DNA of 64,000 nucleotides from Burkholderiales bacterium. Its GTDB lineage: Bacteria; Pseudomonadota; Gammaproteobacteria; Burkholderiales; Burkholderiaceae_C. Both the position numbers and the translations under genes were made by a program. Below are positions 1 to 64,000 of the stretch, piece after piece. The stretch's first letter is position 1. Every line of letters starts with the position of its first letter. The notes beneath the pieces were generated by a model. That model worked only from the letters and a program-made list of their open reading frames with translations. It was not told the DNA's origin and searched no databases. The stretch covers positions 1 to 64,000 of the forward strand of contig JAGWTH010000016.1 of assembly GCA_028868995.1 (NCBI GenBank), read 5' to 3'.

Positions 1-325
1 CGTCGGCCTGGGCGCGCAGGCCGCCCTGCTCCAGCCAGCCGCGCGCGGCCAGCAGGTCGCGCCCGATATCGAAGGACAGGTCGGCCTCGCCCGGGGCCCA
101 GGCACGCTGGCGCGCCCAGTTCATGGTGGTCTCGAAGCGCGGCGCGAAGCCGTCCGGGGCCTCGTCGCTCCAGGCCTGGCGGGCCAGCGGCATCAGCTGC
201 GCGTAGGGCAGGAGCAGCACGGTGCGCGCGGGGTGCGCGCCGCGCTCCGCCATCTCGCGGCGCAGGCCCTGCATCAGCTCCCGCCAGCGCCGCGCGGAAG
301 GAGGGTCCGGCGCTACCCCATCCAT
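1..325 (-). CDS. PD-(D/E)XK nuclease family (AddB-like) protein, N-terminus, cut by window edge
   Basis: Only the first 108 codons are visible; the gene runs off the left edge. Translation starts at an ATG at 325 (MDGVAPDPPSARRW) and continues through RTVLLLPYAQLMPLARQAW and PRFETTMNWARQRAW. I recognise this opening as that of the long PD-(D/E)XK nuclease proteins (AddB/RecB-nuclease-like) that sit next to trxA in Comamonadaceae, usually paired with a UvrD/AddA helicase for double-strand break processing. The nuclease motif would lie at the missing C-terminus, so function is inferred from the N-terminus and the trxA neighbourhood only. It is divergent from trxA, with a 105-nt gap between the two starts. 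Confidence 0.65.
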   Translation of the reverse strand, partial: MDGVAPDPPSARRWRELMQGLRREMAERGAHPARTVLLLPYAQLMPLARQAWSDEAPDGFAPRFETTMNWARQRAWAPGEADLSFDIGRDLLAARGWLEQGGLRAQAD

Positions 326-430
326 GGCTGGCGCTGGCCGGTCCTCGGTCGGCGAGGGGACTTGGTTTCTGTCACAATGACGCGACTGTAGCTTCAGCGC
401 GGGGCGGTCCCCGCACCCCGAGAGGTATCC

Positions 431-763
431 ATGGCCAGCGACCTGATCAAGCACATCTCCGACGCTTCCTTCGAATCCGACGTCCTGAAGGCCGACAAGC
501 CGGTCCTGGTGGACTACTGGGCGGAGTGGTGCGGGCCCTGCAAGATGATCGCCCCGATCCTGGACGAGGTGTCCCAGTCCTACAAGGACAAGCTGCAGAT
601 CGCCAAGATGAACGTGGACGAGAACCGCGACATCCCCGCGAAGTTCGGCATCCGCGGCATCCCCACGCTCATGCTGTTCAAGGGCGGCCAGCTGGCCGCG
701 ACCAAGGTCGGCGCGATGAGCAAGGCGCAGCTGACGGCCTTCCTGGACCAGCAGCTGGCGTAG
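431..763 (+). CDS. trxA: Thioredoxin 1
   Basis: A 110-residue cytoplasmic thioredoxin that reduces protein disulfides and is recycled by thioredoxin reductase. The redox motif WCGPC is at residues 33-37 (Cys34/Cys37), and the cis-proline loop is seen as RGIPT near residue 77. The length is that of a canonical single-domain thioredoxin, and there is no signal peptide. The ATG at 431 is preceded by a purine-rich GAGAGG. It stands alone between a divergent nuclease gene and rho, with two hairpins directly behind it, so it is probably transcribed mostly as a single gene. The trxA-rho order is common in Betaproteobacteria. Confidence 0.97.
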
Positions 764-775
764 ACAAGGCGGAAA

Positions 776-829
776 CGAGGTGCCCGGCGGCACCTCGCCC
801 TTCGACGGGGCCTTCGGCCCCGTTTGTTC
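776..829 (+). terminator. Tandem hairpins / rho-independent terminator after trxA
   Basis: Two stem-loops follow trxA. The first pairs 776-784 with 789-797 (9 bp, 4-nt loop). The second pairs 805-812 with 816-823 (8 bp) and is followed by GTTTGTT. The second has the shape of an intrinsic terminator with a short T-rich tail; the first may help stop the transcript or protect its 3' end. Confidence 0.75.
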
Positions 830-870
830 GAAGGCAGCAACGGCAGGACCCCGCCCCGCCCGTTTTGCTG

Positions 871-876
871 CATAAT
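871..876 (+). promoter_or_regulatory. Putative rho promoter (-10 CATAAT)
   Basis: CATAAT lies just after the trxA terminator and about 120 nt before the rho start, preceded directly by TG (TGCATAAT). No convincing -35 is visible. It would give rho a long leader, as expected for a gene known in other bacteria to attenuate its own transcript. The gap 830-997 holds nothing else I can recognise. Confidence 0.4.
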
Positions 877-997
877 CCGGCCGATCGCTGATCCGCCAGA
901 GCAGGCGGGCAGTTCGAACCGGTTCGCAGGGCATCTCTCGCCCCACCCCGAACCTCCCCCCAGACCGTCAAGAACATCTCCCCCAAGGGGTCCCTCC

Positions 998-2263
998 ATG
1001 CACCTGAACGAACTCAAGGCGCTGCACGTCTCGGAAGTCCTCAAGCAGGCCGAAGAGCTCGAGATCGAGAACACCGGCCGCATGCGCAAGCAGGAGCTGA
1101 TGTTCGCCATCATCAAGAAGCGCGCCCGCGCCGGCGAACAGGTCTTCGCCGACGGCGTGCTGGAGATCCTGCCGGACGGCTTCGGCTTCCTGCGCAGCCC
1201 GGACACCAGCTACACGGCGAGCACGGACGACATCTACATCTCGCCCTCGCAGGTGCGCCGCTTCAACCTGCACACCGGCGACATGATCGAGGGCGAGGTC
1301 CGCACGCCCAAGGACGGCGAGCGCTACTTCGCGCTGACCAAGCTGGACAAGGTCAACGGCCGCGCGCCGGAGGACAACAAGCACAAGATCATGTTCGAGA
1401 ACCTGACGCCGCTGTTCCCCCGGGAGCAGATGCGCCTCGAGCGTGACAACTTCAAGGGCGAGGAGAACATCACCTCGCGCATCATCGACATCATCGCCCC
1501 CATCGGCAAGGGCCAGCGCGCGCTGCTGGTGGCGCCGCCCAAGAGCGGCAAGACGGTGATGATGCAGCACATCGCCCACGCGATCGCCGCCAACTACCCG
1601 GACAGCTACATGATGGTGCTGCTGGTGGACGAGCGGCCCGAGGAAGTGACCGACATGCAGCGCTCGGTGAAGGCCGAGGTGATCGCCTCCACCTTCGACG
1701 AGCCGGCCGCCCGCCACGTGCACGTCGCCGAGATGGTGATCGAGCGCGCCAAGCGCCTGGTGGAGCTGAAGAAGGACGTGGTGATCCTGCTGGACTCCAT
1801 CACCCGCCTCGCCCGCGCCTACAACAACGTCGTGCCCTCCTCCGGCAAGGTGCTGACCGGCGGCGTCGACGCCAACGCGCTGCAGCGACCCAAGCGCTTC
1901 CTGGGCGCCGCCCGCAACGTCGAAGAAGGCGGCTCGCTGACCATCATCGCCACCGCGCTGATCGACACCGGCAGCCGCATGGACGAAGTGATCTTCGAGG
2001 AGTTCAAGGGCACGGGCAACTGCGAGATCCACCTGGACCGCCGCCTGTACGAGAAGCGCGTATTCCCCTCGATCCAGCTCAATCGTTCTGGCACCCGGCG
2101 CGAGGAACTGCTGCTGGCCCCCGAGATCCTGCAGAAGACCCGCATCCTGCGCCAGTTCATGTACAACATGGACGAGATCGAGGCGATGGAGATGGTGCTG
2201 AAGTCCATGAAGGCCACCAAGACCAACGTCGAATTCTTCGACATGATGCGCCGGGGCGGCTGA
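998..2263 (+). CDS. rho: Transcription termination factor Rho
   Basis: A hexameric RNA helicase/translocase that terminates untranslated transcripts. I chose the ATG at 998 ([14 protein letters not shown]), which gives 421 residues, the normal length; the frame is open further upstream but that part is not Rho-like. Seen in order: the N-terminal helical domain, the cold-shock RNA-binding fold (DGFGFLRSP near residue 67), the Walker A loop APPKSGKT near 180, Walker [11 protein letters not shown], and the C-terminal motor region ending FDMMRRGG. It sits between trxA and the EEP and rpmE genes, a common betaproteobacterial order. Confidence 0.98.
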
Positions 2264-2282
2264 GCGACCTCGCTCCCCCTGC

Positions 2283-2310
2283 AAGCCCGGCCATGCCGGG
2301 CTTTTCTTTT
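2283..2310 (+). terminator. Rho-independent terminator after rho
   Basis: An 8-bp stem (2283-2290 with 2296-2303) with a short loop is followed by TTTTCTTTT. This is a textbook intrinsic terminator, 20 nt behind the rho stop codon. Confidence 0.9.
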
Positions 2311-2336
2311 GGCCCGCGCGAGCCGATCATGCCGGC

Positions 2337-3170
2337 ATGAAGCTCGTGACCTGGAACACGCAGTCCTGCACCGGGCTGGACGGCCGGGTGAGCCCGCAGC
2401 GCATCGTGGACGGCGCGCTCGCGCTCGCGGACTTCGACGTGCTGTGCCTGCAGGAGATCTCGGACGACGGCCCCGGCGCCGACCAGGCCGCGGACATCGC
2501 GCAGCGCCTGCCCGGCTTCCGGGTCTTCTTCGGCGCGGCGCAGGACAGCTTCGAGGACGGGCGGCGCAGGCGCTTCGGCAACCTGGTGGCGACCCGCCTG
2601 CCCGTCGCCCGGCTGCAGCACCACCCACTGCCCTTTCCCGCCGATGCCGGCACCGAGTCGACGCCGCGCATGTGCACCGTGGTCACCGTGCTGGACCCGC
2701 GGCTGGGGCCCGTGCGCGTCATGACCACGCACCTGGAGTTCTATTCGCAGCGGCAGCGGCTGGCCCAGGCCCGGGCCCTGCGCGCGCTGCACCTGGAGTA
2801 CTTCGACCAGGCCCGGTCGCCGCCCCGGGACGCACGGCAGCTCGCGACGGAGGCGATCCTCTGCGGCGACTTCAACAGCCCGCCGGGCAGCGAGGCATAC
2901 GCCGCCGTCGCCGAGACCTCCGAGCGCAGCACGCTCCGGGACGCCTGGCCGCTCGTCCACGGCGACCGGCCGCAGCCGCCCACCTTCTGCGTCCACGAGC
3001 AGCGGTACCTGCCGCAGCCGGTGGCCTTCGACTTCTTCTTCGTCACCGACGGCCTGAAGGACCACGTTCGGCGGATCGACGTGGACGGCGCCAGCCGGGC
3101 GTCCGACCACCAGCCCGTGGCCCTGGAGCTCGGGCCCGGCGCAGGCGGAGCGGGGCCGGGAACGCTATAA
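2337..3170 (+). CDS. Endonuclease/exonuclease/phosphatase (EEP) family protein
   Basis: A 277-residue metal-dependent phosphodiesterase/phosphatase fold protein. Family motifs are visible in order: WNTQ at residues 5-8 (metal/phosphate Asn), LQEIS near 40 (metal Glu), the HLE strand near 130, GDFNSPPGS near 181 and [10 protein letters not shown] near the C-terminus (catalytic Asp-His). There is no signal peptide. The substrate cannot be told from sequence: relatives include sphingomyelinase-like enzymes, AP endonucleases and lipid phosphatases. Start ATG 2337 has no Shine-Dalgarno but has GATCAT six nt upstream, resembling the leaderless pattern seen elsewhere in this window. The stop codon overlaps the -10 of rpmE2. 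Confidence 0.85.
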
Positions 3171-3171
3171 T
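3166..3171 (+). promoter_or_regulatory. rpmE2 promoter, perfect -10 TATAAT
   Basis: A perfect TATAAT in very GC-rich DNA, overlapping the TAA stop of the EEP gene and 67 nt before the L31 start. No clear -35 is seen at the expected distance. Confidence 0.65.
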
Positions 3172-3238
3172 GGCGATCTCCATTCCCGGAAAGTACGCCG
3201 GACCGGCCGGCGCGGCTCCCGAACCGCACGAGGACCCC

Positions 3239-3499
3239 ATGAAAGAAGGCATCCACCCGAACTACCGCGAAGTCTGCTTCGTGGACCTGTCGAACGGCTT
3301 CAAGTTCGTCACCCGCTCCTGCGTGAGCACCCGCGAGACGGTCAAGATGGACGACGGCCGCGAGCTGCCGCTGTTCAAGCTGGACACCTCCAGCGAGTCG
3401 CACCCCTTCTACACCGGCACCCAGAAGTCCGTCACCGACATGGGCGGCCGCGTGGACAAGTTCCTGAAGAAGTTCGGCAACAAGGCCGCAGCCAAGTAA
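3239..3499 (+). CDS. rpmE2: 50S ribosomal protein L31, type B
   Basis: An 86-residue L31. It opens [20 protein letters not shown] and carries the family core [10 protein letters not shown]. There is no CxxC zinc-ribbon pair, which assigns it to the zinc-independent B type (YkgM-like). Zinc-free L31 is usually the paralogue made when zinc is scarce, but many Betaproteobacteria have only this type near rho, so it may be the main copy here. ATG 3239 was chosen because the reading frame upstream is non-homologous. It has its own promoter and terminator and is therefore monocistronic. Confidence 0.95.
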
Positions 3500-3522
3500 G
3501 GCGAACGTCGCAGGACCCAGGA

Positions 3523-3549
3523 AAGGCAGCTTCGCGCTGCCTTTTTTGT
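3523..3549 (+). terminator. Rho-independent terminator after rpmE2
   Basis: Stem 3523-3530 pairs with 3536-3543 (8 bp, 5-nt loop), followed by an unbroken T run. Confidence 0.92.
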
Positions 3550-3600
3550 TGCGCCGGTGGCCCCATCGCCCGTGCTGCCCGCCCGAGCCGCCGCCTGTGA

Positions 3601-3606
3601 CACACT
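3601..3606 (+). promoter_or_regulatory. -10-like CACACT, 7 nt before a GTG start (leaderless-type promoter)
   Basis: CACACT is followed by seven bases and then the GTG at 3614. There is no Shine-Dalgarno between them. Transcription from this hexamer would begin on the start codon itself. The same arrangement recurs at six other genes in the window. Confidence 0.45.
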
Positions 3607-3613
3607 CCCGCGC

Positions 3614-5299
3614 GTGAACCAGCCGACTCCCGCCATCGTCACCCAGAGCGCCGTGCGCCGCCTGCCGCGGCTGGCGCTGCTGCTGGTGTGCGCCGCCTAC
3701 GTGCTGGCCGGCTTCATCGGCCGCGGCCCGTGGAAGAACGCGGACATCATGGCCTTCGGCTACATGCTCGAACTGGCGCGCGGCCATGCCCCCTGGCTGC
3801 ATCCGCAGCTGCTGGGACTGCCGCCGGAATTCGAGGCGCTGGTGCCCTACTGGCTCGGCGCCTGGGCCATCCAGCTGGCTCCCGCCTGGCTGGACCCGGA
3901 CTTCGCCGCCCGCATCCCCTTCATCGCCCTGCTCGTGCTGAGCCTGGTGGCGGCCTGGTACGGCGTCTACTACCTGGCCCGCACGCCGGCGGCCCAGCCG
4001 GTGCCTTTCGCCTTCGGCGGCGAGGCGCGGCCCACCGACTATGCGCGGGCCATGGCCGACGGCGGCCTGCTGGCCCTGATCGCCTCGCTGGGCCTGATGC
4101 AGCTGTCCCACGAGACCACGCCGGCGCTGGCGCAGCTGGGATTCACCGCGCTCACCTTCTTCGGCTTCGCGGCCCTGCCCTACCGGCTGGTGCTGCCGGG
4201 CCTGAGCCTGGCGCTGGGCCTGGTCGGGCTCGGCCTCAGCGGCGCGCCGGCGATGGCCGCGCTGTTCGCCGCCGGCGGCGCGCTGCTGCACCTGACCGAC
4301 TGGCCGGAGGATGCGGGACGGGGTGCGGCGCGCTGGCCTGGCGCAACGCTCATCCTGGCGGCGGCCCTGGCCTCGGCCTTCGCCGCCGCAGCGCTGGACA
4401 TGTGGGAGTGGCGGCTGGTGCCGCTGGCCGAACTCTCCCGCGAGCAGTGGACGGCGTTCGCCCGCCTGCTGGCGTGGTTCACCTGGCCGGCCTGGCCGCT
4501 CGCCCTGTGGACCGTGTGGCGCTGGCGCCGCCAGCTGGACCGGCGGCACGTGGCGCTGCCGCTGTGGTTTGCCCTGGTGTGCGTCTTCAGCTCCCTGCTG
4601 TCCCCCAATCCGGACCGCGCCCTGCTGCTGAGCCTGCCCCCGCTGGCCGCCCTGGCCGCCTTCGCCCTGCCGACCTTCGACCGGAGCGTGTCGGCGCTGA
4701 TCGACTGGTTCACGCTGCTGTTCTTCAGCGGCTGCGCGCTGGTGATCTGGGTGATCTGGATCTCGCTGCAGACCGGCGTGCCGGCCAAGCCGGCGGCCAA
4801 CGTCGCGCGCCTGGCCCCCGGCTTCGTGCCCTCCTTCAGCCTGCTGCCCTTCGCGCTGGCGCTGGTGGCGACCGTCGCCTGGCTGGCGCTGGTGCGCTGG
4901 CGCACCAGCCGCCACCGGCACCCGATCTGGAAGAGCCTGGTGCTGCCGGCCGGCGGCACCGCGCTGGCCTGGGTGCTGGTGATGACCCTGTGGCTGCCGG
5001 TCCTGGACTACGCCCGCAGCTACGCCGCCGCGGTGCACCGCCTGGTGGCCCGGATGGACCGGCCCGGCTGCGTGCAGGTGTTCGGGCTGGGCCGCCCGCA
5101 GATCGCCGCCCTCATGTACCACAGCAAGCTGGACCTGCAGTGGGCGTCCACGACCAGCACCTGCCGCTGGCTGGTGGCCGCGGGCGACCTCCAAGCCTCC
5201 GTGCCCACTGCCTTCGACCGCCGGCACTGGCGCCTGGTGGCCCGCATCGCGCGGCCCACCGACGCCGAGGACACCCTGCTGCTGTACCGCAAGAAGTGA
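3614..5299 (+). CDS. Polytopic membrane protein, ArnT/PMT-like glycosyltransferase candidate
   Basis: A 561-residue inner-membrane protein with about a dozen hydrophobic segments starting near residue 20, and a hydrophilic C-terminal domain (about the last 120 residues) containing a Cys-rich stretch (GCVQVFGLGRPQ, TSTCRWL). The overall plan, with many helices and then a periplasmic tail, resembles GT39/ArnT-type lipid-linked sugar transferases, with an acidic residue in the first loop (KNADIMAFGY), but no diagnostic motif makes this certain. GTG 3614 is preferred over an ATG-like start at 3557 because a -10-like hexamer lies 7 nt before it. The last codons overlap the MATE gene by 4 nt (GTGA), so the two are translationally coupled. 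Confidence 0.7.
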   Translation: MNQPTPAIVTQSAVRRLPRLALLLVCAAYVLAGFIGRGPWKNADIMAFGYMLELARGHAPWLHPQLLGLPPEFEALVPYWLGAWAIQLAPAWLDPDFAARIPFIALLVLSLVAAWYGVYYLARTPAAQPVPFAFGGEARPTDYARAMADGGLLALIASLGLMQLSHETTPALAQLGFTALTFFGFAALPYRLVLPGLSLALGLVGLGLSGAPAMAALFAAGGALLHLTDWPEDAGRGAARWPGATLILAAALASAFAAAALDMWEWRLVPLAELSREQWTAFARLLAWFTWPAWPLALWTVWRWRRQLDRRHVALPLWFALVCVFSSLLSPNPDRALLLSLPPLAALAAFALPTFDRSVSALIDWFTLLFFSGCALVIWVIWISLQTGVPAKPAANVARLAPGFVPSFSLLPFALALVATVAWLALVRWRTSRHRHPIWKSLVLPAGGTALAWVLVMTLWLPVLDYARSYAAAVHRLVARMDRPGCVQVFGLGRPQIAALMYHSKLDLQWASTTSTCRWLVAAGDLQASVPTAFDRRHWRLVARIARPTDAEDTLLLYRKK

Positions 5300-6639
5300 G
5301 CGAGCGCGGGATCATCGCACGACACGCCGGCACGGTGCTGGCGGGCCAGCTGGCCACGATGGCCTTCGGCATCACCGACACGGTGGTGGCCGGTCGCTAT
5401 TCGCAGCAGGCCCTGGCCGCGCTGTCGGTCGGTTCGGCGGTGTACATCACGGTCTTCGTCGCGCTGATGGGCGTGCTGCAGTCGCTGCTGCCGATCTGGG
5501 CGGAACTGCACGGGGCCGGACGCCGGCACGACGTCGGCCGCTCGGTGCGCCAGGCGCTGTACCTGGCCGCGCTGGCGGCCGTGGCGGGCGTGGCCGGGCT
5601 GCTGTTCCCTGGCGCGCTGCTGCAGCGCACCGAGGTGCCGGCCGCGCTGCAGCAGGACGTGCGGCAATACCTGGCCGTGCTGGCGCTGGCGCTGCCGCCC
5701 GCGCTGCTGTTCCGCATGTACAGCACGCTCAACCAGAGCCTGGGCAAGCCGCAGCTGGTCACCTGGCTGCAGCTCGCCTCGCTGGCGCTGAAGGTGCCGC
5801 TCACCGTCTGGTTCGCCTTCGGCGGCGCCGGCGTGCCGGCCCTGGGTGCCGTGGGCTGCGCCTGGGCCACCGTCGCCACCAACTGGCTGTTCGTCGCCGT
5901 CGCCTTGTGGCTGGTGCGCACGGACGCGCTCTACCGGCCCTATGCGCTCTGGCGCCCGCTGGAGCGCCCGCACTGGCACACCATCGCGCAGTTCGCGCGG
6001 CTCGGCGTCCCGGCCGGCCTGTCGGTCGTGGTGGAGGTCACGTCCTTCACCCTGATGTCCCTGTTCATCGCCCGCCAGGGCACCCTCTCGACCGCCGCGC
6101 ACCAGATCGCGGCCAACGTGACGGCGGTGATGTACATGGTGCCCCTGTCGATCGCCATCGCCACCAGCGCGCGGGTGAGCTTCTGGCTCGGCGCCGGCGA
6201 CGCGAGGAAGGCGCGTGCCGCCATCCGCACCGGCTTCCGCATGGGACTGTCGCTGGCGGTGGCGCTGGCCGTCAGCGTGCTGGCGGCGCGCGGGGGCATC
6301 GCCTCGCTCTATTCCGCCGACCCGCAGGTCGCGGCGGTGGCCGCCGGCCTGCTGGCCCTGGTGGCGGGCTACCACCTGGGCGACGCGGCCCAGGTGCTGT
6401 GCGTGTTCGTGCTGCGCTCCTACCGCGTCACGGTGGCGCCCTTCGTCGCCTACTGCGTGCTGCTGTGGGGCGTGGGGGTGGTGGGCGGCTACCAGCTCGC
6501 CTACCGGGGCGTCGGCCCGGTGGCGGCGCTGCAGAGCCCCGCCGCGTTCTGGACCGCGAGCAGTTTCGCCCTGGCCCTGCTGGCCGTCATCCTGCCGCTG
6601 ATTCTGTGGCGGGCCGTGCGGCGCCACCGGCTGGCGTAG
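5296..6639 (+). CDS. MATE family multidrug/metabolite efflux transporter
   Basis: A 447-residue inner-membrane antiporter with about 12 transmembrane helices. The N-terminal MATE signature is visible as ITDTVVAGRYS near residue 25, and the second half repeats the fold (FARLGVPAGLSVVVEVTSF, AAHQIAANV). MATE proteins export drugs or lipid-linked and phenolic compounds using proton or sodium gradients. The GTG at 5296 overlaps the stop of the preceding membrane protein (GTGA), indicating one transcript. Given that partner, export of an envelope intermediate is possible, but this is only inference. The 3' end overlaps convergent phoR by 53 nt. Confidence 0.9.
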   Translation: MSERGIIARHAGTVLAGQLATMAFGITDTVVAGRYSQQALAALSVGSAVYITVFVALMGVLQSLLPIWAELHGAGRRHDVGRSVRQALYLAALAAVAGVAGLLFPGALLQRTEVPAALQQDVRQYLAVLALALPPALLFRMYSTLNQSLGKPQLVTWLQLASLALKVPLTVWFAFGGAGVPALGAVGCAWATVATNWLFVAVALWLVRTDALYRPYALWRPLERPHWHTIAQFARLGVPAGLSVVVEVTSFTLMSLFIARQGTLSTAAHQIAANVTAVMYMVPLSIAIATSARVSFWLGAGDARKARAAIRTGFRMGLSLAVALAVSVLAARGGIASLYSADPQVAAVAAGLLALVAGYHLGDAAQVLCVFVLRSYRVTVAPFVAYCVLLWGVGVVGGYQLAYRGVGPVAALQSPAAFWTASSFALALLAVILPLILWRAVRRHRLA

Positions 6640-7948
6640 CGGCATCCAGCGGGCGGACGCGGGCCGCGGACAGGCAGATGGTGAAGATCGAGCCCACGCC
6701 CAGGCTGCTCTCGATCCTCAGTTCGCCGCCATGGCGCTGCACCACGTGCTTGACGATCGCCAGGCCCAGCCCGGTGCCCCCGGTCTCGCGCGAGCGGCTG
6801 CGGTCGACACGGTAGAAGCGCTCCGTCAGGCGCGGCAGGTGCTCCGGCGCGATGCCCGGACCGGTATCGCGCACCGACCACAAGGCGCGGCCGCCCTCCT
6901 CGCGCAGCTGCACTTCCACGACGCCGCCGGAGGGCGTGTAGCGCACCGCGTTGCTCACCAGGTTGGAGAAGGCGCTTTGCAGCTCGCTGGCCGCGCCCGC
7001 GAAGGCGAGCGGCGCCGGCGGGGGAAAGCGCAGGTCGAGCTTCTTGCCCAGCGCCGCCGCCAGCGCCCGCGCCTCCTGCTCGCACTGGCCGAAGAAGGTC
7101 GCGGCCGGCGTCCATTCGCCCGAACTGGGCGGCGGGCTGCCTTCCAGCCGCGACAGCGTGAGCAGGTCGCTCACCAGCGTCTGCATGCGCTGGGCCTGCT
7201 GCGCCATCATCTGCAGGTAGCGCGAGCGCTCGTCCTTCGGCAGGTCCAGGCTCTGCAGCGTCTCGACGAAACCGGCCAGCACGGTGAGCGGGGTGCGGAT
7301 CTCGTGCGAGACGTTGGCGACGAAGTCCCGCCGCATGACCTCGGCCTGCTCCACCGAGGTCACGTCGCGCGACAGCAGCAGCAGCCGGCCCTCGCCGTAC
7401 GAGTGCAGGTTCAGCGACAGCTTCCGGGGCCGCGCCGAGGTGCTTCCGGGCGCCGGCACCACCACGTCCTGGGTGCGGTTGCGGCCGTGGAAGAAGGCAG
7501 TGAAGTCGGGGTCGCGCAGCAGGTTGACGATGTGCTGCTGCAGGTCGCGCTCCGGATCCAGCCCCAGGTGCTCCGAGGCGGTCAGGTTGCACCACTCGAT
7601 GCGGCCCTGGGCGTCCAGCAGCACGACGCCGTTGGGCGAGGCCCGGATCGCGTCGAGGAAATCCTCCAGCCGCAGCTCGGCGTCGCGGGCCTGCCTCTCG
7701 CGCACGGCGAGCGCGCGCCGGATCCGGTCGGCGGCCTCGGCCCACAGCCCCATCAGCCTGGGCACGTCGCGCACGTCGGGGGCGCGCAGCCAGCGCAGCG
7801 TGCGCAGCGCCTGCGTCGTGTCGATCACGATCCAGGCCACCGCGCCGGCGCCCACGCCGAAGGCCGCACCGGCTTCGGTGTCGGCCCACCAGCCGAGGGC
7901 TGCGCCGCCCCCCACGCACAGGAGGAAGACGATCAGGCGCGTAGCCAC
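6587..7948 (-). CDS. phoR: Phosphate regulon sensor histidine kinase PhoR
   Basis: A 453-residue membrane sensor kinase. Two hydrophobic segments lie within the first 45 residues, followed by a PAS-like region (FLDAIRASPNGVVLLDAQGRI, about 97-117). The HisKA motif SHEIRTP has phospho-acceptor His215. The HATPase boxes are N (NLVSNAVRYTP), G1 (DTGPGIAPEH) and G2 (GGTGLGLAIVKH). With PstSCAB and PhoU it senses periplasmic phosphate supply and phosphorylates PhoB. It starts with GTG, 27 nt behind phoB, and is the last gene of the pst-pho run. The C-terminal tail beyond the kinase domain is Ala/Pro-rich and overlaps the MATE gene. Confidence 0.95.
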   Translation of the reverse strand: MATRLIVFLLCVGGGAALGWWADTEAGAAFGVGAGAVAWIVIDTTQALRTLRWLRAPDVRDVPRLMGLWAEAADRIRRALAVRERQARDAELRLEDFLDAIRASPNGVVLLDAQGRIEWCNLTASEHLGLDPERDLQQHIVNLLRDPDFTAFFHGRNRTQDVVVPAPGSTSARPRKLSLNLHSYGEGRLLLLSRDVTSVEQAEVMRRDFVANVSHEIRTPLTVLAGFVETLQSLDLPKDERSRYLQMMAQQAQRMQTLVSDLLTLSRLEGSPPPSSGEWTPAATFFGQCEQEARALAAALGKKLDLRFPPPAPLAFAGAASELQSAFSNLVSNAVRYTPSGGVVEVQLREEGGRALWSVRDTGPGIAPEHLPRLTERFYRVDRSRSRETGGTGLGLAIVKHVVQRHGGELRIESSLGVGSIFTICLSAARVRPLDAATPAGGAARPATESAAG

Positions 7949-7975
7949 TGGACGAGATCTCCCAGGACGGCCGGC

Positions 7976-8689
7976 TCAGGCGGCCTCGCGCGAGCCGCCC
8001 GCGGGCTGGGCGGTGATGCGGTAGCCGGCGCCGCGCACCGTCTCCACCAGCGCGCCGCCGGGGCCCAGGGCCTCGCGCAGCCGCTTGACGTGCACGTCCA
8101 CCGTGCGCTCCTCGATGAACACGTGGTCGCCCCAGACGCGGTCCAGCAGCTGCTGGCGGCTGTGCACGCGCTCCGGGTGCTTGATCAGGAAGTTCAGCAG
8201 CTTGAACTCCGTCGGCCCGATCTTGACCGGCCGGCCGTTCCACAGCACGCGGTGCGCCGCGGCGTCCAGCGTGATGCCGCCCAGGACCACCGTCTCCTCG
8301 GCCTTCTCCGGCGAGCGGCGGCGCAGCACCGCGCGGATGCGGGCCAGCAGCTCCTGGGTGGAGAAGGGCTTGGTGATGTAGTCGTCGGCCCCGGCATCCA
8401 GGCCCGAGACCTTGTCCGGCTCGTCGCCGCGGGCGGTGAGCATGAGGATGGGGACCCCCTTGGTGCGCGGGTCGGCGCGCCAGCGGCGCGCCAGCTGCAG
8501 GCCGCTGGCGCCCGGCAGCATCCAGTCCAGCAGGATGGCGTCCGGCAGCACCGCGTCGATCTCGCGCTGCGCCGAGTCACCGTCCTCCGACCAGACCGGC
8601 GACATGCCGTTGTGCCGCAGGTTGACCGCGATCAGCTCGGCGATCGCCGGCTCGTCCTCGACGATCAGGATGCGTGGCTGGTTCCTCAT
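7976..8689 (-). CDS. phoB: Phosphate regulon response regulator PhoB
   Basis: A 237-residue OmpR-family activator. The receiver domain (1-120) has the acidic pair Glu11/Asp12, phospho-acceptor Asp55 (LLDWMLPG) and the conserved Lys in YITKPF. The C-terminal winged helix (about 130-225) contains the recognition region EERTVDVHVKRLREALG. Phospho-PhoB binds Pho boxes, 11-bp direct repeats of TGTCA type, several of which occur in this window. ATG 8689 lies 8 nt behind phoU, so it is co-transcribed. Confidence 0.97.
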   Translation of the reverse strand: MRNQPRILIVEDEPAIAELIAVNLRHNGMSPVWSEDGDSAQREIDAVLPDAILLDWMLPGASGLQLARRWRADPRTKGVPILMLTARGDEPDKVSGLDAGADDYITKPFSTQELLARIRAVLRRRSPEKAEETVVLGGITLDAAAHRVLWNGRPVKIGPTEFKLLNFLIKHPERVHSRQQLLDRVWGDHVFIEERTVDVHVKRLREALGPGGALVETVRGAGYRITAQPAGGSREAA

Positions 8690-8697
8690 CCGCCTTC

Positions 8698-9402
8698 CTA
8701 CTTCAGTGCCGACTCGACGCTCTCGATCGGGCTGTGGCGCACGTCCGCGCCCTTGACGACGTAGATGATGAACTCGGCGATGTTCTTGGCGTGGTCGCCG
8801 ATGCGCTCGATCGCCTTGGCCACGAACAGCAGGTCCAGGCTGCTGGAGATGGTGCGGGCATCCTCCATCATGTAGGTGATCAGCTTGCGCACGAAGCCGT
8901 CGAACTCCTGGTCCAGGAGGTTGTCCTCCTTGAGGATCGCGACCGCGGCGGCCGTGTCCAGCCGGGCGAAGGCGTCCAGGGCCTTGCGCAGCTGGGCCGA
9001 GGCCAGGTCCGCCGCCACGCGCAGTTCGCCGGCCGGCAGGGTGCGCACCGAGCCGCTCTTGGCGATGATGGACTGCACCATGCGGGCGATCCGCTCGGCC
9101 TCGTCGCCCACGCGCTCCAGGTTGGCCGTGGTCTTGGAGATGGCCATCAGCAGGCGCAGGTCGCGTGCCGTGGGCTGGCGGCGCGCGATCACCGAGGACA
9201 GCTCCCGGTCGATCTCGACCTCCATCTGGTTCACGCGCGACTCGGTGTCGATCACGTGGCGCGCCGCGTCCTCGTTGAAGTGCTCGAGCGCGTACACGGC
9301 CTGCCGGATCTGGGACTCGGTCAGGCCACCGAGTTCCATGACGCGCGAGGACAGCGCGTTGAGCTCGCTGTCGAACTGGGTGGAAAGATGCTTGTCGGTC
9401 AT
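8698..9402 (-). CDS. phoU: Phosphate transport system regulator PhoU
   Basis: A 234-residue all-helical cytoplasmic protein with the duplicated PhoU three-helix domain (each half about 100 residues). Acidic metal-binding motifs are visible as ERVGDEAERIARM in the first half and ERIGDHAKNIAEF in the second. PhoU restrains PhoR and Pst activity when phosphate is ample, and its loss typically causes polyphosphate overload. It sits between pstB and phoB with gaps of about 10 nt. Confidence 0.97.
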   Translation of the reverse strand: MTDKHLSTQFDSELNALSSRVMELGGLTESQIRQAVYALEHFNEDAARHVIDTESRVNQMEVEIDRELSSVIARRQPTARDLRLLMAISKTTANLERVGDEAERIARMVQSIIAKSGSVRTLPAGELRVAADLASAQLRKALDAFARLDTAAAVAILKEDNLLDQEFDGFVRKLITYMMEDARTISSSLDLLFVAKAIERIGDHAKNIAEFIIYVVKGADVRHSPIESVESALK

Positions 9403-9412
9403 GGCGCCCCTT

Positions 9413-10195
9413 TCAGCCGAACCGGCCCGTGATGTAGTCCTCGGTCTCCTGCCGCTTGGGCTTGAAGAAGATCTGCTCGGTGTCGCCGAACTCGATCAGG
9501 TCGCCGAGGTACATGTAGGCGGTGTAGTCCGAGACCCGGGCCGCCTGCTGCATGTTATGGGTGACGATCACCACCGTGTAGTCGTTCTTCAGCTCGACGA
9601 TCAGCTCCTCGATCTTGCCGGTGGAGATCGGGTCCAGCGCGGAGCACGGCTCGTCGAGCAGCAGCACCTCGGGCTTGATCGCGATGCCGCGGGCGATGCA
9701 CAGCCGCTGCTGCTGGCCGCCGGAGAGACCGGAGCCGCTCTGGTTCAGCTTGCTCTTGACCTCGTCCCACAGGGCTGCCTTGCGCAGCGCCCACTCCACC
9801 CGGTCGTCCATGTCGGCGTCCGACATGGACTCGAACAGGCGCACGCCGAAGGCGATGTTGTCGTAGATCGACATCGGGAACGGGGTCGGCTTCTGGAACA
9901 CCATGCCGACCTTGGCCCGCAGCAGGGCCACGTCCTTCTTCGAGGTGAGCAGGTTCTCGCCGTCCAGCACGATCTCGCCCTCGGCGCGCTGGTCGGGGTA
10001 CAGCTCGTACATCCGGTTGAAGGTGCGCAGCAGGGTCGACTTGCCGCAGCCGGAAGGGCCGATGAAGGCCGTGACCTTCTTCTCCGGCACGTCCAGGTTG
10101 ATGTTCTTCAGCGCGTGGAAACGCCCGTAGTAGAAATTCAGGTTGCGCACGGCCAGCTTGGCGCGCACGCGTTCGGGGGCAAGGGTTGCGTCCAT
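9413..10195 (-). CDS. pstB: Phosphate ABC transporter ATP-binding protein PstB
   Basis: A 260-residue ABC ATPase that powers phosphate import through PstA and PstC. It shows Walker [10 protein letters not shown] near residue 46, the Q-loop [10 protein letters not shown] characteristic of PstB, the signature LSGGQQQR, Walker [13 protein letters not shown] and the switch His in VTHNMQQ. Full length. It begins 5 nt behind the pstA stop codon. Confidence 0.98.
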
Positions 10196-10199
10196 GGGT

Positions 10200-11087
10200 T
10201 CAGGTGCGGTTGCGCGTCAGCACGCGCGCCAGGACGTTCAGTCCCAGCACGGCCATCGTGATGATGAAGACGCCGGCCCAGGCAAGCTTCTGCCAGCTCT
10301 CGTAGGGGCTCATGGCGAACTTGAAGATCGTCACCGGCAGGGTCGCGATCGGTCCGGACAGGTCGGAGGAGAAGAACTGGTTGTTCAGGGCGGTGAACAG
10401 CAACGGCGCGGTCTCGCCGGCGATGCGCGCCACCGCCAGCAGCACGCCGGTGACGACGCCGGCGCGGGCCGCGCGCAGCGTGATGCGGGTGATGACCTTA
10501 CACTTGGGCGTCCCGAGCGCGTAGGCCGCCTCGCGCAGGCCGGCCGGCACCAGCAGCAGCATGTTCTCGGTGGTGCGGATCACGATCGGGATCACGATCA
10601 GGGCCAGCGCCACGATGCCGGCCCAGCCGGAGAACTGCTTGTAGCGCGCCACCACCACGCCGTAGACGAACAGGCCGATGACGATCGACGGGGCCGACAG
10701 CAGGATGTCGTTGACGAAGCGGGTGGTCGAGCCGAGCCAGCCCTTGGGGTCGTATTCGGCCAGGTAGATGCCGGCCATGATGCCGATCGGCGTGCCGACG
10801 AAGGTGGCCAGCGACACCAGCAGCGCCGAGCCCCAGATGGCGTTGAGCAGGCCGCCGGCCTCGTCCGGGGCGGGCGTGCTCTGGCTCAACGCGGTCCAGG
10901 TCAGGCCGCCGATCCCCAGGCGCAGCGTCTCCCACAGGATCCAGACCAGCCAGAACACGCCGAACACCATCGCCGCCAGCGACAGCGCCAGGGCGATGCG
11001 GTTGACGCGCTTGCGCGCGGCGTACTTGCGCTCGCGCTGCTGCGCGGAGTCGGCCGCGCGGATCAGGTCGTCGCCGGTGCCGCTCAT
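10200..11087 (-). CDS. pstA: Phosphate ABC transporter permease PstA
   Basis: A 295-residue inner-membrane permease with six predicted helices. The first is near residue 35 after a charged N-terminus ([18 protein letters not shown]). The cytoplasmic EAA loop is visible as [19 protein letters not shown]. It partners PstC to form the phosphate channel. I chose the ATG at 11087, which overlaps pstC by 4 nt (ATGA); upstream reading in this frame is not PstA-like. Confidence 0.97.
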
Positions 11088-12121
11088 GAACGGGTCCCCT
11101 CGTTGCGGCGCAGGCGCATCAGCAGCAGCTTGGACAGCGCGAGCACCACGAAAGTGATGAAGAACAGGACCAGGCCCAGGTAGATCAGGGAGGCCGCGTG
11201 CAGCCCGGACTGGGCCTCGGCGAACTCGTTGGCCAGGGCCGAGGTGATGCTGTTGGCGGGCTGGAACAGGCTGATCGAGTCCAGCTGGTTGAAGTTGCCG
11301 ATGACGAAGGTCACCGCCATGGTCTCGCCCAGGGCGCGCCCCAGGCCGAGCATGATGCCGCCGATGACGCCGGTCTTGGTGTAGGGCAGCACGACGCGCA
11401 GCACCACCTCCCAGGTCGTCGAGCCCAGCCCGTAGGCCGACTCCTTGAGCATGGGCGGGGTGACCTCGAACACGTCGCGCATGACGGCGGCGATGAAGGG
11501 AATGATCATGATCGCCAGGATGATCCCGGCGGACAGCAGGCCGATGCCCACCGGCGGCCCCGAGAACAGCGCGCCCAGCACGGGCACGCCCGAGAAGAGC
11601 GCCTGCAGCGGCTGCTGCACGTAGGTGGCCAGGATGGGCCCGAACACCATGAGCCCCCACATGCCGTAGACGATCGAGGGCACGGCCGCCAGCAGCTCGA
11701 TGGCGATGCCCAGCGGCCGCTTGAGCCAGGCCGGGGACAGCTCGGTGAGGAACAGCGCGATGCCGAAGCTGACCGGCACGGCGATCAGCAGGGCGATCAG
11801 CGAGGTGGCCAGCGTGCCGTAGATCATCACGACCCCGCCGAACTTCTCGCTCACCGGGTCCCACACGGTGGACGTGAAGAAGCCCAGCCCGAACTTCTCG
11901 ATGGCCGGCCGGGCGCCGATGAACAGCGACACCAGGATGCCCAGCAGCAGGGCGAGCGTCAGCAGCGCCGCCGCCCGGGCGGTCCAGCCGAAGACGCGGT
12001 CGATCAGGGCGCCGGTGCGCGCCCGCCCGGCGGGCGGGGGCGCGCTCACGGCCTGGCGGCGCCCGGACAGCGCCGAAGGTTCAGGAAGCTTGGCCTCATC
12101 GGCCGGGAGTGTAGAGGACAC
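11084..12121 (-). CDS. pstC: Phosphate ABC transporter permease PstC
   Basis: A 345-residue permease with six core helices plus an N-terminal segment ([19 protein letters not shown]). The EAA loop reads [20 protein letters not shown] place the start at GTG 12121 ([11 protein letters not shown]): a GTG at 12178 would also be in frame, but translation from there would have to begin inside the pstS-pstC stem-loop, and the extra residues are unlike PstC. It lies 70 nt behind pstS, the only sizeable gap in this operon. Confidence 0.93.
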
Positions 12122-12146
12122 GGGATCAGCCCTGCAGGAATGGAAA

Positions 12147-12167
12147 GCCGGGGCACTGGGCCCCGGC
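12147..12167 (-). terminator. Intercistronic stem-loop between pstS and pstC
   Basis: An 8-bp perfect GC stem (12147-12154 with 12160-12167, 5-nt loop) sits between the pstS stop and the pstC start. On the minus strand it is followed by TTTCCATT, a weak T run. Partial termination or 3'-end protection here would give more PstS than permease, as is known for binding-protein genes in other ABC operons. Confidence 0.6.
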
Positions 12168-12191
12168 GGTTCTTTCACTGCGTCGCGCAGC

Positions 12192-13232
12192 TTACTTGTA
12201 GGCGATGGCCTTGCCGGCGGCGTCCTTGATCGAGGAGGACCATTCCTTCTCGATCTGGGCCTTCACGGCGGCGGGCATCGGCACGTAGTCGAGCTCGTCG
12301 GCGGCCTTGTCGCCGTCCTTGAACGCGTACTCGAAGAACTTCAGCACCGCGGCGCCCTGGGCCGGCTTGTCCTGCACCTTGTGCATCAGCACGAAGGTCG
12401 AACCGGTGATGGGCCAGGAATCGGCGCCCGGCTGGTTGGTCAGGATCTGGTAGAAGCTCTTGGACCAGTCGGCGCCGGCGGCGGCGGCCTTGAAGGCCTT
12501 CTCGTCGGGCGTCACGAACTTGCCGGTGCTGTTGGCCATCAGCGCGTAGTGCATCTTGTTCTGCTTGACGTAGGCGTACTCGACGTAGCCGATCGAGTTG
12601 GGCAGGCGGCTCACGAAGGTGGCCACGCCCTCGTTGCCCTTGCCGCCGGCGCCGCCGACCCAGTTCACCGTGGTGCCGTCACCGATCTTGGTCTTCCACT
12701 CGGGGCTGACCTTGGACAGGTAGTTGGTGAAGATGAAGGTGGTGCCGGAGCCGTCCGCGCGGTGCACGGTGGAGATGGCCGCGTCGGGCAGGTTCAGGCC
12801 GGGGTTCAGGGCCTTGATCGCCGCGTCGTTCCACTTGGTGATCTTGCCCAGGTAGATGTCGGCCAGCAGCTGGCCGTTGAGCTTGAGCTGGCCGGGGCCG
12901 ACGCCTTGCACGTTGGTGACCGGGATCACGCCGCCGATCAGGATCGGGAACTGGATCTGGCCCTTCTTCTCCAGGACGTCGTCGGTCAGCGGCATGTCGG
13001 AGGCGCCGAAATCGACCGTCTTGGCATCGATCTGCTTGATGCCGGCGCCGGAGCCCACGGACTGGTAGTTGATGCGGGCGCCGGTGGCCTTGTTGTAGGC
13101 GGCGGCCCACTTGGCGATCAGCGGCTGTGCGAAGGACGAGCCGGCGCCCGTCACATCCTCGGCCGAGGCGGCCGCGGAGAAAGCCAGCGCGGCCAGGCCG
13201 ACGGCAGCCACGGAAATCTTGAAGTTGTTCAT
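12192..13232 (-). CDS. pstS: Phosphate-binding periplasmic protein PstS
   Basis: A 346-residue high-affinity phosphate receptor. It has a Sec signal peptide with cleavage expected after AAASA (about residue 24, mature start [13 protein letters not shown]). The phosphate-binding loops are visible: [17 protein letters not shown] with FGASDMPL, and [15 protein letters not shown] 13232 is preceded by AGAGGA. It is first gene of pstSCAB-phoU-phoBR, with a Pho box and -10 directly upstream, so strong induction in phosphate limitation is expected. Confidence 0.97.
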
Positions 13233-13268
13233 CGAGGGTCCTCTGGGTTGGGAGATTGCGATGCCGGC

Positions 13269-13302
13269 AATGTAGGCGGCGTCTGTGACAGCTCCATGAC
13301 AC
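13269..13302 (-). promoter_or_regulatory. Pho-box promoter of pstS
   Basis: On the minus strand, TGTCAT, five bases and then TGTCAC form an 18-bp Pho box at 13285-13302 (two TGTCA units 11 bp apart), very close to the CTGTCAT-N4-CTGTCAC consensus. Ten bases further is TACATT (13269-13274), a good -10. PhoB-dependent promoters usually lack a -35, which fits. This is the best match in the window and anchors the weaker ones. Confidence 0.88.
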
Positions 13303-13344
13303 ATGTCAAAACCCCGCCCGCCCCCCCCGGTCCGGGCCCGGCGC

Positions 13345-13399
13345 CGTCATCCGGCCGACACACAAGCGTCACGAAGCCGTCACGGCGGCGCCCTAAGCT
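13345..13399 (+). promoter_or_regulatory. Tandem Pho boxes (four half-sites) facing the binding-protein gene
   Basis: Four half-sites on the plus strand, CGTCAT (13345), CGACAC (13356), CGTCAC (13367) and CGTCAC (13378), are spaced exactly 11 bp apart. Ten bases after the last lies TAAGCT (13394-13399), a -10-like hexamer. The arrangement copies that of pstS but points the other way, so PhoB probably drives both genes from this 237-bp divergent region. Confidence 0.7.
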
Positions 13400-13469
13400 G
13401 CCTCGCGCCCCCCAGGGAGTTCCCCAGCCCGAGAACCGGCCGGTCCACCGGCCCCCTAGCCCGCTTCCC

Positions 13470-14599
13470 ATGCCCTCCATCCTCCTGAGCCGGCGCGCCC
13501 TCGTCGCCGGCGCCGCGGCCGTTGCCCTGCCCGCCCTCGCCCTCGCCCAGTCCCGCGGCGTGGCCCGGTCGCCAGCCGTCGTCCAGATCTTCGACAGCTC
13601 CGCCCGCGAGCAGGACGTCTCCAAGGACTTCCTGATCGGTTCGCGCGCCGCCTGGCAGGACATCAACGCGCGCGGCGGCCTGGGTGGCCGGCCGGTGGAG
13701 CACATCGAACTGGCGGTGGACGGCAGCCCGGCGAGCGTGCGCGACGCCTGGCAGGCCGCCCGCGACAACCCGGCCTGCGTGGTGCTGTCGGGCACCGTCA
13801 GCGACCCGGTGGCCACCGAGCTGGCCGGCCTGCTGCGCCATGAGGGAACCGCCATCGCCCACGCGGCCCCCTGGCTGCAGAACTCCGCCGTGGAGCTGGA
13901 CGACCGGACCTTCGCCATCTTCGCCGGCCGCCAGGAGCAGATCGCCCACGCGCTGAAGTCGCTCACCGTCGGCGGCGTGCAGGAGGTCGGCGCCGTGTTC
14001 GCCTCCGAGCGCGAGGCCGGCGCCTATCGCCAGGACGTGGTCCGGGCGGCGGCGCAGGCCGGCCTGAAGCTGGCGACCTGGACCGGCGCCGGCAACCTCG
14101 GCCAGCTGGGCCAGCGGTTCGGCCCCTCGACGCCGGCCCTGCTGCTGTTCGTCGGCGGCACCCCCGAGCTGGTCCAGTTCACCCAGGGACTGGATCGCCA
14201 GGCGCGCCAGCGCTATGTCATCGCGCTGGCGGACGTCAACCTGCAGACCGTGCAGCAGTTTTGGGCGGTGCCCGCGTGACCCCGATCATCGCCACCCAGG
14301 CCGTGCCCCTGCCCACCTCGCCGCTGCCGGTCGTGCGCCGCTACCGGGAGGTGCTGGCCCGCCTGTTCGACGAGCCGCCCGCGGCGCTGAGCCTGGCCGG
14401 CTTCATCGCCGCGCGCTACACCTTCGAGGTCCTCGCCGGCATCGAGGGCCCGGTCACCCGGGCCTCGGCGCTCGCCGCCTTCCAGCGCCGCCAGGACCTC
14501 GACGTCGGCGGCTACCGCGTCAATTTCCAGGGACAGCGCCGCAGTGCCTCCTTCGTCACGCAATCGATGCTCACGCCCGACGGCCGCGTCGTCGGCTGA
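13470..14599 (+). pseudogene. Periplasmic ABC-type (Leu/Ile/Val-family) substrate-binding protein, frameshifted
   Basis: The first frame (13470-14279, 269 codons) begins with a twin-arginine/Sec-like signal (SRRALVAGAAAVALPALALA) and a periplasmic type I binding-protein fold (VVQIFDSSAREQDVSKDFL), then stops after NLQTVQQFWAVPA. The expected continuation, LGGARVTPIIATQAVPLP through FEVLAGIEGPVTRASALAAF to DGRVVG, is found at once in another frame (14261-14599). One extra T in the TTTT run at 14259-14262 would join them into one protein of about 376 residues, the normal family length. Alternatives are a sequencing error, a real null mutation, or two coupled genes using GTG 14276 (GTGA overlap). 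Tandem Pho boxes lie upstream. The ligand is unknown. Confidence 0.7.
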
Positions 14600-14669
14600 A
14601 GCGCTGCTGGAGCGCGCGCCGCGTCGCGCGGCCGGTGCTATGCTGGCCGCCGTCCCCCTCCGCCCCCGC

Positions 14670-16154
14670 ATGCCCTCCGGTACCCTGCTCGCCGCCGTCG
14701 ACCTCGGCTCCAACAGCTATCGCCTGGAGATCGGCCGCCTCGAGCATGGCCAGGTCCAGCGCGTCGAATACCTGAAGGAGACCGTGCGCCAGGGCAACGG
14801 CCTGGACGAGGCACGCAACCTGACCCGGGAGGCCATGGAGCGCGGCTGGGCCTGCCTGGCGCGCTTCGCCGAGCGGCTGGCCGGCTTCCAGCCGGCCCAG
14901 GTGCGCGCCGTGGCCACGCAGACGCTGCGCGAGGCGCGCAACCGCGACGTCTTCCTCGCGCACGCCCACGAGATCCTGGGCTTCCCCATCGACGTGATCT
15001 CCGGGCGCGAGGAGGCGCGGCTGATCTACCAGGGCGTCGCCCACCTGCTGCCCGATTCCGAGGAGCGGCGGCTGGTCGTCGATATCGGCGGCCGCTCGAC
15101 CGAGCTGATCCTGGGCCACCGCATGCAGCCCCAGGTCATGGAGAGCTACCGCGTGGGCAGCGTCGCCTGGTCCATGCGCTACTTCCCCGACGGCCAGTTC
15201 ACCCACGCCGCCTTCGAGCGCGCCGAGATCGCGGCGCAGGCGGTGCTGGACGAGGCGCTCACCCTCTATTCGCCCGCCAGCTGGGATGTCGCCTACGGCT
15301 CCTCGGGCACGATCGGGGCGGTGGCCGACGTGCTGGGCGCCTGCGGCTACCCGCCGGGCGAGGTGAGCCGCGAGGGCCTGGACTGGCTGGTCAAGCAGCT
15401 GGTGCAGGCCCGCAGCGCCGAGCGCGTGCGCCTGCCCGCGCTGAAGGAGGACCGCCGGCCGGTGATCGGCGGCGGCGTCAGCGTGCTGCGCGCCGTGTTC
15501 TCGCTGCTGCAGGTGGAGCGCATGCACGCCGCCGACGGCGCGCTCCGGCACGGGGTGCTGTTCGACATGCTGGACCGGCGCGACGCGGCCACCGACGTGC
15601 GCACCCGCACCGTGCAGCGGCTGGCCACGCAGTTCGGCGCCGACCCGACGCAGGCGCAGCGGGTGGCCCGAGTGGCGCGCCATTTCCTGCGCCAGCTGCG
15701 CCCTCAGGACGCCGCGCCGGAGCTGCTGCGACTGGAGCGCAAGCTGGAATGGGCCGCCCACCTGCACGAGATCGGCAGCCTGATCTCCCACAGCGACTAC
15801 CACAAGCACGGCGCCTACATCCTGGACAACACGGACGCGGCGGGCTTCTCCCAGCACGAGCTGCACCGACTCAGCCTGCTGGTGCTGGGCCACCGCGGCA
15901 AGCTGCGCAAGCTGGAGGCCGACTTCGACGACGCCGTGCTGGTGCAGCAGCTGCTGTGCCTGCGGCTGGCCGTGATCCTGTGCCACGCGCGCCGCGACCC
16001 CGAGCTGCGCGGCCTGCGCCTGGCCAACGGCGGCCCCGAGTTTCGCATGGAAGTCCCGCCGGCCTGGTCGCAGAACTATCCGCAGTCGGCCCACCTGCTG
16101 CGCGAGGAGACGGCGGCCTGGCAGAAGACGCCCTGGAGCTTCGTCGTGGCCTGA
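14670..16154 (+). CDS. ppx: Exopolyphosphatase (Ppx/GppA family)
   Basis: A 494-residue sugar-kinase/Hsp70-fold phosphatase that removes phosphate from the ends of polyphosphate. Phosphate loop 1 reads AAVDLGSNSYRLEIGR (about 7-22), loop 2 reads VVDIGGRSTELILG and the ATPase-fold Gly-rich segment reads YGSSGTIGAV. The C-terminal HD-like helical domain contains HLHEIG and YHKHG. The ATG at 14670 (MPSGTLLAAVDLG) fits the family; an in-frame ATG at 14640 is possible. It lies plus-strand in the phosphate island, opposite the ppk1 operon, and no Pho box is seen directly upstream. Confidence 0.95.
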   Translation: MPSGTLLAAVDLGSNSYRLEIGRLEHGQVQRVEYLKETVRQGNGLDEARNLTREAMERGWACLARFAERLAGFQPAQVRAVATQTLREARNRDVFLAHAHEILGFPIDVISGREEARLIYQGVAHLLPDSEERRLVVDIGGRSTELILGHRMQPQVMESYRVGSVAWSMRYFPDGQFTHAAFERAEIAAQAVLDEALTLYSPASWDVAYGSSGTIGAVADVLGACGYPPGEVSREGLDWLVKQLVQARSAERVRLPALKEDRRPVIGGGVSVLRAVFSLLQVERMHAADGALRHGVLFDMLDRRDAATDVRTRTVQRLATQFGADPTQAQRVARVARHFLRQLRPQDAAPELLRLERKLEWAAHLHEIGSLISHSDYHKHGAYILDNTDAAGFSQHELHRLSLLVLGHRGKLRKLEADFDDAVLVQQLLCLRLAVILCHARRDPELRGLRLANGGPEFRMEVPPAWSQNYPQSAHLLREETAAWQKTPWSFVVA

Positions 16155-16188
16155 ATCGGCGTCCTGCGCGGTAGCGGAAAACGGTATG

Positions 16189-16205
16189 TACTGTTTATAC
16201 TGTTT
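16189..16205 (+). promoter_or_regulatory. TACTGTTT direct repeat with -10-like TATACT
   Basis: TACTGTTT occurs at 16189-16196 and again at 16198-16205, one base apart, in the only AT-rich patch of this region. TATACT (16196-16201) inside it resembles a -10. The repeat could be an operator for the histone-like gene that starts 25 nt downstream, possibly autoregulated, but this is conjecture. Confidence 0.4.
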
Positions 16206-16229
16206 CCCCGATTCCACGGAGAGCGATCC

Positions 16230-16625
16230 ATGCCCGCAGTGAAGAAGGTGGCCGCCCGGGCCGCCACCCGCAAGAAGACCCCCGCCCGTGCGGCCGCCAA
16301 GGCCGCCGCGCCGGCGCCGAAACCCGCTGCCGCCGCCCCGGCGCAGAAGGCGCCCAAGGCCGACAAGGCCCCCAAGGCGGAGAAGTCCGAGAAGCCGAAG
16401 AAGCCGAAGCTGGTGCGCGACAGCTTCACCATCCCCAAGAACGAATACACCGCGCTGGAAGACCTCAAGCTGCGCGCGGCGAAGCTGGGCCGGCCGGCCA
16501 AGAAGAGCGAGATCCTGCGCGCCGGTGTCATGGCGCTGGCCGCCATGGGCGACGCCGCCTTCCTGTCCAGTGTCGGCGCCGTTCCGGCCGTGAAGACCGG
16601 CCGTCCCGCGAAGTCGGATTCCTAG
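16230..16625 (+). CDS. Histone H1-like basic protein with C-terminal ribbon-helix-helix-like domain
   Basis: 131 residues in two parts. Residues 1-65 are almost only Lys, Ala and Pro (repeats of the KKTPARAAAK and APKAEKSEKPKKPK kind), as in bacterial H1/AlgP-like DNA-coating tails. Residues 66-131 (KLVRDSFTIPKNEYTALEDL, then AKKSEILRAGVMALAAM) look like a short ribbon-helix-helix DNA-binding unit that I recall from Burkholderiales proteins of unknown role. It probably binds DNA or polyphosphate through its lysines; neither is shown. There is a good GGAGAG ribosome site. Convergent with sixA, overlapping by 4 nt. Confidence 0.75.
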   Translation: MPAVKKVAARAATRKKTPARAAAKAAAPAPKPAAAAPAQKAPKADKAPKAEKSEKPKKPKLVRDSFTIPKNEYTALEDLKLRAAKLGRPAKKSEILRAGVMALAAMGDAAFLSSVGAVPAVKTGRPAKSDS

Positions 16626-17083
16626 ACCGTCTCGGGCGACTGCACGGCCCAGAGGAGCGTCTGTTCGTGGCCGTCGCGCTCGCGCGTGCGCAGCCACCAC
16701 ACCGCGCCCTTGCGGATCGCGCAGTTGCCGTCCGGCATGCGCAGCAGCCGGGCGATCGTCTCGCCCAGCGCCGGCTGGTGGCCCACCACCAGCACCGGGT
16801 GGCGCGCGCCGGGCCACTGCACGGCCTCCAGCAGCCCCTCGGGGCGGGTGCCGGGCGCCAGCTCGTCGCGCAGCTTGAACTTGCGGCCCAGGGCCAGCGC
16901 CGTCTGCTGGCAGCGCAGCGCCGGGCTGCACAGGACGCGGGTGCCATCCGGCAGGTGGCGGTCCAGCCAGGCCCCCATCCGCGCGGCCTGCTTCTCGCCC
17001 CGGGACGTGAGCGGCCGGTCGACGTCGGCCAGGCCCTCGCCCGGGTCCTCGGCTTCGGCGTGGCGCCAGAAGATCAGGTCCAT
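16622..17083 (-). CDS. sixA: Phosphohistidine phosphatase SixA-like
   Basis: A 153-residue histidine phosphatase (phosphoglycerate-mutase-like fold). The catalytic RHG-type motif appears as WRHAEAED (residues 6-13), later Arg in SPALRCQQTA, and the second catalytic His in VVGHQPALGETI. SixA removes phosphate from phosphohistidines such as those of phosphorelay or PTS proteins. The ATG at 17083 has a strong GAGGAGGTG site and overlaps the end of ppk1 by 10 nt, so it is translated from the ppk1 message. The pairing suggests a link to phosphate status, but the target protein is unknown. Confidence 0.88.
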   Translation of the reverse strand: MDLIFWRHAEAEDPGEGLADVDRPLTSRGEKQAARMGAWLDRHLPDGTRVLCSPALRCQQTALALGRKFKLRDELAPGTRPEGLLEAVQWPGARHPVLVVGHQPALGETIARLLRMPDGNCAIRKGAVWWLRTRERDGHEQTLLWAVQSPETV

Positions 17084-19164
17084 GTGTGCACCTCCTCGTC
17101 GCCCGGCGGGGCCGCGTAGCGGTCCATCAGGGCTGCCTGGGCCCCGTGGCCCCGCGGGTCCTCGGCGCCCTTGACCCGCCGGTAGCTTCCGTCCGGCTGC
17201 AGGTCCCAGGCATCGCGGTGGTCGTGCAGGTAGGCCACCAGGCACTCGTCGATCACGCGCTGGCGCAGCTGGGGATCGAGCACCGGCCAGGCCAGTTCCA
17301 CCCGACGCAGCATGTTGCGGTTCATCCAGTCGGCGCTGGACAGGTACAGCTGCTCCTCGCGGCCGGCGCGGAAGTACATGACGCGGGAATGCTCCAGGAA
17401 GCGCCCGACGACGGAGCGCACCCGGATGTTTTCGCTCACGCCGGGGACCCCGGCGGGCAGCATGCAGGCGCCGCGCACGATCAGGTCGATGCGCGCCCCG
17501 CGCCGGCCGGCGTGGACCAGCGCCTCCATGAGGGGCTCGTCCGTGAGAGCGTTCATCTTCAGCACGATGCGCGCATCCTGCCCGCGCGCGGCGGCGGCGC
17601 CCACCCGGTCGATCTGCTCGATCAGCTTGCGCTGCAACTGGAACGGCGCCACCCACACGTGGTGCAGCCGGGGCAACTTGCTCTGGCTGGCCAGGTGCAC
17701 GAACAGCTGTTCCACGTCCCAGGTGAGCTTCGGGTCGGCTGTCAGGTGGCTGAGGTCGGTGTACAGGCGGGCGGTGCGCGGGTTGTAGTTGCCGGTCGCC
17801 AGGTGGGCGTAGCGCACCAGGGCGCGCCCCTCCCTGCGGGTGACCAGCAGCATCTTGGCGTGGGTCTTGAGGCCCACCACCCCGTAGACCACCTGCGCCC
17901 CGACCTGCTCCAGCGCCTCGGACCAGTTGATGTTGGCCTCCTCGTCGAAGCGGGCCTTGAGCTCCACCACGACGCTCACCTCCTTGCCCCGGCGCACCGC
18001 CTCGCGCAGCAGCTCCATCATCTGCGGGTCGTTGCCGGTGCGGTAGATGGTCTGCTTGATCGCCAGCACCTGCGGGTCCTGCACCGCCTCGCGCAGGAAG
18101 GCCATCACGCCGTCGAAGCTCTCGAAGGGCTGGTGGATGAGGACGTCGCGCGCCTTGATCTGGGGGAAGATCGGGCGGCCGGGCACCAGTCCGCGCGGCC
18201 AGCCCGGCACGTAGACCGGGAACAGCAGGCGGGGCGCGTCCACCAGGTCGATCATCTGCTGCAGGCGGGCCAGGTTCACCGGGCCGGGCACGCGGTACAG
18301 CGCCGGCGCCGGCAGGCCGAACTGCCTGAGCAGGAAGTCCGACAGGAATTCGGAGCAGCCGGCCGACACCTCCAGGCGCACGGGCTGGCCGTAGTGGCGC
18401 TGCTGCAGGCCCAGGCGCAGGGCCGTGCGCAGGTTGCGTACCTCCTCCTCGCCGACCGCGAGGTCCGAGTGGCGGGTGAGGCGGAACTGCGAGAACTGGC
18501 CCACCTGGCGCCCGGGGAACAGCAGGTCCAGGTGCGCCCGGATCACGCTGGACAGCGACACCAGCAGCCGGCGCTTGCCCGAGACCTTGGGCGGCATCGG
18601 GATCAGGCGCGGCAGCACCCGCGGGACCTTGACGATGGCGATCTCGTTCTCGCGGCCGAAGGCGTCCTTGCCGGACAGGCGGACGATGAAGTTGAGCGAC
18701 TTGTTCGCGACCTGCGGGAAAGGGTGCGCCGGGTCCAGGCCGACCGGGATCAGCAGCGGCCGCACCTCGCGCTCGAAGTAGTCGCGGACCCAGGCCTGCT
18801 GCTGGGCGTTGCGCTCGCCGTGGGAGACGATCGCGATGCCCTGCCTGGCGAACGCCGGGATCAGCTCGTCGTTGTAGAGCGCGTACTGGCGCGCCACCAG
18901 CTTGTGCGCCGCCGCCGAGAGCTTCTCGTAGCTGGAGACGCTGTAGGGCCCCTTCAGCTCGCTGGCCAGGGCGGCGGACAGGTGGTCGGCCGCCCGCACC
19001 TCGAACCATTCGTCCAGGTTGGAGGAGACGATGGTGAGGAAACGCAGGCGCTCGAGCAGGGGCACCCCCGGGCGCTGCGCCCAGTCCAGCACCCGCTCGT
19101 TGAAGGCGAGGATGCTGCGGTCACGATCGAGAAAGGGCACCGTCGTCGGCGCGACGTCATTCAT
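17074..19164 (-). CDS. ppk1: Polyphosphate kinase 1
   Basis: A 696-residue enzyme that reversibly polymerises the ATP gamma-phosphate into polyphosphate. The N-terminal domain opens FLDRDRSILAFNERVLDWA. Catalytic region motifs include VELKARFDEEANI and the autophosphorylated-His motif VRYAHLATGNYN; the second His lies in FLEHSRVMYF. Full length. The ATG at 19164 lies 46 nt behind the agt stop, and this gap holds Pho boxes, so ppk1 may be both co-transcribed with olsB-plcP-agt and driven separately by PhoB. With ppx it sets the polyphosphate pool. Confidence 0.97.
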   Translation of the reverse strand: MNDVAPTTVPFLDRDRSILAFNERVLDWAQRPGVPLLERLRFLTIVSSNLDEWFEVRAADHLSAALASELKGPYSVSSYEKLSAAAHKLVARQYALYNDELIPAFARQGIAIVSHGERNAQQQAWVRDYFEREVRPLLIPVGLDPAHPFPQVANKSLNFIVRLSGKDAFGRENEIAIVKVPRVLPRLIPMPPKVSGKRRLLVSLSSVIRAHLDLLFPGRQVGQFSQFRLTRHSDLAVGEEEVRNLRTALRLGLQQRHYGQPVRLEVSAGCSEFLSDFLLRQFGLPAPALYRVPGPVNLARLQQMIDLVDAPRLLFPVYVPGWPRGLVPGRPIFPQIKARDVLIHQPFESFDGVMAFLREAVQDPQVLAIKQTIYRTGNDPQMMELLREAVRRGKEVSVVVELKARFDEEANINWSEALEQVGAQVVYGVVGLKTHAKMLLVTRREGRALVRYAHLATGNYNPRTARLYTDLSHLTADPKLTWDVEQLFVHLASQSKLPRLHHVWVAPFQLQRKLIEQIDRVGAAAARGQDARIVLKMNALTDEPLMEALVHAGRRGARIDLIVRGACMLPAGVPGVSENIRVRSVVGRFLEHSRVMYFRAGREEQLYLSSADWMNRNMLRRVELAWPVLDPQLRQRVIDECLVAYLHDHRDAWDLQPDGSYRRVKGAEDPRGHGAQAALMDRYAAPPGDEEVHTWT

Positions 19165-19180
19165 GGAAGATGTCTGGATG

Positions 19181-19229
19181 ATGACGGGACCGTGACAGTG
19201 TGCCGTTGATCTATGACAGATGCGTGACG
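19181..19229 (-). promoter_or_regulatory. Two Pho-box-like sites upstream of ppk1
   Basis: On the minus strand, CGTCAC and TGTCAT (19224-19229 and 19213-19218) are 11 bp apart. Nearer the gene, TGTCAC and CGTCAT (19192-19197 and 19181-19186) are also 11 bp apart. Ten bases after the first pair is CACACT (19197-19202), a weak -10. The outer box lies over the last codons of agt. The inner box is too close to the start codon to act as a classical activator site. Confidence 0.6.
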
Positions 19230-20293
19230 GCCGCCGGGGTGCCCCCGGGCGCCGCCCGGTCGCGCGCGGGCACCAGGTAGCTCGCGAACAGCTGGGCGGC
19301 CCGGGCCCAGCTGAAGTCCAGGGCCCGCCGCCGCGCCTCGTGGCGCGGCACCGCCAGGGCGGCGAAGCAGGCCTGCTGCAGGTCCTCGTGCATGGCGCCG
19401 CCCAGGGCGCCCGCGCCGTCCTCGCGCCGGCGGGCCAGCACGGTGAGCGGACCGTCGACCGGATAGGCCGCGACCGGGGTGCCGCAGGCCAGGGCCTCGG
19501 CCATCACCAGCCCGAAGGTGTCGGCCCGGCTGGGGAACACGAACAGGTCGGCCGCCGCGTAGAGTTTCGCCAGCTCCGGCCGCGGCAGCAGGCCCACCCA
19601 GCGCACGTGCGGATACTTGCGCTTGAGCTGCTCCTCCACCGGGCCCACGCCGCAGACCACCTTGGTGCCGGGCAGGTCCGTGCGCAGGAAGGCCTCGATG
19701 TTCTTCTCGTAGGACACCCGGCCCACGAACAGCGAAAGCGGCCGTCGCGCGTCCTCCAGGCCCGGGAACAGGCCCGCGTCGGGGCGGAAGGAGAACAGGT
19801 CGGTGTCGACGCCGTGCGTCCATTCGCGCAGGTTGGCGAAGCCGCGGCCGCGCAGCATCTCCAGCACGCTGGGCGTGGGCACCATGACGCCGGAGGACGG
19901 CGCATGGAAGTGCCGCATCACCGCGTAGCCGAGCCGCAGCGGCACCTTGACTGCCGCGTTCACGATCTCCGGGAACTTGGTGTGGAAGGCGGTCGTGAAG
20001 GCGAGCCCCCGCCGCAGGCAGTAGCGCCTGGCCGCCCAGCCGAGGGGGCCTTCGGTGGCCAGGTGGATCGCATCGGGCTGGAAGGCATCCAGCTTCTCGC
20101 CCAGCTCCCGGGCCGGCGCGACCGCGAGGTCGATGCCCGGATAGCCCGGGCAGGGCCGCGTGCGGAACTGGCCCGGCTCGATCACCTGCACCTGGTGCCC
20201 CGCCGCGCGCAGCTCGCGCCCGAGTTCCACCAGGGTGGTGACGACGCCGTTGACCTGGGGCAGCCAGGCATCCGTGACCAGGGAAATCTTCAT
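19211..20293 (-). CDS. agt: GT4 glycosyltransferase, Agt-like (diacylglycerol glycosyltransferase candidate)
   Basis: A 360-residue GT-B enzyme. The N-terminal half opens MKISLVTDAWLPQVNGVVTT and contains PDAIHLATEGPLG and FHTKFPE. The C-terminal half has VGRVSYEKNI, the GT4 catalytic E-x7-E block FPSRADTFGLVMAEALACG and VAAYPVDGP. This is the pattern of the family annotated as glycolipid synthase Agt, which in phosphate-starved bacteria glycosylates the diacylglycerol made by PlcP. The ATG at 20293 overlaps plcP by 4 nt, as in known plcP-agt pairs. Sugar donor (UDP-glucose or UDP-glucuronate) cannot be told. The general label is glycosyltransferase family 4. Confidence 0.88.
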   Translation of the reverse strand: MKISLVTDAWLPQVNGVVTTLVELGRELRAAGHQVQVIEPGQFRTRPCPGYPGIDLAVAPARELGEKLDAFQPDAIHLATEGPLGWAARRYCLRRGLAFTTAFHTKFPEIVNAAVKVPLRLGYAVMRHFHAPSSGVMVPTPSVLEMLRGRGFANLREWTHGVDTDLFSFRPDAGLFPGLEDARRPLSLFVGRVSYEKNIEAFLRTDLPGTKVVCGVGPVEEQLKRKYPHVRWVGLLPRPELAKLYAAADLFVFPSRADTFGLVMAEALACGTPVAAYPVDGPLTVLARRREDGAGALGGAMHEDLQQACFAALAVPRHEARRRALDFSWARAAQLFASYLVPARDRAAPGGTPAAVTHLS

Positions 20294-21162
20294 GCCATCT
20301 CCGTGAGGGTCGCGTGGGCGACGGCGGTCACCTGGCCGCGCGCCTGCCACGCCAGCAGTTCCAGCCGGCCGTCGAAGTGCTCGACCAGCGCCGTGCGGCT
20401 TTCCACCCAGTCGCCGTCGTTGCAGTACAGCACGCCGGCGATGCGGCGCATCTCGGCACGGTGGATGTGCCCGCAGACCACGCCCTGGTGGCCGCGCCGG
20501 CGGGCCTCGTGGGCGACCGCGGCCTCGAAGTCCATCACGTAGTTCAGCGCCTTCTTGACCTTGTGCTTCAGGTAGGCCGACAGCGACCAGTACGGCAGGC
20601 CCAGGCGGGCCCGCAGCGAATTGAGGTGCCGGTTCATGCGCAGCGTGAACTCGTACAGGGTGTCGCCCAGGTGGGCCAGCCACTTCGCGCACTGGACCAC
20701 GCCGTCGAAATGGTCGCCGTGCACGACCCACAGCCGCTGGCCGGTGGCCGTGACGTGCACCGCTTCCTGCGTCACCTCGATGCCGCCGAAATGGTGGCCG
20801 GCGAACTGGCGGGCGAACTCGTCGTGGTTGCCGGGCACGAAGACGACGCGGCAGCCCTTGCGCGCGCGGCGCAGCAGCTTCTGCACGACGTCGTTGTGGG
20901 CCTGCGGCCAGTACCAGCGCTTGCGCAGCTGCCAGCCGTCGATGATGTCGCCCACCAGGTACAGGTGCTCGCTCGGGTGCGACTTGAGGAAGTCCAGCAG
21001 CGGGCCGGCCTGGCAGCCCGGGGTCCCCAGGTGCAGGTCGGAGATGAAGATGCTGCGCACGCGCCGGCCCGGCGGCCCGTCGTCGCGTTCGTCGCGCTCG
21101 TCGACCGGGGGGACAGGAAAGCCTGCGACCAGGGAACCGAGGGCGTCGAACGTGGTGCGCAT
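20290..21162 (-). CDS. plcP: PlcP-like phospholipase C (annotated in relatives as UDP-2,3-diacylglucosamine diphosphatase)
   Basis: A 290-residue calcineurin-like metallophosphoesterase. Metal-binding motifs are all present: SDLHLG, GDIIDGW, PGNHDEF, HGDHFD and GHIH. The segments RKRWYWPQAHNDVVQKLLR and YWSLSAYLKHKVKKALNYV fit, from memory, the PlcP branch (Sinorhizobium SMc00171 and marine homologues), which splits phosphatidylcholine or phosphatidylethanolamine to diacylglycerol in phosphate starvation, rather than true LpxH. The agt gene next door supports this. It overlaps olsB by 1 nt (TGATG) and agt by 4 nt. Many databases label such proteins LpxH-like, so that name may appear. Confidence 0.85.
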   Translation of the reverse strand: MRTTFDALGSLVAGFPVPPVDERDERDDGPPGRRVRSIFISDLHLGTPGCQAGPLLDFLKSHPSEHLYLVGDIIDGWQLRKRWYWPQAHNDVVQKLLRRARKGCRVVFVPGNHDEFARQFAGHHFGGIEVTQEAVHVTATGQRLWVVHGDHFDGVVQCAKWLAHLGDTLYEFTLRMNRHLNSLRARLGLPYWSLSAYLKHKVKKALNYVMDFEAAVAHEARRRGHQGVVCGHIHRAEMRRIAGVLYCNDGDWVESRTALVEHFDGRLELLAWQARGQVTAVAHATLTEMA

Positions 21163-21971
21163 CAGGCCCCCAGGAAGTGCTTGCGGTAGCGCGGCGGCAG
21201 GTCCGGGATGCGCATCATCATGGGCAGGTCCGCGCTGTTGAAGTCCGGGTCCCACGCCGGCGGGCCCAGCACCTTGGCGCCCAGGCGCAGGTAGCCCCTG
21301 ATCAGCGGCGGCGGCTCCACCGGCAGCCCGCCGTCCAGGTGCTCCACCGGCAGGGGCAGGCGCGGCACCACCTGGTGCTGGATCGGCGCGAGGTGGGTGC
21401 GCTTCAACTGGTTCCAGATGCTGGCGGCGACGTCGCCGCTGGCCACGCCGTTGTGCATCATGGGGATGCTGGCGCAGCCGATCATGGTGTCCAGGCCGTT
21501 GCGCTGCATGAACTCCGCCAGCGCGCCCCACAGGGCCATGATCACGCCGCCCTGGCGCCAGTCGGCGTGCACGCAGCTGCGCCCCAGCTCCACCATCTGC
21601 TCGCGCAGGCCGCGCAGGCGCCACAGGTCGAACTCGGTGTCGCTGTAAAAGCTGCCCACGCGCCGCGCCTGGGCCGGCGTGAGCACGCGGTAGGTGCCGA
21701 TGACTTCCTGCGTCCGCGCCTCGCGCACGAGCAGGTGTTCGCAGTAGTCGTCGAACAGGTCGACGTCGTGCCCCGGGACCGGGGTGGCCAGCCGCGCGCC
21801 CATCTCGCCGGCGAAGATCTCGTGCCGCAGCCGCTGGGCGGCCCGCACCTCGTCGGCATGGCGTGCCCAGGCGACGGTGATGCCGCCGGCCTCGTCCGCC
21901 GGACCCGGCGCTGCGGGTCGCGGCACGGCGAGGGTCGAAACGGATTGCGTGCGGTTCGGCAGCTCGGTCAT
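21162..21971 (-). CDS. olsB: OlsB-like N-acyltransferase (GNAT/autoinducer-synthase fold)
   Basis: A 269-residue acyltransferase. The core contains LRHEIFAGEMGARL (about residue 50), IGTYRVL, and VELGRSCVHADWRQGGVIMA, which is the family's Glu-Gly-Arg-Ser-Cys-Val-His acyl-ACP motif. OlsB transfers a 3-hydroxyacyl chain to ornithine, making lyso-ornithine lipid; OlsA, the O-acyltransferase that completes the lipid, is not in this window. I start at ATG 21971 (MTELPNRTQ), which has AGGAG six nt before it; longer starts up to 22013 would run into the Pho box. First gene of olsB-plcP-agt-ppk1-sixA. Substrate amino acid not proven. Confidence 0.8.
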   Translation of the reverse strand: MTELPNRTQSVSTLAVPRPAAPGPADEAGGITVAWARHADEVRAAQRLRHEIFAGEMGARLATPVPGHDVDLFDDYCEHLLVREARTQEVIGTYRVLTPAQARRVGSFYSDTEFDLWRLRGLREQMVELGRSCVHADWRQGGVIMALWGALAEFMQRNGLDTMIGCASIPMMHNGVASGDVAASIWNQLKRTHLAPIQHQVVPRLPLPVEHLDGGLPVEPPPLIRGYLRLGAKVLGPPAWDPDFNSADLPMMMRIPDLPPRYRKHFLGA

Positions 21972-21995
21972 GCGGGGCTCCTGCGGCATGGAGGC

Positions 21996-22050
21996 AGTGT
22001 CGTGCTCATGCATGACGCCCTCGTGGCGTTTGCATGGCAGTTCGATGACG
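21996..22050 (-). promoter_or_regulatory. Tandem Pho-box promoter of the olsB-plcP-agt operon
   Basis: Reading on the minus strand, CGTCAT (22045-22050), TGCCAT (22034-22039), CGCCAC (22023-22028) and CGTCAT (22012-22017) are spaced exactly 11 bp apart. Ten bases later is GACACT (21996-22001), a -10-like hexamer, 24 nt before the ATG at 21971. Each half-site differs from TGTCAT at one to three positions, but phase and spacer match those of pstS. Confidence 0.7.
22033..22050. repeat. 18-bp inverted repeat, left copy
   Basis: The minus strand here reads CGTCATCGAACTGCCATG, identical to the plus strand at 23866-23883. The two copies bracket the hydrolase and M14 peptidase genes as an inverted pair. 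Both copies are part of Pho-box-like promoters, but identity extends through the five-base spacer, which PhoB binding does not require. Confidence 0.8.
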
Positions 22051-22075
22051 GCCCCGGGGGCCCATCACGAAGCGG

Positions 22076-22834
22076 TCACGCGCCGGGGAAGCCGCGCAGC
22101 ACCCAGTCGACGGCCTGCTGCACGACCCAGTCCGGGTCGTCCAGGGGCAGGTCGTGGCCGGCCGAGGGATGCAGGTTCAGCGGCAGGCTCCAGGCCCGCG
22201 CGATCGCTTCCGAGGCCCTCGGCGACACCAGCCGGTCCTGCGCGGAAGCGAGCACCAGGGCCGGCACCGGCAGCCGCGCCGGGGCCCGGTAGCGCGCGGC
22301 GGCGAACAGCTGCCGGGCCAGGTTGCGGCGCGCAACCGGCCGGCTGCGCGCGAAGGCGACCCAGTCGTCCACCACCGCGTCGTGCAGCGGCAGGTTGCTG
22401 GTGACGCGGTAGACCGCCCTCTCCCGGTCCAGGTCCCCGGCGCGCGGTTGCAGCCAGGGGGCCAGCTGCAGCCACGCGCCCGGACGCAGGCGCTGCCAGA
22501 ACGGCGACAGGCGTCCCGCGCTGCTGTTCACGAGGATGCAGCCCTGGAGTTCGCCGGGGAAGCGGGCGGCCCACTCCATGGCCACCATGCCTCCCAGCGA
22601 CAGAGCGAGCACGACGTAGGGACCGGGCCGCGACCGCGCGCGCAGCTCGGCGCGCACCGCCTCCACCATGCCGGCGACGTTCGCCGGGCTCGCCTGCTGC
22701 CACCAGCGGCCGCTGCCGGGCAGGTCGACGGTCAGGACGCGCTCGCCGGGCAGCCGCTCCTCCAGCAGCGGCGGCAGCCGGCCCCAGTGGCGCGCCTCGC
22801 GCCCCAGTCCGCGCAGCAGGATCCAGGTCGTCAT
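22076..22834 (-). CDS. Alpha/beta hydrolase
   Basis: A 252-residue cytoplasmic alpha/beta hydrolase. Nucleophile elbow: ALSLGGM (Ser near residue 79). The oxyanion region is near LLRGLGREARHW, and the late catalytic His lies in SAGHDLPLDDP. The acid is probably Asp in SAQDRLVS. Substrate unknown; esterase or lipase-type activity is the usual for this fold. ATG 22834 overlaps the M14 gene by 4 nt (ATGA), so both come from one transcript. Confidence 0.85.
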   Translation of the reverse strand: MTTWILLRGLGREARHWGRLPPLLEERLPGERVLTVDLPGSGRWWQQASPANVAGMVEAVRAELRARSRPGPYVVLALSLGGMVAMEWAARFPGELQGCILVNSSAGRLSPFWQRLRPGAWLQLAPWLQPRAGDLDRERAVYRVTSNLPLHDAVVDDWVAFARSRPVARRNLARQLFAAARYRAPARLPVPALVLASAQDRLVSPRASEAIARAWSLPLNLHPSAGHDLPLDDPDWVVQQAVDWVLRGFPGA

Positions 22835-23871
22835 CGGTTGCCCCCGTACCAGCGCGCCAGTGCTTCGCGGCGGTGGCGCTCCCGCTCCTGCGCCTGCGGC
22901 AGCCAGTGGGCCTGCGAGGCCGCCGCGCGCAACAGGAAATCGAGCAGCGGCAGGTGCCGCCGCAGCACCCTCTGCTCCCGGTGCTCGATCAGCGGGTTGA
23001 ACACGCCGTGGCGCGAGAACAGCTGGCGCGGATTCTTCTTCACCCACAGCCAGGAGCCCATCTCCAGGGTGAGGGGCAGGAAGACCCCGGGCCGGCCGTC
23101 CGCGCGCAGGACCAGGTGGTCCCACAGGTCGCCGTGGGCCAGGTACTGGGCGCTCTGGGGCTCGAAGACGTAGGGATGGCGCGGGTGCGAGCCGGCGAAG
23201 ATCGCATGCAGCGCGTGCAGCTCCGGCAGGGCCGCGAACGGCGCGCGCCGGTGCGCGAAGGGAAACCAGATGCGGTCACGCATGCCGAAGCCCGAGTGGC
23301 AATCCAGCGCCAGGGCCAGCGGCCGTCCCAGCAGCTCGCGCTCGGCCCAGGCGCACAGCGCCGCGCTCTCGGCCTCCATGGGCGCGCCGGCGGCGCCGCG
23401 GTACCAGGGCAGGCCCGGGCTCAGGCGCTGGCCGGCCAGCAGGAAGGGCACCGGGTCGCGCGCTTCCACCGGCGCGTTGCGCATCAGGTCGACCCCGGCC
23501 GGGTTGGCGCGGGTGCCGCGCGCCATGCCGGCCGGATTGACGATGGGCATGAACAGCAGGCGCACCTGCGCCAGCTGCTGGTGCAGGGTGCGGTCCCAGT
23601 CCAGGCGCGCGACCAACTGCTCGAGGAAGGCGATGACCACCCGCGAACCGATGCGCTCCAGCCCGTGCACGCCGCCGAAGAAGCCGGCGGCCGGCAGCGC
23701 CGGGTCCTCCCCGCCCAGGGTGATGGCGTGCACCGGCAGGCTGCGCCCGAGGTGCTCCACCCGGCAGGCGACCTCGCAGCGCAGGTGGGCGCGCCCGCGC
23801 GCGATCACCGCTTCGAGGGCCTCGAGCTCGGGCAGGGAGCCGGCTCCCGCGAGCGAATCGTTCTTCGTCAT
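22831..23871 (-). CDS. M14 family zinc carboxypeptidase-like protein
   Basis: A 346-residue protein with M14 (carboxypeptidase/AstE-AspA) motifs. Zinc ligands are in GGVHGLERIGS (HxxE) and later His in LDCHSGFG; substrate-binding Arg/Asn are in VDLMRN, and the general-base Glu is in LTLEMGSW. It may cleave amide or peptide bonds in cell-wall peptides or acyl-amino acids; the true substrate is open. I start at ATG 23871; a GTG at 23916 is in frame. The start codon lies inside a Pho-box-like repeat that faces the opposite gene. Operon with the hydrolase downstream. Confidence 0.8.
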   Translation of the reverse strand: MTKNDSLAGAGSLPELEALEAVIARGRAHLRCEVACRVEHLGRSLPVHAITLGGEDPALPAAGFFGGVHGLERIGSRVVIAFLEQLVARLDWDRTLHQQLAQVRLLFMPIVNPAGMARGTRANPAGVDLMRNAPVEARDPVPFLLAGQRLSPGLPWYRGAAGAPMEAESAALCAWAERELLGRPLALALDCHSGFGMRDRIWFPFAHRRAPFAALPELHALHAIFAGSHPRHPYVFEPQSAQYLAHGDLWDHLVLRADGRPGVFLPLTLEMGSWLWVKKNPRQLFSRHGVFNPLIEHREQRVLRRHLPLLDFLLRAAASQAHWLPQAQERERHRREALARWYGGNR

Positions 23872-23898
23872 CGAACTGCCATGCCGCGGCGCTACCGT
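23866..23898 (+). promoter_or_regulatory. Pho-box-like promoter before the 44-residue membrane peptide
   Basis: CGTCAT (23866) and TGCCAT (23877) are 11 bp apart on the plus strand. Exactly ten bases later is TACCGT (23893-23898), a -10-like hexamer, and an ATG follows at 23909. The first 18 bases (23866-23883) are the right copy of the inverted repeat. Confidence 0.5.
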
Positions 23899-23908
23899 CC
23901 GCTTCCAT

Positions 23909-24043
23909 ATGGACACCCTGAACCCCTGGACCCGGATGCTGCGCTGCGCGGTGCTGGTGGGCGCCCTCGCCTCGGGCCTGGCCGAGCTGGCCCGGCTGCA
24001 AGGCTGGCGCCTGCGCGCGCGGCTGCAAGGCCGCGGCCGCTGA
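23909..24043 (+). CDS. Small single-span membrane peptide, unknown function
   Basis: A 44-residue open frame too short for most gene finders: MDTLNPWTRMLRCAVLVGAL and onward, with one hydrophobic segment (residues 12-28) and an Arg-rich C-terminus (WRLRARLQGRGR). It would be an inner-membrane peptide with its basic end in the cytoplasm. Evidence that it is real: a Pho-box-like repeat plus -10 at the right spacing, no overlap with another convincing gene, and the positive-inside arrangement. I do not recognise a family. It is divergent from the M14 gene. Confidence 0.45.
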   Translation: MDTLNPWTRMLRCAVLVGALASGLAELARLQGWRLRARLQGRGR

Positions 24044-24128
24044 TTCCTTCAGCGCGCGCCACCCGCGGTGCGGCGCGATCGCCCGGATGCCATGAACCGC
24101 TCCTCCTCATTCGTGCCATTGCGCGGGC

Positions 24129-24161
24129 AGCCTAGGGCGCGACGGTGACGCCGCCGTGACA
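24129..24161 (-). promoter_or_regulatory. Pho-box-like element facing leftward, target unclear
   Basis: On the minus strand, TGTCAC (24156-24161) and CGTCAC (24145-24150) are 11 bp apart. Ten bases beyond is TAGGCT (24129-24134), a -10-like hexamer. The first minus-strand gene, M14, starts 258 nt further on, so a transcript would run antisense through the 44-residue gene. A 14-codon frame at 24093 with a strong GAGGAG site is the only nearer coding candidate. Confidence 0.45.
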
Positions 24162-24224
24162 TGCAGCGCAAGCAGCGCCCGCTCCCGCCCGATACGTCCG
24201 TTCCCGAGCGATACTGGGCGGGCG

Positions 24225-25682
24225 ATGACCGAGTTCGAGCTGAAGTTCCAGGTGCCGCGCGAGCGCGCCGCCGCGGTGCAGGCCGCGCTGCAACGCGGTG
24301 CGGTCGAACACACCCGCCTGCGGGCGCGCTACTTCGACACGGAAGGCGAGGACCTGGCCCGCCATGGCCTGGCGCTGCGCCTGCGCCAGGAAGGCCGCGC
24401 GCACGTGCAGACCGCCAAGGGCCCGGGGGCGGGCCCGTTCGAACGCCTGGAGCACGACGTGCCCGTGCCTGCCTCGGCGACCGAGCCCGACCCGGCGCTG
24501 CATGCGGGCCAGCCGGTGGGCGAAGCCCTGCGCCGCGCCCTGGCCGAGGCCGGCGCGCCGCTGAAGCCCTGGTTCGAAACCGACGTGGTGCGCCGCGCCC
24601 GGGTGTGGAAGGCCGCCGGCGCGGCCGTGGAGATCGCCTTCGACCAGGGGCACATCCGGGCGGGTTCGGCCAGCATCCCGGTATGCGAGCTGGAGTTCGA
24701 GCTGAAGGAAGGCAGCCCGGCGGCGCTGTTCGAGCTGGCGCAGTCGTGGTGCGAAACCCATGGCCTGTGGCTGGACCCGCTGCCCAAGGCCGCCATCGGG
24801 CGGCGGCTGGCGCTGGGGATGGCCGAGCCCGCCGCGGTGCCGGCCGGCGAGGTCCCGCGGGCCGCGGATCCCCCGGCCCTGCTGGCGGCCATCCTCGACT
24901 CGGGCCTGCAGCAGGTGCTGGGCAACGCGCGCGAACTCGCGGCGGGCACGGGAGGCGACGAACACGTGCACCAGCTGCGGGTGGGCCTGCGCCGCCTGCG
25001 CACGGCGCTGCGCGAGCTGCCCCTGCTGGCCGACCTCGGCGCCGCCGCGGCGCAGCTGCAGCCGCCCCTGGAGGACCTGTTCGTCGTGCTGGGTGAGCAC
25101 CGCGACCGCTCGACGCTGCTGCCGCGGCTGCAGCAGGAACTGATCGCTGCCGGCGGGCCCGACCTCGCCTGGACGCCGGAGCTGCCGGACCTGGCGGCGG
25201 CCGTACGCTCGCCGCCCTTCCAGTCGGCGGTGCTGCAACTGGTCGCGCTGGTGCACGACCTGCGCTCGCGCGGCGACGGCAAGCTGGCGCCGGCGCGCCG
25301 GCAGCTGCAGGCGCGCCTGCGCAAGCTGCACCGCCGGACGCTACGGGAAGGTGCCCGATTCGACGCGCTGGCCCAGCCGCAGCGCCACACCGTGCGCAAG
25401 CGGCTCAAGCGGCTGCGCTACCTGAGCGAGCTGGTCCGCCCGCTGTTCCGGGCGGCCGACGTGGACCGCTACGTGGACTCCCTCAAGCGCCTGCAGGACG
25501 CCCTGGGCAGCTACCAGGACACGGTCGCGGGCCGCCAGCTGCTGACCGCACGGGCCGCACAGGATCCGCGCGCCTGGTTCGGCGCTGGCTGGCTGGCGGC
25601 GCGGGAGCAGGCGCTGGCGCGGGACTGCGCACGGGCGTGCCGCAAGGCAGCGCAGCATGCGCAGGCCTTCTGGAAGGGATGA
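24225..25682 (+). CDS. CYTH-CHAD domain protein (triphosphatase / polyphosphate-binding)
   Basis: 485 residues. The N-terminal CYTH domain (1-200) has the ExExK motif as EFELK (residues 3-7) and many basic/acidic tunnel residues (RARYFDTEGEDLARHGLALR, then CELEFELKEG). The C-terminal CHAD domain (about 225-485) is helical with conserved His and Arg/Lys (HVHQLRVGLRRLRTAL, RHTVRKRLKRLRYLSELV). CYTH enzymes hydrolyse triphosphates such as inorganic tripolyphosphate, and CHAD domains bind polyphosphate, so the position beside ppk1 and ppx fits. The ATG at 24225 is chosen by the ExExK position. Convergent with the next gene without a gap. Confidence 0.92.
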   Translation: MTEFELKFQVPRERAAAVQAALQRGAVEHTRLRARYFDTEGEDLARHGLALRLRQEGRAHVQTAKGPGAGPFERLEHDVPVPASATEPDPALHAGQPVGEALRRALAEAGAPLKPWFETDVVRRARVWKAAGAAVEIAFDQGHIRAGSASIPVCELEFELKEGSPAALFELAQSWCETHGLWLDPLPKAAIGRRLALGMAEPAAVPAGEVPRAADPPALLAAILDSGLQQVLGNARELAAGTGGDEHVHQLRVGLRRLRTALRELPLLADLGAAAAQLQPPLEDLFVVLGEHRDRSTLLPRLQQELIAAGGPDLAWTPELPDLAAAVRSPPFQSAVLQLVALVHDLRSRGDGKLAPARRQLQARLRKLHRRTLREGARFDALAQPQRHTVRKRLKRLRYLSELVRPLFRAADVDRYVDSLKRLQDALGSYQDTVAGRQLLTARAAQDPRAWFGAGWLAAREQALARDCARACRKAAQHAQAFWKG

Positions 25683-26192
25683 TCAGAAGCGAACGCCGGC
25701 GGAGAAGCGCAGCAGGTCGGGGGTGCCGGGCACCGCGCGCTGCTGCTGCTCGTAGGACAGGCGCAGCCAGGTGCTCTGCCAGTCGTAACGCACGGCCAAT
25801 CCCAGGCGCTCCCGGCCGCTCTGCCGGGTGAACTGCATGGAGACGGCGTCGCCCGCCGCGAAACGGTAGCCGCCGCCCAGACTCACCAGGCTGGCATCAA
25901 GGCTGCGCCCGAGGCCGGCACGGGCGAACCATGGCGCCCCTGCCTCCAGCGAGAGCCCGGTGCCGGACGACGAACCGGCCGCCGCCAGCCGCAGCGGGCC
26001 CCAGGTCGCCAGCGACAGGCCGGGCGGAATCTCGCTGTCGGCCAGATGCGACCCGGGCAGCAGCCAGGTGGGCGCGGTGAGGGCGTAGTCCGGGGCGATC
26101 AGCTGGGCGTCCGCAGGGGCCGCCAGCCCGCACGCGAGCACACCCGCCGCAAACGCGCGGACGGTGGCAGGCAGGGGGTTCGGACGGTGCAT
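25683..26192 (-). CDS. Small outer-membrane-like protein, unknown function
   Basis: 169 residues with a Sec signal peptide (cleavage expected after AAPADA, residue 29). The mature part alternates polar and hydrophobic residues as in beta-strands (GLSLATWGPLRLAAAGSSSG, YRFAAGDAVSMQFTR, TWLRLSYEQQQR) and ends in SAGVRF with a C-terminal Phe, the outer-membrane beta-barrel sorting signal. It is short for a barrel (about 140 mature residues, perhaps eight strands). I recognise no family. ATG 26192 has TACATT six nt upstream and no Shine-Dalgarno. Confidence 0.7.
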   Translation of the reverse strand: MHRPNPLPATVRAFAAGVLACGLAAPADAQLIAPDYALTAPTWLLPGSHLADSEIPPGLSLATWGPLRLAAAGSSSGTGLSLEAGAPWFARAGLGRSLDASLVSLGGGYRFAAGDAVSMQFTRQSGRERLGLAVRYDWQSTWLRLSYEQQQRAVPGTPDLLRFSAGVRF

Positions 26193-26198
26193 GGGAAC

Positions 26199-26204
26199 AA
26201 TGTA
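26199..26204 (-). promoter_or_regulatory. -10-like TACATT, 6 nt before an ATG (leaderless-type promoter)
   Basis: TACATT on the minus strand is followed by GTTCCC and the ATG of the small outer-membrane-like protein. There is no ribosome-binding site, so the transcript would start at or next to the A of the ATG. Confidence 0.5.
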
Positions 26205-26369
26205 GACCGTGGCCCCTTGCCATGCACAGTGACCGAATTCCTATGTGGTGGGCGCGCGACGAGCGGGCTGCAAGAGGGGCCGCGCGGATCCCGGGGCGTG
26301 GCGCCCAAGCCGCAGGCGACTGTCGACGCCATTACCACCAGGGTGCCGCCGCAGGAGGCCTTTCTCACA

Positions 26370-26400
26370 AGAAGCCGGCAGATCATCGGCAGAAGCCGGC
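26370..26400. repeat. Short direct repeat in the gap behind glmM
   Basis: AGAAGCCGGC occurs at 26370-26379 and 26391-26400, two helical turns apart. GCCGGC is self-complementary, so the two copies can also pair as a stem-loop. On the glmM strand a T6 run lies just before them (about 26408-26413). The 223-nt gap 26193-26415 shows nothing else I can support. Confidence 0.4.
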
Positions 26401-26415
26401 GGAAGACGGAAAAAA

Positions 26416-27750
26416 CTACCCTGCCCGCGCTGCCCCCGCCAGGCGCTCGGCGCCCTGGCGGGCAGCCTGTTCGTCACTGGCTTCCACCATCACGCGCAGC
26501 ACGGGCTCGGTGCCGCTGGCGCGGATCAGGATGCGGCCGGAGCCATCGAGCTCCCGCTCCAGCCGCTCGCATTCGGTCTGCAGCCTGGCGTTGCTCTTCC
26601 AGTCCTGGCCGTCGGCCAGGCGCACGTTGATCAGCGTTTGGGGGAACAGCTCCACGCCCTCCAGCAGCTGCGCCAGCGACTTGCCGCTGCGGGCGCAGAC
26701 CTGAAGCACCTGCAGCGCGCTGACCAGGCCATCGCCGGTGGTGTGCTTGTCCAGGCACAGCAGGTGGCCGGAGCCCTCGCCGCCCAGCATCCAGCCGCGC
26801 CGCTCCAGCTCCTCCAGCACGTAGCGGTCGCCGACCTTGGCGCGCACGAATTCCACCCCGCGCGCCTTCAGCGCCAGCTCCACGGCCAGGTTGGTCATGA
26901 GCGTGCCCACCGCACCGGCCACGCGCTGGCCCCGCGCCAGGCGGTCCGTGACCATCAGGTACAGCAGTTCGTCGCCGTTGTAGAGGCGGCCGGCCGCGTC
27001 CACCATCTGTAGCCGGTCGGCATCGCCGTCCAGCGCGACGCCGAAGTCGGCATGGTTCGCGCGCACGGCCCGCACCAGCGCATCCGGGTGCGTGGCGCCG
27101 ACCTGGTCGTTGATGTTGAGCCCGTCGGGCGCGCAGCCGATGGCCACCACGTCCGCCCCGAGTTCGTGGAACACCTTGGGGGCGATGTGGTAGGCCGCGC
27201 CGTGGGCGGCATCCACCGCGACGCGCATGCCCTTGAGCGTGAGGTCCTGCGAAAAGGTGCTCTTGCAGAACTCGATGTAGCGCCCCGCCGCGTCGTCCAG
27301 GCGGCGCGTCTTGCCCAGCGTGGCCGAGTCCGCCCATTGGGGCGGCTCCTGCAGCGCGGCCTCGACCTGCGCCTCCCATTCGTCGGGCAGCTTGGTGCCC
27401 TGGGCGCTGAAGAACTTGATGCCGTTGTCGGCAAAGGGGTTGTGGCTGGCGCTGATCACCACGCCCAGGCTGGCGCGCTGGGCACGGGTGAGGTAGGCGA
27501 CGCCCGGCGTGGGCAGCGGGCCCAGCAGCACGACGTCCACGCCGGCGGAGTTGAAGCCCGATTCCAGCGCGCTTTCCAGCATGTAGCCGGAGATGCGCGT
27601 GTCCTTGCCGATCAGCACCGTAGGGCGTTCCTCGCCGCGCTTGAGGACGCGGCCGACCGCGTGCGCCAGGCGCAGCACGAAGTCGGGGGTGATGGGCGGC
27701 TGGCCCACCGTGCCGCGGATGCCGTCGGTGCCGAAATAGGTTCTGCTCAT
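26416..27750 (-). CDS. glmM: Phosphoglucosamine mutase
   Basis: A 444-residue enzyme that converts glucosamine-6-phosphate to glucosamine-1-phosphate for UDP-GlcNAc, peptidoglycan and lipid A. It starts [13 protein letters not shown]. The catalytic phosphoserine is Ser102 in [15 protein letters not shown]; the Mg-binding loop reads DGDADR, the sugar loop GEGSGH, and the phosphate-binding loop [12 protein letters not shown]. Normal length. ATG 27750 overlaps folP by 4 nt, the conserved folP-glmM arrangement. Confidence 0.98.
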
Positions 27751-28607
27751 GTCGTCGTCGTTCCTGCCTGGCCTCCCAGGGCCGCCTGGGTGGCGCTCCA
27801 GACCTTGAGCGCCGCCACCGTTTCCCGGACGTCGTGCACGCGCACGATCGCCGCCCCCTTGTCCACCGCCAGCAGCGCCGCGGCCACGCTGGCCGCCACG
27901 CGCTCGTGCACCGGCTCCCCGGTCACCGCGCCCAGCGAGGACTTGCGCGACCAGCCCGCCAGCAGCGGGTAGCCGTCGCGCAGCAGCTCGCGCTGGCGCG
28001 CCAGCAGCGCGAAATTCTGCTCCACCGTCTTGCCGAAGCCGATGCCCGGGTCCCAGGCGATGCGCGTCGCCGACACGCCGCGCCGGCGCAGCGCCTCGCT
28101 GCGCTCGTGGAGGAAGTCGCGCACCTGGGGCACCGCGTCGCCCGCCATCGGCGAGCGCTGCATGGTCATGGGCTCGCCGTGCATGTGCATCAGGCACACG
28201 CCGCAGGACGGATGCGCCGCCACCGCGTCCAGCGCACCGGGACGGCGCAGTGCCCAGACGTCGTTGATGATGTCGGCGCCCAGGTCCAGCGCCTCGCGCA
28301 TCACCTCCGGCTTGTAGGTGTCGACCGAGACCGGCACGCCGAACTTCACCGCCTCCCGCAACACGGGCAGCACCCGTGCCTTCTCCTCCTCCAGCGGCAC
28401 CGGCGGGATGCCCGGCCGGGTGGATTCACCGCCGATGTCCAGGATGTCCGCGCCTTCGCGGACCAGTTGCTCGCAGTGCTCGAGCGCCGTGCGGGTGCTG
28501 GCGAACCAGCGCCCGCCGTCGGAGAAGGAATCGGGCGTGACGTTGACGATGCCCATGACCCGGGGCCGGTCCAGGCCGATCGCGAAACGGGAGGTCTGCC
28601 ACTGCAT
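27747..28607 (-). CDS. folP: Dihydropteroate synthase
   Basis: A 286-residue TIM-barrel enzyme of folate synthesis that joins p-aminobenzoate to dihydropterin pyrophosphate; it is the sulfonamide target. Signatures: [15 protein letters not shown] (about 18-32), the pterin-binding [10 protein letters not shown], and the C-terminal [11 protein letters not shown] 28607 has seven G/C bases and then CACAAT upstream, with no Shine-Dalgarno, so a leaderless start is likely. It begins a new transcript behind the ftsH terminator. Confidence 0.97.
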
Positions 28608-28614
28608 GGGGGGG

Positions 28615-28620
28615 ATTGTG
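28615..28620 (-). promoter_or_regulatory. -10-like CACAAT, 7 nt before folP (leaderless-type promoter)
   Basis: On the minus strand CACAAT is followed by seven C and then ATG. It lies between the ftsH terminator and folP, where a promoter is needed. Confidence 0.5.
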
Positions 28621-28636
28621 CGCCAGCGCGCCCAGC

Positions 28637-28663
28637 AAAAAGGGGCCGGAATGGCCCCTTTTT
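28637..28663 (-). terminator. Rho-independent terminator after ftsH
   Basis: An 11-bp perfect stem (28637-28647 with 28653-28663, 5-nt loop) with A/T runs at both ends, so it would work on either strand. It stops ftsH transcripts 18 nt behind the stop codon. Confidence 0.9.
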
Positions 28664-28680
28664 GTCACGGGAGGAAGGGA

Positions 28681-30591
<1,911 letters not shown>

Positions 30592-30728
30592 AAGAATCTC
30601 CGGGAGCCGATAGGCCCGTTCTCGAGCCAGTTGATGCCCATTCTAGGGGTTTCAAGCAGGCAGGCCATCAATTTTCCCTAGCTCCCCCATAGGACGCAGG
30701 GCGCTGTCCGCCCGGTCCGGGCGCCCCT

Positions 30729-31391
30729 TCATCGGCCGGGCTTCAGGCCGATGCCGACCAGGAAGGTCTCGGACGACTTGTCCCGGGACGCCTTGGGCTT
30801 GAGCGGCTTCACGATGCGGAATCGCTCCTTGAACAGCTGCACCAGCTGGCTGTAGCCGCTGCCGTGGAACACCTTGCACACCAGGGCGCCCTCGGGCTTC
30901 AGGTGGGCCTCGGCGAATTCCACCGCCAGCTCCACCAGGTGGGCGATGCGGGCGGCGTCCGAGGACGGGATGCCCGACAGGTTGGGCGCCATGTCCGACA
31001 CCACCACGTCCGCCTTGCGCCCGGCCAGCGCCTGCGCCAGCTGCTCGGCCGCCTCCGGCTCCCGGAAGTCGCCCTGCAGGAAGGTGACCCCCTCGATCGG
31101 CTCCATGGGCAGGATGTCGAGGGCCAGGATCTGCCCGGCCAGCACCCCGGAGGCGGCCCCTTCGGGCGCCAGCTTGCGCCGCACGTACTGGCTCCAGGCG
31201 CCCGGGGTGGAGCCCAGGTCCACGACCAAGTAGCCGGGCTTGATCAGCCCGAGCGCCTCGTCGATCTCCTTCAGCTTGTAGGCTGCCCGCGCCCGATAGC
31301 CCTCCTTCTGGGCCAGCCGGACGTACGGGTCGTTGACGTGGTCGTTGAGCCACGCCTTGTTGACCTTCTTGCTCTTGGTGCGAACTTTCAT
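30729..31391 (-). CDS. rlmE: 23S rRNA (uridine-2'-O-)-methyltransferase RlmE
   Basis: A 220-residue FtsJ-family enzyme that methylates U2552 of 23S rRNA with SAM. It opens [20 protein letters not shown], with SAM-site motif [11 protein letters not shown] (about 60-70), and catalytic Lys-Asp-Lys-Glu residues in [22 protein letters not shown] and VCKVFHGSG. Slightly longer than the E. coli protein because of an insertion near residue 78. ATG 31391 faces yhbY across a 20-bp gap and has only a weak ribosome site. Upstream of ftsH. Confidence 0.96.
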
Positions 31392-31399
31392 CTGGGCTC

Positions 31400-31406
31400 G
31401 ATAATA
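31400..31406. promoter_or_regulatory. Overlapping divergent -10 elements between rlmE and yhbY
   Basis: In the 20-bp gap, GATAAT (31400-31405, plus strand) lies six nt before the yhbY ATG, and TATTAT (31401-31406, minus strand) lies nine nt before the rlmE ATG. The two hexamers share the same bases, so the same AT-rich patch may start both transcripts, leaderless or nearly so. Confidence 0.55.
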
Positions 31407-31411
31407 CGGAT

Positions 31412-31885
31412 ATGCCTGCAATTCAACTGAGCGTGGCCGAGCGCAAGGCGCATCGGGCCGAAGCCCACCACCTGGACCCGGTGGTGATGATCGGCAGCGA
31501 CGGCCTGACGCCCGCCGTCCGCAAGGAAACCGACGCCGCCCTCAACGCCCACGGCCTGATCAAGGTTCGCGTCCTGGGCGACGACCGCGAGCAGCGGGAA
31601 GCCATCTTCCAGGATCTGTGCGACGCCCTGGGTGCCGCCCCCATCCAGCACATCGGCAAGCTGCTGGTGCTCTGGCGCCCCTTGCCGAAGAAGGTGAAGG
31701 CGGAGGACGAGGATCGCAAGCCCGGCCCGCGCGAATTCAAGGTCGTCAAGAACTCCAGCCGGGGCGGCCAGCGCCCCGAGGTCCGGCGGGTGCGGGTCCT
31801 GGGCAACCAGCGGCTCACCCCGGGCGGGATGGTCAAGAAGTCCAAGCCGAAGCAGAAATCGGTCAAGAAGACCCGGGCGGATTAG
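31412..31885 (+). CDS. yhbY: YhbY-type CRM-domain RNA-binding protein
   Basis: 157 residues. The CRM domain (1-95) carries the RNA-binding loop GSDGLTPAV (near 28) and the preceding [11 protein letters not shown] strand. YhbY proteins associate with pre-50S ribosomal particles. The C-terminus beyond residue 95 is a Lys/Arg/Pro-rich extension ([27 protein letters not shown]), longer than the roughly 97-residue E. coli protein. There is no Shine-Dalgarno before ATG 31412. Confidence 0.92.
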
Positions 31886-31906
31886 CCTTTCCCCGTCCTT
31901 CGGGAA

Positions 31907-32353
31907 TCAATTTGGATCCCCGCCTTCGCGGGGATGGCGTCCTTCGGACGTCACCTTCCACAGCACCAGCAGCGCGCACAGCCACTGCACCGCGTAGGTG
32001 GCCGTGCCCGCGGAATGCCAGAACGCCAGGTCCTGGCGCGCCAGGATGCGCGGCGCGATGGCGAATTCCTGCAGCAGCGCCGCGAGCATCCCCAGCAGCA
32101 CGTAGGCGACCGCGCCGCGGGCCCAGCCCATGGCCGCTGTCCCGTCCTCGCCGCGGGCGCCAGCCAGCAGCACCACGCCGCAGGCCAGTCCCAGCCAGGA
32201 CTGGGCGCTGAACAGGTGGCCAGCCAGGTTGCCGGCGATCATCGGCGAGGCCGCGTTGGCGAACAGCAGCGGCACGGCCATGAAGCCGATCGCGCTCAGG
32301 CTGCCCCACCACAGGGCCGCCGCCAGCACCGCGAGCCGAAAACGCCAGGTCAT
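31907..32353 (-). CDS. DUF4149 family membrane protein
   Basis: A 148-residue inner-membrane protein with four hydrophobic segments (about 8-28, 47-65, 78-98 and 115-133), fitting the DUF4149 family often found beside greA/yhbY in Betaproteobacteria. Its function is unknown. The last 12 residues (EGRHPREGGDPN) are encoded by a palindromic repeat that has replaced the native end; the HPREGGDP type of tail is a known signature of such repeats, so the original stop may have been lost. Convergent with yhbY. Confidence 0.75.
   Translation of the reverse strand: MTWRFRLAVLAAALWWGSLSAIGFMAVPLLFANAASPMIAGNLAGHLFSAQSWLGLACGVVLLAGARGEDGTAAMGWARGAVAYVLLGMLAALLQEFAIAPRILARQDLAFWHSAGTATYAVQWLCALLVLWKVTSEGRHPREGGDPN
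31913..31935. repeat. REP-like palindrome, copy 1
   Basis: An 8-bp stem (31916-31923 with 31928-31935) around a CTTC loop. The 20 bases 31913-31932 recur exactly at 62511-62530. It lies between convergent genes and may also act as a terminator. Confidence 0.75.
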
Positions 32354-32366
32354 GTCGCGCCGGCTG

Positions 32367-32843
32367 TCAGAGGTAGTGGACCGCGACGATCTCGTAGCGC
32401 TTGGTGCCGCCGGGGGCCTGCACCTCGGCGGTGTCGCCCTCCTCCTTGCCGATCAGGGCGCGGGCGATCGGGCTGGACACGTTGATCAGCCCCTGCTTCA
32501 GGTCGGCCTCGTCCTCGCCGACGATCTGGTACTTCACGGTCTCGCCGGAGTCTTCCTCCTCCAGTTCGACGGTGGCGCCGAACACGACGCGGCCGCCGGC
32601 ATCCAGGGCGGACGGGTCGATGACCTGCGCCGCCGCCAGCTTGCCTTCCAGCTCGCGGATGCGGCCTTCGATGAAGCCCTGGCGGTCCTTGGCGGCGTCG
32701 TATTCGGCGTTCTCGGACAGGTCGCCCTGCGCCCGCGCCTCGGCAATGGCGTTGATGACGGCCGGACGGTCGACCGTCTTCAGGCGGTGCAGTTCGGACT
32801 TGAGCTTCTCGGCGCCGCGGATGGTGATGGGGATGGTGGCCAT
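32367..32843 (-). CDS. greA: Transcription elongation factor GreA
   Basis: A 158-residue factor that rescues backtracked RNA polymerase by stimulating transcript cleavage. The N-terminal coiled coil (1-75) contains the tip acidic pair in [18 protein letters not shown], and the C-terminal FKBP-like domain follows ([27 protein letters not shown]). Full length. ATG 32843 is preceded by GGAG. A terminator separates it from the Kdo hydroxylase gene upstream, so it probably has its own promoter. Confidence 0.98.
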
Positions 32844-32853
32844 CGGTTGTCTC

Positions 32854-32888
32854 CAAAAGCAAACCGCCGGGCGTTGCCGCTCGGCGGT
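32854..32888 (-). terminator. Rho-independent terminator after the Kdo hydroxylase gene
   Basis: An 11-bp stem with one G-U pair (32863-32873 with 32878-32888, 4-nt loop). On the minus strand it is followed by TTTGCTTTT. It ends the carA-carB-Kdo hydroxylase transcript. Confidence 0.82.
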
Positions 32889-32900
32889 GGTTGGACCCGA

Positions 32901-33788
32901 TTATGCCTTGGATGGTGGCAAAGGGGCGCCGGCCAGCGGGCGACCCGCCAGCCGGGTCAGGATCGCCAGCGGACTGGCCTGCGGATCGTACTGGTGCGCC
33001 ACCGGGAGGTGCAGCGTCTGCTCCAGCATGTACTGTCCCGCCATGGCCGCGTGGACCGTCTGGTCGGAGAAGCACACCCAGGTGCTGCCCGGCGGGAAGG
33101 GAAAGCCCAGCTGCGGCCCGTCGCGCTGGTAGTCCTCGTCGGCCTTCATCAGGTCGTGCAGCTGCAGCATCATGTGGTCGTATTCGCTGCGCAGGCTCTT
33201 GGTCAGGCGCAGCAACTGCGCCTGCCGGGGCGAATAGGGACGGGCCCGGGGCAGGAAGCGCCGGGCGACGTCCTCGAACGGCTCGCCGATGCGCCACTCC
33301 CGCGGCTGCCCGTGCGGGTTGATGTTGGTGAAGACGCGCAGGATCCGCTCGCCGTAGTTGGGGCGGGTGGGAAACGCGTCGACGTGCATGCGGCGGTCGT
33401 CCGCCCGCACCGACTGCCTGCGGGTCGACACCTGGGCCGGCCGCAGGCTGGTGGGCGCCGGCCGCAGGTGGGCGTCGTAGGCCGGCACCAGCCCCTTCAG
33501 CAGCGCCCGCGCCTGGCGGGCGAAGCGCTCCATCATGCCCGCCACCCGGGCCTGCGTCGCCTCGTCGCCGGCCACCCCCTTCAGCCGCCCCTGGGCATCG
33601 AGGCTGATGTTGCGCACGCCCTCGGCCAGCAGCGCCGGCGTCAGCAGCGGAGCCTCCTGCGGCTCCAGCCGGAACGCGAGGCCGGGAAAGTACAGGACCT
33701 TCCCGGCCTCGAGAGCCTGCGCCCAGGAAGCCTCGCCCGCCGCGGCGAACCAGTCCGCCAGGTGGAGGACGAGCAGCGGCGACTCCAT
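32901..33788 (-). CDS. Kdo hydroxylase family protein (Fe(II)/2-oxoglutarate dioxygenase)
   Basis: A 295-residue protein of the Burkholderia-type Kdo 3-hydroxylase family, which converts lipid A-linked Kdo to Ko. The iron-binding His-x-Asp is in RRMHVDAFPTRP (about 130-141) with the distal His in SDQTVHAAMAGQ and the 2-oxoglutarate Arg nearby. There is no signal peptide, as the reaction occurs on the inner membrane's cytoplasmic face. ATG 33788 starts 3 nt behind carB, so it rides on the carAB message. Assigned from motif layout and from its place between carB and greA, recalled from Burkholderiales. Confidence 0.8.
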   Translation of the reverse strand: MESPLLVLHLADWFAAAGEASWAQALEAGKVLYFPGLAFRLEPQEAPLLTPALLAEGVRNISLDAQGRLKGVAGDEATQARVAGMMERFARQARALLKGLVPAYDAHLRPAPTSLRPAQVSTRRQSVRADDRRMHVDAFPTRPNYGERILRVFTNINPHGQPREWRIGEPFEDVARRFLPRARPYSPRQAQLLRLTKSLRSEYDHMMLQLHDLMKADEDYQRDGPQLGFPFPPGSTWVCFSDQTVHAAMAGQYMLEQTLHLPVAHQYDPQASPLAILTRLAGRPLAGAPLPPSKA

Positions 33789-33790
33789 CG

Positions 33791-37063
<3,273 letters not shown>

Positions 37064-37067
37064 GTCG

Positions 37068-38237
<1,170 letters not shown>

Positions 38238-38362
38238 TGGGTTCTCCGGATGATGACGGGTACGCCCAGAACGCGACCGAAAGCTTGGCTCTCGATGTTG
38301 CTTTTGTCGGGGGAGTGGCTGGCTGCGCTAGGCGTACGCTGGGGTTTGCGGGAAAGCCTCTC

Positions 38363-38368
38363 ATTATA
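38363..38368 (-). promoter_or_regulatory. carAB promoter, perfect -10 TATAAT
   Basis: TATAAT on the minus strand, 126 nt upstream of the carA start, in otherwise GC-rich DNA. No good -35 is visible. The leader (38238-38356) could carry pyrimidine or arginine control, but I see no recognised element in it. Confidence 0.6.
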
Positions 38369-38419
38369 GCCCGAGGAGGCCTTTCCCTGAGCGAGCGCGG
38401 GGCTCGCGCCTCCCCGGAT

Positions 38420-39190
38420 TCAGGCCTGCGCCGCCGCGCTCGCGTGCAGGCAGATCGCCGCGGCCGCGCCCACGTTGAGCGACTCCTCGCCGCCGGGCTG
38501 GACGATGCGCACGAAGGCCGCGGCCCGCTGCGCCAGCGCGGCGCTCACCCCCTGCCCTTCGTGGCCCAGCACCCAGGCGCAGGGCCAGGGCAGCCGGGCG
38601 CGGTGCAGGTACTCGCCCTGGTGCGAGCTGGTGGCCAGCAGCGGCACCGCCAGCGCATCCAGCGCCGCCGGCTCCAGGCCTTCCAGCAGGGCCAGGCCGA
38701 AGTGCGCGCCCATGCCGGCGCGCAGCACCTTGGGGCTCCACAGGGCTGCCGTGCCCTTCATCGCCAGCACCTGGCGGAAGCCGAAGGCGCCGGCGCTGCG
38801 CAGGATGGTGCCGACGTTGCCCGCGTCCTGCAGGCCGTCGAGGATCACGGTCGGCGCACCGGGCTGCAGCGCCGGCGCCGCCGGCAGCGGCAGCACGAAG
38901 CCCATGCGGCCCGGCGACTCCAGGCCGCTCAGGCCGGTGAACAGTCCGTCCTCCACGGTGACCACGCGGGCGTCGCCCAGGTCCCACTCGTGACCGCTGG
39001 CATCCCAGCACGAGGCCTGGAACACGGCATGGGTGGGCCGCAGCCCGCGCTGCAGAGCGGCGCGGCACAGGTGGTCACCCTCCAGCCAGATGCGTCCCTG
39101 CTTGCGGTAGGCGGTGCTGTCCTGCGCCAGCCGCCGCAGGTCCTTCAGCAGCGGGTTGTCGCGGGAATGGATGGGCTGAACCGCGCTCAT
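38420..39190 (-). CDS. TrmH/SpoU-family RNA 2'-O-methyltransferase
   Basis: A 256-residue SPOUT methyltransferase. The N-terminal substrate-binding part opens [20 protein letters not shown] and contains [12 protein letters not shown]. The catalytic SPOUT domain has [21 protein letters not shown] (motif 1, about 120-140), [10 protein letters not shown] (motif 2) and [17 protein letters not shown] (motif 3), the knot that binds SAM. It modifies rRNA or tRNA; the exact nucleotide is unknown. ATG 39190 overlaps rnhB by 4 nt. Last gene of the long lpx operon. Confidence 0.92.
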
Positions 39191-39846
39191 GGCAGCCGTC
39201 CGGCGCCGGCTGGCCGCTCCCCCTGCGCGAACCGGGCCGCCACCGGCGCGAAGCTGCGGCGGTGGTGGAGGCAGGGACCGTGCAGGCGCAGGGCCTCCAG
39301 GTGTTCCACCGTGCCGTAGCCCTTGTGCGCGGCGAAGCCGTACTGCGGGAATTGCCCGTCCAGCTCGATCAGCAGCCGGTCGCGCGTCACCTTGGCGATG
39401 ATGGAGGCCGCCGAGATCGCCTCGACCTTGGCATCGCCGCCGACGATGGCTTCCGACAGGACCTCCAGCCGCGGCAGCCGGTTGCCGTCCACCAGCACCT
39501 TGGCCGGCCGCAGGCGCAGCCCTTCGACGGCGCGCTGCATGGCGAGCATGGTCGCCTGCAGGATGTTCAGGCGGTCGATCTCCTCCACGCTGGCCGAGCC
39601 GACCGAGCAGCACAAGGCCTTCTCGCGGATCGCGTCGTACAGCCGCCCGCGCTGCAGGGCCGTGAGCGCCTTGGAATCGGCCAGGCCCGCGATGCGGCGG
39701 GTGTCGTCGAGGATCACCGCCGCCGCGACCACCGGCCCGGCCAGCGGGCCGCGGCCCGCCTCGTCGACGCCGGCGACCAGGCCCAGCGGGTCCCAGTCCA
39801 GCCGGACTTGCTGAGGCTCAGCTTTGAAGGACTTTCTGGACGGCAT
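39187..39846 (-). CDS. rnhB: Ribonuclease HII
   Basis: A 219-residue enzyme that cuts RNA in RNA-DNA hybrids and removes misincorporated ribonucleotides. The active-site acidic residues are in [16 protein letters not shown] (Asp/Glu), LADSKAL, VDGN and the later [12 protein letters not shown] 39846 ([11 protein letters not shown]) is chosen by similarity to the family; it lies inside the 3' end of lpxB (29-nt overlap). Confidence 0.96.
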
Positions 39847-40978
39847 CGGTGGCAAGCGTGGCGGTGTCACGCAGCAGCTCCCCGTGCAGGGCGCGGAATC
39901 TCTGCTGCACGGCACGCATTCTGTCAGGGCTGGCCAGCCAGTCCGCCAGCGCCCGGCTCAGCCGCTCGGGACGGGCCTCGGCCTGCAGCAGCTCCGGCAC
40001 GACGAACTCGCCGCACAGGATGTTGGGCAGGCCCACCCAGGGCTGCAGGTGGCGCGGCTTCATCAGCGCGTAGGTCAGCCAGTGCGTGTGGTACGAGACC
40101 ACCATCGGCCGCTTGAACAGGGCCGCCTCCAGCGTCGCCGTGCCGCTGGCCACCAGGGCCACGTCGCAGGCGGCGAGCACCGCGTGCGACTGGCCGGCCA
40201 CGATCTTCAGCCGGCGCGGCGCCGGCCCGCGCGCGGCGATCGCCTCGATGCGCGAGCGCAGCGCCGGCATCGCCGGCAGCACGAACCAGGTGCCGGGGCG
40301 GTCCTTCTCCAGCAGCGCCGCCGCCGCCAGGAAACGCCCGGTGAGCGCCTCGATCTCGGAGGCCCGGCTGCCGGGCAGCACGGCCACCACCTCGCCCTCG
40401 CCCGGCAGGCCCAGCGCGCGGCGTGCCGCGGCCTGGTCCGGCTCCATGGGGATCACGCCGGCCAGCGGATGGCCCACGTAGGTGGCCGCCACGCCGTGGC
40501 GGGCCAGCAGTTCCGGCTCGAAGGGGAAGATGCACAGCACGTGGTCGCAGGCGCGCTGCAGCTTCTCCACCCGCTTCATGCGCCAGGCCCAGATCGAGGG
40601 GCAGACGAAGTGCACGGTCTTGATGCCGGCCGCGCGCAGGTCGGTCTCCAGGCCCAGGTTGAAGTCGGGCGCGTCCACGCCGATGAACACGTCAGGGCGT
40701 TCGCGCAGCAGCCGCTCCCGCAGGGCGTTGCGGATGCCCACGATCTCGCGGTAGTGGCGCAGCACCTCGGCGTAGCCGCGCACCGCCAGCTTCTCGTAGG
40801 GCCACCAGGGCTCGAAGCCATGGCGGGCCATCTGGGGACCGCCGATGCCGAAGGACTCCAGCTGCGGCCAGCGCTGGCGCATGCCCTGCAGGAACAGCCC
40901 GCCCAGCAGGTCGCCCGAGGCTTCGCCGGCGACCAGGGCCGCGCGCGGGAAAGCAGGATCTATCCCGGACGAAGACAC
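39818..40978 (-). CDS. lpxB: Lipid-A-disaccharide synthase
   Basis: A 386-residue GT19 enzyme that joins UDP-diacylglucosamine and lipid X into the lipid A disaccharide at the inner membrane. Motifs: [14 protein letters not shown] (about 15-28), [26 protein letters not shown] and the C-terminal donor site [15 protein letters not shown] with WVGLPNIL. Start is GTG 40978. It is separated from lpxA by a 99-nt gap holding a dispersed repeat. Confidence 0.97.
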
Positions 40979-41000
40979 GAGCTATCCATTCCAGTGCCGC

Positions 41001-41073
41001 CGCGGAACCGGCTTTGCCGGGCCGCTGGGGGCGCCCCCTCGAGGGGGAGGCGCCGCAGGCGCTTCGGGGGTGG
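41001..41073. repeat. Dispersed GC-rich palindromic repeat between lpxA and lpxB
   Basis: Four nested palindromes fill the gap: CCGGCTTTGCCGG, GGGGGCGCCCCC, CCCCTCGAGGGG and GGCGCCGCAGGCGC, ending CTTCGGGGGTGG. I recall near-identical blocks scattered between genes in Comamonadaceae chromosomes, so this is probably one copy of a REP-type family. Its folding could reduce lpxB expression relative to lpxA. Confidence 0.6.
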
Positions 41074-41077
41074 ACAT

Positions 41078-41866
41078 TCAGCGCGCGATGCCGCGCGTGG
41101 CGGCGGCCAGGAAGGCGCCCATCATCGCGATGTCGTCGGCGGCCTCGGGATGGGACTGCGCCAGAGCGGCGATCGCGGCGCGGGCGGCGTCGAGGGTGCG
41201 GCCCTCGCGGTACAGCAGCTTGTGCATCTGCTTGATCGCCGCGATGCGGCGCTCGCCGAATGCGCGCCGCCGCAGGCCCACCACGTTGATGCCGCGCACC
41301 GCGAGCGGGTTGCCGTCCACCAGCATGAAGGGCGGGACGTCCTGTGAAACCGCGCTCTGGAAGCCGAGCATCGCATGGGCGCCGACCTTGACGAACTGGT
41401 GAATCCCGGTCAAACCGCCCACGTTGACCCAGTCGCCGAGCTCCACGTGGCCTCCCAGCGTGGCGTTGTTGGCCATGTTGACGTTGTTGCCCACGATGCA
41501 GTCGTGCGCGACGTGCACGTAGGCCATGATCCAGTTGTCGCTGCCGATCGTGGTGCGACCCTTGTCCTGCACGGTGCCCACCTGCAGCGTCGTGAATTCG
41601 CGGATCGTGTTGCGGTCGCCGATCAGCAGCTCGGTCGGCTCGCCCTGGTACTTCTTGTCCTGGTTGGCGGCGCCGATCGAGGCGAACTGGAAGATGCGGT
41701 TGTCGCGGCCGATCGTGGTGTGGCCCTCGATGACCACGTGCGGGCCGACCGTGGTGCCGGAACCGATCTTCACGTGCGGGCCGATGATCGTGTACGGCCC
41801 CACCCGGACCGTCGCGTCCAGCTGCGCCTGGGGGTCGACGAGGGCGGTGGGATGGATGGCGGCCAT
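41078..41866 (-). CDS. lpxA: Acyl-ACP--UDP-N-acetylglucosamine O-acyltransferase
   Basis: A 262-residue left-handed beta-helix enzyme for the first step of lipid A synthesis. Hexapeptide repeats run from residue 5 ([20 protein letters not shown]) to about 190. The catalytic His is in the loop [16 protein letters not shown], and there is a helical C-terminus. Starts 9 nt behind fabZ. Confidence 0.97.
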
Positions 41867-41874
41867 GCGCGCGC

Positions 41875-42312
41875 TCAGGCGATGCTGCGCATCGTGCACA
41901 TGAGCTCGGCCTCGCAGGCCACCTTCCCGGCCACGCGGGCGACGGCCTTGAACTTGTAGATGCCCGCCTTGTGGCGCAGGATCTCCACGTCCATCACCAG
42001 CTGGTCGCCCGGCTCCACCGGCCGCTTGAAGCGCGCGCCGTCGATGCCGGCGAAATAGATGACCGAGTTCGGGTCGCGGCCGCCGGAGTCGTCGGCGAAG
42101 GCCAGCAGGCCGGCCGTCTGCGCCATGGCTTCGAGCATCAGCACGCCGGGCATCACCGGACGGTGCGGGAAGTGGCCCGCGAAGAAGGGCTCGTTGATGG
42201 TGACGTTCTTCAGCGCCTGGATCGACTTGCCGGGGTCGACGGCCAGCACGCGGTCCACCAGCAGGAACGGGTAGCGGTGCGGCAGCTTCTTGAGGATCTG
42301 GTGGATGTCCAT
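41875..42312 (-). CDS. fabZ: 3-hydroxyacyl-[acyl-carrier-protein] dehydratase FabZ
   Basis: A 145-residue hot-dog-fold dehydratase for fatty acid elongation. The catalytic His and Glu are in [20 protein letters not shown] (about 46-65), and it opens [20 protein letters not shown]. It sits in the usual lpxD-fabZ-lpxA order, balancing hydroxyacyl-ACP use between phospholipid and lipid A. Confidence 0.98.
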
Positions 42313-42320
42313 GGACGGAT

Positions 42321-43289
42321 TCAGAGTTTCTTTTCCAGCGCCTTGAGGCGCTCGCGCAGCGAGTGCAGCTGCTTGAGCGTCGCGGCGTTCTTTTCCCAGG
42401 ACGCATTGTCGTCGATGGGGAAGATGCCGGTGTACAGGCCCGGCCTGGAGATCGAGCGCGCGACGAACGAGCCGGCGGAGATGTGCACCCGGTCGGCGAT
42501 GGTGAGGTGCCCCAGGATCATGGCGGCGCCGCCGATCATGCAGTGCGCGCCGATCGTGGCGCTGCCGGCGATGCCGGTGCAGCCGGAGATCACCGTGTGC
42601 CGGCCGATGCGGCAGTTGTGCCCGACCTGGACCAGGTTGTCGATCTTCACGCCGTCCTCGACCACCGTGTCGGCCAGCGCGCCGCGGTCGATGCAGGTGT
42701 TGGCGCCGATCTCGACGTCGTCGCCGATGCGCACCGTGCCCAGCTGCTCGATCTTCACGAAGCCGTCCGGGCCGGGGGCGAAGCCGAAGCCGTCGGCCCC
42801 GATCACCACGCCCGGATGCAGGATGCAGCGCGCGCCGATCGTGCAGTCCTCGGCCACGTGGACCCGGGCCTTGAGCACGGTGCCGTCGCCGAGGCGCGCG
42901 CCGCGCTCGACGACGCAATGCGGGCCGATCCGCACCCCCTGCCCGAGCACCGCCGAAGGGTCGATCACGGCGCTCGGGTGGATGGCCGGGCCGTCGGGAC
43001 GCGCATGCGTGCGCTTCCACAGCTGCGTGAGGCGGGCGAAGTAGAGGTAGGGATCGTCGGCGACGATGCAGGCGCCGCGCGCCAGCGCCGGCTCCCGCAG
43101 GTCCGGCGCCACGATCACGCAGCCGGCGCGCGAGGCCGCCAGCTGCGGGCGGTACCTGGGGTTGCTGAGGAAGCCTATCTGCTGCGGCCCCGCCGACTCC
43201 AGCGGGGCCGGTGCCTCGATCCGGACGCCGGGGTCGCCGTGCAGTTCGCCCCCGAGGGCCGCGACGATCTCGCCGAGGGTCAGGGCCAC
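42321..43289 (-). CDS. lpxD: UDP-3-O-(3-hydroxyacyl)glucosamine N-acyltransferase
   Basis: A 322-residue enzyme for the third step of lipid A synthesis. The N-terminal uridine-binding domain (1-100) contains [18 protein letters not shown]. The hexapeptide beta-helix follows ([17 protein letters not shown] onward), with the catalytic His in [15 protein letters not shown], and the last 30 residues form a helix ([20 protein letters not shown]). Start codon GTG 43289. Confidence 0.97.
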
Positions 43290-43307
43290 GGGCTCACGGG
43301 CGCGCGG

Positions 43308-43838
43308 TCACTTGGCGGCCGAGGCCGCCGGGATGGACGCGTTCAGCGCCTTGATCACCTTGTCGGTGATGTCGTACTTGGGATTGATGTAGACCGCCTC
43401 CTGCAGGATCAGGTCGTACTTCTCCTGCTCGGCGACCTGCTTGACCACGCGGTTGGCGCGGTCCAGCACCTGCTGCAGCTCCTCGCTCTTGCGCGCGTTC
43501 AGGTCTTCCTGGAATTCGCGGCGCTTGCGCTGGAAGTCGCGGTCCTGGTCGATCAGGGCCTTCTGGCGCTGGGCCCGCTGGCTCTCGCTGAGGGTCGGCG
43601 CCTCGCGCTCGAACTTCTCGGAGGCGGCCTTCAGCGCCGCGCCCAGGTCGTTCAGGTCCTTCTCGCGCTTGGAGAACTCCTGCTCCAGCTTGGCCTGCGC
43701 CGCCTTGGCCGTGTTGGCCTCGCGGAAGATCCGGTCGGTGTTGACGAAGCCCACGCGGAAGTCCTCCGCCCGGGCCTGGACGGCCAACGCCAGTGCGCCC
43801 AGCAGGAACACCAGCCATGCACGGGTCAGATGCTTCAT
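43308..43838 (-). CDS. skp: Periplasmic chaperone Skp (OmpH)
   Basis: 176 residues with a Sec signal peptide (cleavage after VQARA, about residue 24), then the short beta-body strand FRVGFVNTDRIFREA. Long charged coiled-coil arms (about 45-135) form the tentacles that hold unfolded outer-membrane proteins. ATG 43838 overlaps the bamA stop (TGATG). It feeds the Bam machine encoded just upstream. Confidence 0.95.
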   Translation of the reverse strand: MKHLTRAWLVFLLGALALAVQARAEDFRVGFVNTDRIFREANTAKAAQAKLEQEFSKREKDLNDLGAALKAASEKFEREAPTLSESQRAQRQKALIDQDRDFQRKRREFQEDLNARKSEELQQVLDRANRVVKQVAEQEKYDLILQEAVYINPKYDITDKVIKALNASIPAASAAK

Positions 43839-46132
43839 CAGAACGAAGTCCCGATCTGGAATTGGAATTTCTGGATTCTATCGCCAGGCTGCTTGCGCAC
43901 GGGGATGGCATAGGCGATGCGCAGCGGCCCCACCGGCGACAGCCAGGACAGGCCGAAGCCGGTGGAGGCGCGGATGTCGGCCCAGCTCACCTTCTGGTCC
44001 TCGCCGAAGACGTTGCCGGCGTCGACGAAGCCGAACATGCGCAGCGTTCGGTCGTTGCCGGCGCCCGGGAAGGGCACGAAGAACTCGCCGTTGAGGGTGA
44101 TCTTCTTCGGGCCGCCGATGGCCGCGCCGGTGATGTCGCGCGGGCCCAGGGTGCCCTGCTCGAAGCCGCGCACGGAGCCCAGGCCGCCCGAATAGAAGTT
44201 CTTGAACACCGGGAAAGGCTGGCCGTTGAGGCCCTTGCCCCAGCCGAACTCGCTGTTGAGCGCCAGCGTGTAGGCCTTGCTCAGGGGCACGTACTGCTGG
44301 AACTGGTAGTTGGCGCGGACGTAGCGGACCTCGCCGGCGGCTCCCCATTCGCTGGAGAAGCGCTGGTAGCGGCCCGTGGTCGGCGCGAGGCTGCTGTCCC
44401 GGTCGTCGCGCGACCAGCCGATGGTCAGCGGCAGCGTGTTGCTGGTCGAGCCGAACCTCTCCGCGTACGCGAGGTAGGCCGCCGGGATGTTCGTGCCGGC
44501 GATGATCTGGGTGCGTTCGAGCCCGGCGCCGAAGAACACCGTGTCCACCTCGCTGAACGGCACGCCGAAGCGCAAGCTCGCACCGGTGGTCGCCAGCTGG
44601 TAGTCGCCGCCCTGATTCTGATAGGGCCGCGAGGATCGATGGTACAGGTCGATGGTGCGCGAGATGCCGTCGGGCGTGAAGTACGGGTCGACCGTGTTGA
44701 AGACGATCGTGCGGTTGTACTTGCTGGTGTTGACATCCACCGCCAGGTAGTTGCCCGTGCCGAAGGCGTTTTCCTGCTTGATGCCGAAGGACAGGCCCAG
44801 CTTGTCCGCGCTGGAGTAGCCCGCGCCCAGCTGCAGGCTGCCGGTGGGCCGCTCGGTGACGTTGATGTTCAGGTCGACCTCGTCCGGGGCGCCGGGCACC
44901 TCGCTGGTCTCGATGTTGACGTCCTTGAAGAAACCCAGGCGGTCGACGCGGTCGCGCGACAGCTTGATCTTCTCGGCGTCATACCAGCTCGCCTCGAACT
45001 GGCGAAACTCGCGGCGGATCACCTCGTCGCGGGTGCGGTTGTTGCCCGAGATGTTGATGCGGCGCACGTAGGCCCGGCGCGAGGGCTCCGCCACCAGCAC
45101 GAAGGCCACGCGGTCGTGGGCGCGGTCGATCTCGGGGCGCGCCTCCACCCGGGCGAAGGCGTAGCCGAAGTTGCCGAAGTAGTCGGTGAAGGCCTTGGTG
45201 GTCTCGGTCACCTCGTCGGCGTTGTACGGCTCGCCGGCCTTGATCTTCACCAGCCGCTTGAACTCGTCTTCCTTGCCGAGGTAGTTGCCCTCCAGCTTCA
45301 CCCCCGAGACGACGAAGCGCTGGCCCTCGGTCACGCGGATGGTGATGCTGATGTCCTGCTTGTCCGGCGAGATCGCGACCTGGGTGGAGTCGATCCGGAA
45401 CTCCAGGAAGCCGCGCTGGAGGTAGTAGGAGCGCAGCGTCTCCAGGTCCGCGTTGAGCTTGCTGCGCGAGTAGCGGTCGGACTTGGTGTACCAGGACAGC
45501 CAGTTGCCCGTGTTCAGGTCCATCAGGCCGCGCAGCGTCGACTCGCTGAAGGCATGGTTGCCGACGATGCGCAGCTCGCGGATGCGCGTGGGCTCGCCCT
45601 CGGTCACGGTGAAGGTCAGGTTGACGCGGTTGCGCTCGATCGGCGTCACCGTCGTCACCACCTGGGCGCCGTAGAGGCTGCGGTTGATGTACTGGCGCTT
45701 GAGTTCCTGCTCGGCGCGGTCGGCCAGCGCCTGGTCGTAGGGCCGGCCCTCGGTCAGGCCGATCTCGCGCAGCGCCTTCTTGAGGGTGTCCTTGTCGAAT
45801 TCCCGGGTGCCGACGAACTCGACGTCGGCGACCGTGGGGCGCTCCTCCACGATCACGATCAGGACGTCGGTCTGCACCTCCAGGCGCACGTCCTTGAACA
45901 GACCCAGCGCGAACAGCGCCCGGATGGCGGCCGAACCCTTGTCGTCGGTGTACTGGTCGCCGACGCGGAACGGCAGGGAGGCGAACACCGTGCCCGGCTC
46001 CACGCGCTGCAGGCCCTCGACCCGGATGTCGCGCACCGTGAAGGGTTCGACGGCCCAGGCATTGACGGCGAAGACGAGGGCCGCGACAGCCGAGACGGTA
46101 CGCACGCGGAAGCGCTTCAAGTTGTTCTTCAT
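43838..46132 (-). CDS. bamA: Outer membrane protein assembly factor BamA
   Basis: A 764-residue Omp85 protein. The signal peptide is MKNNLKRFRVRTVSAVAALV with cleavage after NAWA (about residue 28). Five POTRA domains follow (first VRDIRVEGLQRVEPGTVF), then the 16-strand barrel from about residue 420, including the lid motif VRGFEQGTLGPRD and the C-terminal KFQFQIGTSF with terminal Phe. It inserts beta-barrel proteins into the outer membrane. ATG 46132 selected by the signal peptide. Confidence 0.98.
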   Translation of the reverse strand: MKNNLKRFRVRTVSAVAALVFAVNAWAVEPFTVRDIRVEGLQRVEPGTVFASLPFRVGDQYTDDKGSAAIRALFALGLFKDVRLEVQTDVLIVIVEERPTVADVEFVGTREFDKDTLKKALREIGLTEGRPYDQALADRAEQELKRQYINRSLYGAQVVTTVTPIERNRVNLTFTVTEGEPTRIRELRIVGNHAFSESTLRGLMDLNTGNWLSWYTKSDRYSRSKLNADLETLRSYYLQRGFLEFRIDSTQVAISPDKQDISITIRVTEGQRFVVSGVKLEGNYLGKEDEFKRLVKIKAGEPYNADEVTETTKAFTDYFGNFGYAFARVEARPEIDRAHDRVAFVLVAEPSRRAYVRRINISGNNRTRDEVIRREFRQFEASWYDAEKIKLSRDRVDRLGFFKDVNIETSEVPGAPDEVDLNINVTERPTGSLQLGAGYSSADKLGLSFGIKQENAFGTGNYLAVDVNTSKYNRTIVFNTVDPYFTPDGISRTIDLYHRSSRPYQNQGGDYQLATTGASLRFGVPFSEVDTVFFGAGLERTQIIAGTNIPAAYLAYAERFGSTSNTLPLTIGWSRDDRDSSLAPTTGRYQRFSSEWGAAGEVRYVRANYQFQQYVPLSKAYTLALNSEFGWGKGLNGQPFPVFKNFYSGGLGSVRGFEQGTLGPRDITGAAIGGPKKITLNGEFFVPFPGAGNDRTLRMFGFVDAGNVFGEDQKVSWADIRASTGFGLSWLSPVGPLRIAYAIPVRKQPGDRIQKFQFQIGTSF

Positions 46133-46195
46133 CGGATCCGGAAAGGCGCCGGCGCGACCGGGTGGTCGCCGCGGCGGCAGCTGCAAGGTTTTGTT

Positions 46196-47572
46196 CTATC
46201 CAAAGAGCCGTGCGACGTCGTTGAACAAGGCGATCGACATCATCACCAGCAGCACCGCCACGCCACCGCGCTGCAGGCGCTCCATCCAGGCCTCGGAGAT
46301 GCTCCTGCCGGTGACGGCCTCCCAAAGATAATACATCAGGTGACCGCCATCCAGGACCGGCAGCGGCAGCAGGTTCAGCACGCCGAGGCTCACGCTGATG
46401 AGGGCCAGGAACAGCAGGTACTGGGTGAAACCCAGGCTCGCGGACTTGCCCGCGTAGTCGGCGATCGTGAGCGGCCCGCTCAGGTTCTTCACCGAGGCCT
46501 GGCCGGTCACCATGCGGCCCATCATGCGCAGCGTCAGCGCCGACACGTCCCAGGTGCGCTGCGCGCCCAGCACCAGCCCCTCCACCGGGCCGTAGCGCAC
46601 GGTTGTCATCGCCGGCGGGGCGCCCACGTAGGCGGAGATGCGCCCCACCGGCGTGCCCTTGTCGCTCACCACGTCGGGCGTGACCCGCAGGTACATGCGC
46701 CGGCCGCCGCGCTCCACCTCCCAGGTGGCCGCCAGGCCGCGCCCGTCGAGCACCTGGGCGCGGATCAGGTCGCGCAGGTGCTGGGCGTCCCCCGCGTCCT
46801 GCTCGCCCACGCGCAGCACGATGTCGCCCTTGCGCAGGCCGGCGTGCTCGCCGGCGCCGCCGGCCATCACCTCGCCCAGCACCGGCGGGCTGTAGGGCGC
46901 CAGGATGCCCACCTTGCGCATCAGCTTCGTGTCGGCGTCGCGCGCGTCCAGCTGCGCCAGCGGCAGCACGACCTCCTCGCTGCCGCGCACGCCGCCGTCG
47001 CGGGCGAGCTGCAGCCGCACGTCCTGGCCGTCGAGGGCGCCGCGGGTGAGCAGCCAGCGCAGGTCGTCGAAGGAGCGCACCGGCTGCAGGGCGTCGCCAT
47101 CGAAGCCGCCGGCCAGCACCCGCTCGCCGCCCTGCAGGCCCGCCTGGGCCGCCACCGAGCCGGCGACCGGGCTGCCGAGGACCGGCTGCGGCTCGCTCAC
47201 GCCGAGCCAGTTGACGGCGGCATAGAGCAGCACGGCCAGCACCAGGTTGGCCGCCGGGCCGGCGGCGACGATGGCCGCGCGCGCGCGCAGCGGCTGGGTG
47301 TTGAAGGCGCGGTCGCGCTCGAACGCGGCCACCGGGCCCTCGCGCTCGTCGAGCATCTTCACGTAGCCGCCCAGCGGGAACGCGCCCAGGACGAACTCCG
47401 TGTCCTGGCCGGGGCGCGGCCGGCGCGCGTGCCAGCGCAGCAGCGCGGGGCCGAAGCCGATCGAGAAGCGCAGGACCTTCACCCCGCAGGCGACCGCCAC
47501 GCGGTAGTGGCCGTACTCGTGCACGGCGATCAGCAGGCCCAGGGCGACGAGGAAGGCGAGGACGGTGAGCAT
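46196..47572 (-). CDS. rseP: RseP-type site-2 zinc metalloprotease
   Basis: A 458-residue inner-membrane protease that cuts anti-sigma factor RseA and cleans up signal peptides. The zinc motif is HEYGH at 18-22 (HEFGH in E. coli) and the third ligand is in PLPVLDGGHLMYY. Two PDZ domains lie between (GSVAAQAGLQGGERVL and GAGEHAGLRKGDIVLRV), with four hydrophobic segments. It lies between dxr and bamA as is conserved. Confidence 0.97.
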   Translation of the reverse strand: MLTVLAFLVALGLLIAVHEYGHYRVAVACGVKVLRFSIGFGPALLRWHARRPRPGQDTEFVLGAFPLGGYVKMLDEREGPVAAFERDRAFNTQPLRARAAIVAAGPAANLVLAVLLYAAVNWLGVSEPQPVLGSPVAGSVAAQAGLQGGERVLAGGFDGDALQPVRSFDDLRWLLTRGALDGQDVRLQLARDGGVRGSEEVVLPLAQLDARDADTKLMRKVGILAPYSPPVLGEVMAGGAGEHAGLRKGDIVLRVGEQDAGDAQHLRDLIRAQVLDGRGLAATWEVERGGRRMYLRVTPDVVSDKGTPVGRISAYVGAPPAMTTVRYGPVEGLVLGAQRTWDVSALTLRMMGRMVTGQASVKNLSGPLTIADYAGKSASLGFTQYLLFLALISVSLGVLNLLPLPVLDGGHLMYYLWEAVTGRSISEAWMERLQRGGVAVLLVMMSIALFNDVARLFG

Positions 47573-47585
47573 GGCTGCGGCTGCC

Positions 47586-48776
47586 TCAGGGGGCCAGCTT
47601 GCGGAGCGCGGCGTCCGCCGCGCGGCGGGCCTCCGCGTCCAGGGCCAGCAGGTCGGACAGGGATCGTGGCGGGGACGGGGCCAGCCCCGCCAGCGTGGCG
47701 AGGTTGACCGCGTGGATCTGGTCGAAGCGGATGCGGCCGTCCAGGAAGGCCGCCACCGCGACCTCGTTGGCCGCGTTCAGCACCGCGGGGGTGCCGGGCG
47801 CGCCAGCCAGGGCGTCCCAGGCCAGCTGCAGTCCGGGGAAGCGCTCGCGGTGGCCGCGGCTGCCCAGCGATTCGAAGCTCATGTCCGCCAGCGTACCGAA
47901 ATCCAGCGGCTGCGCCCCAGAGACGACCCGCTCGGGCCAGGCCAGGCCGTAGGCGATCGGCACACGCATGTCGGGCGTGCCCAGCTGCGCCACCACCGAG
48001 GTGTCGCGGTACTGCACCATCGAATGGATCACGCTCTGCGGGTGGATCACCACTTCGAGGCGCTGCGGCGGCAGGCCGAACAGGTAGCGCGCCTCGATCA
48101 CCTCCAGCGCCTTGTTCATCATGGTGGCCGAGTCCACCGAGATCTTGCGCCCCATCACCCAGTTCGGGTGGGCACAGGCCTCCTGGGGCGTCACGTCGCG
48201 CAGGGTGGCCGGGTCGCGGGTGCGGAAGGGCCCACCGGAGGCGGTGAGGATGATCTTCTCCACCCGCGCGTCCCAGGTGGCCGGGTCCTCGGGCAGCGAC
48301 TGGAAGATGGCCGAGTGCTCGCTGTCGATCGGCAGCAGCGTGGCTCCCCCCTGGCGAACCGCGGCCAGGAACAGCTCGCCGCCCACCACCAGGGCCTCCT
48401 TGTTGGCCAGCAGCAGCTTCTTGCCGGCCCGCGCGGCGGCGATGCAGGAGGACAGCCCGGCGGCACCGACGATGGCGGCCATCACGGCATCCACCTCCGG
48501 GTGGCCGGCGACGGTGTCCAGGGCGTGGGGCCCCCACAGCACCCGGGTGGCCAGGCCGCTCGCCTCGATGCGCGCGGCCAGCGCACGGCCCGCGTCCTCG
48601 CGCGCCATCACGGCCAGGGCGGGCCGGAACTGCAGGCACTGGCGCAGCATGAGGTCCACCTGCGAGGCCGCGCTGAGCGCGAACACCTCGAAGCGGTTCG
48701 GGTGGCGCGCGATCACGTCGAGCGTGCTGGTCCCGATCGAGCCGGTGGAGCCGAGGACGGCGATCCGTTGTTTCAT
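47586..48776 (-). CDS. dxr: 1-deoxy-D-xylulose 5-phosphate reductoisomerase
   Basis: A 396-residue NADPH-dependent enzyme, second step of the MEP isoprenoid pathway. It shows the nucleotide site VLGSTGSIGTSTLD (about 6-19), LLLANKEALVVGG, metal and substrate site IDSEHSAIFQ, the flexible loop TASGGPFRT and PNWVMGRKISVDSATMMNK. It overlaps cdsA by 4 nt. Its product feeds UppS upstream. Confidence 0.98.
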   Translation of the reverse strand: MKQRIAVLGSTGSIGTSTLDVIARHPNRFEVFALSAASQVDLMLRQCLQFRPALAVMAREDAGRALAARIEASGLATRVLWGPHALDTVAGHPEVDAVMAAIVGAAGLSSCIAAARAGKKLLLANKEALVVGGELFLAAVRQGGATLLPIDSEHSAIFQSLPEDPATWDARVEKIILTASGGPFRTRDPATLRDVTPQEACAHPNWVMGRKISVDSATMMNKALEVIEARYLFGLPPQRLEVVIHPQSVIHSMVQYRDTSVVAQLGTPDMRVPIAYGLAWPERVVSGAQPLDFGTLADMSFESLGSRGHRERFPGLQLAWDALAGAPGTPAVLNAANEVAVAAFLDGRIRFDQIHAVNLATLAGLAPSPPRSLSDLLALDAEARRAADAALRKLAP

Positions 48777-49627
48777 CGTTGGGAGAGAGTGGCGAGCATC
48801 ATCGCCAGCGGCAGCGTCGGCAGCAAGGCGTCGACGCGGTCCAGCACGCCGCCGTGGCCCGGCAGCAGCTGGCTGGAATCCTTCATCCCCGCGCTGCGCT
48901 TGACCAGCGATTCGACCAGGTCGCCGACCACGCTCATGGCGCCGAGGAAGAGCGCGGCCAGCACCAGCAGGGGCCAGCCCAGGTGAGCCAGCCGGGAGTA
49001 CAGGCTGGGAACGGCGGCCTGGGTCGCCTGGTCGGCCAGGGTCCAGGCCACGGCCAGCACCACCACGCCCGCCAGCCCGCCCCAGACGCCTTCCCAGCTC
49101 TTCTTGGGGCTGATGACCGGGGCCAGCCGGCGCTGCGTGAAGCGGCCGCCGAAGGCCCGGCCGGCGAAGTAGGCGGCGATGTCCGCCACCCAGACCAGCA
49201 CCAGGATGGACAGCAGGAAGTTGACGCCGATGACGCGCGCCTGCGCCATGGCCAGCCAGGCGAGCACGAGGGCGAGCACGCCGCCGGCCACCCGCACGGG
49301 CCGCTGGATCCTCGGCCAGCCGTCCACGCCGCCCTTGACCAGGGCCGCGCCAGCCAGCACCCAGGCGGCGCCCACGATCAGCCATGGCAGGGCGGCGGGC
49401 TGGCGCGGGGCGCCGGCCGCCCAGGCGCCGGCGCACAGGGCGAGCGTGAGCGCGCCCAGGGCGATGCTGGCGCCCGCGCCCAGCAGGTTCAGCCGGCCCC
49501 ACTCCCAGCCGCCGGCGGCGAGCAGCACCAGCGTGAGGGCGAGGAAGGGCTCGGGCGTGCGCCAGAACAGCGCCGGCAGCAGGATGGCCAGCAGGACGAC
49601 CGCGGTGATGACGCGCTGCTTCAGCAT
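48773..49627 (-). CDS. cdsA: Phosphatidate cytidylyltransferase
   Basis: A 284-residue inner-membrane enzyme making CDP-diacylglycerol, the precursor of all phospholipids. About seven to eight hydrophobic segments; the CDS signature is near the C-terminus (MSVVGDLVESLVKRSAGMKDSS, followed by GHGGVLDRVDAL, each within the conserved S-x8-K-R-x3-K-D-x4-P-G-H-G-G-x2-D-R-x-D). ATG 49627 (MLKQRVITA) fits the family, 13 nt behind uppS. Confidence 0.97.
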   Translation of the reverse strand: MLKQRVITAVVLLAILLPALFWRTPEPFLALTLVLLAAGGWEWGRLNLLGAGASIALGALTLALCAGAWAAGAPRQPAALPWLIVGAAWVLAGAALVKGGVDGWPRIQRPVRVAGGVLALVLAWLAMAQARVIGVNFLLSILVLVWVADIAAYFAGRAFGGRFTQRRLAPVISPKKSWEGVWGGLAGVVVLAVAWTLADQATQAAVPSLYSRLAHLGWPLLVLAALFLGAMSVVGDLVESLVKRSAGMKDSSQLLPGHGGVLDRVDALLPTLPLAMMLATLSQR

Positions 49628-49640
49628 CGCGGCAGGGGCT

Positions 49641-50378
49641 TCATGCCGCCTTGCGGTTCGTGCCGGAGGGCGTGCCCACCTGCTCCGAGGTGCGGCCGAA
49701 GCGGCGCTCGCGCCGGCCGTAGTCGGCGATCGCCTCGTCGAGCGCGGCGGCATCGAACTCGGGCCACAGCCTGGGGGTGAAGTACAGCTCGCTGTAGGCC
49801 GCCTGCCAGAGCAGGAAGTTGCTGATGCGCAGCTCGCCGCCCGTGCGGATCAGGAGGTCCGGGTCCGGCACGTGCGCCAGCGCCATCGCGCGGTCCAGGC
49901 TGGCCTCGGTGATGGGTTCGCCGCGCTCGGCCAGCTTCGCCGCCGCCTGGGCGATGTCCCAGCGGCCGCCGTAGTTGAAGCAGACGTTGAGGACCAGCCG
50001 CTCGTTGCCGGCGGTCCGCGCCTCGGCCTGCACCAGGCCCTGGCGCACCTTCTCCGACAGGGCGGAGCGGTCGCCCACGAAATGGATGCGCACGCCCTCG
50101 GACTGCAGCTGCGGCACCTCGCGGGCGAGCGCCATGGCCAGCAGCTCCATCAGGCCCGAGACCTCCTCGGCCGGCCGGTTCCAGTTTTCCGAGGAGAAGG
50201 CGAACACGGTCAGCACCTTCACCCCGATGTCGCCGCAGTGGCGCACGCAGGCGCGCAGGGCATCGACGCCCTTCTTGTGCCCGGCCACGCGGGGTAGGAA
50301 GCGCTTCGTGGCCCAGCGGCCGTTGCCATCCATCACGATGGCGATGTGGTGCGGGACGATGCGCTCGGTCGTGCTCAT
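49641..50378 (-). CDS. uppS: Undecaprenyl diphosphate synthase
   Basis: A 245-residue cis-prenyltransferase that makes the C55 lipid carrier for cell-wall synthesis. The catalytic Asp is in IAIVMDGNGRWA (about 13-24), with substrate residues in FAFSSENWNRP and the C-terminal block LLIRTGGELRISNFLLWQ followed by YSELYF. The family is normally about 245-250 residues. Confidence 0.98.
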   Translation of the reverse strand: MSTTERIVPHHIAIVMDGNGRWATKRFLPRVAGHKKGVDALRACVRHCGDIGVKVLTVFAFSSENWNRPAEEVSGLMELLAMALAREVPQLQSEGVRIHFVGDRSALSEKVRQGLVQAEARTAGNERLVLNVCFNYGGRWDIAQAAAKLAERGEPITEASLDRAMALAHVPDPDLLIRTGGELRISNFLLWQAAYSELYFTPRLWPEFDAAALDEAIADYGRRERRFGRTSEQVGTPSGTNRKAA

Positions 50379-50393
50379 GGGGTCACGGGGTCC

Positions 50394-50957
50394 TCAGACC
50401 TCCATGATCTCCTTTTCCTTGCCCGCCACCAGCGAGTCGATCTCCGCGATGTGCCTGTCGGTGACCTTCTGCACGTCGGCCTCGGCGCGCTTGAGGTCGT
50501 CCTCGGTGGCGGTCTTGTCCTTGACCAGCTTCTTGACGTGCTCGTTGGCGTCGCGGCGCAGGTTGCGGATGGCGATCTTGGCGTTCTCGCCCTCGTGGCG
50601 CACCAGCTTGGTCATCTCCTTGCGGCGCTCCTCGGACATGGGCGGCATCGGCACGCGGATCAGGTCGCCCATGGCGGCCGGGTTCAGGCCCAGGTCGCTG
50701 TCGCGGATGGCCTTCTCGATCTTGGCGCCCAGGCCCTTTTCCCAGGGCTGCACGCTGATCGTGCGGGCATCCAGCAGCGACACGTTGGCCACCTGGCTGA
50801 TCGGCACGCTGGAGCCGTAGTAGTCCACGTGCACCGTGTCCAGGATGCCGGGGTTGGCGCGGCCCGTGCGGATCTTCGCCAGGGTCGCCTTGAACGCGGC
50901 GATGGTCGAGTCCATCTTGGACTGCGCCGTCTGCTTGATTTCGGGGATGGTTGCCAT
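50394..50957 (-). CDS. frr: Ribosome recycling factor
   Basis: A 187-residue two-domain protein that splits post-termination ribosomes with EF-G. The helical bundle contains [21 protein letters not shown] and the basic C-terminal helix. Domain II contains [18 protein letters not shown]. Normal length, between uppS and pyrH. Confidence 0.98.
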
Positions 50958-50976
50958 GTTCTTCCTCTTCTGAGAT

Positions 50977-51696
50977 TCAGGCGTAGACCAGGGTTCCCTC
51001 GTCCTCGCCCAGCACCACGCGCTTGAGGGCGCCGTGCTTGAAGATGGAGAACACCTTGATCGGCAGCTTCTGGTCGCGGCACAGCGCGAAGGCGGTGGCG
51101 TCCATGATGCCCAGGTTCTTCATCATCGCCTCGTCGAAGCTGATGCGCGAATAGCGCTCGGCCGCGGGGTCCTTCTGCGGGTCGGCGGAGTACACGCCGT
51201 CGACCTTGGTCGCCTTGAGCACCATCTCCGCGCCGATCTCCGCGCCGCGCAGGGCCGCGGCCGTGTCGGTGGTGAAGAACGGGTTGCCGGTGCCGGCCGC
51301 GAAGATCACGACCTTGCCCTCTTCCAGGTACTGCAGCGCCTTGGGCCGCACGTAGGGCTCGACCACCTGCTCGATCGCGATGGCCGACATCACCCGCGAG
51401 ACCAGGCCCTGCTTGTTCATGGTGTCGGACAGCGCCAGCGCGTTCATCACGGTGGCCAGCATGCCCATGTAGTCGGCGGTGGCCCGGTCCATGCCGACCG
51501 AGCCGCCGGCCACGCCGCGGAAGATGTTGCCGCCGCCGATCACGACGGCGACCTCCACCCCCATGTTCACCACCTCGGCGATCTCCTGCACCATGCGCAC
51601 GATGGTGGCGCGGTTGATGCCGAAGGCGTCCTCCCCCATCAGGGCCTCACCGGACAGCTTGAGCAGGATGCGCTTGTGGGCTGGCTGGGCGGGCAT
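50977..51696 (-). CDS. pyrH: UMP kinase
   Basis: A 239-residue amino-acid-kinase-fold enzyme that phosphorylates UMP to UDP. Signatures are [15 protein letters not shown], the glycine-rich [11 protein letters not shown], and [18 protein letters not shown]. Together with carAB 13 kb away it serves pyrimidine nucleotide supply. Its 5' side has a hairpin separating it from tsf. Confidence 0.98.
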
Positions 51697-51751
51697 GGGG
51701 GCGGGTCTCCTGGGTGGAACGAGCGTGAGTGTAACGGCGGGCGCTGGAAAC

Positions 51752-51783
51752 CGGCCGTCCGGGAGCCCTCCTCCGGACGGCCG
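51752..51783 (-). terminator. Stem-loop between tsf and pyrH
   Basis: An 11-bp perfect GC stem (51752-51762 with 51773-51783) around a 10-nt loop, 14 nt behind the tsf stop. On the minus strand GTTTCC follows, a weak T run. It may partly stop rpsB-tsf transcripts before pyrH. Confidence 0.6.
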
Positions 51784-51797
51784 TGGCGGCTGGACGC

Positions 51798-52691
51798 TCA
51801 GGCCGCCTGCTTGGCGGCGGCGACCTGCGCCGCCACCTCGGCGGCGAAGTCGTCGACCTTCTTCTCGATGCCCTCGCCCACCACGTACAGGGTGAAGCCC
51901 TTGATCGTGGTGTTGGCGGCCTTGAGCATGGCCTCGACGGTCTGCTTGTCGTTCTTCACGAAGGCCTGGTTCAGGAGGGAGACCTCCTTCAGGTACTTCT
52001 GCACCGAGCCCTCGATCATCTTGGCGGCGATGTCGGCCGGCTTGCCGGATTCGGCGGCCTTGGCGGTGGCGACGCTGCGCTCCTTCTCGATCAGGTCGGC
52101 GGGCACGTCGGCGGACGACAGGGCCACCGGCTTCATGGCGGCCACGTGCATGGCGACGTCCTTGGCTGCGACGTCGTCACCTGCGTACTCCACCACCACG
52201 CCGATGCGGGTGCCGTGCAGGTAGCTCACCAGCTTGTTGTCGCCGGAGAAGCGCTTGAAGCGGCGGAAGCTCATGTTCTCGCCGATCTTGCCCACCAGGC
52301 CCTTGCGCACGTCCTCCAGGGTCGGGCCGAAGCCGTCCTGGCTGTAGGGCAGCGCGCCCAGGGCGGCGATGTCGGCCGGGTTGCTCTTCGCGACCAGTGC
52401 GGCGGCGGCCCGGGCCATGGCCAGGAAGCTGTCGTTCTTGGTGACGAAGTCGGTCTCGCAGTTCACTTCCAGCAGGGCGCCGGTGGTGCCCTCGATGGAG
52501 GCGGCGACCACGCCTTCGGCGGTGACGCGGGAACCGGCCTTGGCGGCCTTGTTGCCCAGCTTGACGCGCAGGATCTCCTCGGCCTTGTCCATGTTGCCCT
52601 CGGCCTCGGTCAGGGCCTTCTTGCACTCCATCATGGGGGCGTCGGTCTTGGCGCGCAGTTCGGCGACCATGCTTGCGGTGATTGCAGCCAT
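51798..52691 (-). CDS. tsf: Elongation factor Ts
   Basis: A 297-residue nucleotide-exchange factor for EF-Tu. The N-terminal UBA-like domain contains [20 protein letters not shown] with the conserved TDAPMMECK contact. The core contains [12 protein letters not shown] (the TDFV motif) and the C-terminal module ends VAAAKQAA. Conserved rpsB-tsf operon. Confidence 0.98.
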
Positions 52692-52734
52692 CGTGTCCTC
52701 TCTCAGTCTCTGTTCAGTCGGACCGGCCTGTGCA

Positions 52735-52756
52735 AAGGGGGCCCGAAAGCCCCCTT
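52735..52756 (-). terminator. rpsB-tsf intercistronic hairpin
   Basis: An 8-bp stem (52735-52742 with 52749-52756, 6-nt loop). On the minus strand only TTT lies at the 3' base. Partial terminators between rpsB and tsf are known in E. coli; this may play the same role. Confidence 0.6.
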
Positions 52757-52778
52757 GTCGCGGCCGGCAGCCAGGGGA

Positions 52779-53531
52779 TCAGGAGGCGGCGCCTTCCTGC
52801 ACTTCCACGAACTCGTCGCTGCCCTCGGCCACGGCGCGCTGCACGTCGGTGACGGCGCTGCTCTTGCCCTCGAGGATGGCGTCGGCCATGCCGCGCGCGT
52901 ACAGCGTCACGGCCTTGGACGAGTCATCGTTGCCCGGGATCACGTAGTCGATGCCCTCGGGCGAGTGGTTGGAGTCCACCACGCCGATGATCGGGATGCC
53001 CAGCTTCTGGGCCTCGGCCACGGCGATCTTGTGGTAGCCCACGTCGATCACGAACAGCGCGTCCGGCAGGGTGTTCATGTCCTGGATGCCGCCGATGTCC
53101 TTCTCCAGCTTGGTGATCTCGCGCTGGAACATCAGCTGTTCCTTCTTGGACATGGACTCCAGGCCGGCTTCCTGCTGGGCCTTCATGTCCTTCAGGCGCT
53201 TGATGGAGGTCTTGACGGTCTTGAAGTTGGTCAGCATGCCGCCCAGCCAGCGCTGGTCGACGAAGGGCATGCCGCAACGCCGAGCCTCGGCGGCCACCAG
53301 CTCGCGCGCCTGGCGCTTGGTGCCCACCATCAGGATGGTGCCGCGGTTGGCGGCCAGCTGCTTGGCGAACTTGGCCGCCTCCTCGAACATCGGCAACGTC
53401 TTTTCGAGGTTGATGATGTGGATCTTGTTGCGGTGGCCGAAGATGAACGGGGCCATCTTGGGGTTCCAGAAGCGCGTCTGGTGCCCGAAATGGACACCGG
53501 CTTCCAGCATTTCACGCATGGATACGGTCAT
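52779..53531 (-). CDS. rpsB: 30S ribosomal protein S2
   Basis: A 250-residue S2. It opens [20 protein letters not shown] (family signature), with [18 protein letters not shown] and [19 protein letters not shown] further on. ATG 53531 is chosen by the family start; upstream in-frame codons are the leader. First gene of rpsB-tsf, followed by the pyrH-frr-uppS cluster. Confidence 0.98.
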
Positions 53532-53672
53532 GGGAGCTCCGAAGGTTGGGTCTAGAATCCCGGCCTGAATCGCAACCGGACAGCTGCGACACCTCGAGGG
53601 GCGGGATCCGCGATTTGTCTTGCCGGCAAACGCCATGCGCACCTCACGCGTGCCATCCGGCAAAACCCCGAG

Positions 53673-53678
53673 ATTCTA
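53673..53678 (-). promoter_or_regulatory. rpsB promoter, -10 TAGAAT, with long leader
   Basis: TAGAAT on the minus strand 141 nt before the rpsB ATG, preceded by TGTGC. It implies a leader of about 135 nt, a length that would allow S2 feedback control as known for rpsB in other Proteobacteria; I cannot fold it here. The gap 53532-53708 otherwise holds only the start of the divergent amidase gene. Confidence 0.5.
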
Positions 53679-53708
53679 GCACAGGCCTCCCCTTCACCCG
53701 CCCCATCC

Positions 53709-55058
53709 ATGCCGCTTCCCGACCTCCACGCCACCCGAGAGCGCCTGCGCCAGGGTCAAGGCTCCGCCGCCGCCGAACTGGAGGCCGCCCTGGCCGCCGC
53801 CGCCGCGCCGGCCAACGCCCACACCTTCCTGAAGACCCGCCCCGAGGCGGCCCGTGCCGAGGCCGCCGAGGCCGCCGGGGCCGCCCCGGCCAGCCCCCTG
53901 GCCGGCCTGGCCGTGTCGATCAAGGACCTGTTCGATGCGGCCGGCGAGGTGACCACCGCCGGCTCGGTCGCGCTGGCGGGCGCCGCGCCGGCCAGCGCCG
54001 ATGCCCTGTCGGTGGCGCGGCTGCGCGCGGCCGGCGGCGTGGTGGTCGGGCGCACCAACATGTCCGAGTTCGCCTTCTCGGGCGTGGGCATCAATCCGCA
54101 CCTGGGCACCCCGGCCAACCCCTGCGACCCGGCCACGCCGCGCATCCCGGGCGGCTCCTCTTCGGGCGCCGCCGTCTCGGTGGCTACCGGCGCGGCCTTC
54201 ATCGGCCTGGGCTCGGACACCGGCGGCTCCATCCGCATCCCGGCGGCGCTGTGCGGCATCGTCGGCTTCAAGAACACCGCGCGCCTGACGCCGCTGGCCG
54301 GCGCCTACCCCCTGTCCTGGACGCTCGACACGGTCTGCGCCATGACCCGCAGCGTGCGCGACGCGATCCTGGCCCACGAGGTCCTGGCCGACCGGCGCGT
54401 GGCCCGCAGCGACCGTCCCTTGTCCGGCTACCGCCTCGCCGTGGCCCGCACCCAGATGCTGGAGGGGCTCGACGCCACCGTCGCCCACGCCTTCGAGCGC
54501 ACCCTGGGCTGGCTGAGCCATGCCGGCGCGAAGATCGAGGAGATCGACCTGGCGCAGATTCAGGACCTGGGCACGATCCAGTCCGCCGGCGGCTTCGCGG
54601 CCGCGGAGAGCTACACCTTCCACCGCCGCCAGCTGGTCGACCTGGGCGTCCGCTACGACCCGCGCGTGCGCCTGCGCATCGAGCGCGGCGCGGCCATGAA
54701 GGCCTGGGAATACATCGAGCTGCAGCAGGCGCGCGCCGCCTGGATCGCGGACGTGGAGCAGGCCCTGGCCGGCTACGACGCCGTGCTCTCGCCCACCGTG
54801 CCGATGGTGGCCCCGCCCATCGCCGACCTGGCCCCGGGTGCCGAGCGCGACGAGGCCTTCTTCCGCGTCAACGCCCTGCTGCTGCGCAACACCAGCGTGG
54901 TCAACATGCTGGACGGCTGCGCCCTGTCGCTGCCCTGCCAGGCCCCGGGCGAGTTGCCCGTGGGCCTGATGGTGTGGCACGGCGCATTGCGCGACGATGC
55001 GATCCTGAACCTCTCGCTGCAGATCGAGCAGCTGCTCGCCTCCTCCCTCCCGCACTGA
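53709..55058 (+). CDS. Amidase signature family hydrolase
   Basis: A 449-residue amidase. The Ser-cisSer-Lys triad is visible: Lys in VSIKDLFDAAG (about 72-82), cis-Ser and nucleophile in PGGSSSGAAVSVATG and GLGSDTGGSIRIPAALCG. Such enzymes cleave amides ranging from indoleacetamide and nitrile products to Glu-tRNA intermediates; there is no GatC/GatB here, so a catabolic role is more likely. The stop overlaps the DadA-like gene (TGATG), so both act from one transcript. The N-terminal 40 residues are Ala-rich. Confidence 0.92.
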   Translation: MPLPDLHATRERLRQGQGSAAAELEAALAAAAAPANAHTFLKTRPEAARAEAAEAAGAAPASPLAGLAVSIKDLFDAAGEVTTAGSVALAGAAPASADALSVARLRAAGGVVVGRTNMSEFAFSGVGINPHLGTPANPCDPATPRIPGGSSSGAAVSVATGAAFIGLGSDTGGSIRIPAALCGIVGFKNTARLTPLAGAYPLSWTLDTVCAMTRSVRDAILAHEVLADRRVARSDRPLSGYRLAVARTQMLEGLDATVAHAFERTLGWLSHAGAKIEEIDLAQIQDLGTIQSAGGFAAAESYTFHRRQLVDLGVRYDPRVRLRIERGAAMKAWEYIELQQARAAWIADVEQALAGYDAVLSPTVPMVAPPIADLAPGAERDEAFFRVNALLLRNTSVVNMLDGCALSLPCQAPGELPVGLMVWHGALRDDAILNLSLQIEQLLASSLPH

Positions 55059-56332
55059 TGAGAATCGCCATCGTGGGCGCCGGCATCATCGGCGTGACCA
55101 CAGCGTACGAGCTGACCGCCGACGGCCATGAAGTGACCGTTTACGAGCGCCACGGCGCCGCCGCGCTCGAGACCAGCTTCGCCAACGCCGGCGTGGTCGC
55201 GCCGGGCTACGTGACCCCCTGGGCCGCGCCCGGCATGTCGGCCAAGGTCCTGCGCCACCTGTTCAGCCGGCACTCGCCGGTGCGAGTGCGCTGGCCGCTC
55301 GCCGCCCACGAACTGGGCTGGATGCTGCGCTGGCGCCGGGCCTGCGAGCTCGAGACCTACCTCGCCAACCGCGGCCGCCTGCAGCGCCTGGCCTTCTACA
55401 GCCGCCAGCGCCTGCACCGCCTGGTCGAGGACCTGCAGCTCGACTACGACCGCGCGGACGGCTACATGGTGCTGCTGCGCGCGGAAAAGGACCGCAAGCT
55501 GGTGCAGCCGGGCCTGCAGGTGCTGCGCGAGGCCGGCGTGAAGTTCCGGGAGGTCGACGCGGACGAGGCCCGGAAGATCGAGCCGGCGCTCAATCCCGAC
55601 ACCGCCTTCGCCGGCGCGATCCACCTGCCGGACGACGAGGTGGGCAACTGCCGCCAGTTCGCGCTGCTGCTGAAGAACCAGACCCAGGCCCTGGGCGCGC
55701 GCTTCGAGTTCAACTGCTCGGTGGCGCCGCTCGACGCGGCGCAGCCGACCGTGCTGCGCATCACGCACGGCGAGGACGCGGTGCCCGTCACCCAGCGCTT
55801 CGACGCGGTGGTGGTGTGCGGCGGCATGGCCTCCGCGCAGTTGCTCAAGCCGGTGGGACTGAAGGTGCCGCTCGCGGCGGTGCACGGCTACTCGGTCAGC
55901 GCGCCGATCCGCGAGCCGCTGAACGCGCCGCGCAGCGGCGTCATGGACGACCGCTACAAGGTGGCGATCTCCCGCCTGGGCCACCGCGTGCGGGTGGCGG
56001 GCAGCGCCGAGATCGGCGGCGACCCGGCGGTCAAGCGCCAGGCTGCCATCCAGACCCTCTACAAGGTGCTGCACGACTGGTTCCCGGGGGCGGCCCAGCT
56101 GGCCAACACCGGGGCGGCGGTGCAGGAATGGAAGGGCGCGCGGCCCATGCTGCCCGACGGCCCGCCCGTGCTGGGCGCCACCGGCGTGCCCGGTGTCTGG
56201 ATCAACATCGGTCACGGCTCCAGCGGCTGGGCGCTCGCCTGCGGCAGCGCCCGCGCGGTGGCGGACCTCATGTCGGCCCGGGCGCCGGAAGTGGACCTCG
56301 AAGGCCTGGGCATCGAGCGGCTGGAAAGCTAG
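55058..56332 (+). CDS. dadA: D-amino acid dehydrogenase (DadA-type FAD oxidoreductase)
   Basis: A 424-residue membrane-associated flavoprotein that oxidises D-amino acids to keto acids. The FAD dinucleotide site is IAIVGAGIIGVTTAYEL (about 3-19) followed by VTVYER, and the C-terminal FAD closure is WINIGHGSSGWALACGSA. The family's SFANAGVV and GARPMLPDGPP blocks are present. Coupled to the amidase upstream, which suggests joint use of amides or D-amino acid derivatives; this is inference. Confidence 0.92.
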   Translation: MRIAIVGAGIIGVTTAYELTADGHEVTVYERHGAAALETSFANAGVVAPGYVTPWAAPGMSAKVLRHLFSRHSPVRVRWPLAAHELGWMLRWRRACELETYLANRGRLQRLAFYSRQRLHRLVEDLQLDYDRADGYMVLLRAEKDRKLVQPGLQVLREAGVKFREVDADEARKIEPALNPDTAFAGAIHLPDDEVGNCRQFALLLKNQTQALGARFEFNCSVAPLDAAQPTVLRITHGEDAVPVTQRFDAVVVCGGMASAQLLKPVGLKVPLAAVHGYSVSAPIREPLNAPRSGVMDDRYKVAISRLGHRVRVAGSAEIGGDPAVKRQAAIQTLYKVLHDWFPGAAQLANTGAAVQEWKGARPMLPDGPPVLGATGVPGVWINIGHGSSGWALACGSARAVADLMSARAPEVDLEGLGIERLES

Positions 56333-56342
56333 TCAGCCGGGG

Positions 56343-56348
56343 CACAAT
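56343..56348 (+). promoter_or_regulatory. -10-like CACAAT, 6 nt before nnr (leaderless-type promoter)
   Basis: CACAAT is followed by CGCCCC and the ATG at 56355. No Shine-Dalgarno is present. It lies in the 22-nt gap behind dadA. Confidence 0.5.
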
Positions 56349-56354
56349 CGCCCC

Positions 56355-57785
56355 ATGGACCGCGTCACCCCCGACCGCCCCTGGCCGCTGCTGGAGGTCG
56401 CGGCGATCCGCCGCCTGGAGCAGCGGGCCGCGGCCAGTCTGCCCCCGCACGCCCTGATGCAGCGCGCCGGCCTGGCGGTGGCGCGGCTGGCCCTCGCGCT
56501 GGCACCGCATTCGCGCACGGTCTGGGTCGCCTGCGGCCCGGGCAACAACGGCGGCGACGGCTTCGAGGCCGCCTTGCACCTGAAGGTGTGGGGCAAGGAA
56601 CCCATCGTCACCTGGCTCGGCGACGAGGCGCGCGCACCGGACGACGCCCGCGCCTCGTTGCAACGGGCCCGCGCGGCCGGCGTCACCTTCGCCGCGGAGC
56701 CCCCGGCCGCGTACGACTTCGCCCTGGACGCCCTGCTGGGCATCGGAAGCACGCGTGCGCCCGGGGGAGCGCTGCTCGCGCACATCGAACGCCTGAACGC
56801 GGGAGCGGCGCCGGTGCTGGCCGTGGACCTGCCCTCCGCGCTGGATGCCGACACCGGCACGGCCACGGCCTGCGTGCACGCGCGGCACACGCTGAGCCTG
56901 CTGGCGCTCAAGCCCGGCCTGTTCACCGCGCAGGGCCGCGACGCGGCGGGCGAGGTCTGGTTCGACGACCTGCAGGCCGCCGCGAGCGAAGCGGCGGCGG
57001 CGCTGCTGTCCGGCCCGCCCGCGGCCGGGCCGCGGCTGCACGCGAGCCACAAGGGCAGCTACGGCGACGTGGCCGTCATCGGCGGCGCCCCGGGCATGGC
57101 GGGCGCCGCGCTGCTGTGCGGCCGCGCCGCGCTGCACCATGGCGCCGGACGGGTGTTCGTGGGCTTCCTCGATGCGCGCGCGCCGGCGCTCGACGCGCGG
57201 CAGCCGGACCTGATGGTGCGGCCCTGGGACAGCCTGGATCTCGCGGCCATGACGGTGGCCTGCGGCTGCGGCGGCGGCGAGGCGGTGCGCGCCGCCCTTC
57301 CCCGCGCGTTCGCGGCGCGGGCCCTGGTGCTCGATGCCGACGCGCTCAACGCGATCGCGGCCGACCCGCAGCTGCAGGCCCTGCTGGCCGCGCGCGGCCG
57401 GCGCGGGGCCGCCACCGTGCTGACGCCGCACCCCCTGGAGGCGGCGCGCCTGCTGGCGCAAGGCACGGGCGAGGTGCAGGGCCACCGCCTGGGCGCGGCG
57501 CGCGCGCTGGCGCAGCGCTTCGGCAGCGTGGTGGTGCTCAAGGGATCGGGATCGGTGGTCGCCGGGCCGGACGGCAGCGTGCGGGTCAACCCCACCGGCA
57601 ACGCGCGGCTGGCGGTCGCGGGCACCGGCGACGTGCTGGCGGGGATGATGGCGGCGCGGCTGGCGAACGGGGAGGACGCCCTCGAGGCGGCCAGCGGCGC
57701 GGTGTACCTGCACGGGCTGGCGGCCGACCGCTGGCCGGCGGGCGAGCCCCTCACGGCGTCGGCGCTGGCCTCCCGATTCGCGTGA
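56355..57785 (+). CDS. nnr: Bifunctional NAD(P)H-hydrate epimerase / ADP-dependent NAD(P)H-hydrate dehydratase
   Basis: A 476-residue repair enzyme that restores hydrated NAD(P)H. The N-terminal YjeF-type epimerase domain (1-210) has ACGPGNNGGDGFEAALHL and DLPSALDADTG. The C-terminal ribokinase-like dehydratase (about 225-476) has VIGGAPGMAGAALL, LTPHPLEAARLL and the ATP/ADP-site block NPTGNARLAVAGTGDVLAG. Full-length fusion as in E. coli. Convergent with the SDR gene, 24 nt apart. Confidence 0.96.
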   Translation: MDRVTPDRPWPLLEVAAIRRLEQRAAASLPPHALMQRAGLAVARLALALAPHSRTVWVACGPGNNGGDGFEAALHLKVWGKEPIVTWLGDEARAPDDARASLQRARAAGVTFAAEPPAAYDFALDALLGIGSTRAPGGALLAHIERLNAGAAPVLAVDLPSALDADTGTATACVHARHTLSLLALKPGLFTAQGRDAAGEVWFDDLQAAASEAAAALLSGPPAAGPRLHASHKGSYGDVAVIGGAPGMAGAALLCGRAALHHGAGRVFVGFLDARAPALDARQPDLMVRPWDSLDLAAMTVACGCGGGEAVRAALPRAFAARALVLDADALNAIAADPQLQALLAARGRRGAATVLTPHPLEAARLLAQGTGEVQGHRLGAARALAQRFGSVVVLKGSGSVVAGPDGSVRVNPTGNARLAVAGTGDVLAGMMAARLANGEDALEAASGAVYLHGLAADRWPAGEPLTASALASRFA

Positions 57786-57809
57786 GATCGGCGAGGTCCG
57801 GCGCCGCGC

Positions 57810-58571
57810 CTACCCCCGCCCCACGAACGGCATCTTCGTCGCCATCACCGTGTGGAACAGAACGTTGGCCTCCAGCGGCAGGCTGGCCATGTACAGCACC
57901 GACTGGCCCACGATGCCCACGTCGATGAGCGGCTCCACCGCGATTTCGCCGTTGGCCTGCGGCACGCCCTTGGCCATGCGCGCGGCCAGGTCGGTCATGG
58001 CGTTGCCGATGTCGATCTGCCCCACGGCGATGTCGTAGCGGCGACCGTCCAGCGACGCCGCCTTGGTCAGGCCCGACACGGCGTGCTTGGTCGCCGTGTA
58101 GGCGATCGAGTGCGGGCGCGGCGCGTACGCGGAGATCGAGCCGTTGTTGATGATGCGCCCGCCCCGGGGATCCTGCGCCTTCATCACGCGGAACGCATTC
58201 TGGATGCCGTAGAACATGCCGTTGAGGTTGATGTCGACCACGCTCTTCCAGTCGGCCACCGACATGTCCTCCAGCGGGTTCGCGGGCAGGCCGCGGCCGG
58301 CGTTGTTGAACAGCAGGTCCACGCGGCCGAAGGCCTTGACCGTCTCGTCGAACAGGGCGCGCACCGCGTCGGGGTCGGTCATGTCGGTCGGCACCGCGAG
58401 CGCCTGGCCGGCAAACTGCCGCGCCAGCTCCTGCAGGGGCTCGGCCCGGCGCCCGGCCAGCGCGACGCGCCAGCCTGCGCCCAGCAGCGCCAGGGCCGCG
58501 GCCTTGCCGATGCCGCTGCCCCCGCCCGTGACGATGGCGACCTGGCCGGCCGCCCTGCTCTCGTTGCCCAT
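57810..58571 (-). CDS. Short-chain dehydrogenase/reductase
   Basis: A 253-residue classical SDR. The nucleotide motif is [15 protein letters not shown] (about 16-30) with Ala-Gly-Arg-Arg after strand 2, suggesting NADP(H). NNAGRG stabilises the fold; catalytic Ser and Tyr-x3-Lys appear in NNGSISAY and YTATKHAV. Substrate unknown. ATG 58571 has GGAG upstream. It lies 31 nt behind rnr and may be co-transcribed with it. Confidence 0.92.
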
Positions 58572-58602
58572 GGGATCTCCTCTTGTCTTGTCGTTCGAAT
58601 GC

Positions 58603-60870
58603 TCAGCGCCGCGGCTTGCGCGCCGGCTTGGCCTTGGACGCGGCCTTCTTGGCGGCGCGCACGGCGGCCTTGGGGGCCTTGCCGGTCTTGCCCGCGGCCT
58701 TCTTCGCGGCGCGCTTGGCCACCGGCTGGGGCGGCAGGCCGTCGCGGCCGGCGGCGGCCACGCCCTTTTCCTTCATGGCGCGGGCGAGGAACTCCTCGTC
58801 CTCGCGCACCAGGCGGAAGTCGATCTTGCGCCCGTCGAGGTCCACCCGGCTCACCTGCACCCGCAGCCGCGTGCCGATGGCGTAGCGGATGCCGGTGCGC
58901 TCGCCGCGCAGCTCCTGGCGGGCTTCGTCGAACTTGAAGTATTCGCCGCCCAGCTCGGTGATGTGCACCAGGCCCTCGACGTACATCGCGTCCAGGGTAA
59001 CGAAGATGCCGAAGCTGGTGGCGGCGGTGACCACGCCGGAGTACTCCTCGCCCAGGTGGTCGCGCATGTACTTGCACTTGAGCCAGGCCTCGACGTCGCG
59101 GCTGGCCTCGTCGGCGCGCCGCTCGTTGGCGCTGCAGTGCAGGCCCGCGGCCTCCCATGCCTGCAACTCGCGCGGCGAGGCGGCGACCTTGGCGCGCGGC
59201 TTCTGGGTGGGCGGCGCCGCGCGCGCGGCCAGGCGGCGGGCCAGCTTCTCGTGCGCCTCGCCCGGCGTGGGCAGCACCGGCAGCTGGTAGCGATCCTTGG
59301 CCAGGATGGCCTTGATCACCCGGTGCACCAGCAGGTCCGGGTAGCGCCGGATCGGGCTGGTGAAGTGGGTGTAGGCCTCGTAGGCCAGGCCGAAGTGGCC
59401 GCTGTTGACGGGCGTGTAGATCGCCTGCTGCATGGAGCGCAGCAGCATGGTCTGGATCTGCTGCGCGTCCGGGCGCTCCTTGGTCGCCTCGGCGATCTTC
59501 TGGAACTCCATGGGGCTGGGGTCGTCGGAGATCGTCGCGCCCACGCCCATGGCCTTGAGGTAGGCGCGCAGGATCTCCTTCTTCTCCGGCGTCGGCCCCT
59601 CGTGCACGCGGTACAGGCCGGGGTGGCCGGACTGCTGGATGAAGTCGGCGGAGCAGACGTTGGCGGCCAGCATGGCCTCCTCGATCAGCCGGTGGGCGTC
59701 GTTGCGCACCCGCGGCACGATCTGCTCGATGCGGCCGTTCTCGTCGCAGATGATCTGCGTCTCGGTGGTGTCGAAGTCCACCGCCCCGCGCAGGTTGCGT
59801 GCCTTCAGCAGCGCCCGGTAGACGTCGTGCAGGTCCAGGAAGTGCGGCACCAGCTCCTTGCGCCGCGCGGCCTCCGGGCCGCGGGTGTTGGCCAGGATCG
59901 CCGCGACCTCGGTGTAGGTCATGCGGGCGTGGCTGTACATCACGCCCGGGTAGAACTGGTAGGCGTGGATCTCGCCGGCGGCGGTGATCAGCATGTCGCA
60001 CACCATGCACAGGCGCTCCACCTCGGGGTTGAGCGAGCACAGGCCGTTGGACAGCTTCTCCGGCAGCATCGGGATCACCCGGCGCGGGAAGTAGACGCTG
60101 GTGGCGCGGTCGTAGGCGTCCACGTCCAGCGCGGCGCCGGTCTCCACGTAGTGGCTCACGTCGGCGATCGCCACCAGCAGGCGCCAGCCCTTGCCGCGGC
60201 CGACCTTGGCCGGCTCGCAGTAGACGGCGTCGTCGAAGTCGCGCGCGTCCTCGCCGTCGATGGTCACGAGCGGCACGTCGGTGAGGTCGACCCGCTTCCT
60301 GCGGTCGGCCGGCCGCACCTTGTCCGGCAGCGAGCGCGCCTGGGCGATGCCGGCCTCGGAGAACTCGTGCGGCACGCCGTACTTGCGCACGGCGATCTCG
60401 ATCTCCATCCCGGGATCGTCGATCTCGCCCAGCACCTCCTTCACCCGGCCCACCGGCTGGCCGTACAGGCTGGGCGGCTCGGTGAGTTCGACCACCACGA
60501 CCTGGCCCGCCTTGGCCAGCCCGGTGGCGCTCTTGGGGATCAGGACGTCCTGGCCGTAGCGCTTGTCCTCCGGCGCCACCAGCCAGACGCCGCTTTCGTG
60601 CAGCAGCCGGCCGATGATGGGCTGCGCGGGCCGCTCGATGATCTCGACGACGCGGCCCTCGGGCCGGCCCTTGCGGTCGTGCCGCACGATGCGCACGCGC
60701 ACCCGGTCGCGGTGGAGCACCGCGCGCATCTCGTTGGGGGGAAGGTAGATGTCGGCTTCGCCGTCGTCGCGCACCACGAACCCGTGGCCGTCGCGGTGTC
60801 CCTGGACCACGCCCTCGATTTCATCGAGCAGGCCGGCCGCGTTGTTTCTCTCTGCGTTTTTGATATACAA
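58603..60870 (-). CDS. rnr: Ribonuclease R
   Basis: A 755-residue 3'-5' exoribonuclease that degrades structured RNA. Cold-shock domains come first ([17 protein letters not shown] near residue 20), then the RNB domain with metal Asp residues in [15 protein letters not shown], then S1 domain ([18 protein letters not shown]). The tail is Lys/Ala-rich ([13 protein letters not shown] and similar). The N-terminal helix-turn-helix domain of E. coli RNase R is absent. Start is TTG 60870, supported by AGGA nine nt upstream; no ATG is available near. Divergent from tRNA-Leu, 18 nt away. Confidence 0.95.
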
Positions 60871-60871
60871 T
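60842..60871 (+). promoter_or_regulatory. tRNA-Leu promoter
   Basis: -35 TTGTTT (60842-60847) and -10 TACAAT (60866-60871) with 18-bp spacing lie just before the tRNA. The -10 overlaps the TTG start codon of rnr on the other strand. Confidence 0.65.
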
Positions 60872-60888
60872 CTTGTTTTTCCTGAAAT

Positions 60889-60973
<85 letters not shown>

Positions 60974-60997
60974 ACTCTCGATCACGAGAGGGATGAT

Positions 60998-61024
60998 AAG
61001 GCCGGCTTCGCCGGCTTTGTTGTT
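60998..61024 (+). terminator. Terminator after tRNA-Leu
   Basis: A 9-bp stem with one G-U pair (60998-61006 with 61010-61018, 3-nt loop) is followed by GTTGTTTG. It lies 24 nt behind the tRNA. Confidence 0.75.
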
Positions 61025-61048
61025 TGTGAAGGAGATAAAGTTGAATGG

Positions 61049-61068
61049 AAGCCGCCCCCGGGCGGCTT
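61049..61068 (-). terminator. GC stem-loop behind rimO
   Basis: A 9-base arm (61049-61057) complements 61060-61068, with the innermost bases forming the loop. It lies 25 nt behind the rimO stop, between convergent transcripts. The T run is poor on the rimO strand (TTCCATT), so it may be a protective stem rather than a strong terminator. Confidence 0.5.
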
Positions 61069-61092
61069 TGTCGTTCCAGCGGGAAGCGGAAA

Positions 61093-62478
61093 TCAGATCG
61101 GCTCGGCAATCAGGTCGTGCCCGTCGCTGTCGACGATGCGTGCCCGGGTGAACTCGCCCACCGCCAGCCGCTTGCTGAGTTTCTGCGGCGGCAGCAGGCG
61201 CACGGTGCCGTCGATCTCCGGGGCGTCCGCGTAGCTGCGCCCCACCCCGCCCTTGCGGCCCAGGGACGGCGCCGAATCCACCAGCACCTGCATGGTGGCG
61301 CCGATGCGGAGCTTCAGGCGCTGCGCCGACACCTCCTCGGCCACCGCCATGAAGCGGGCCCGGCGTTCCTCGCGCACTTCCTGCGGCAGCATGCCCGGCA
61401 GCTCGTTGGCCGCCGCGCCCTCCACCGGGCTGTAGGCGAAGCAGCCGGCGCGGTCGATCTGCGCCTCGCGCACGAAGTCCAGCAGGTGCTGGAACTCAGC
61501 TTCCGTCTCGCCGGGGAAGCCGGCGATGAAGGTGCTGCGCACGACCAGCTCGGGGCACAGCTCGCGCCAGCGGGCGATGCGCTCCAGGTTCCTCTCGCCG
61601 CTGGCGGGACGCTTCATCCGGCGCAGCACCTCGGGGTGGCTGTGCTGGAAGGGCACGTCCAGGTAGGGCAGCACCAGCCCCTGCGCCATCAGCGGGATCA
61701 CTTCGTCGACATGGGGGTACGGGTAGACGTAATGCAAGCGCACCCAGGCGCCGTGGGGCGCCGCGAGCTCGCCCAGGGCCTGCACCAGCTCCAGCATGCG
61801 CGTCTTCACGGGACGCCCTTCCCAGAAGCCGGTGCGGTACCTGACGTCAACGCCGTAGGCGGAGGTGTCCTGGCTCACCACCAGCAGTTCCTTCACGCCG
61901 CCCTCGAACAGCGCCCTGGCCTCCTTCAGCACGTCCCCGACGGGCCGGCTGACCAGATCGCCGCGCATGTAAGGGATGATGCAGAAGGTGCAGCGGTGGT
62001 TGCAGCCCTCGCTGATCTTCAGGTAGGCATAGTGTTTCGGGGTCAGCTTGATGCCCGCCGGCGGCACCAGGTCCACGAAGGGATCGTGCGGCTTGGGCAG
62101 GTGGGAGTGCACCGCGTCCATCACCTCCTGGGTGGCGTGCGGGCCGGTGACGGCCAGCACGGAGGGGTGGACCTCGCGCACCATGTTGCCGCCGCCCTCG
62201 CCCGCGCGCGCGCCCAGGCAGCCGGTGACGATCACGCGGCCGTTGGCCGACAGGGCCTCGCCGATGGTGTCCAGGCTCTCTTTGACGGCGTCGTCGATGA
62301 AGCCGCAGGTGTTGACGATCACCAGGTCCGCCCCCTCGAAGGTCCTGGACGTGGCATAGCCCTCCGCGCTCAGCTGCGTGAGGATCAGTTCGGAATCGGT
62401 GAGGGCCTTGGGACAGCCCAGGCTGACGAAGCCCACCTTGGGCACGGCAGCGGCGTCCGGGGCGGGGATCTCGCTCAT
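61093..62478 (-). CDS. rimO: Ribosomal protein S12 methylthiotransferase RimO
   Basis: A 461-residue radical-SAM enzyme that methylthiolates Asp88 (E. coli numbering) of S12. The N-terminal MTTase domain has Cys ligands in [19 protein letters not shown] and TGCLGARAG; the radical-SAM cluster is [10 protein letters not shown]-terminal TRAM domain contains [14 protein letters not shown] 62478 ([10 protein letters not shown]) has no Shine-Dalgarno but GACAAT six nt upstream. Alone on its strand between phaR and the convergent tRNA. Confidence 0.97.
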
Positions 62479-62484
62479 CCCCGT

Positions 62485-62490
62485 ATTGTC
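62485..62490 (-). promoter_or_regulatory. -10-like GACAAT, 6 nt before rimO (leaderless-type promoter)
   Basis: GACAAT on the minus strand is followed by ACGGGG and the ATG. The GGGG directly abuts the ATG, too close to serve as a ribosome-binding site. Confidence 0.45.
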
Positions 62491-62510
62491 CCAGAGTCCG
62501 CAAGTCCCCA

Positions 62511-62530
62511 TGGATCCCCGCCTTCGCGGG
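62511..62530. repeat. REP-like palindrome, copy 2
   Basis: Identical over 20 bases to 31913-31932. It sits 7 nt behind the phaR stop codon and may help end phaR transcription before rimO. Confidence 0.75.
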
Positions 62531-62537
62531 TACGGGC

Positions 62538-63074
62538 CTATTTCTTGAGGCCGAATGCCCCGAACATCTGCTCGGTGTTCTTCTGAATCTGTTCCTGCAT
62601 CTTCTCGAACATGGCCTTGGACTGCTCGACGTAGTTGCCCATCATGCCCTGGAGCATGGGGTTGGGCATGCTCAGGAACTGCGACCACATCTCCGGAGTG
62701 AGGGTCTTGGACTGCTCGGCCATCTGCTGCTGGAAGTCGGTGAAGGCCTGGACGTTCTTCTCCAGGTAGCTGCCCATGAAGCCCTGCATGGCGTGCCCGT
62801 AGAAGCGGATGATGTTGGCCAGCGCCGCCTCGCTGAACATCGGCGCGCCGCCCGCCTCCTCCTCCAGGATGATCTGCAGCAGGATGCTGCGGGTGAGGTC
62901 CTCGTTGGTCTTGGCGTCGCGCACCACGAAGGGCTGGCCCTCCATCACCAGCTGCTTGACTTCCGCCAGGGTGATGTAGGTCGAGGTGTCGGTGTCGTAG
63001 AGCCTGCGGTTGGGGTACTTCTTGATGACGCGCTGCGCCGGCTTGGGCTGGCCGTTGGCTTTCTTGCTGGTCAC
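62538..63074 (-). CDS. phaR: Polyhydroxyalkanoate synthesis repressor PhaR
   Basis: 178 residues. The N-terminal PHB/PHA-accumulation DNA-binding domain (13-75) reads [20 protein letters not shown]; the following helical region ([20 protein letters not shown]) and Met/Gln-rich C-terminus ([31 protein letters not shown]) bind polymer granules. PhaR represses phasin and its own gene until PHB granules titrate it. Start is GTG 63074 with GGAG seven nt upstream. Its presence implies the organism stores polyhydroxybutyrate. Confidence 0.95.
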
Positions 63075-63132
63075 GAGCGAGGCTCCTCTGGGACGGGATG
63101 GGCTCCCGCATTCTCCTATTGCGACGCAGCAG

Positions 63133-63138
63133 ATTCTA
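63133..63138 (-). promoter_or_regulatory. phaR promoter, -10 TAGAAT
   Basis: TAGAAT on the minus strand, 58 nt before the phaR start. PhaR commonly binds its own promoter, and the 146-bp divergent gap 63075-63220 would be the place to look for its site. Confidence 0.5.
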
Positions 63139-63207
63139 GGGAGGGCCCGCAGCGCCGGTCCGGGGGGGAACCCTTAGCGCACGCACGGTCGCCCCCGACC
63201 GTCCCAC

Positions 63208-63213
63208 TACACT
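63208..63213 (+). promoter_or_regulatory. -10-like TACACT, 7 nt before the CNNM gene (leaderless-type promoter)
   Basis: TACACT is followed by CGTGCGC and the ATG at 63221, with no Shine-Dalgarno. Confidence 0.5.
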
Positions 63214-63220
63214 CGTGCGC

Positions 63221-64000
63221 ATGGGACTTCCCGGCAGCCTGCTCGTGCTCGCATCGCTGATCGCCTGCAGCGCGTTCTTCTCGGTGGCGGAGATCGCGCT
63301 GGCGGCGTCGCGCAGCGTGCGGCTGCGCCAGCTGGCCGACGACGGCGAAGCGCGCGCCGCGCGCGTGGCCGCCATCCAGGCCGAGCCCGGGGACTACTTC
63401 ACGGTGATCCAGATCGGCCAGAACATGGTGGCCATCCTCGGCGGCGTGGCCGGCGAAGGCACGCTCACGCCGCACGTGGTCGCCGCGCTGGCCTGGGCCG
63501 GCATGCCCGCGGGCCTGGCGGGCACCACGGGCGTCGTGCTGTCCTTCCTGGTCGTCACCTCCCTGTTCATCCTCTTCTCCGATCTCTTCCCCAAGGGCGT
63601 GGGCATGGCGCAGCCCGAGCGCGTGGCCGTGCGCGTGGTCAGGCCCATGCTGTGGTGGATGCGGCTGCTGCGGCCCATGGTGTGGCTGTTCGGCGGCATC
63701 ACCGCGGGCCTGTTCCGCCTCTTCGGCGTGCCGCAGCACCGCGAGGACCGCGTGACCCCGGGCGACATCCTGGCGCTGGCCGCGGCCGGCGCCGAGGCGG
63801 GCGTGCTGCACGCGCAGGAGCAGCAGGTGATCGAGAACCTCTTCGAGATGGAGACCCGCACGGTGGAAAGCGCCATGACGCCGCGCGACCGCATCGTGTA
63901 CTTCCTGCAGGACGAGGACGAGGCTTCCATCAAGGCGCAGATCGCCGCCGAGCCGCACTCGACCTACCTCGTGTGCGACCAGGACATCGACCACGTGGTG
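63221..64000 (+). CDS. CNNM/HlyC-CorC family transmembrane protein, cut by window edge
   Basis: 260 codons are visible before the right edge. The CNNM (DUF21) membrane domain occupies about 1-185: helices SLLVLASLIACSAFFSVAEIA (the S-AEIAL-A-S family signature), TGVVLSFLVVTSLFILFSD with LFPKG, and WLFGGITAGLFRLFGV. The CBS-pair region follows from about 195 (VIENLFEMETRTVESAMTPR, the family's regulatory block). Such proteins transport or regulate Mg2+/Co2+ and are labelled hemolysin-like. The C-terminal CorC/HlyC domain is outside the window. Confidence 0.88.
   Translation, partial: MGLPGSLLVLASLIACSAFFSVAEIALAASRSVRLRQLADDGEARAARVAAIQAEPGDYFTVIQIGQNMVAILGGVAGEGTLTPHVVAALAWAGMPAGLAGTTGVVLSFLVVTSLFILFSDLFPKGVGMAQPERVAVRVVRPMLWWMRLLRPMVWLFGGITAGLFRLFGVPQHREDRVTPGDILALAAAGAEAGVLHAQEQQVIENLFEMETRTVESAMTPRDRIVYFLQDEDEASIKAQIAAEPHSTYLVCDQDIDHVV

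Follow-up and report, generated by a model that had tools for sequence, protein, structure and literature searches.

Phosphate-starvation lipid replacement has been described in alphaproteobacteria, marine bacteria, pseudomonads, methanotrophs, and Streptomyces, and the enzymes considered here, along with their phosphate control, are already known individually. The PlcP-Agt1 operon of Pseudomonas aeruginosa (PA3219-PA3218) likewise consists of plcP and then agt with a Pho box in front (PMC8528852), and olsBA is reported as a separate operon in that species (PMC9804370), whereas in the locus analyzed here olsB heads plcP-agt and ppk1 comes next. Six types of plcP gene neighborhood are distinguished in marine bacteria (PMC4796936). 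The second type resembles the present locus, with agt downstream of plcP and putative Pho boxes, but the section text on these neighborhoods mentions neither olsB nor ppk1. The closest studied OlsB type is encoded by olsB-olsA of Streptomyces coelicolor (SCO0921-SCO0920), where olsB is needed for ornithine lipid, as established by mutation and complementation, and is cited as induced by phosphate limitation (PMC4686642). In the relevant passages of that report olsA adjoins olsB and plcP goes unmentioned, whereas the cluster described here is without OlsA and plcP follows olsB. Induction of Ppk in phosphate starvation is described as general (PMC4415409), in a passage that leaves lipid-gene neighbors unmentioned, whereas here ppk1 adjoins lipid genes. 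Among the open-access literature matches listed, no description was found of olsB and plcP in one operon or of lipid genes beside ppk1. A sequence-only reading of this DNA had called the arrangement undescribed as far as known; nothing in those matches contradicts this. The arrangement recurs in related genomes.

Genes of the locus and their enzyme families

The window, which is the whole 64-kb stretch of DNA that was analyzed, carries the following genes.

21162..21971, minus strand: olsB-like N-acyltransferase gene, 269 aa when translated from 21971, its likely start (the open reading frame reaches 22013)
20290..21162, minus strand: plcP-like phospholipase C gene, 290 aa
19211..20293, minus strand: agt-like GT4 glycosyltransferase gene, Agt1 type, 360 aa
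17074..19164, minus strand: ppk1, polyphosphate kinase 1, 696 aa (TIGR03705, 860.6 bits; cut-off, 465.85)
16622..17083, minus strand: sixA-like histidine phosphatase gene (TIGR00249, 67.6 bits, slightly below the cut-off of 74.5)
14592..16154, start approximate, plus strand: ppx-like (exopolyphosphatase) gene, convergent, named by eye
6587..13232, minus strand: pstSCAB-phoU-phoB-phoR, with pst subunits named from domain type and order

The coordinates of the open reading frames bear out the earlier account of three overlapping minus-strand genes followed by ppk1 and sixA. The olsB-like gene ends at the position where plcP starts (21162, a 1-nt overlap), plcP and agt overlap by 4 nt (plcP end, 20290; agt start, 20293), a 46-nt gap separates the agt stop (19211) from the ppk1 ATG (19164), and the 3′ end of ppk1 overlaps sixA (17083-16622). 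The olsB start is probably the ATG at 21971 rather than 22013, because the latter falls within the last Pho half-site, AGGAG lies 6 nt 5′ of 21971, and the olsB starts of relatives align at 21971. The pstS start lies near 13232, and the pst-phoBR genes lie about 9 kb away.

The plcP product is 56.3% to 57.5% identical to P. aeruginosa PlcP and 53% identical to S. meliloti PlcP (L092). Phylogenetic analysis groups it with the characterized PlcPs, split from LpxH at 100/100, which upholds the earlier PlcP assignment. The metallophosphoesterase motifs of PlcP (DLH, GDxxD, GNHD, HGD, and GHIH) are all found in the aligned product, where GNHD and GHIH stand against GNRD and GHTH in two LpxH proteins. 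A search of solved structures returned no match for the plcP product. The identity between L103 and L092 (46.6%) matches the 46% reported for PA3219 and S. meliloti PlcP (PMC8528852), and both could therefore be used as characterized PlcPs. By its sequence, the phosphoesterase is of the PlcP type, not LpxH, and it is predicted to convert phospholipid to diacylglycerol.

The agt product contains the Pfam domains Glyco_transf_4 and Glycos_transf_1, is 50% identical to P. aeruginosa Agt1 and 34% identical to Agt2, and is placed on the Agt1 side of the tree with a support of only 83/94; its hits among solved structures are distant GT4 enzymes. The earlier designation as an Agt-type GT4 enzyme is thus retained. 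P. aeruginosa Agt1 uses UDP-glucose to form MGDG (PMC8528852), and because the enzyme encoded here is of the Agt1 type, its sugar is most likely glucose and its product MGDG.

The olsB-like product matches PF13444 (115.6 bits) and is the sole match to this family in the genome at E 0.001. It scores below the NCBIfam OlsB cut-offs (NF052554, 145.1 versus 350; second OlsB model, 135.3 versus 320), as does a Kitasatospora OlsB homologue (142.7 and 136.2 bits), and S. meliloti OlsB passes one of these cut-offs with 511.5 bits. Identities are 50% to a Streptomyces protein (L097), 47.5% to the Kitasatospora protein (L096), and 31% to S. meliloti OlsB (L099), and the search of solved structures found an autoinducer synthase at E 0.01. 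Judged by these comparisons, the product is a divergent OlsB, nearer to actinobacterial OlsB than to that of S. meliloti. The cluster has no OlsA gene. An OlsA-type gene is located directly 5′ of olsB in two relatives (L003 and L014), and an unlinked OlsA candidate is present on contig C52 of the same genome (151 bits; cut-off, 300), scoring above the Kitasatospora OlsA neighbor (93.9 bits). No Pho box with a score of at least 12 was found on the candidate's own strand within 1.3 kb upstream. The OlsB assignment of the sequence-only reading is favored by the nearest studied relatives, which are OlsB proteins, and by the OlsA neighbor in relatives, and is weakened by the scores below curated cut-offs and by the cluster without OlsA.

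Two other views of these enzymes were weighed. Database records call such phosphoesterases UDP-2,3-diacylglucosamine diphosphatase, in line with a second LpxH that, together with a polysaccharide or lipopolysaccharide (LPS) glycosyltransferase, would form an envelope biogenesis cluster with no phosphate link. We regard this as extremely improbable, as the product is 28% identical to E. coli LpxH over 126 aa, reaches 42 bits in the LpxH family search against a cut-off of 190, and coexists with a true LpxH encoded elsewhere in the genome (contig C23, 207 bits), and Pho boxes are present at the locus. On the scores, the separate LpxH, and the tree, LpxH identity is rejected, and an LPS role of the glycosyltransferase, which is nearest to Agt1 and distant from E. 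coli WaaG, is rejected as far as this single LPS outgroup permits. It is also unlikely that the substrate of the OlsB-type enzyme is an amino acid other than ornithine (e.g., glutamine) or that its product is a signaling N-acyl amino acid rather than an ornithine lipid precursor. Its divergence from alphaproteobacterial OlsB, its scores below the curated cut-offs, the cluster without OlsA, and the glutamine-lipid pathway reported in marine Rhodobacteraceae (PMC6298996) would fit such a substrate, but the nearest studied family is the actinobacterial OlsB tied genetically to ornithine lipid in S. coelicolor, and the OlsA-type genes directly 5′ of olsB in two relatives and the OlsA candidate in the genome itself also argue against it.

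Pho boxes in the window and in relatives

Pho boxes were scored using hand-set weights around CTGTCAT-N4-CTGTCAT, with a threshold of 13 that was chosen after earlier scores had been seen. The window contains the following sites.

22012..22051, minus strand: olsB Pho box, four half-sites in 11-bp phase (CCGTCAT-N4-CTGCCAT-N4-ACGCCAC-N4-GCGTCAT)
21996..22001, minus strand: −10-like hexamer GACACT of olsB, 10 nt after the last half-site
19213..19230, minus strand: ppk1 Pho box 1, CCGTCAC GCAT CTGTCAT, score 17.3 of 18, overlapping the agt 3′ end
19197..19202, minus strand: −10-like hexamer CACACT of ppk1, 10 nt after box 1
19181..19198, minus strand: ppk1 Pho box 2, CTGTCAC GGTC CCGTCAT, score 17.3
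13302-13285, minus strand: pstS Pho box, with TACATT 10 nt on

The olsB array has a score of 28.5 and is the second-best four-half-site array on both strands of the window; only a further Pho-like array, at 13344-13383 on the plus strand, scores higher (29.5). The two ppk1 boxes have the joint-highest two-half-site scores in the window. The pattern YTGTCAYNNNNYYGTCAY has ppk1 box 2 as its sole match in the genome, with 0 matches for the control pattern, but this is not an independent ranking, because the pattern, which misses box 1, the olsB box, and the pstS box, was written after that site had been seen. A sigma-70 promoter scan gave no match, which leaves the Pho boxes and the hexamer at +10 as the basis for proposing promoters. 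With the half-site array in 11-bp phase and this hexamer, the PhoB-type promoter that the sequence-only reading had placed before olsB is sustained, and PhoB is predicted to bind there; the ppk1 Pho box region had not been listed in that reading.

Conservation was assessed in 80 loci, mostly from one family, that ranked highest among 504 confirmed relatives. In 240-nt regions, a box (score of at least 13, spacing 11) was found upstream of ppk1 in 40/51 regions, versus 1.6 in shuffles, and upstream of olsB in 33/61 regions, versus a mean of 1.05 over 20 shuffles; at this threshold, it is absent from 11/51 ppk1 and 28/61 olsB regions. The reverse-strand control yielded 2/51 for ppk1 and 9/61 for olsB, with 6/19 for olsB-ppk1 gaps in the separate 470-nt comparison, and ppk1 controls with a spacing of 12 or 14 yielded 12/51 and 10/51, respectively. 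A hexamer of the form.A...T stands exactly at +10 in 25/33 relatives with an olsB box and in 29/39 with a ppk1 box. In regions of the same length, a box precedes sixA in 1/46 (the sixA query of the 80-relative neighbor comparison started one codon before the ATG) and agt in 1/40, the latter set omitting loci whose match overlaps plcP, including the window itself. The 7/80 boxes before plcP in regions of this length come from a set that mixes loci with and without olsB directly in front, and separate into 0/61 with olsB directly before and 7/18 otherwise; no box lies within 220 nt upstream of any plcP directly behind olsB (0/61). The contrast is weaker in 470-nt regions that reach the olsB coding sequence (12/60 versus 7/18).

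Probable transcription units and gene order across the family

Among 120 genomes of the family, plcP was detected in 88 and olsB in 99 (E 1e-40), and the order olsB>plcP>ppk1 occurs in 25, olsB>ppk1 in 19, and plcP>ppk1 in 15; neither olsB nor plcP was matched in one genome of the same genus (G078). The arrangement recurs across the family, and the earlier suggestion that this organism is special in joining lipid genes to ppk1 is abandoned. Genomes in which none of the three neighbor rules applies were treated as "apart" (22 genomes, 20 taken per gene, leaving out G081 and G113 for ppk1, G081 and G086 for olsB, and G047 and G081 for plcP). The 470-nt regions of these genomes hold a box before ppk1 in 16/20, olsB in 15/20, and plcP in 10/20, the other 10 plcP genes being without one. 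Some apart genomes keep partial proximity: plcP and olsB lie <4 kb from each other in another order or strand in G009, G060, G091, and G108; olsB is within ~3.1 kb of ppk1 in G027, G090, and G097; and plcP is 2.7 to 3.5 kb before ppk1 in G047 and G086. Without the last five, the ppk1 box is found in 12/15 apart genomes. A further set of 13 ppk1 regions came from G004 and G117, in which olsB lies elsewhere in the genome, and from genomes that lack both olsB and plcP (11 of 12, G072 omitted).

Since ppk1 mostly keeps its own box whatever its neighbors and plcP directly behind olsB has none within 220 nt upstream, the locus probably comprises two adjacent PhoB units, olsB-plcP-agt and ppk1-sixA, whose transcript borders are predicted from these sites. 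The first agrees with the earlier proposal of an olsB-plcP-agt operon, given the overlapping genes and the box before olsB. We consider it likely that these co-regulated units combine lipid replacement with polyphosphate storage and are not one obligatory transcript. Under phosphate starvation, PhoB~P would bind the array before olsB and turn on olsB-plcP-agt. PlcP would convert membrane phospholipids to diacylglycerol by removing their phosphorylated head group, and Agt would glycosylate this diacylglycerol, most likely with glucose, to yield MGDG. The product of the OlsB-type enzyme would be a lyso-aminolipid, most likely lyso-ornithine lipid, and its completion may fall to an OlsA-type acyltransferase encoded away from the cluster (the candidate on contig C52). 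The second Pho promoter, overlapping the agt end, would turn on ppk1-sixA simultaneously, so that phosphate taken up or freed could be stored as polyphosphate. The genes for phoB-phoR are encoded in the same window.

The sequence-only reading had tied the lipid genes to ppk1 by a single PhoB-driven transcript from olsB through sixA, in which lipid replacement and polyphosphate synthesis would be coupled because their genes are co-transcribed. The shared strand, the 46-nt agt-ppk1 gap, and an intrinsic-terminator scan that found no terminator-like site would suit this, and with no such site read-through from the olsB promoter into ppk1 may occur. As the main link to ppk1, however, a single transcript is quite improbable: the conserved Pho promoter of ppk1, with its boxes and −10-like hexamer, overlaps the agt end and stop codon, most relatives whose gene order differs still have a ppk1 box, and boxes are absent at plcP directly behind olsB and nearly so at agt. 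A passive remnant of an ancestral Pho region (pst-phoBR-ppk1), in which lipid genes beside ppk1 are unselected, is a possibility that we lean against while taking it seriously; the proximity of pst-phoBR and the other gene orders in many family genomes are in keeping with it, but the three recurring neighbor states speak against it and may reflect repeated assembly or retention. Beyond the two co-regulated units, a farther-reaching reading, which we hold to be less likely than not, is that the family has a single phosphorus-economy module under PhoB control that unites the synthesis of phosphorus-free lipids with polyphosphate storage. The two activities would be functionally linked and selected to stay together, with olsB, plcP-agt, and ppk1 as interchangeable pieces, and lipid replacement during starvation would provide phosphate for storage by PPK1, either directly or because less uptake is needed.

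The genes predict phosphate-starvation lipid replacement for a large betaproteobacterial family and, for many of its members, two kinds of phosphorus-free lipid from one operon beside polyphosphate synthesis, with membrane-saved and polyphosphate-stored phosphate under joint control. Two genes upstream of olsB, abh (22076-22864) and an M14 peptidase gene, were considered as operon members and left out, with tblastn matches in only 4/80 and 8/80 relatives, respectively; both stand directly before olsB in L004 only. The ppx-like gene neighbors the olsB-plcP-agt and ppk1-sixA genes outside the operon, and a convergent ppx homologue (at least 45% identity) is present in 43/80 relatives.

Cluster layout and the PlcP-type and Agt-type enzymes

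The cluster occupies one segment of the window:

22051 to 16622, minus strand: Pho-box array, olsB-like gene, plcP, agt, second Pho-box region, ppk1, sixA

The 1-nt and 4-nt overlaps that the sequence-only reading reported among the olsB-like gene, plcP, and agt were confirmed in the sequence, and 46 nt separate the end of agt from the start of ppk1. The window also encodes a convergent ppx-like gene, named by eye, and pstS-pstC-pstA-pstB-phoU-phoB-phoR; its PhoB scores 325.5 bits (PhoB cut-off, 296.2) and is the sole one above that cut-off among the genome's 68 matches. Ramlibacter pallidus is the named relative with the strongest match, and the organism probably belongs to Ramlibacter or a neighbouring group. 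Near the cluster lies a CYTH-CHAD protein (24225-25682, plus strand), CHAD being a polyphosphate-binding domain.

The window PlcP is 56.3% to 57.5% identical to the protein of a Pseudomonas aeruginosa locus (L103), in which plcP immediately precedes a GT4 gene. The L103 protein is in turn 46.6% identical to that of a Sinorhizobium meliloti locus (L092), which agrees with the 46% given for PA3219 and S. meliloti PlcP (PMC8528852) and justifies treating L103 and L092 as the characterised pair. An LpxH identity was rejected: the score with the LpxH model, whose cut-off is 190 bits, is 42 bits, and the PlcP/LpxH tree, which has long branches and bootstrap values not fully settled, separates LpxH from the window phosphoesterase at 100/100, bearing out the earlier PlcP assignment. 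The true LpxH of this genome is encoded on another contig (C23).

The window Agt is 50% identical to P. aeruginosa Agt1, which uses UDP-glucose to form the glycolipid MGDG (PMC8528852), and 34% identical to Agt2. Eleven loci (L018, L020, L038, L043, L047, L056, L058, L062, L072, L077, and L080) carry a second GT4 gene, 31 to 35% identical to the window enzyme; the seven of these that were compared are 45 to 54% identical to, and group with, the glucuronate-type Agt2 of P. aeruginosa. In 9 of the 11, agt was not seen beside plcP. P. aeruginosa plcP-agt1 and agt2 (L103 and L207) stand on PLSDB records labelled plasmids, perhaps chromosomal pieces or large plasmids.

Spread in the family and the OlsB-type gene

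In the best 80 of 504 confirmed relatives, mostly of one family, each count taking only loci whose sequence extends far enough, olsB lies ahead of plcP in 60/78, agt directly behind plcP in 47/78, and ppk1 within 2.5 kb downstream of plcP in 47/69; all three are so placed in 34/67. An even draw of 120 family genomes (115 genera, at least 95% complete) contained, at the cut-offs used, plcP in 88, olsB in 99, and ppk1 in 112.

Neighbour states in 120 family genomes
olsB>plcP>ppk1: 25/120
olsB>ppk1, no plcP between: 19/120
plcP>ppk1, no olsB before: 15/120
olsB>plcP, no ppk1 after: 9/120
other: 52/120

The first three states together account for 59 of the 112 ppk1-bearing genomes; in these, ppk1 is preceded on its own strand by olsB at a distance of up to 600 nt or by plcP at up to 2.5 kb. 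A same-genus genome (G078) has ppk1 with a Pho box, and searches of it for olsB and plcP returned no match for either.

PlcP-Agt (PMC8528852, PMC4796936), OlsB (PMC4686642), and phosphate-induced Ppk (PMC4415409) are each already known. For marine bacteria, the section that describes the gene surroundings of plcP names neither olsB nor ppk1 (PMC4796936), passages on methanotrophs mention plcP-agt and, separately, OlsB/A, and among the papers listed by searches of an open-access library none deals with an olsB-plcP-agt/ppk1 cluster. The components and their control are known; the arrangement is recurrent and apparently undescribed.

The window OlsB (21162-21971), the genome's only PF13444 match, is 47.5 to 50% identical to Kitasatospora, Streptomyces, and plasmid-borne Variovorax homologues and 31% identical to S. 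meliloti OlsB; the OlsB type of the family is closer to actinobacterial than to alphaproteobacterial OlsB. Both the window protein and the Kitasatospora homologue fall below the NCBI OlsB cut-offs. Mutation and complementation showed that olsB is required for ornithine lipid in Streptomyces coelicolor (PMC4686642). The actinobacteria-like OlsB may reflect an old transfer, in a tree whose deep forks are weak. The best OlsA candidate of this genome lies on contig C52, adjoining a gene that resembles dihydroorotase by eye. Three relatives carry OlsA-type acyltransferase genes (NCBIfam OlsA 113 to 122 bits, below the cut-off of 300):

L003, 78-1001: immediately upstream of olsB
L014, 6227-7042: immediately upstream of olsB
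L067, 6257-7000: divergent, beside olsB

Predicted Pho promoters

Pho boxes were predicted as paired half-sites at 11-bp spacing, using our own two-half-site score (maximum, 18). The top boxes in the window are two of ppk1 (17.3 each), followed by those of olsB (16.3) and pstS (16.1). The strict pattern YTGTCAYNNNNYYGTCAY, composed after the ppk1 site was known and missing the olsB and pstS boxes, has one match in the 3.76-Mb genome, upstream of ppk1 (control pattern, 0).

In the relatives, boxes (score at least 13) precede ppk1 in 40/51 and olsB in 33/61 loci, against shuffle means of 1.6 and 1.05, reverse-strand counts of 2/51 and 9/61, and at most 12/51 and 5/61 at control spacings of 8 to 10 and 12 to 14. 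Spacing 22, or two repeats, gave 18/51 and 34/61, as expected from arrays. A hexamer.A...T follows exactly 10 nt past the last half-site in 29/39 ppk1 and 25/33 olsB regions, with maxima of 10 and 4 at other offsets from 4 to 19; the pstS box of the window has this layout too, with TACATT as its hexamer. Boxes precede agt in 1/40 and sixA in 1/46 loci.

The sequence-only reading proposed a single PhoB-driven transcript from olsB through ppk1-sixA. In the 240 nt before plcP, a box occurs in 0/61 loci with olsB directly ahead and in 7/18 without it; in 470-nt regions, which extend into olsB, the counts are 12/60 and 7/18, a weaker contrast that confines the effect to close upstream of the gene. 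Unlike plcP behind olsB, ppk1 behind agt retains its box. In family genomes (regions of 470 nt and similar) with olsB directly before ppk1, boxes occur in 16/19 olsB-ppk1 gaps and 13/19 olsB upstream regions; under other gene orders they occur at ppk1 in 16/20, olsB in 15/20, and plcP in 10/20, and ppk1 adjoining neither olsB nor plcP has one in 10/13. Shuffle means for these sets are 0.2 to 0.95 and reverse-strand counts 1 to 3 per set, but 6/19 in the olsB-ppk1 gaps. Because plcP is box-free close behind olsB and the ppk1 box is mostly kept across gene orders, a single Pho promoter probably serves olsB, plcP, and agt together, with a separate one for ppk1. The shared control of the lipid genes thus stands as probable, and the extension of one promoter's transcript through ppk1 gives way to a probable second promoter, with additional read-through into ppk1 from the olsB promoter possible.

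Elsewhere in the window, a Pho-like site scoring 16.0 (23865-23882, plus strand) is without a clear target gene. The best four-half-site array (13344-13383, plus strand) lies between pstS and a periplasmic-binding-protein-like gene (Peripla_BP_6-like, 36 bits), which may therefore be Pho controlled. That gene is split into 13470-14279 and 14261-14599 (both plus strand) by a frameshift near 14261-14279, marking either a pseudogene or an assembly error; both pieces match within one frame in L001, L027, L002, L007, L008, and L024.
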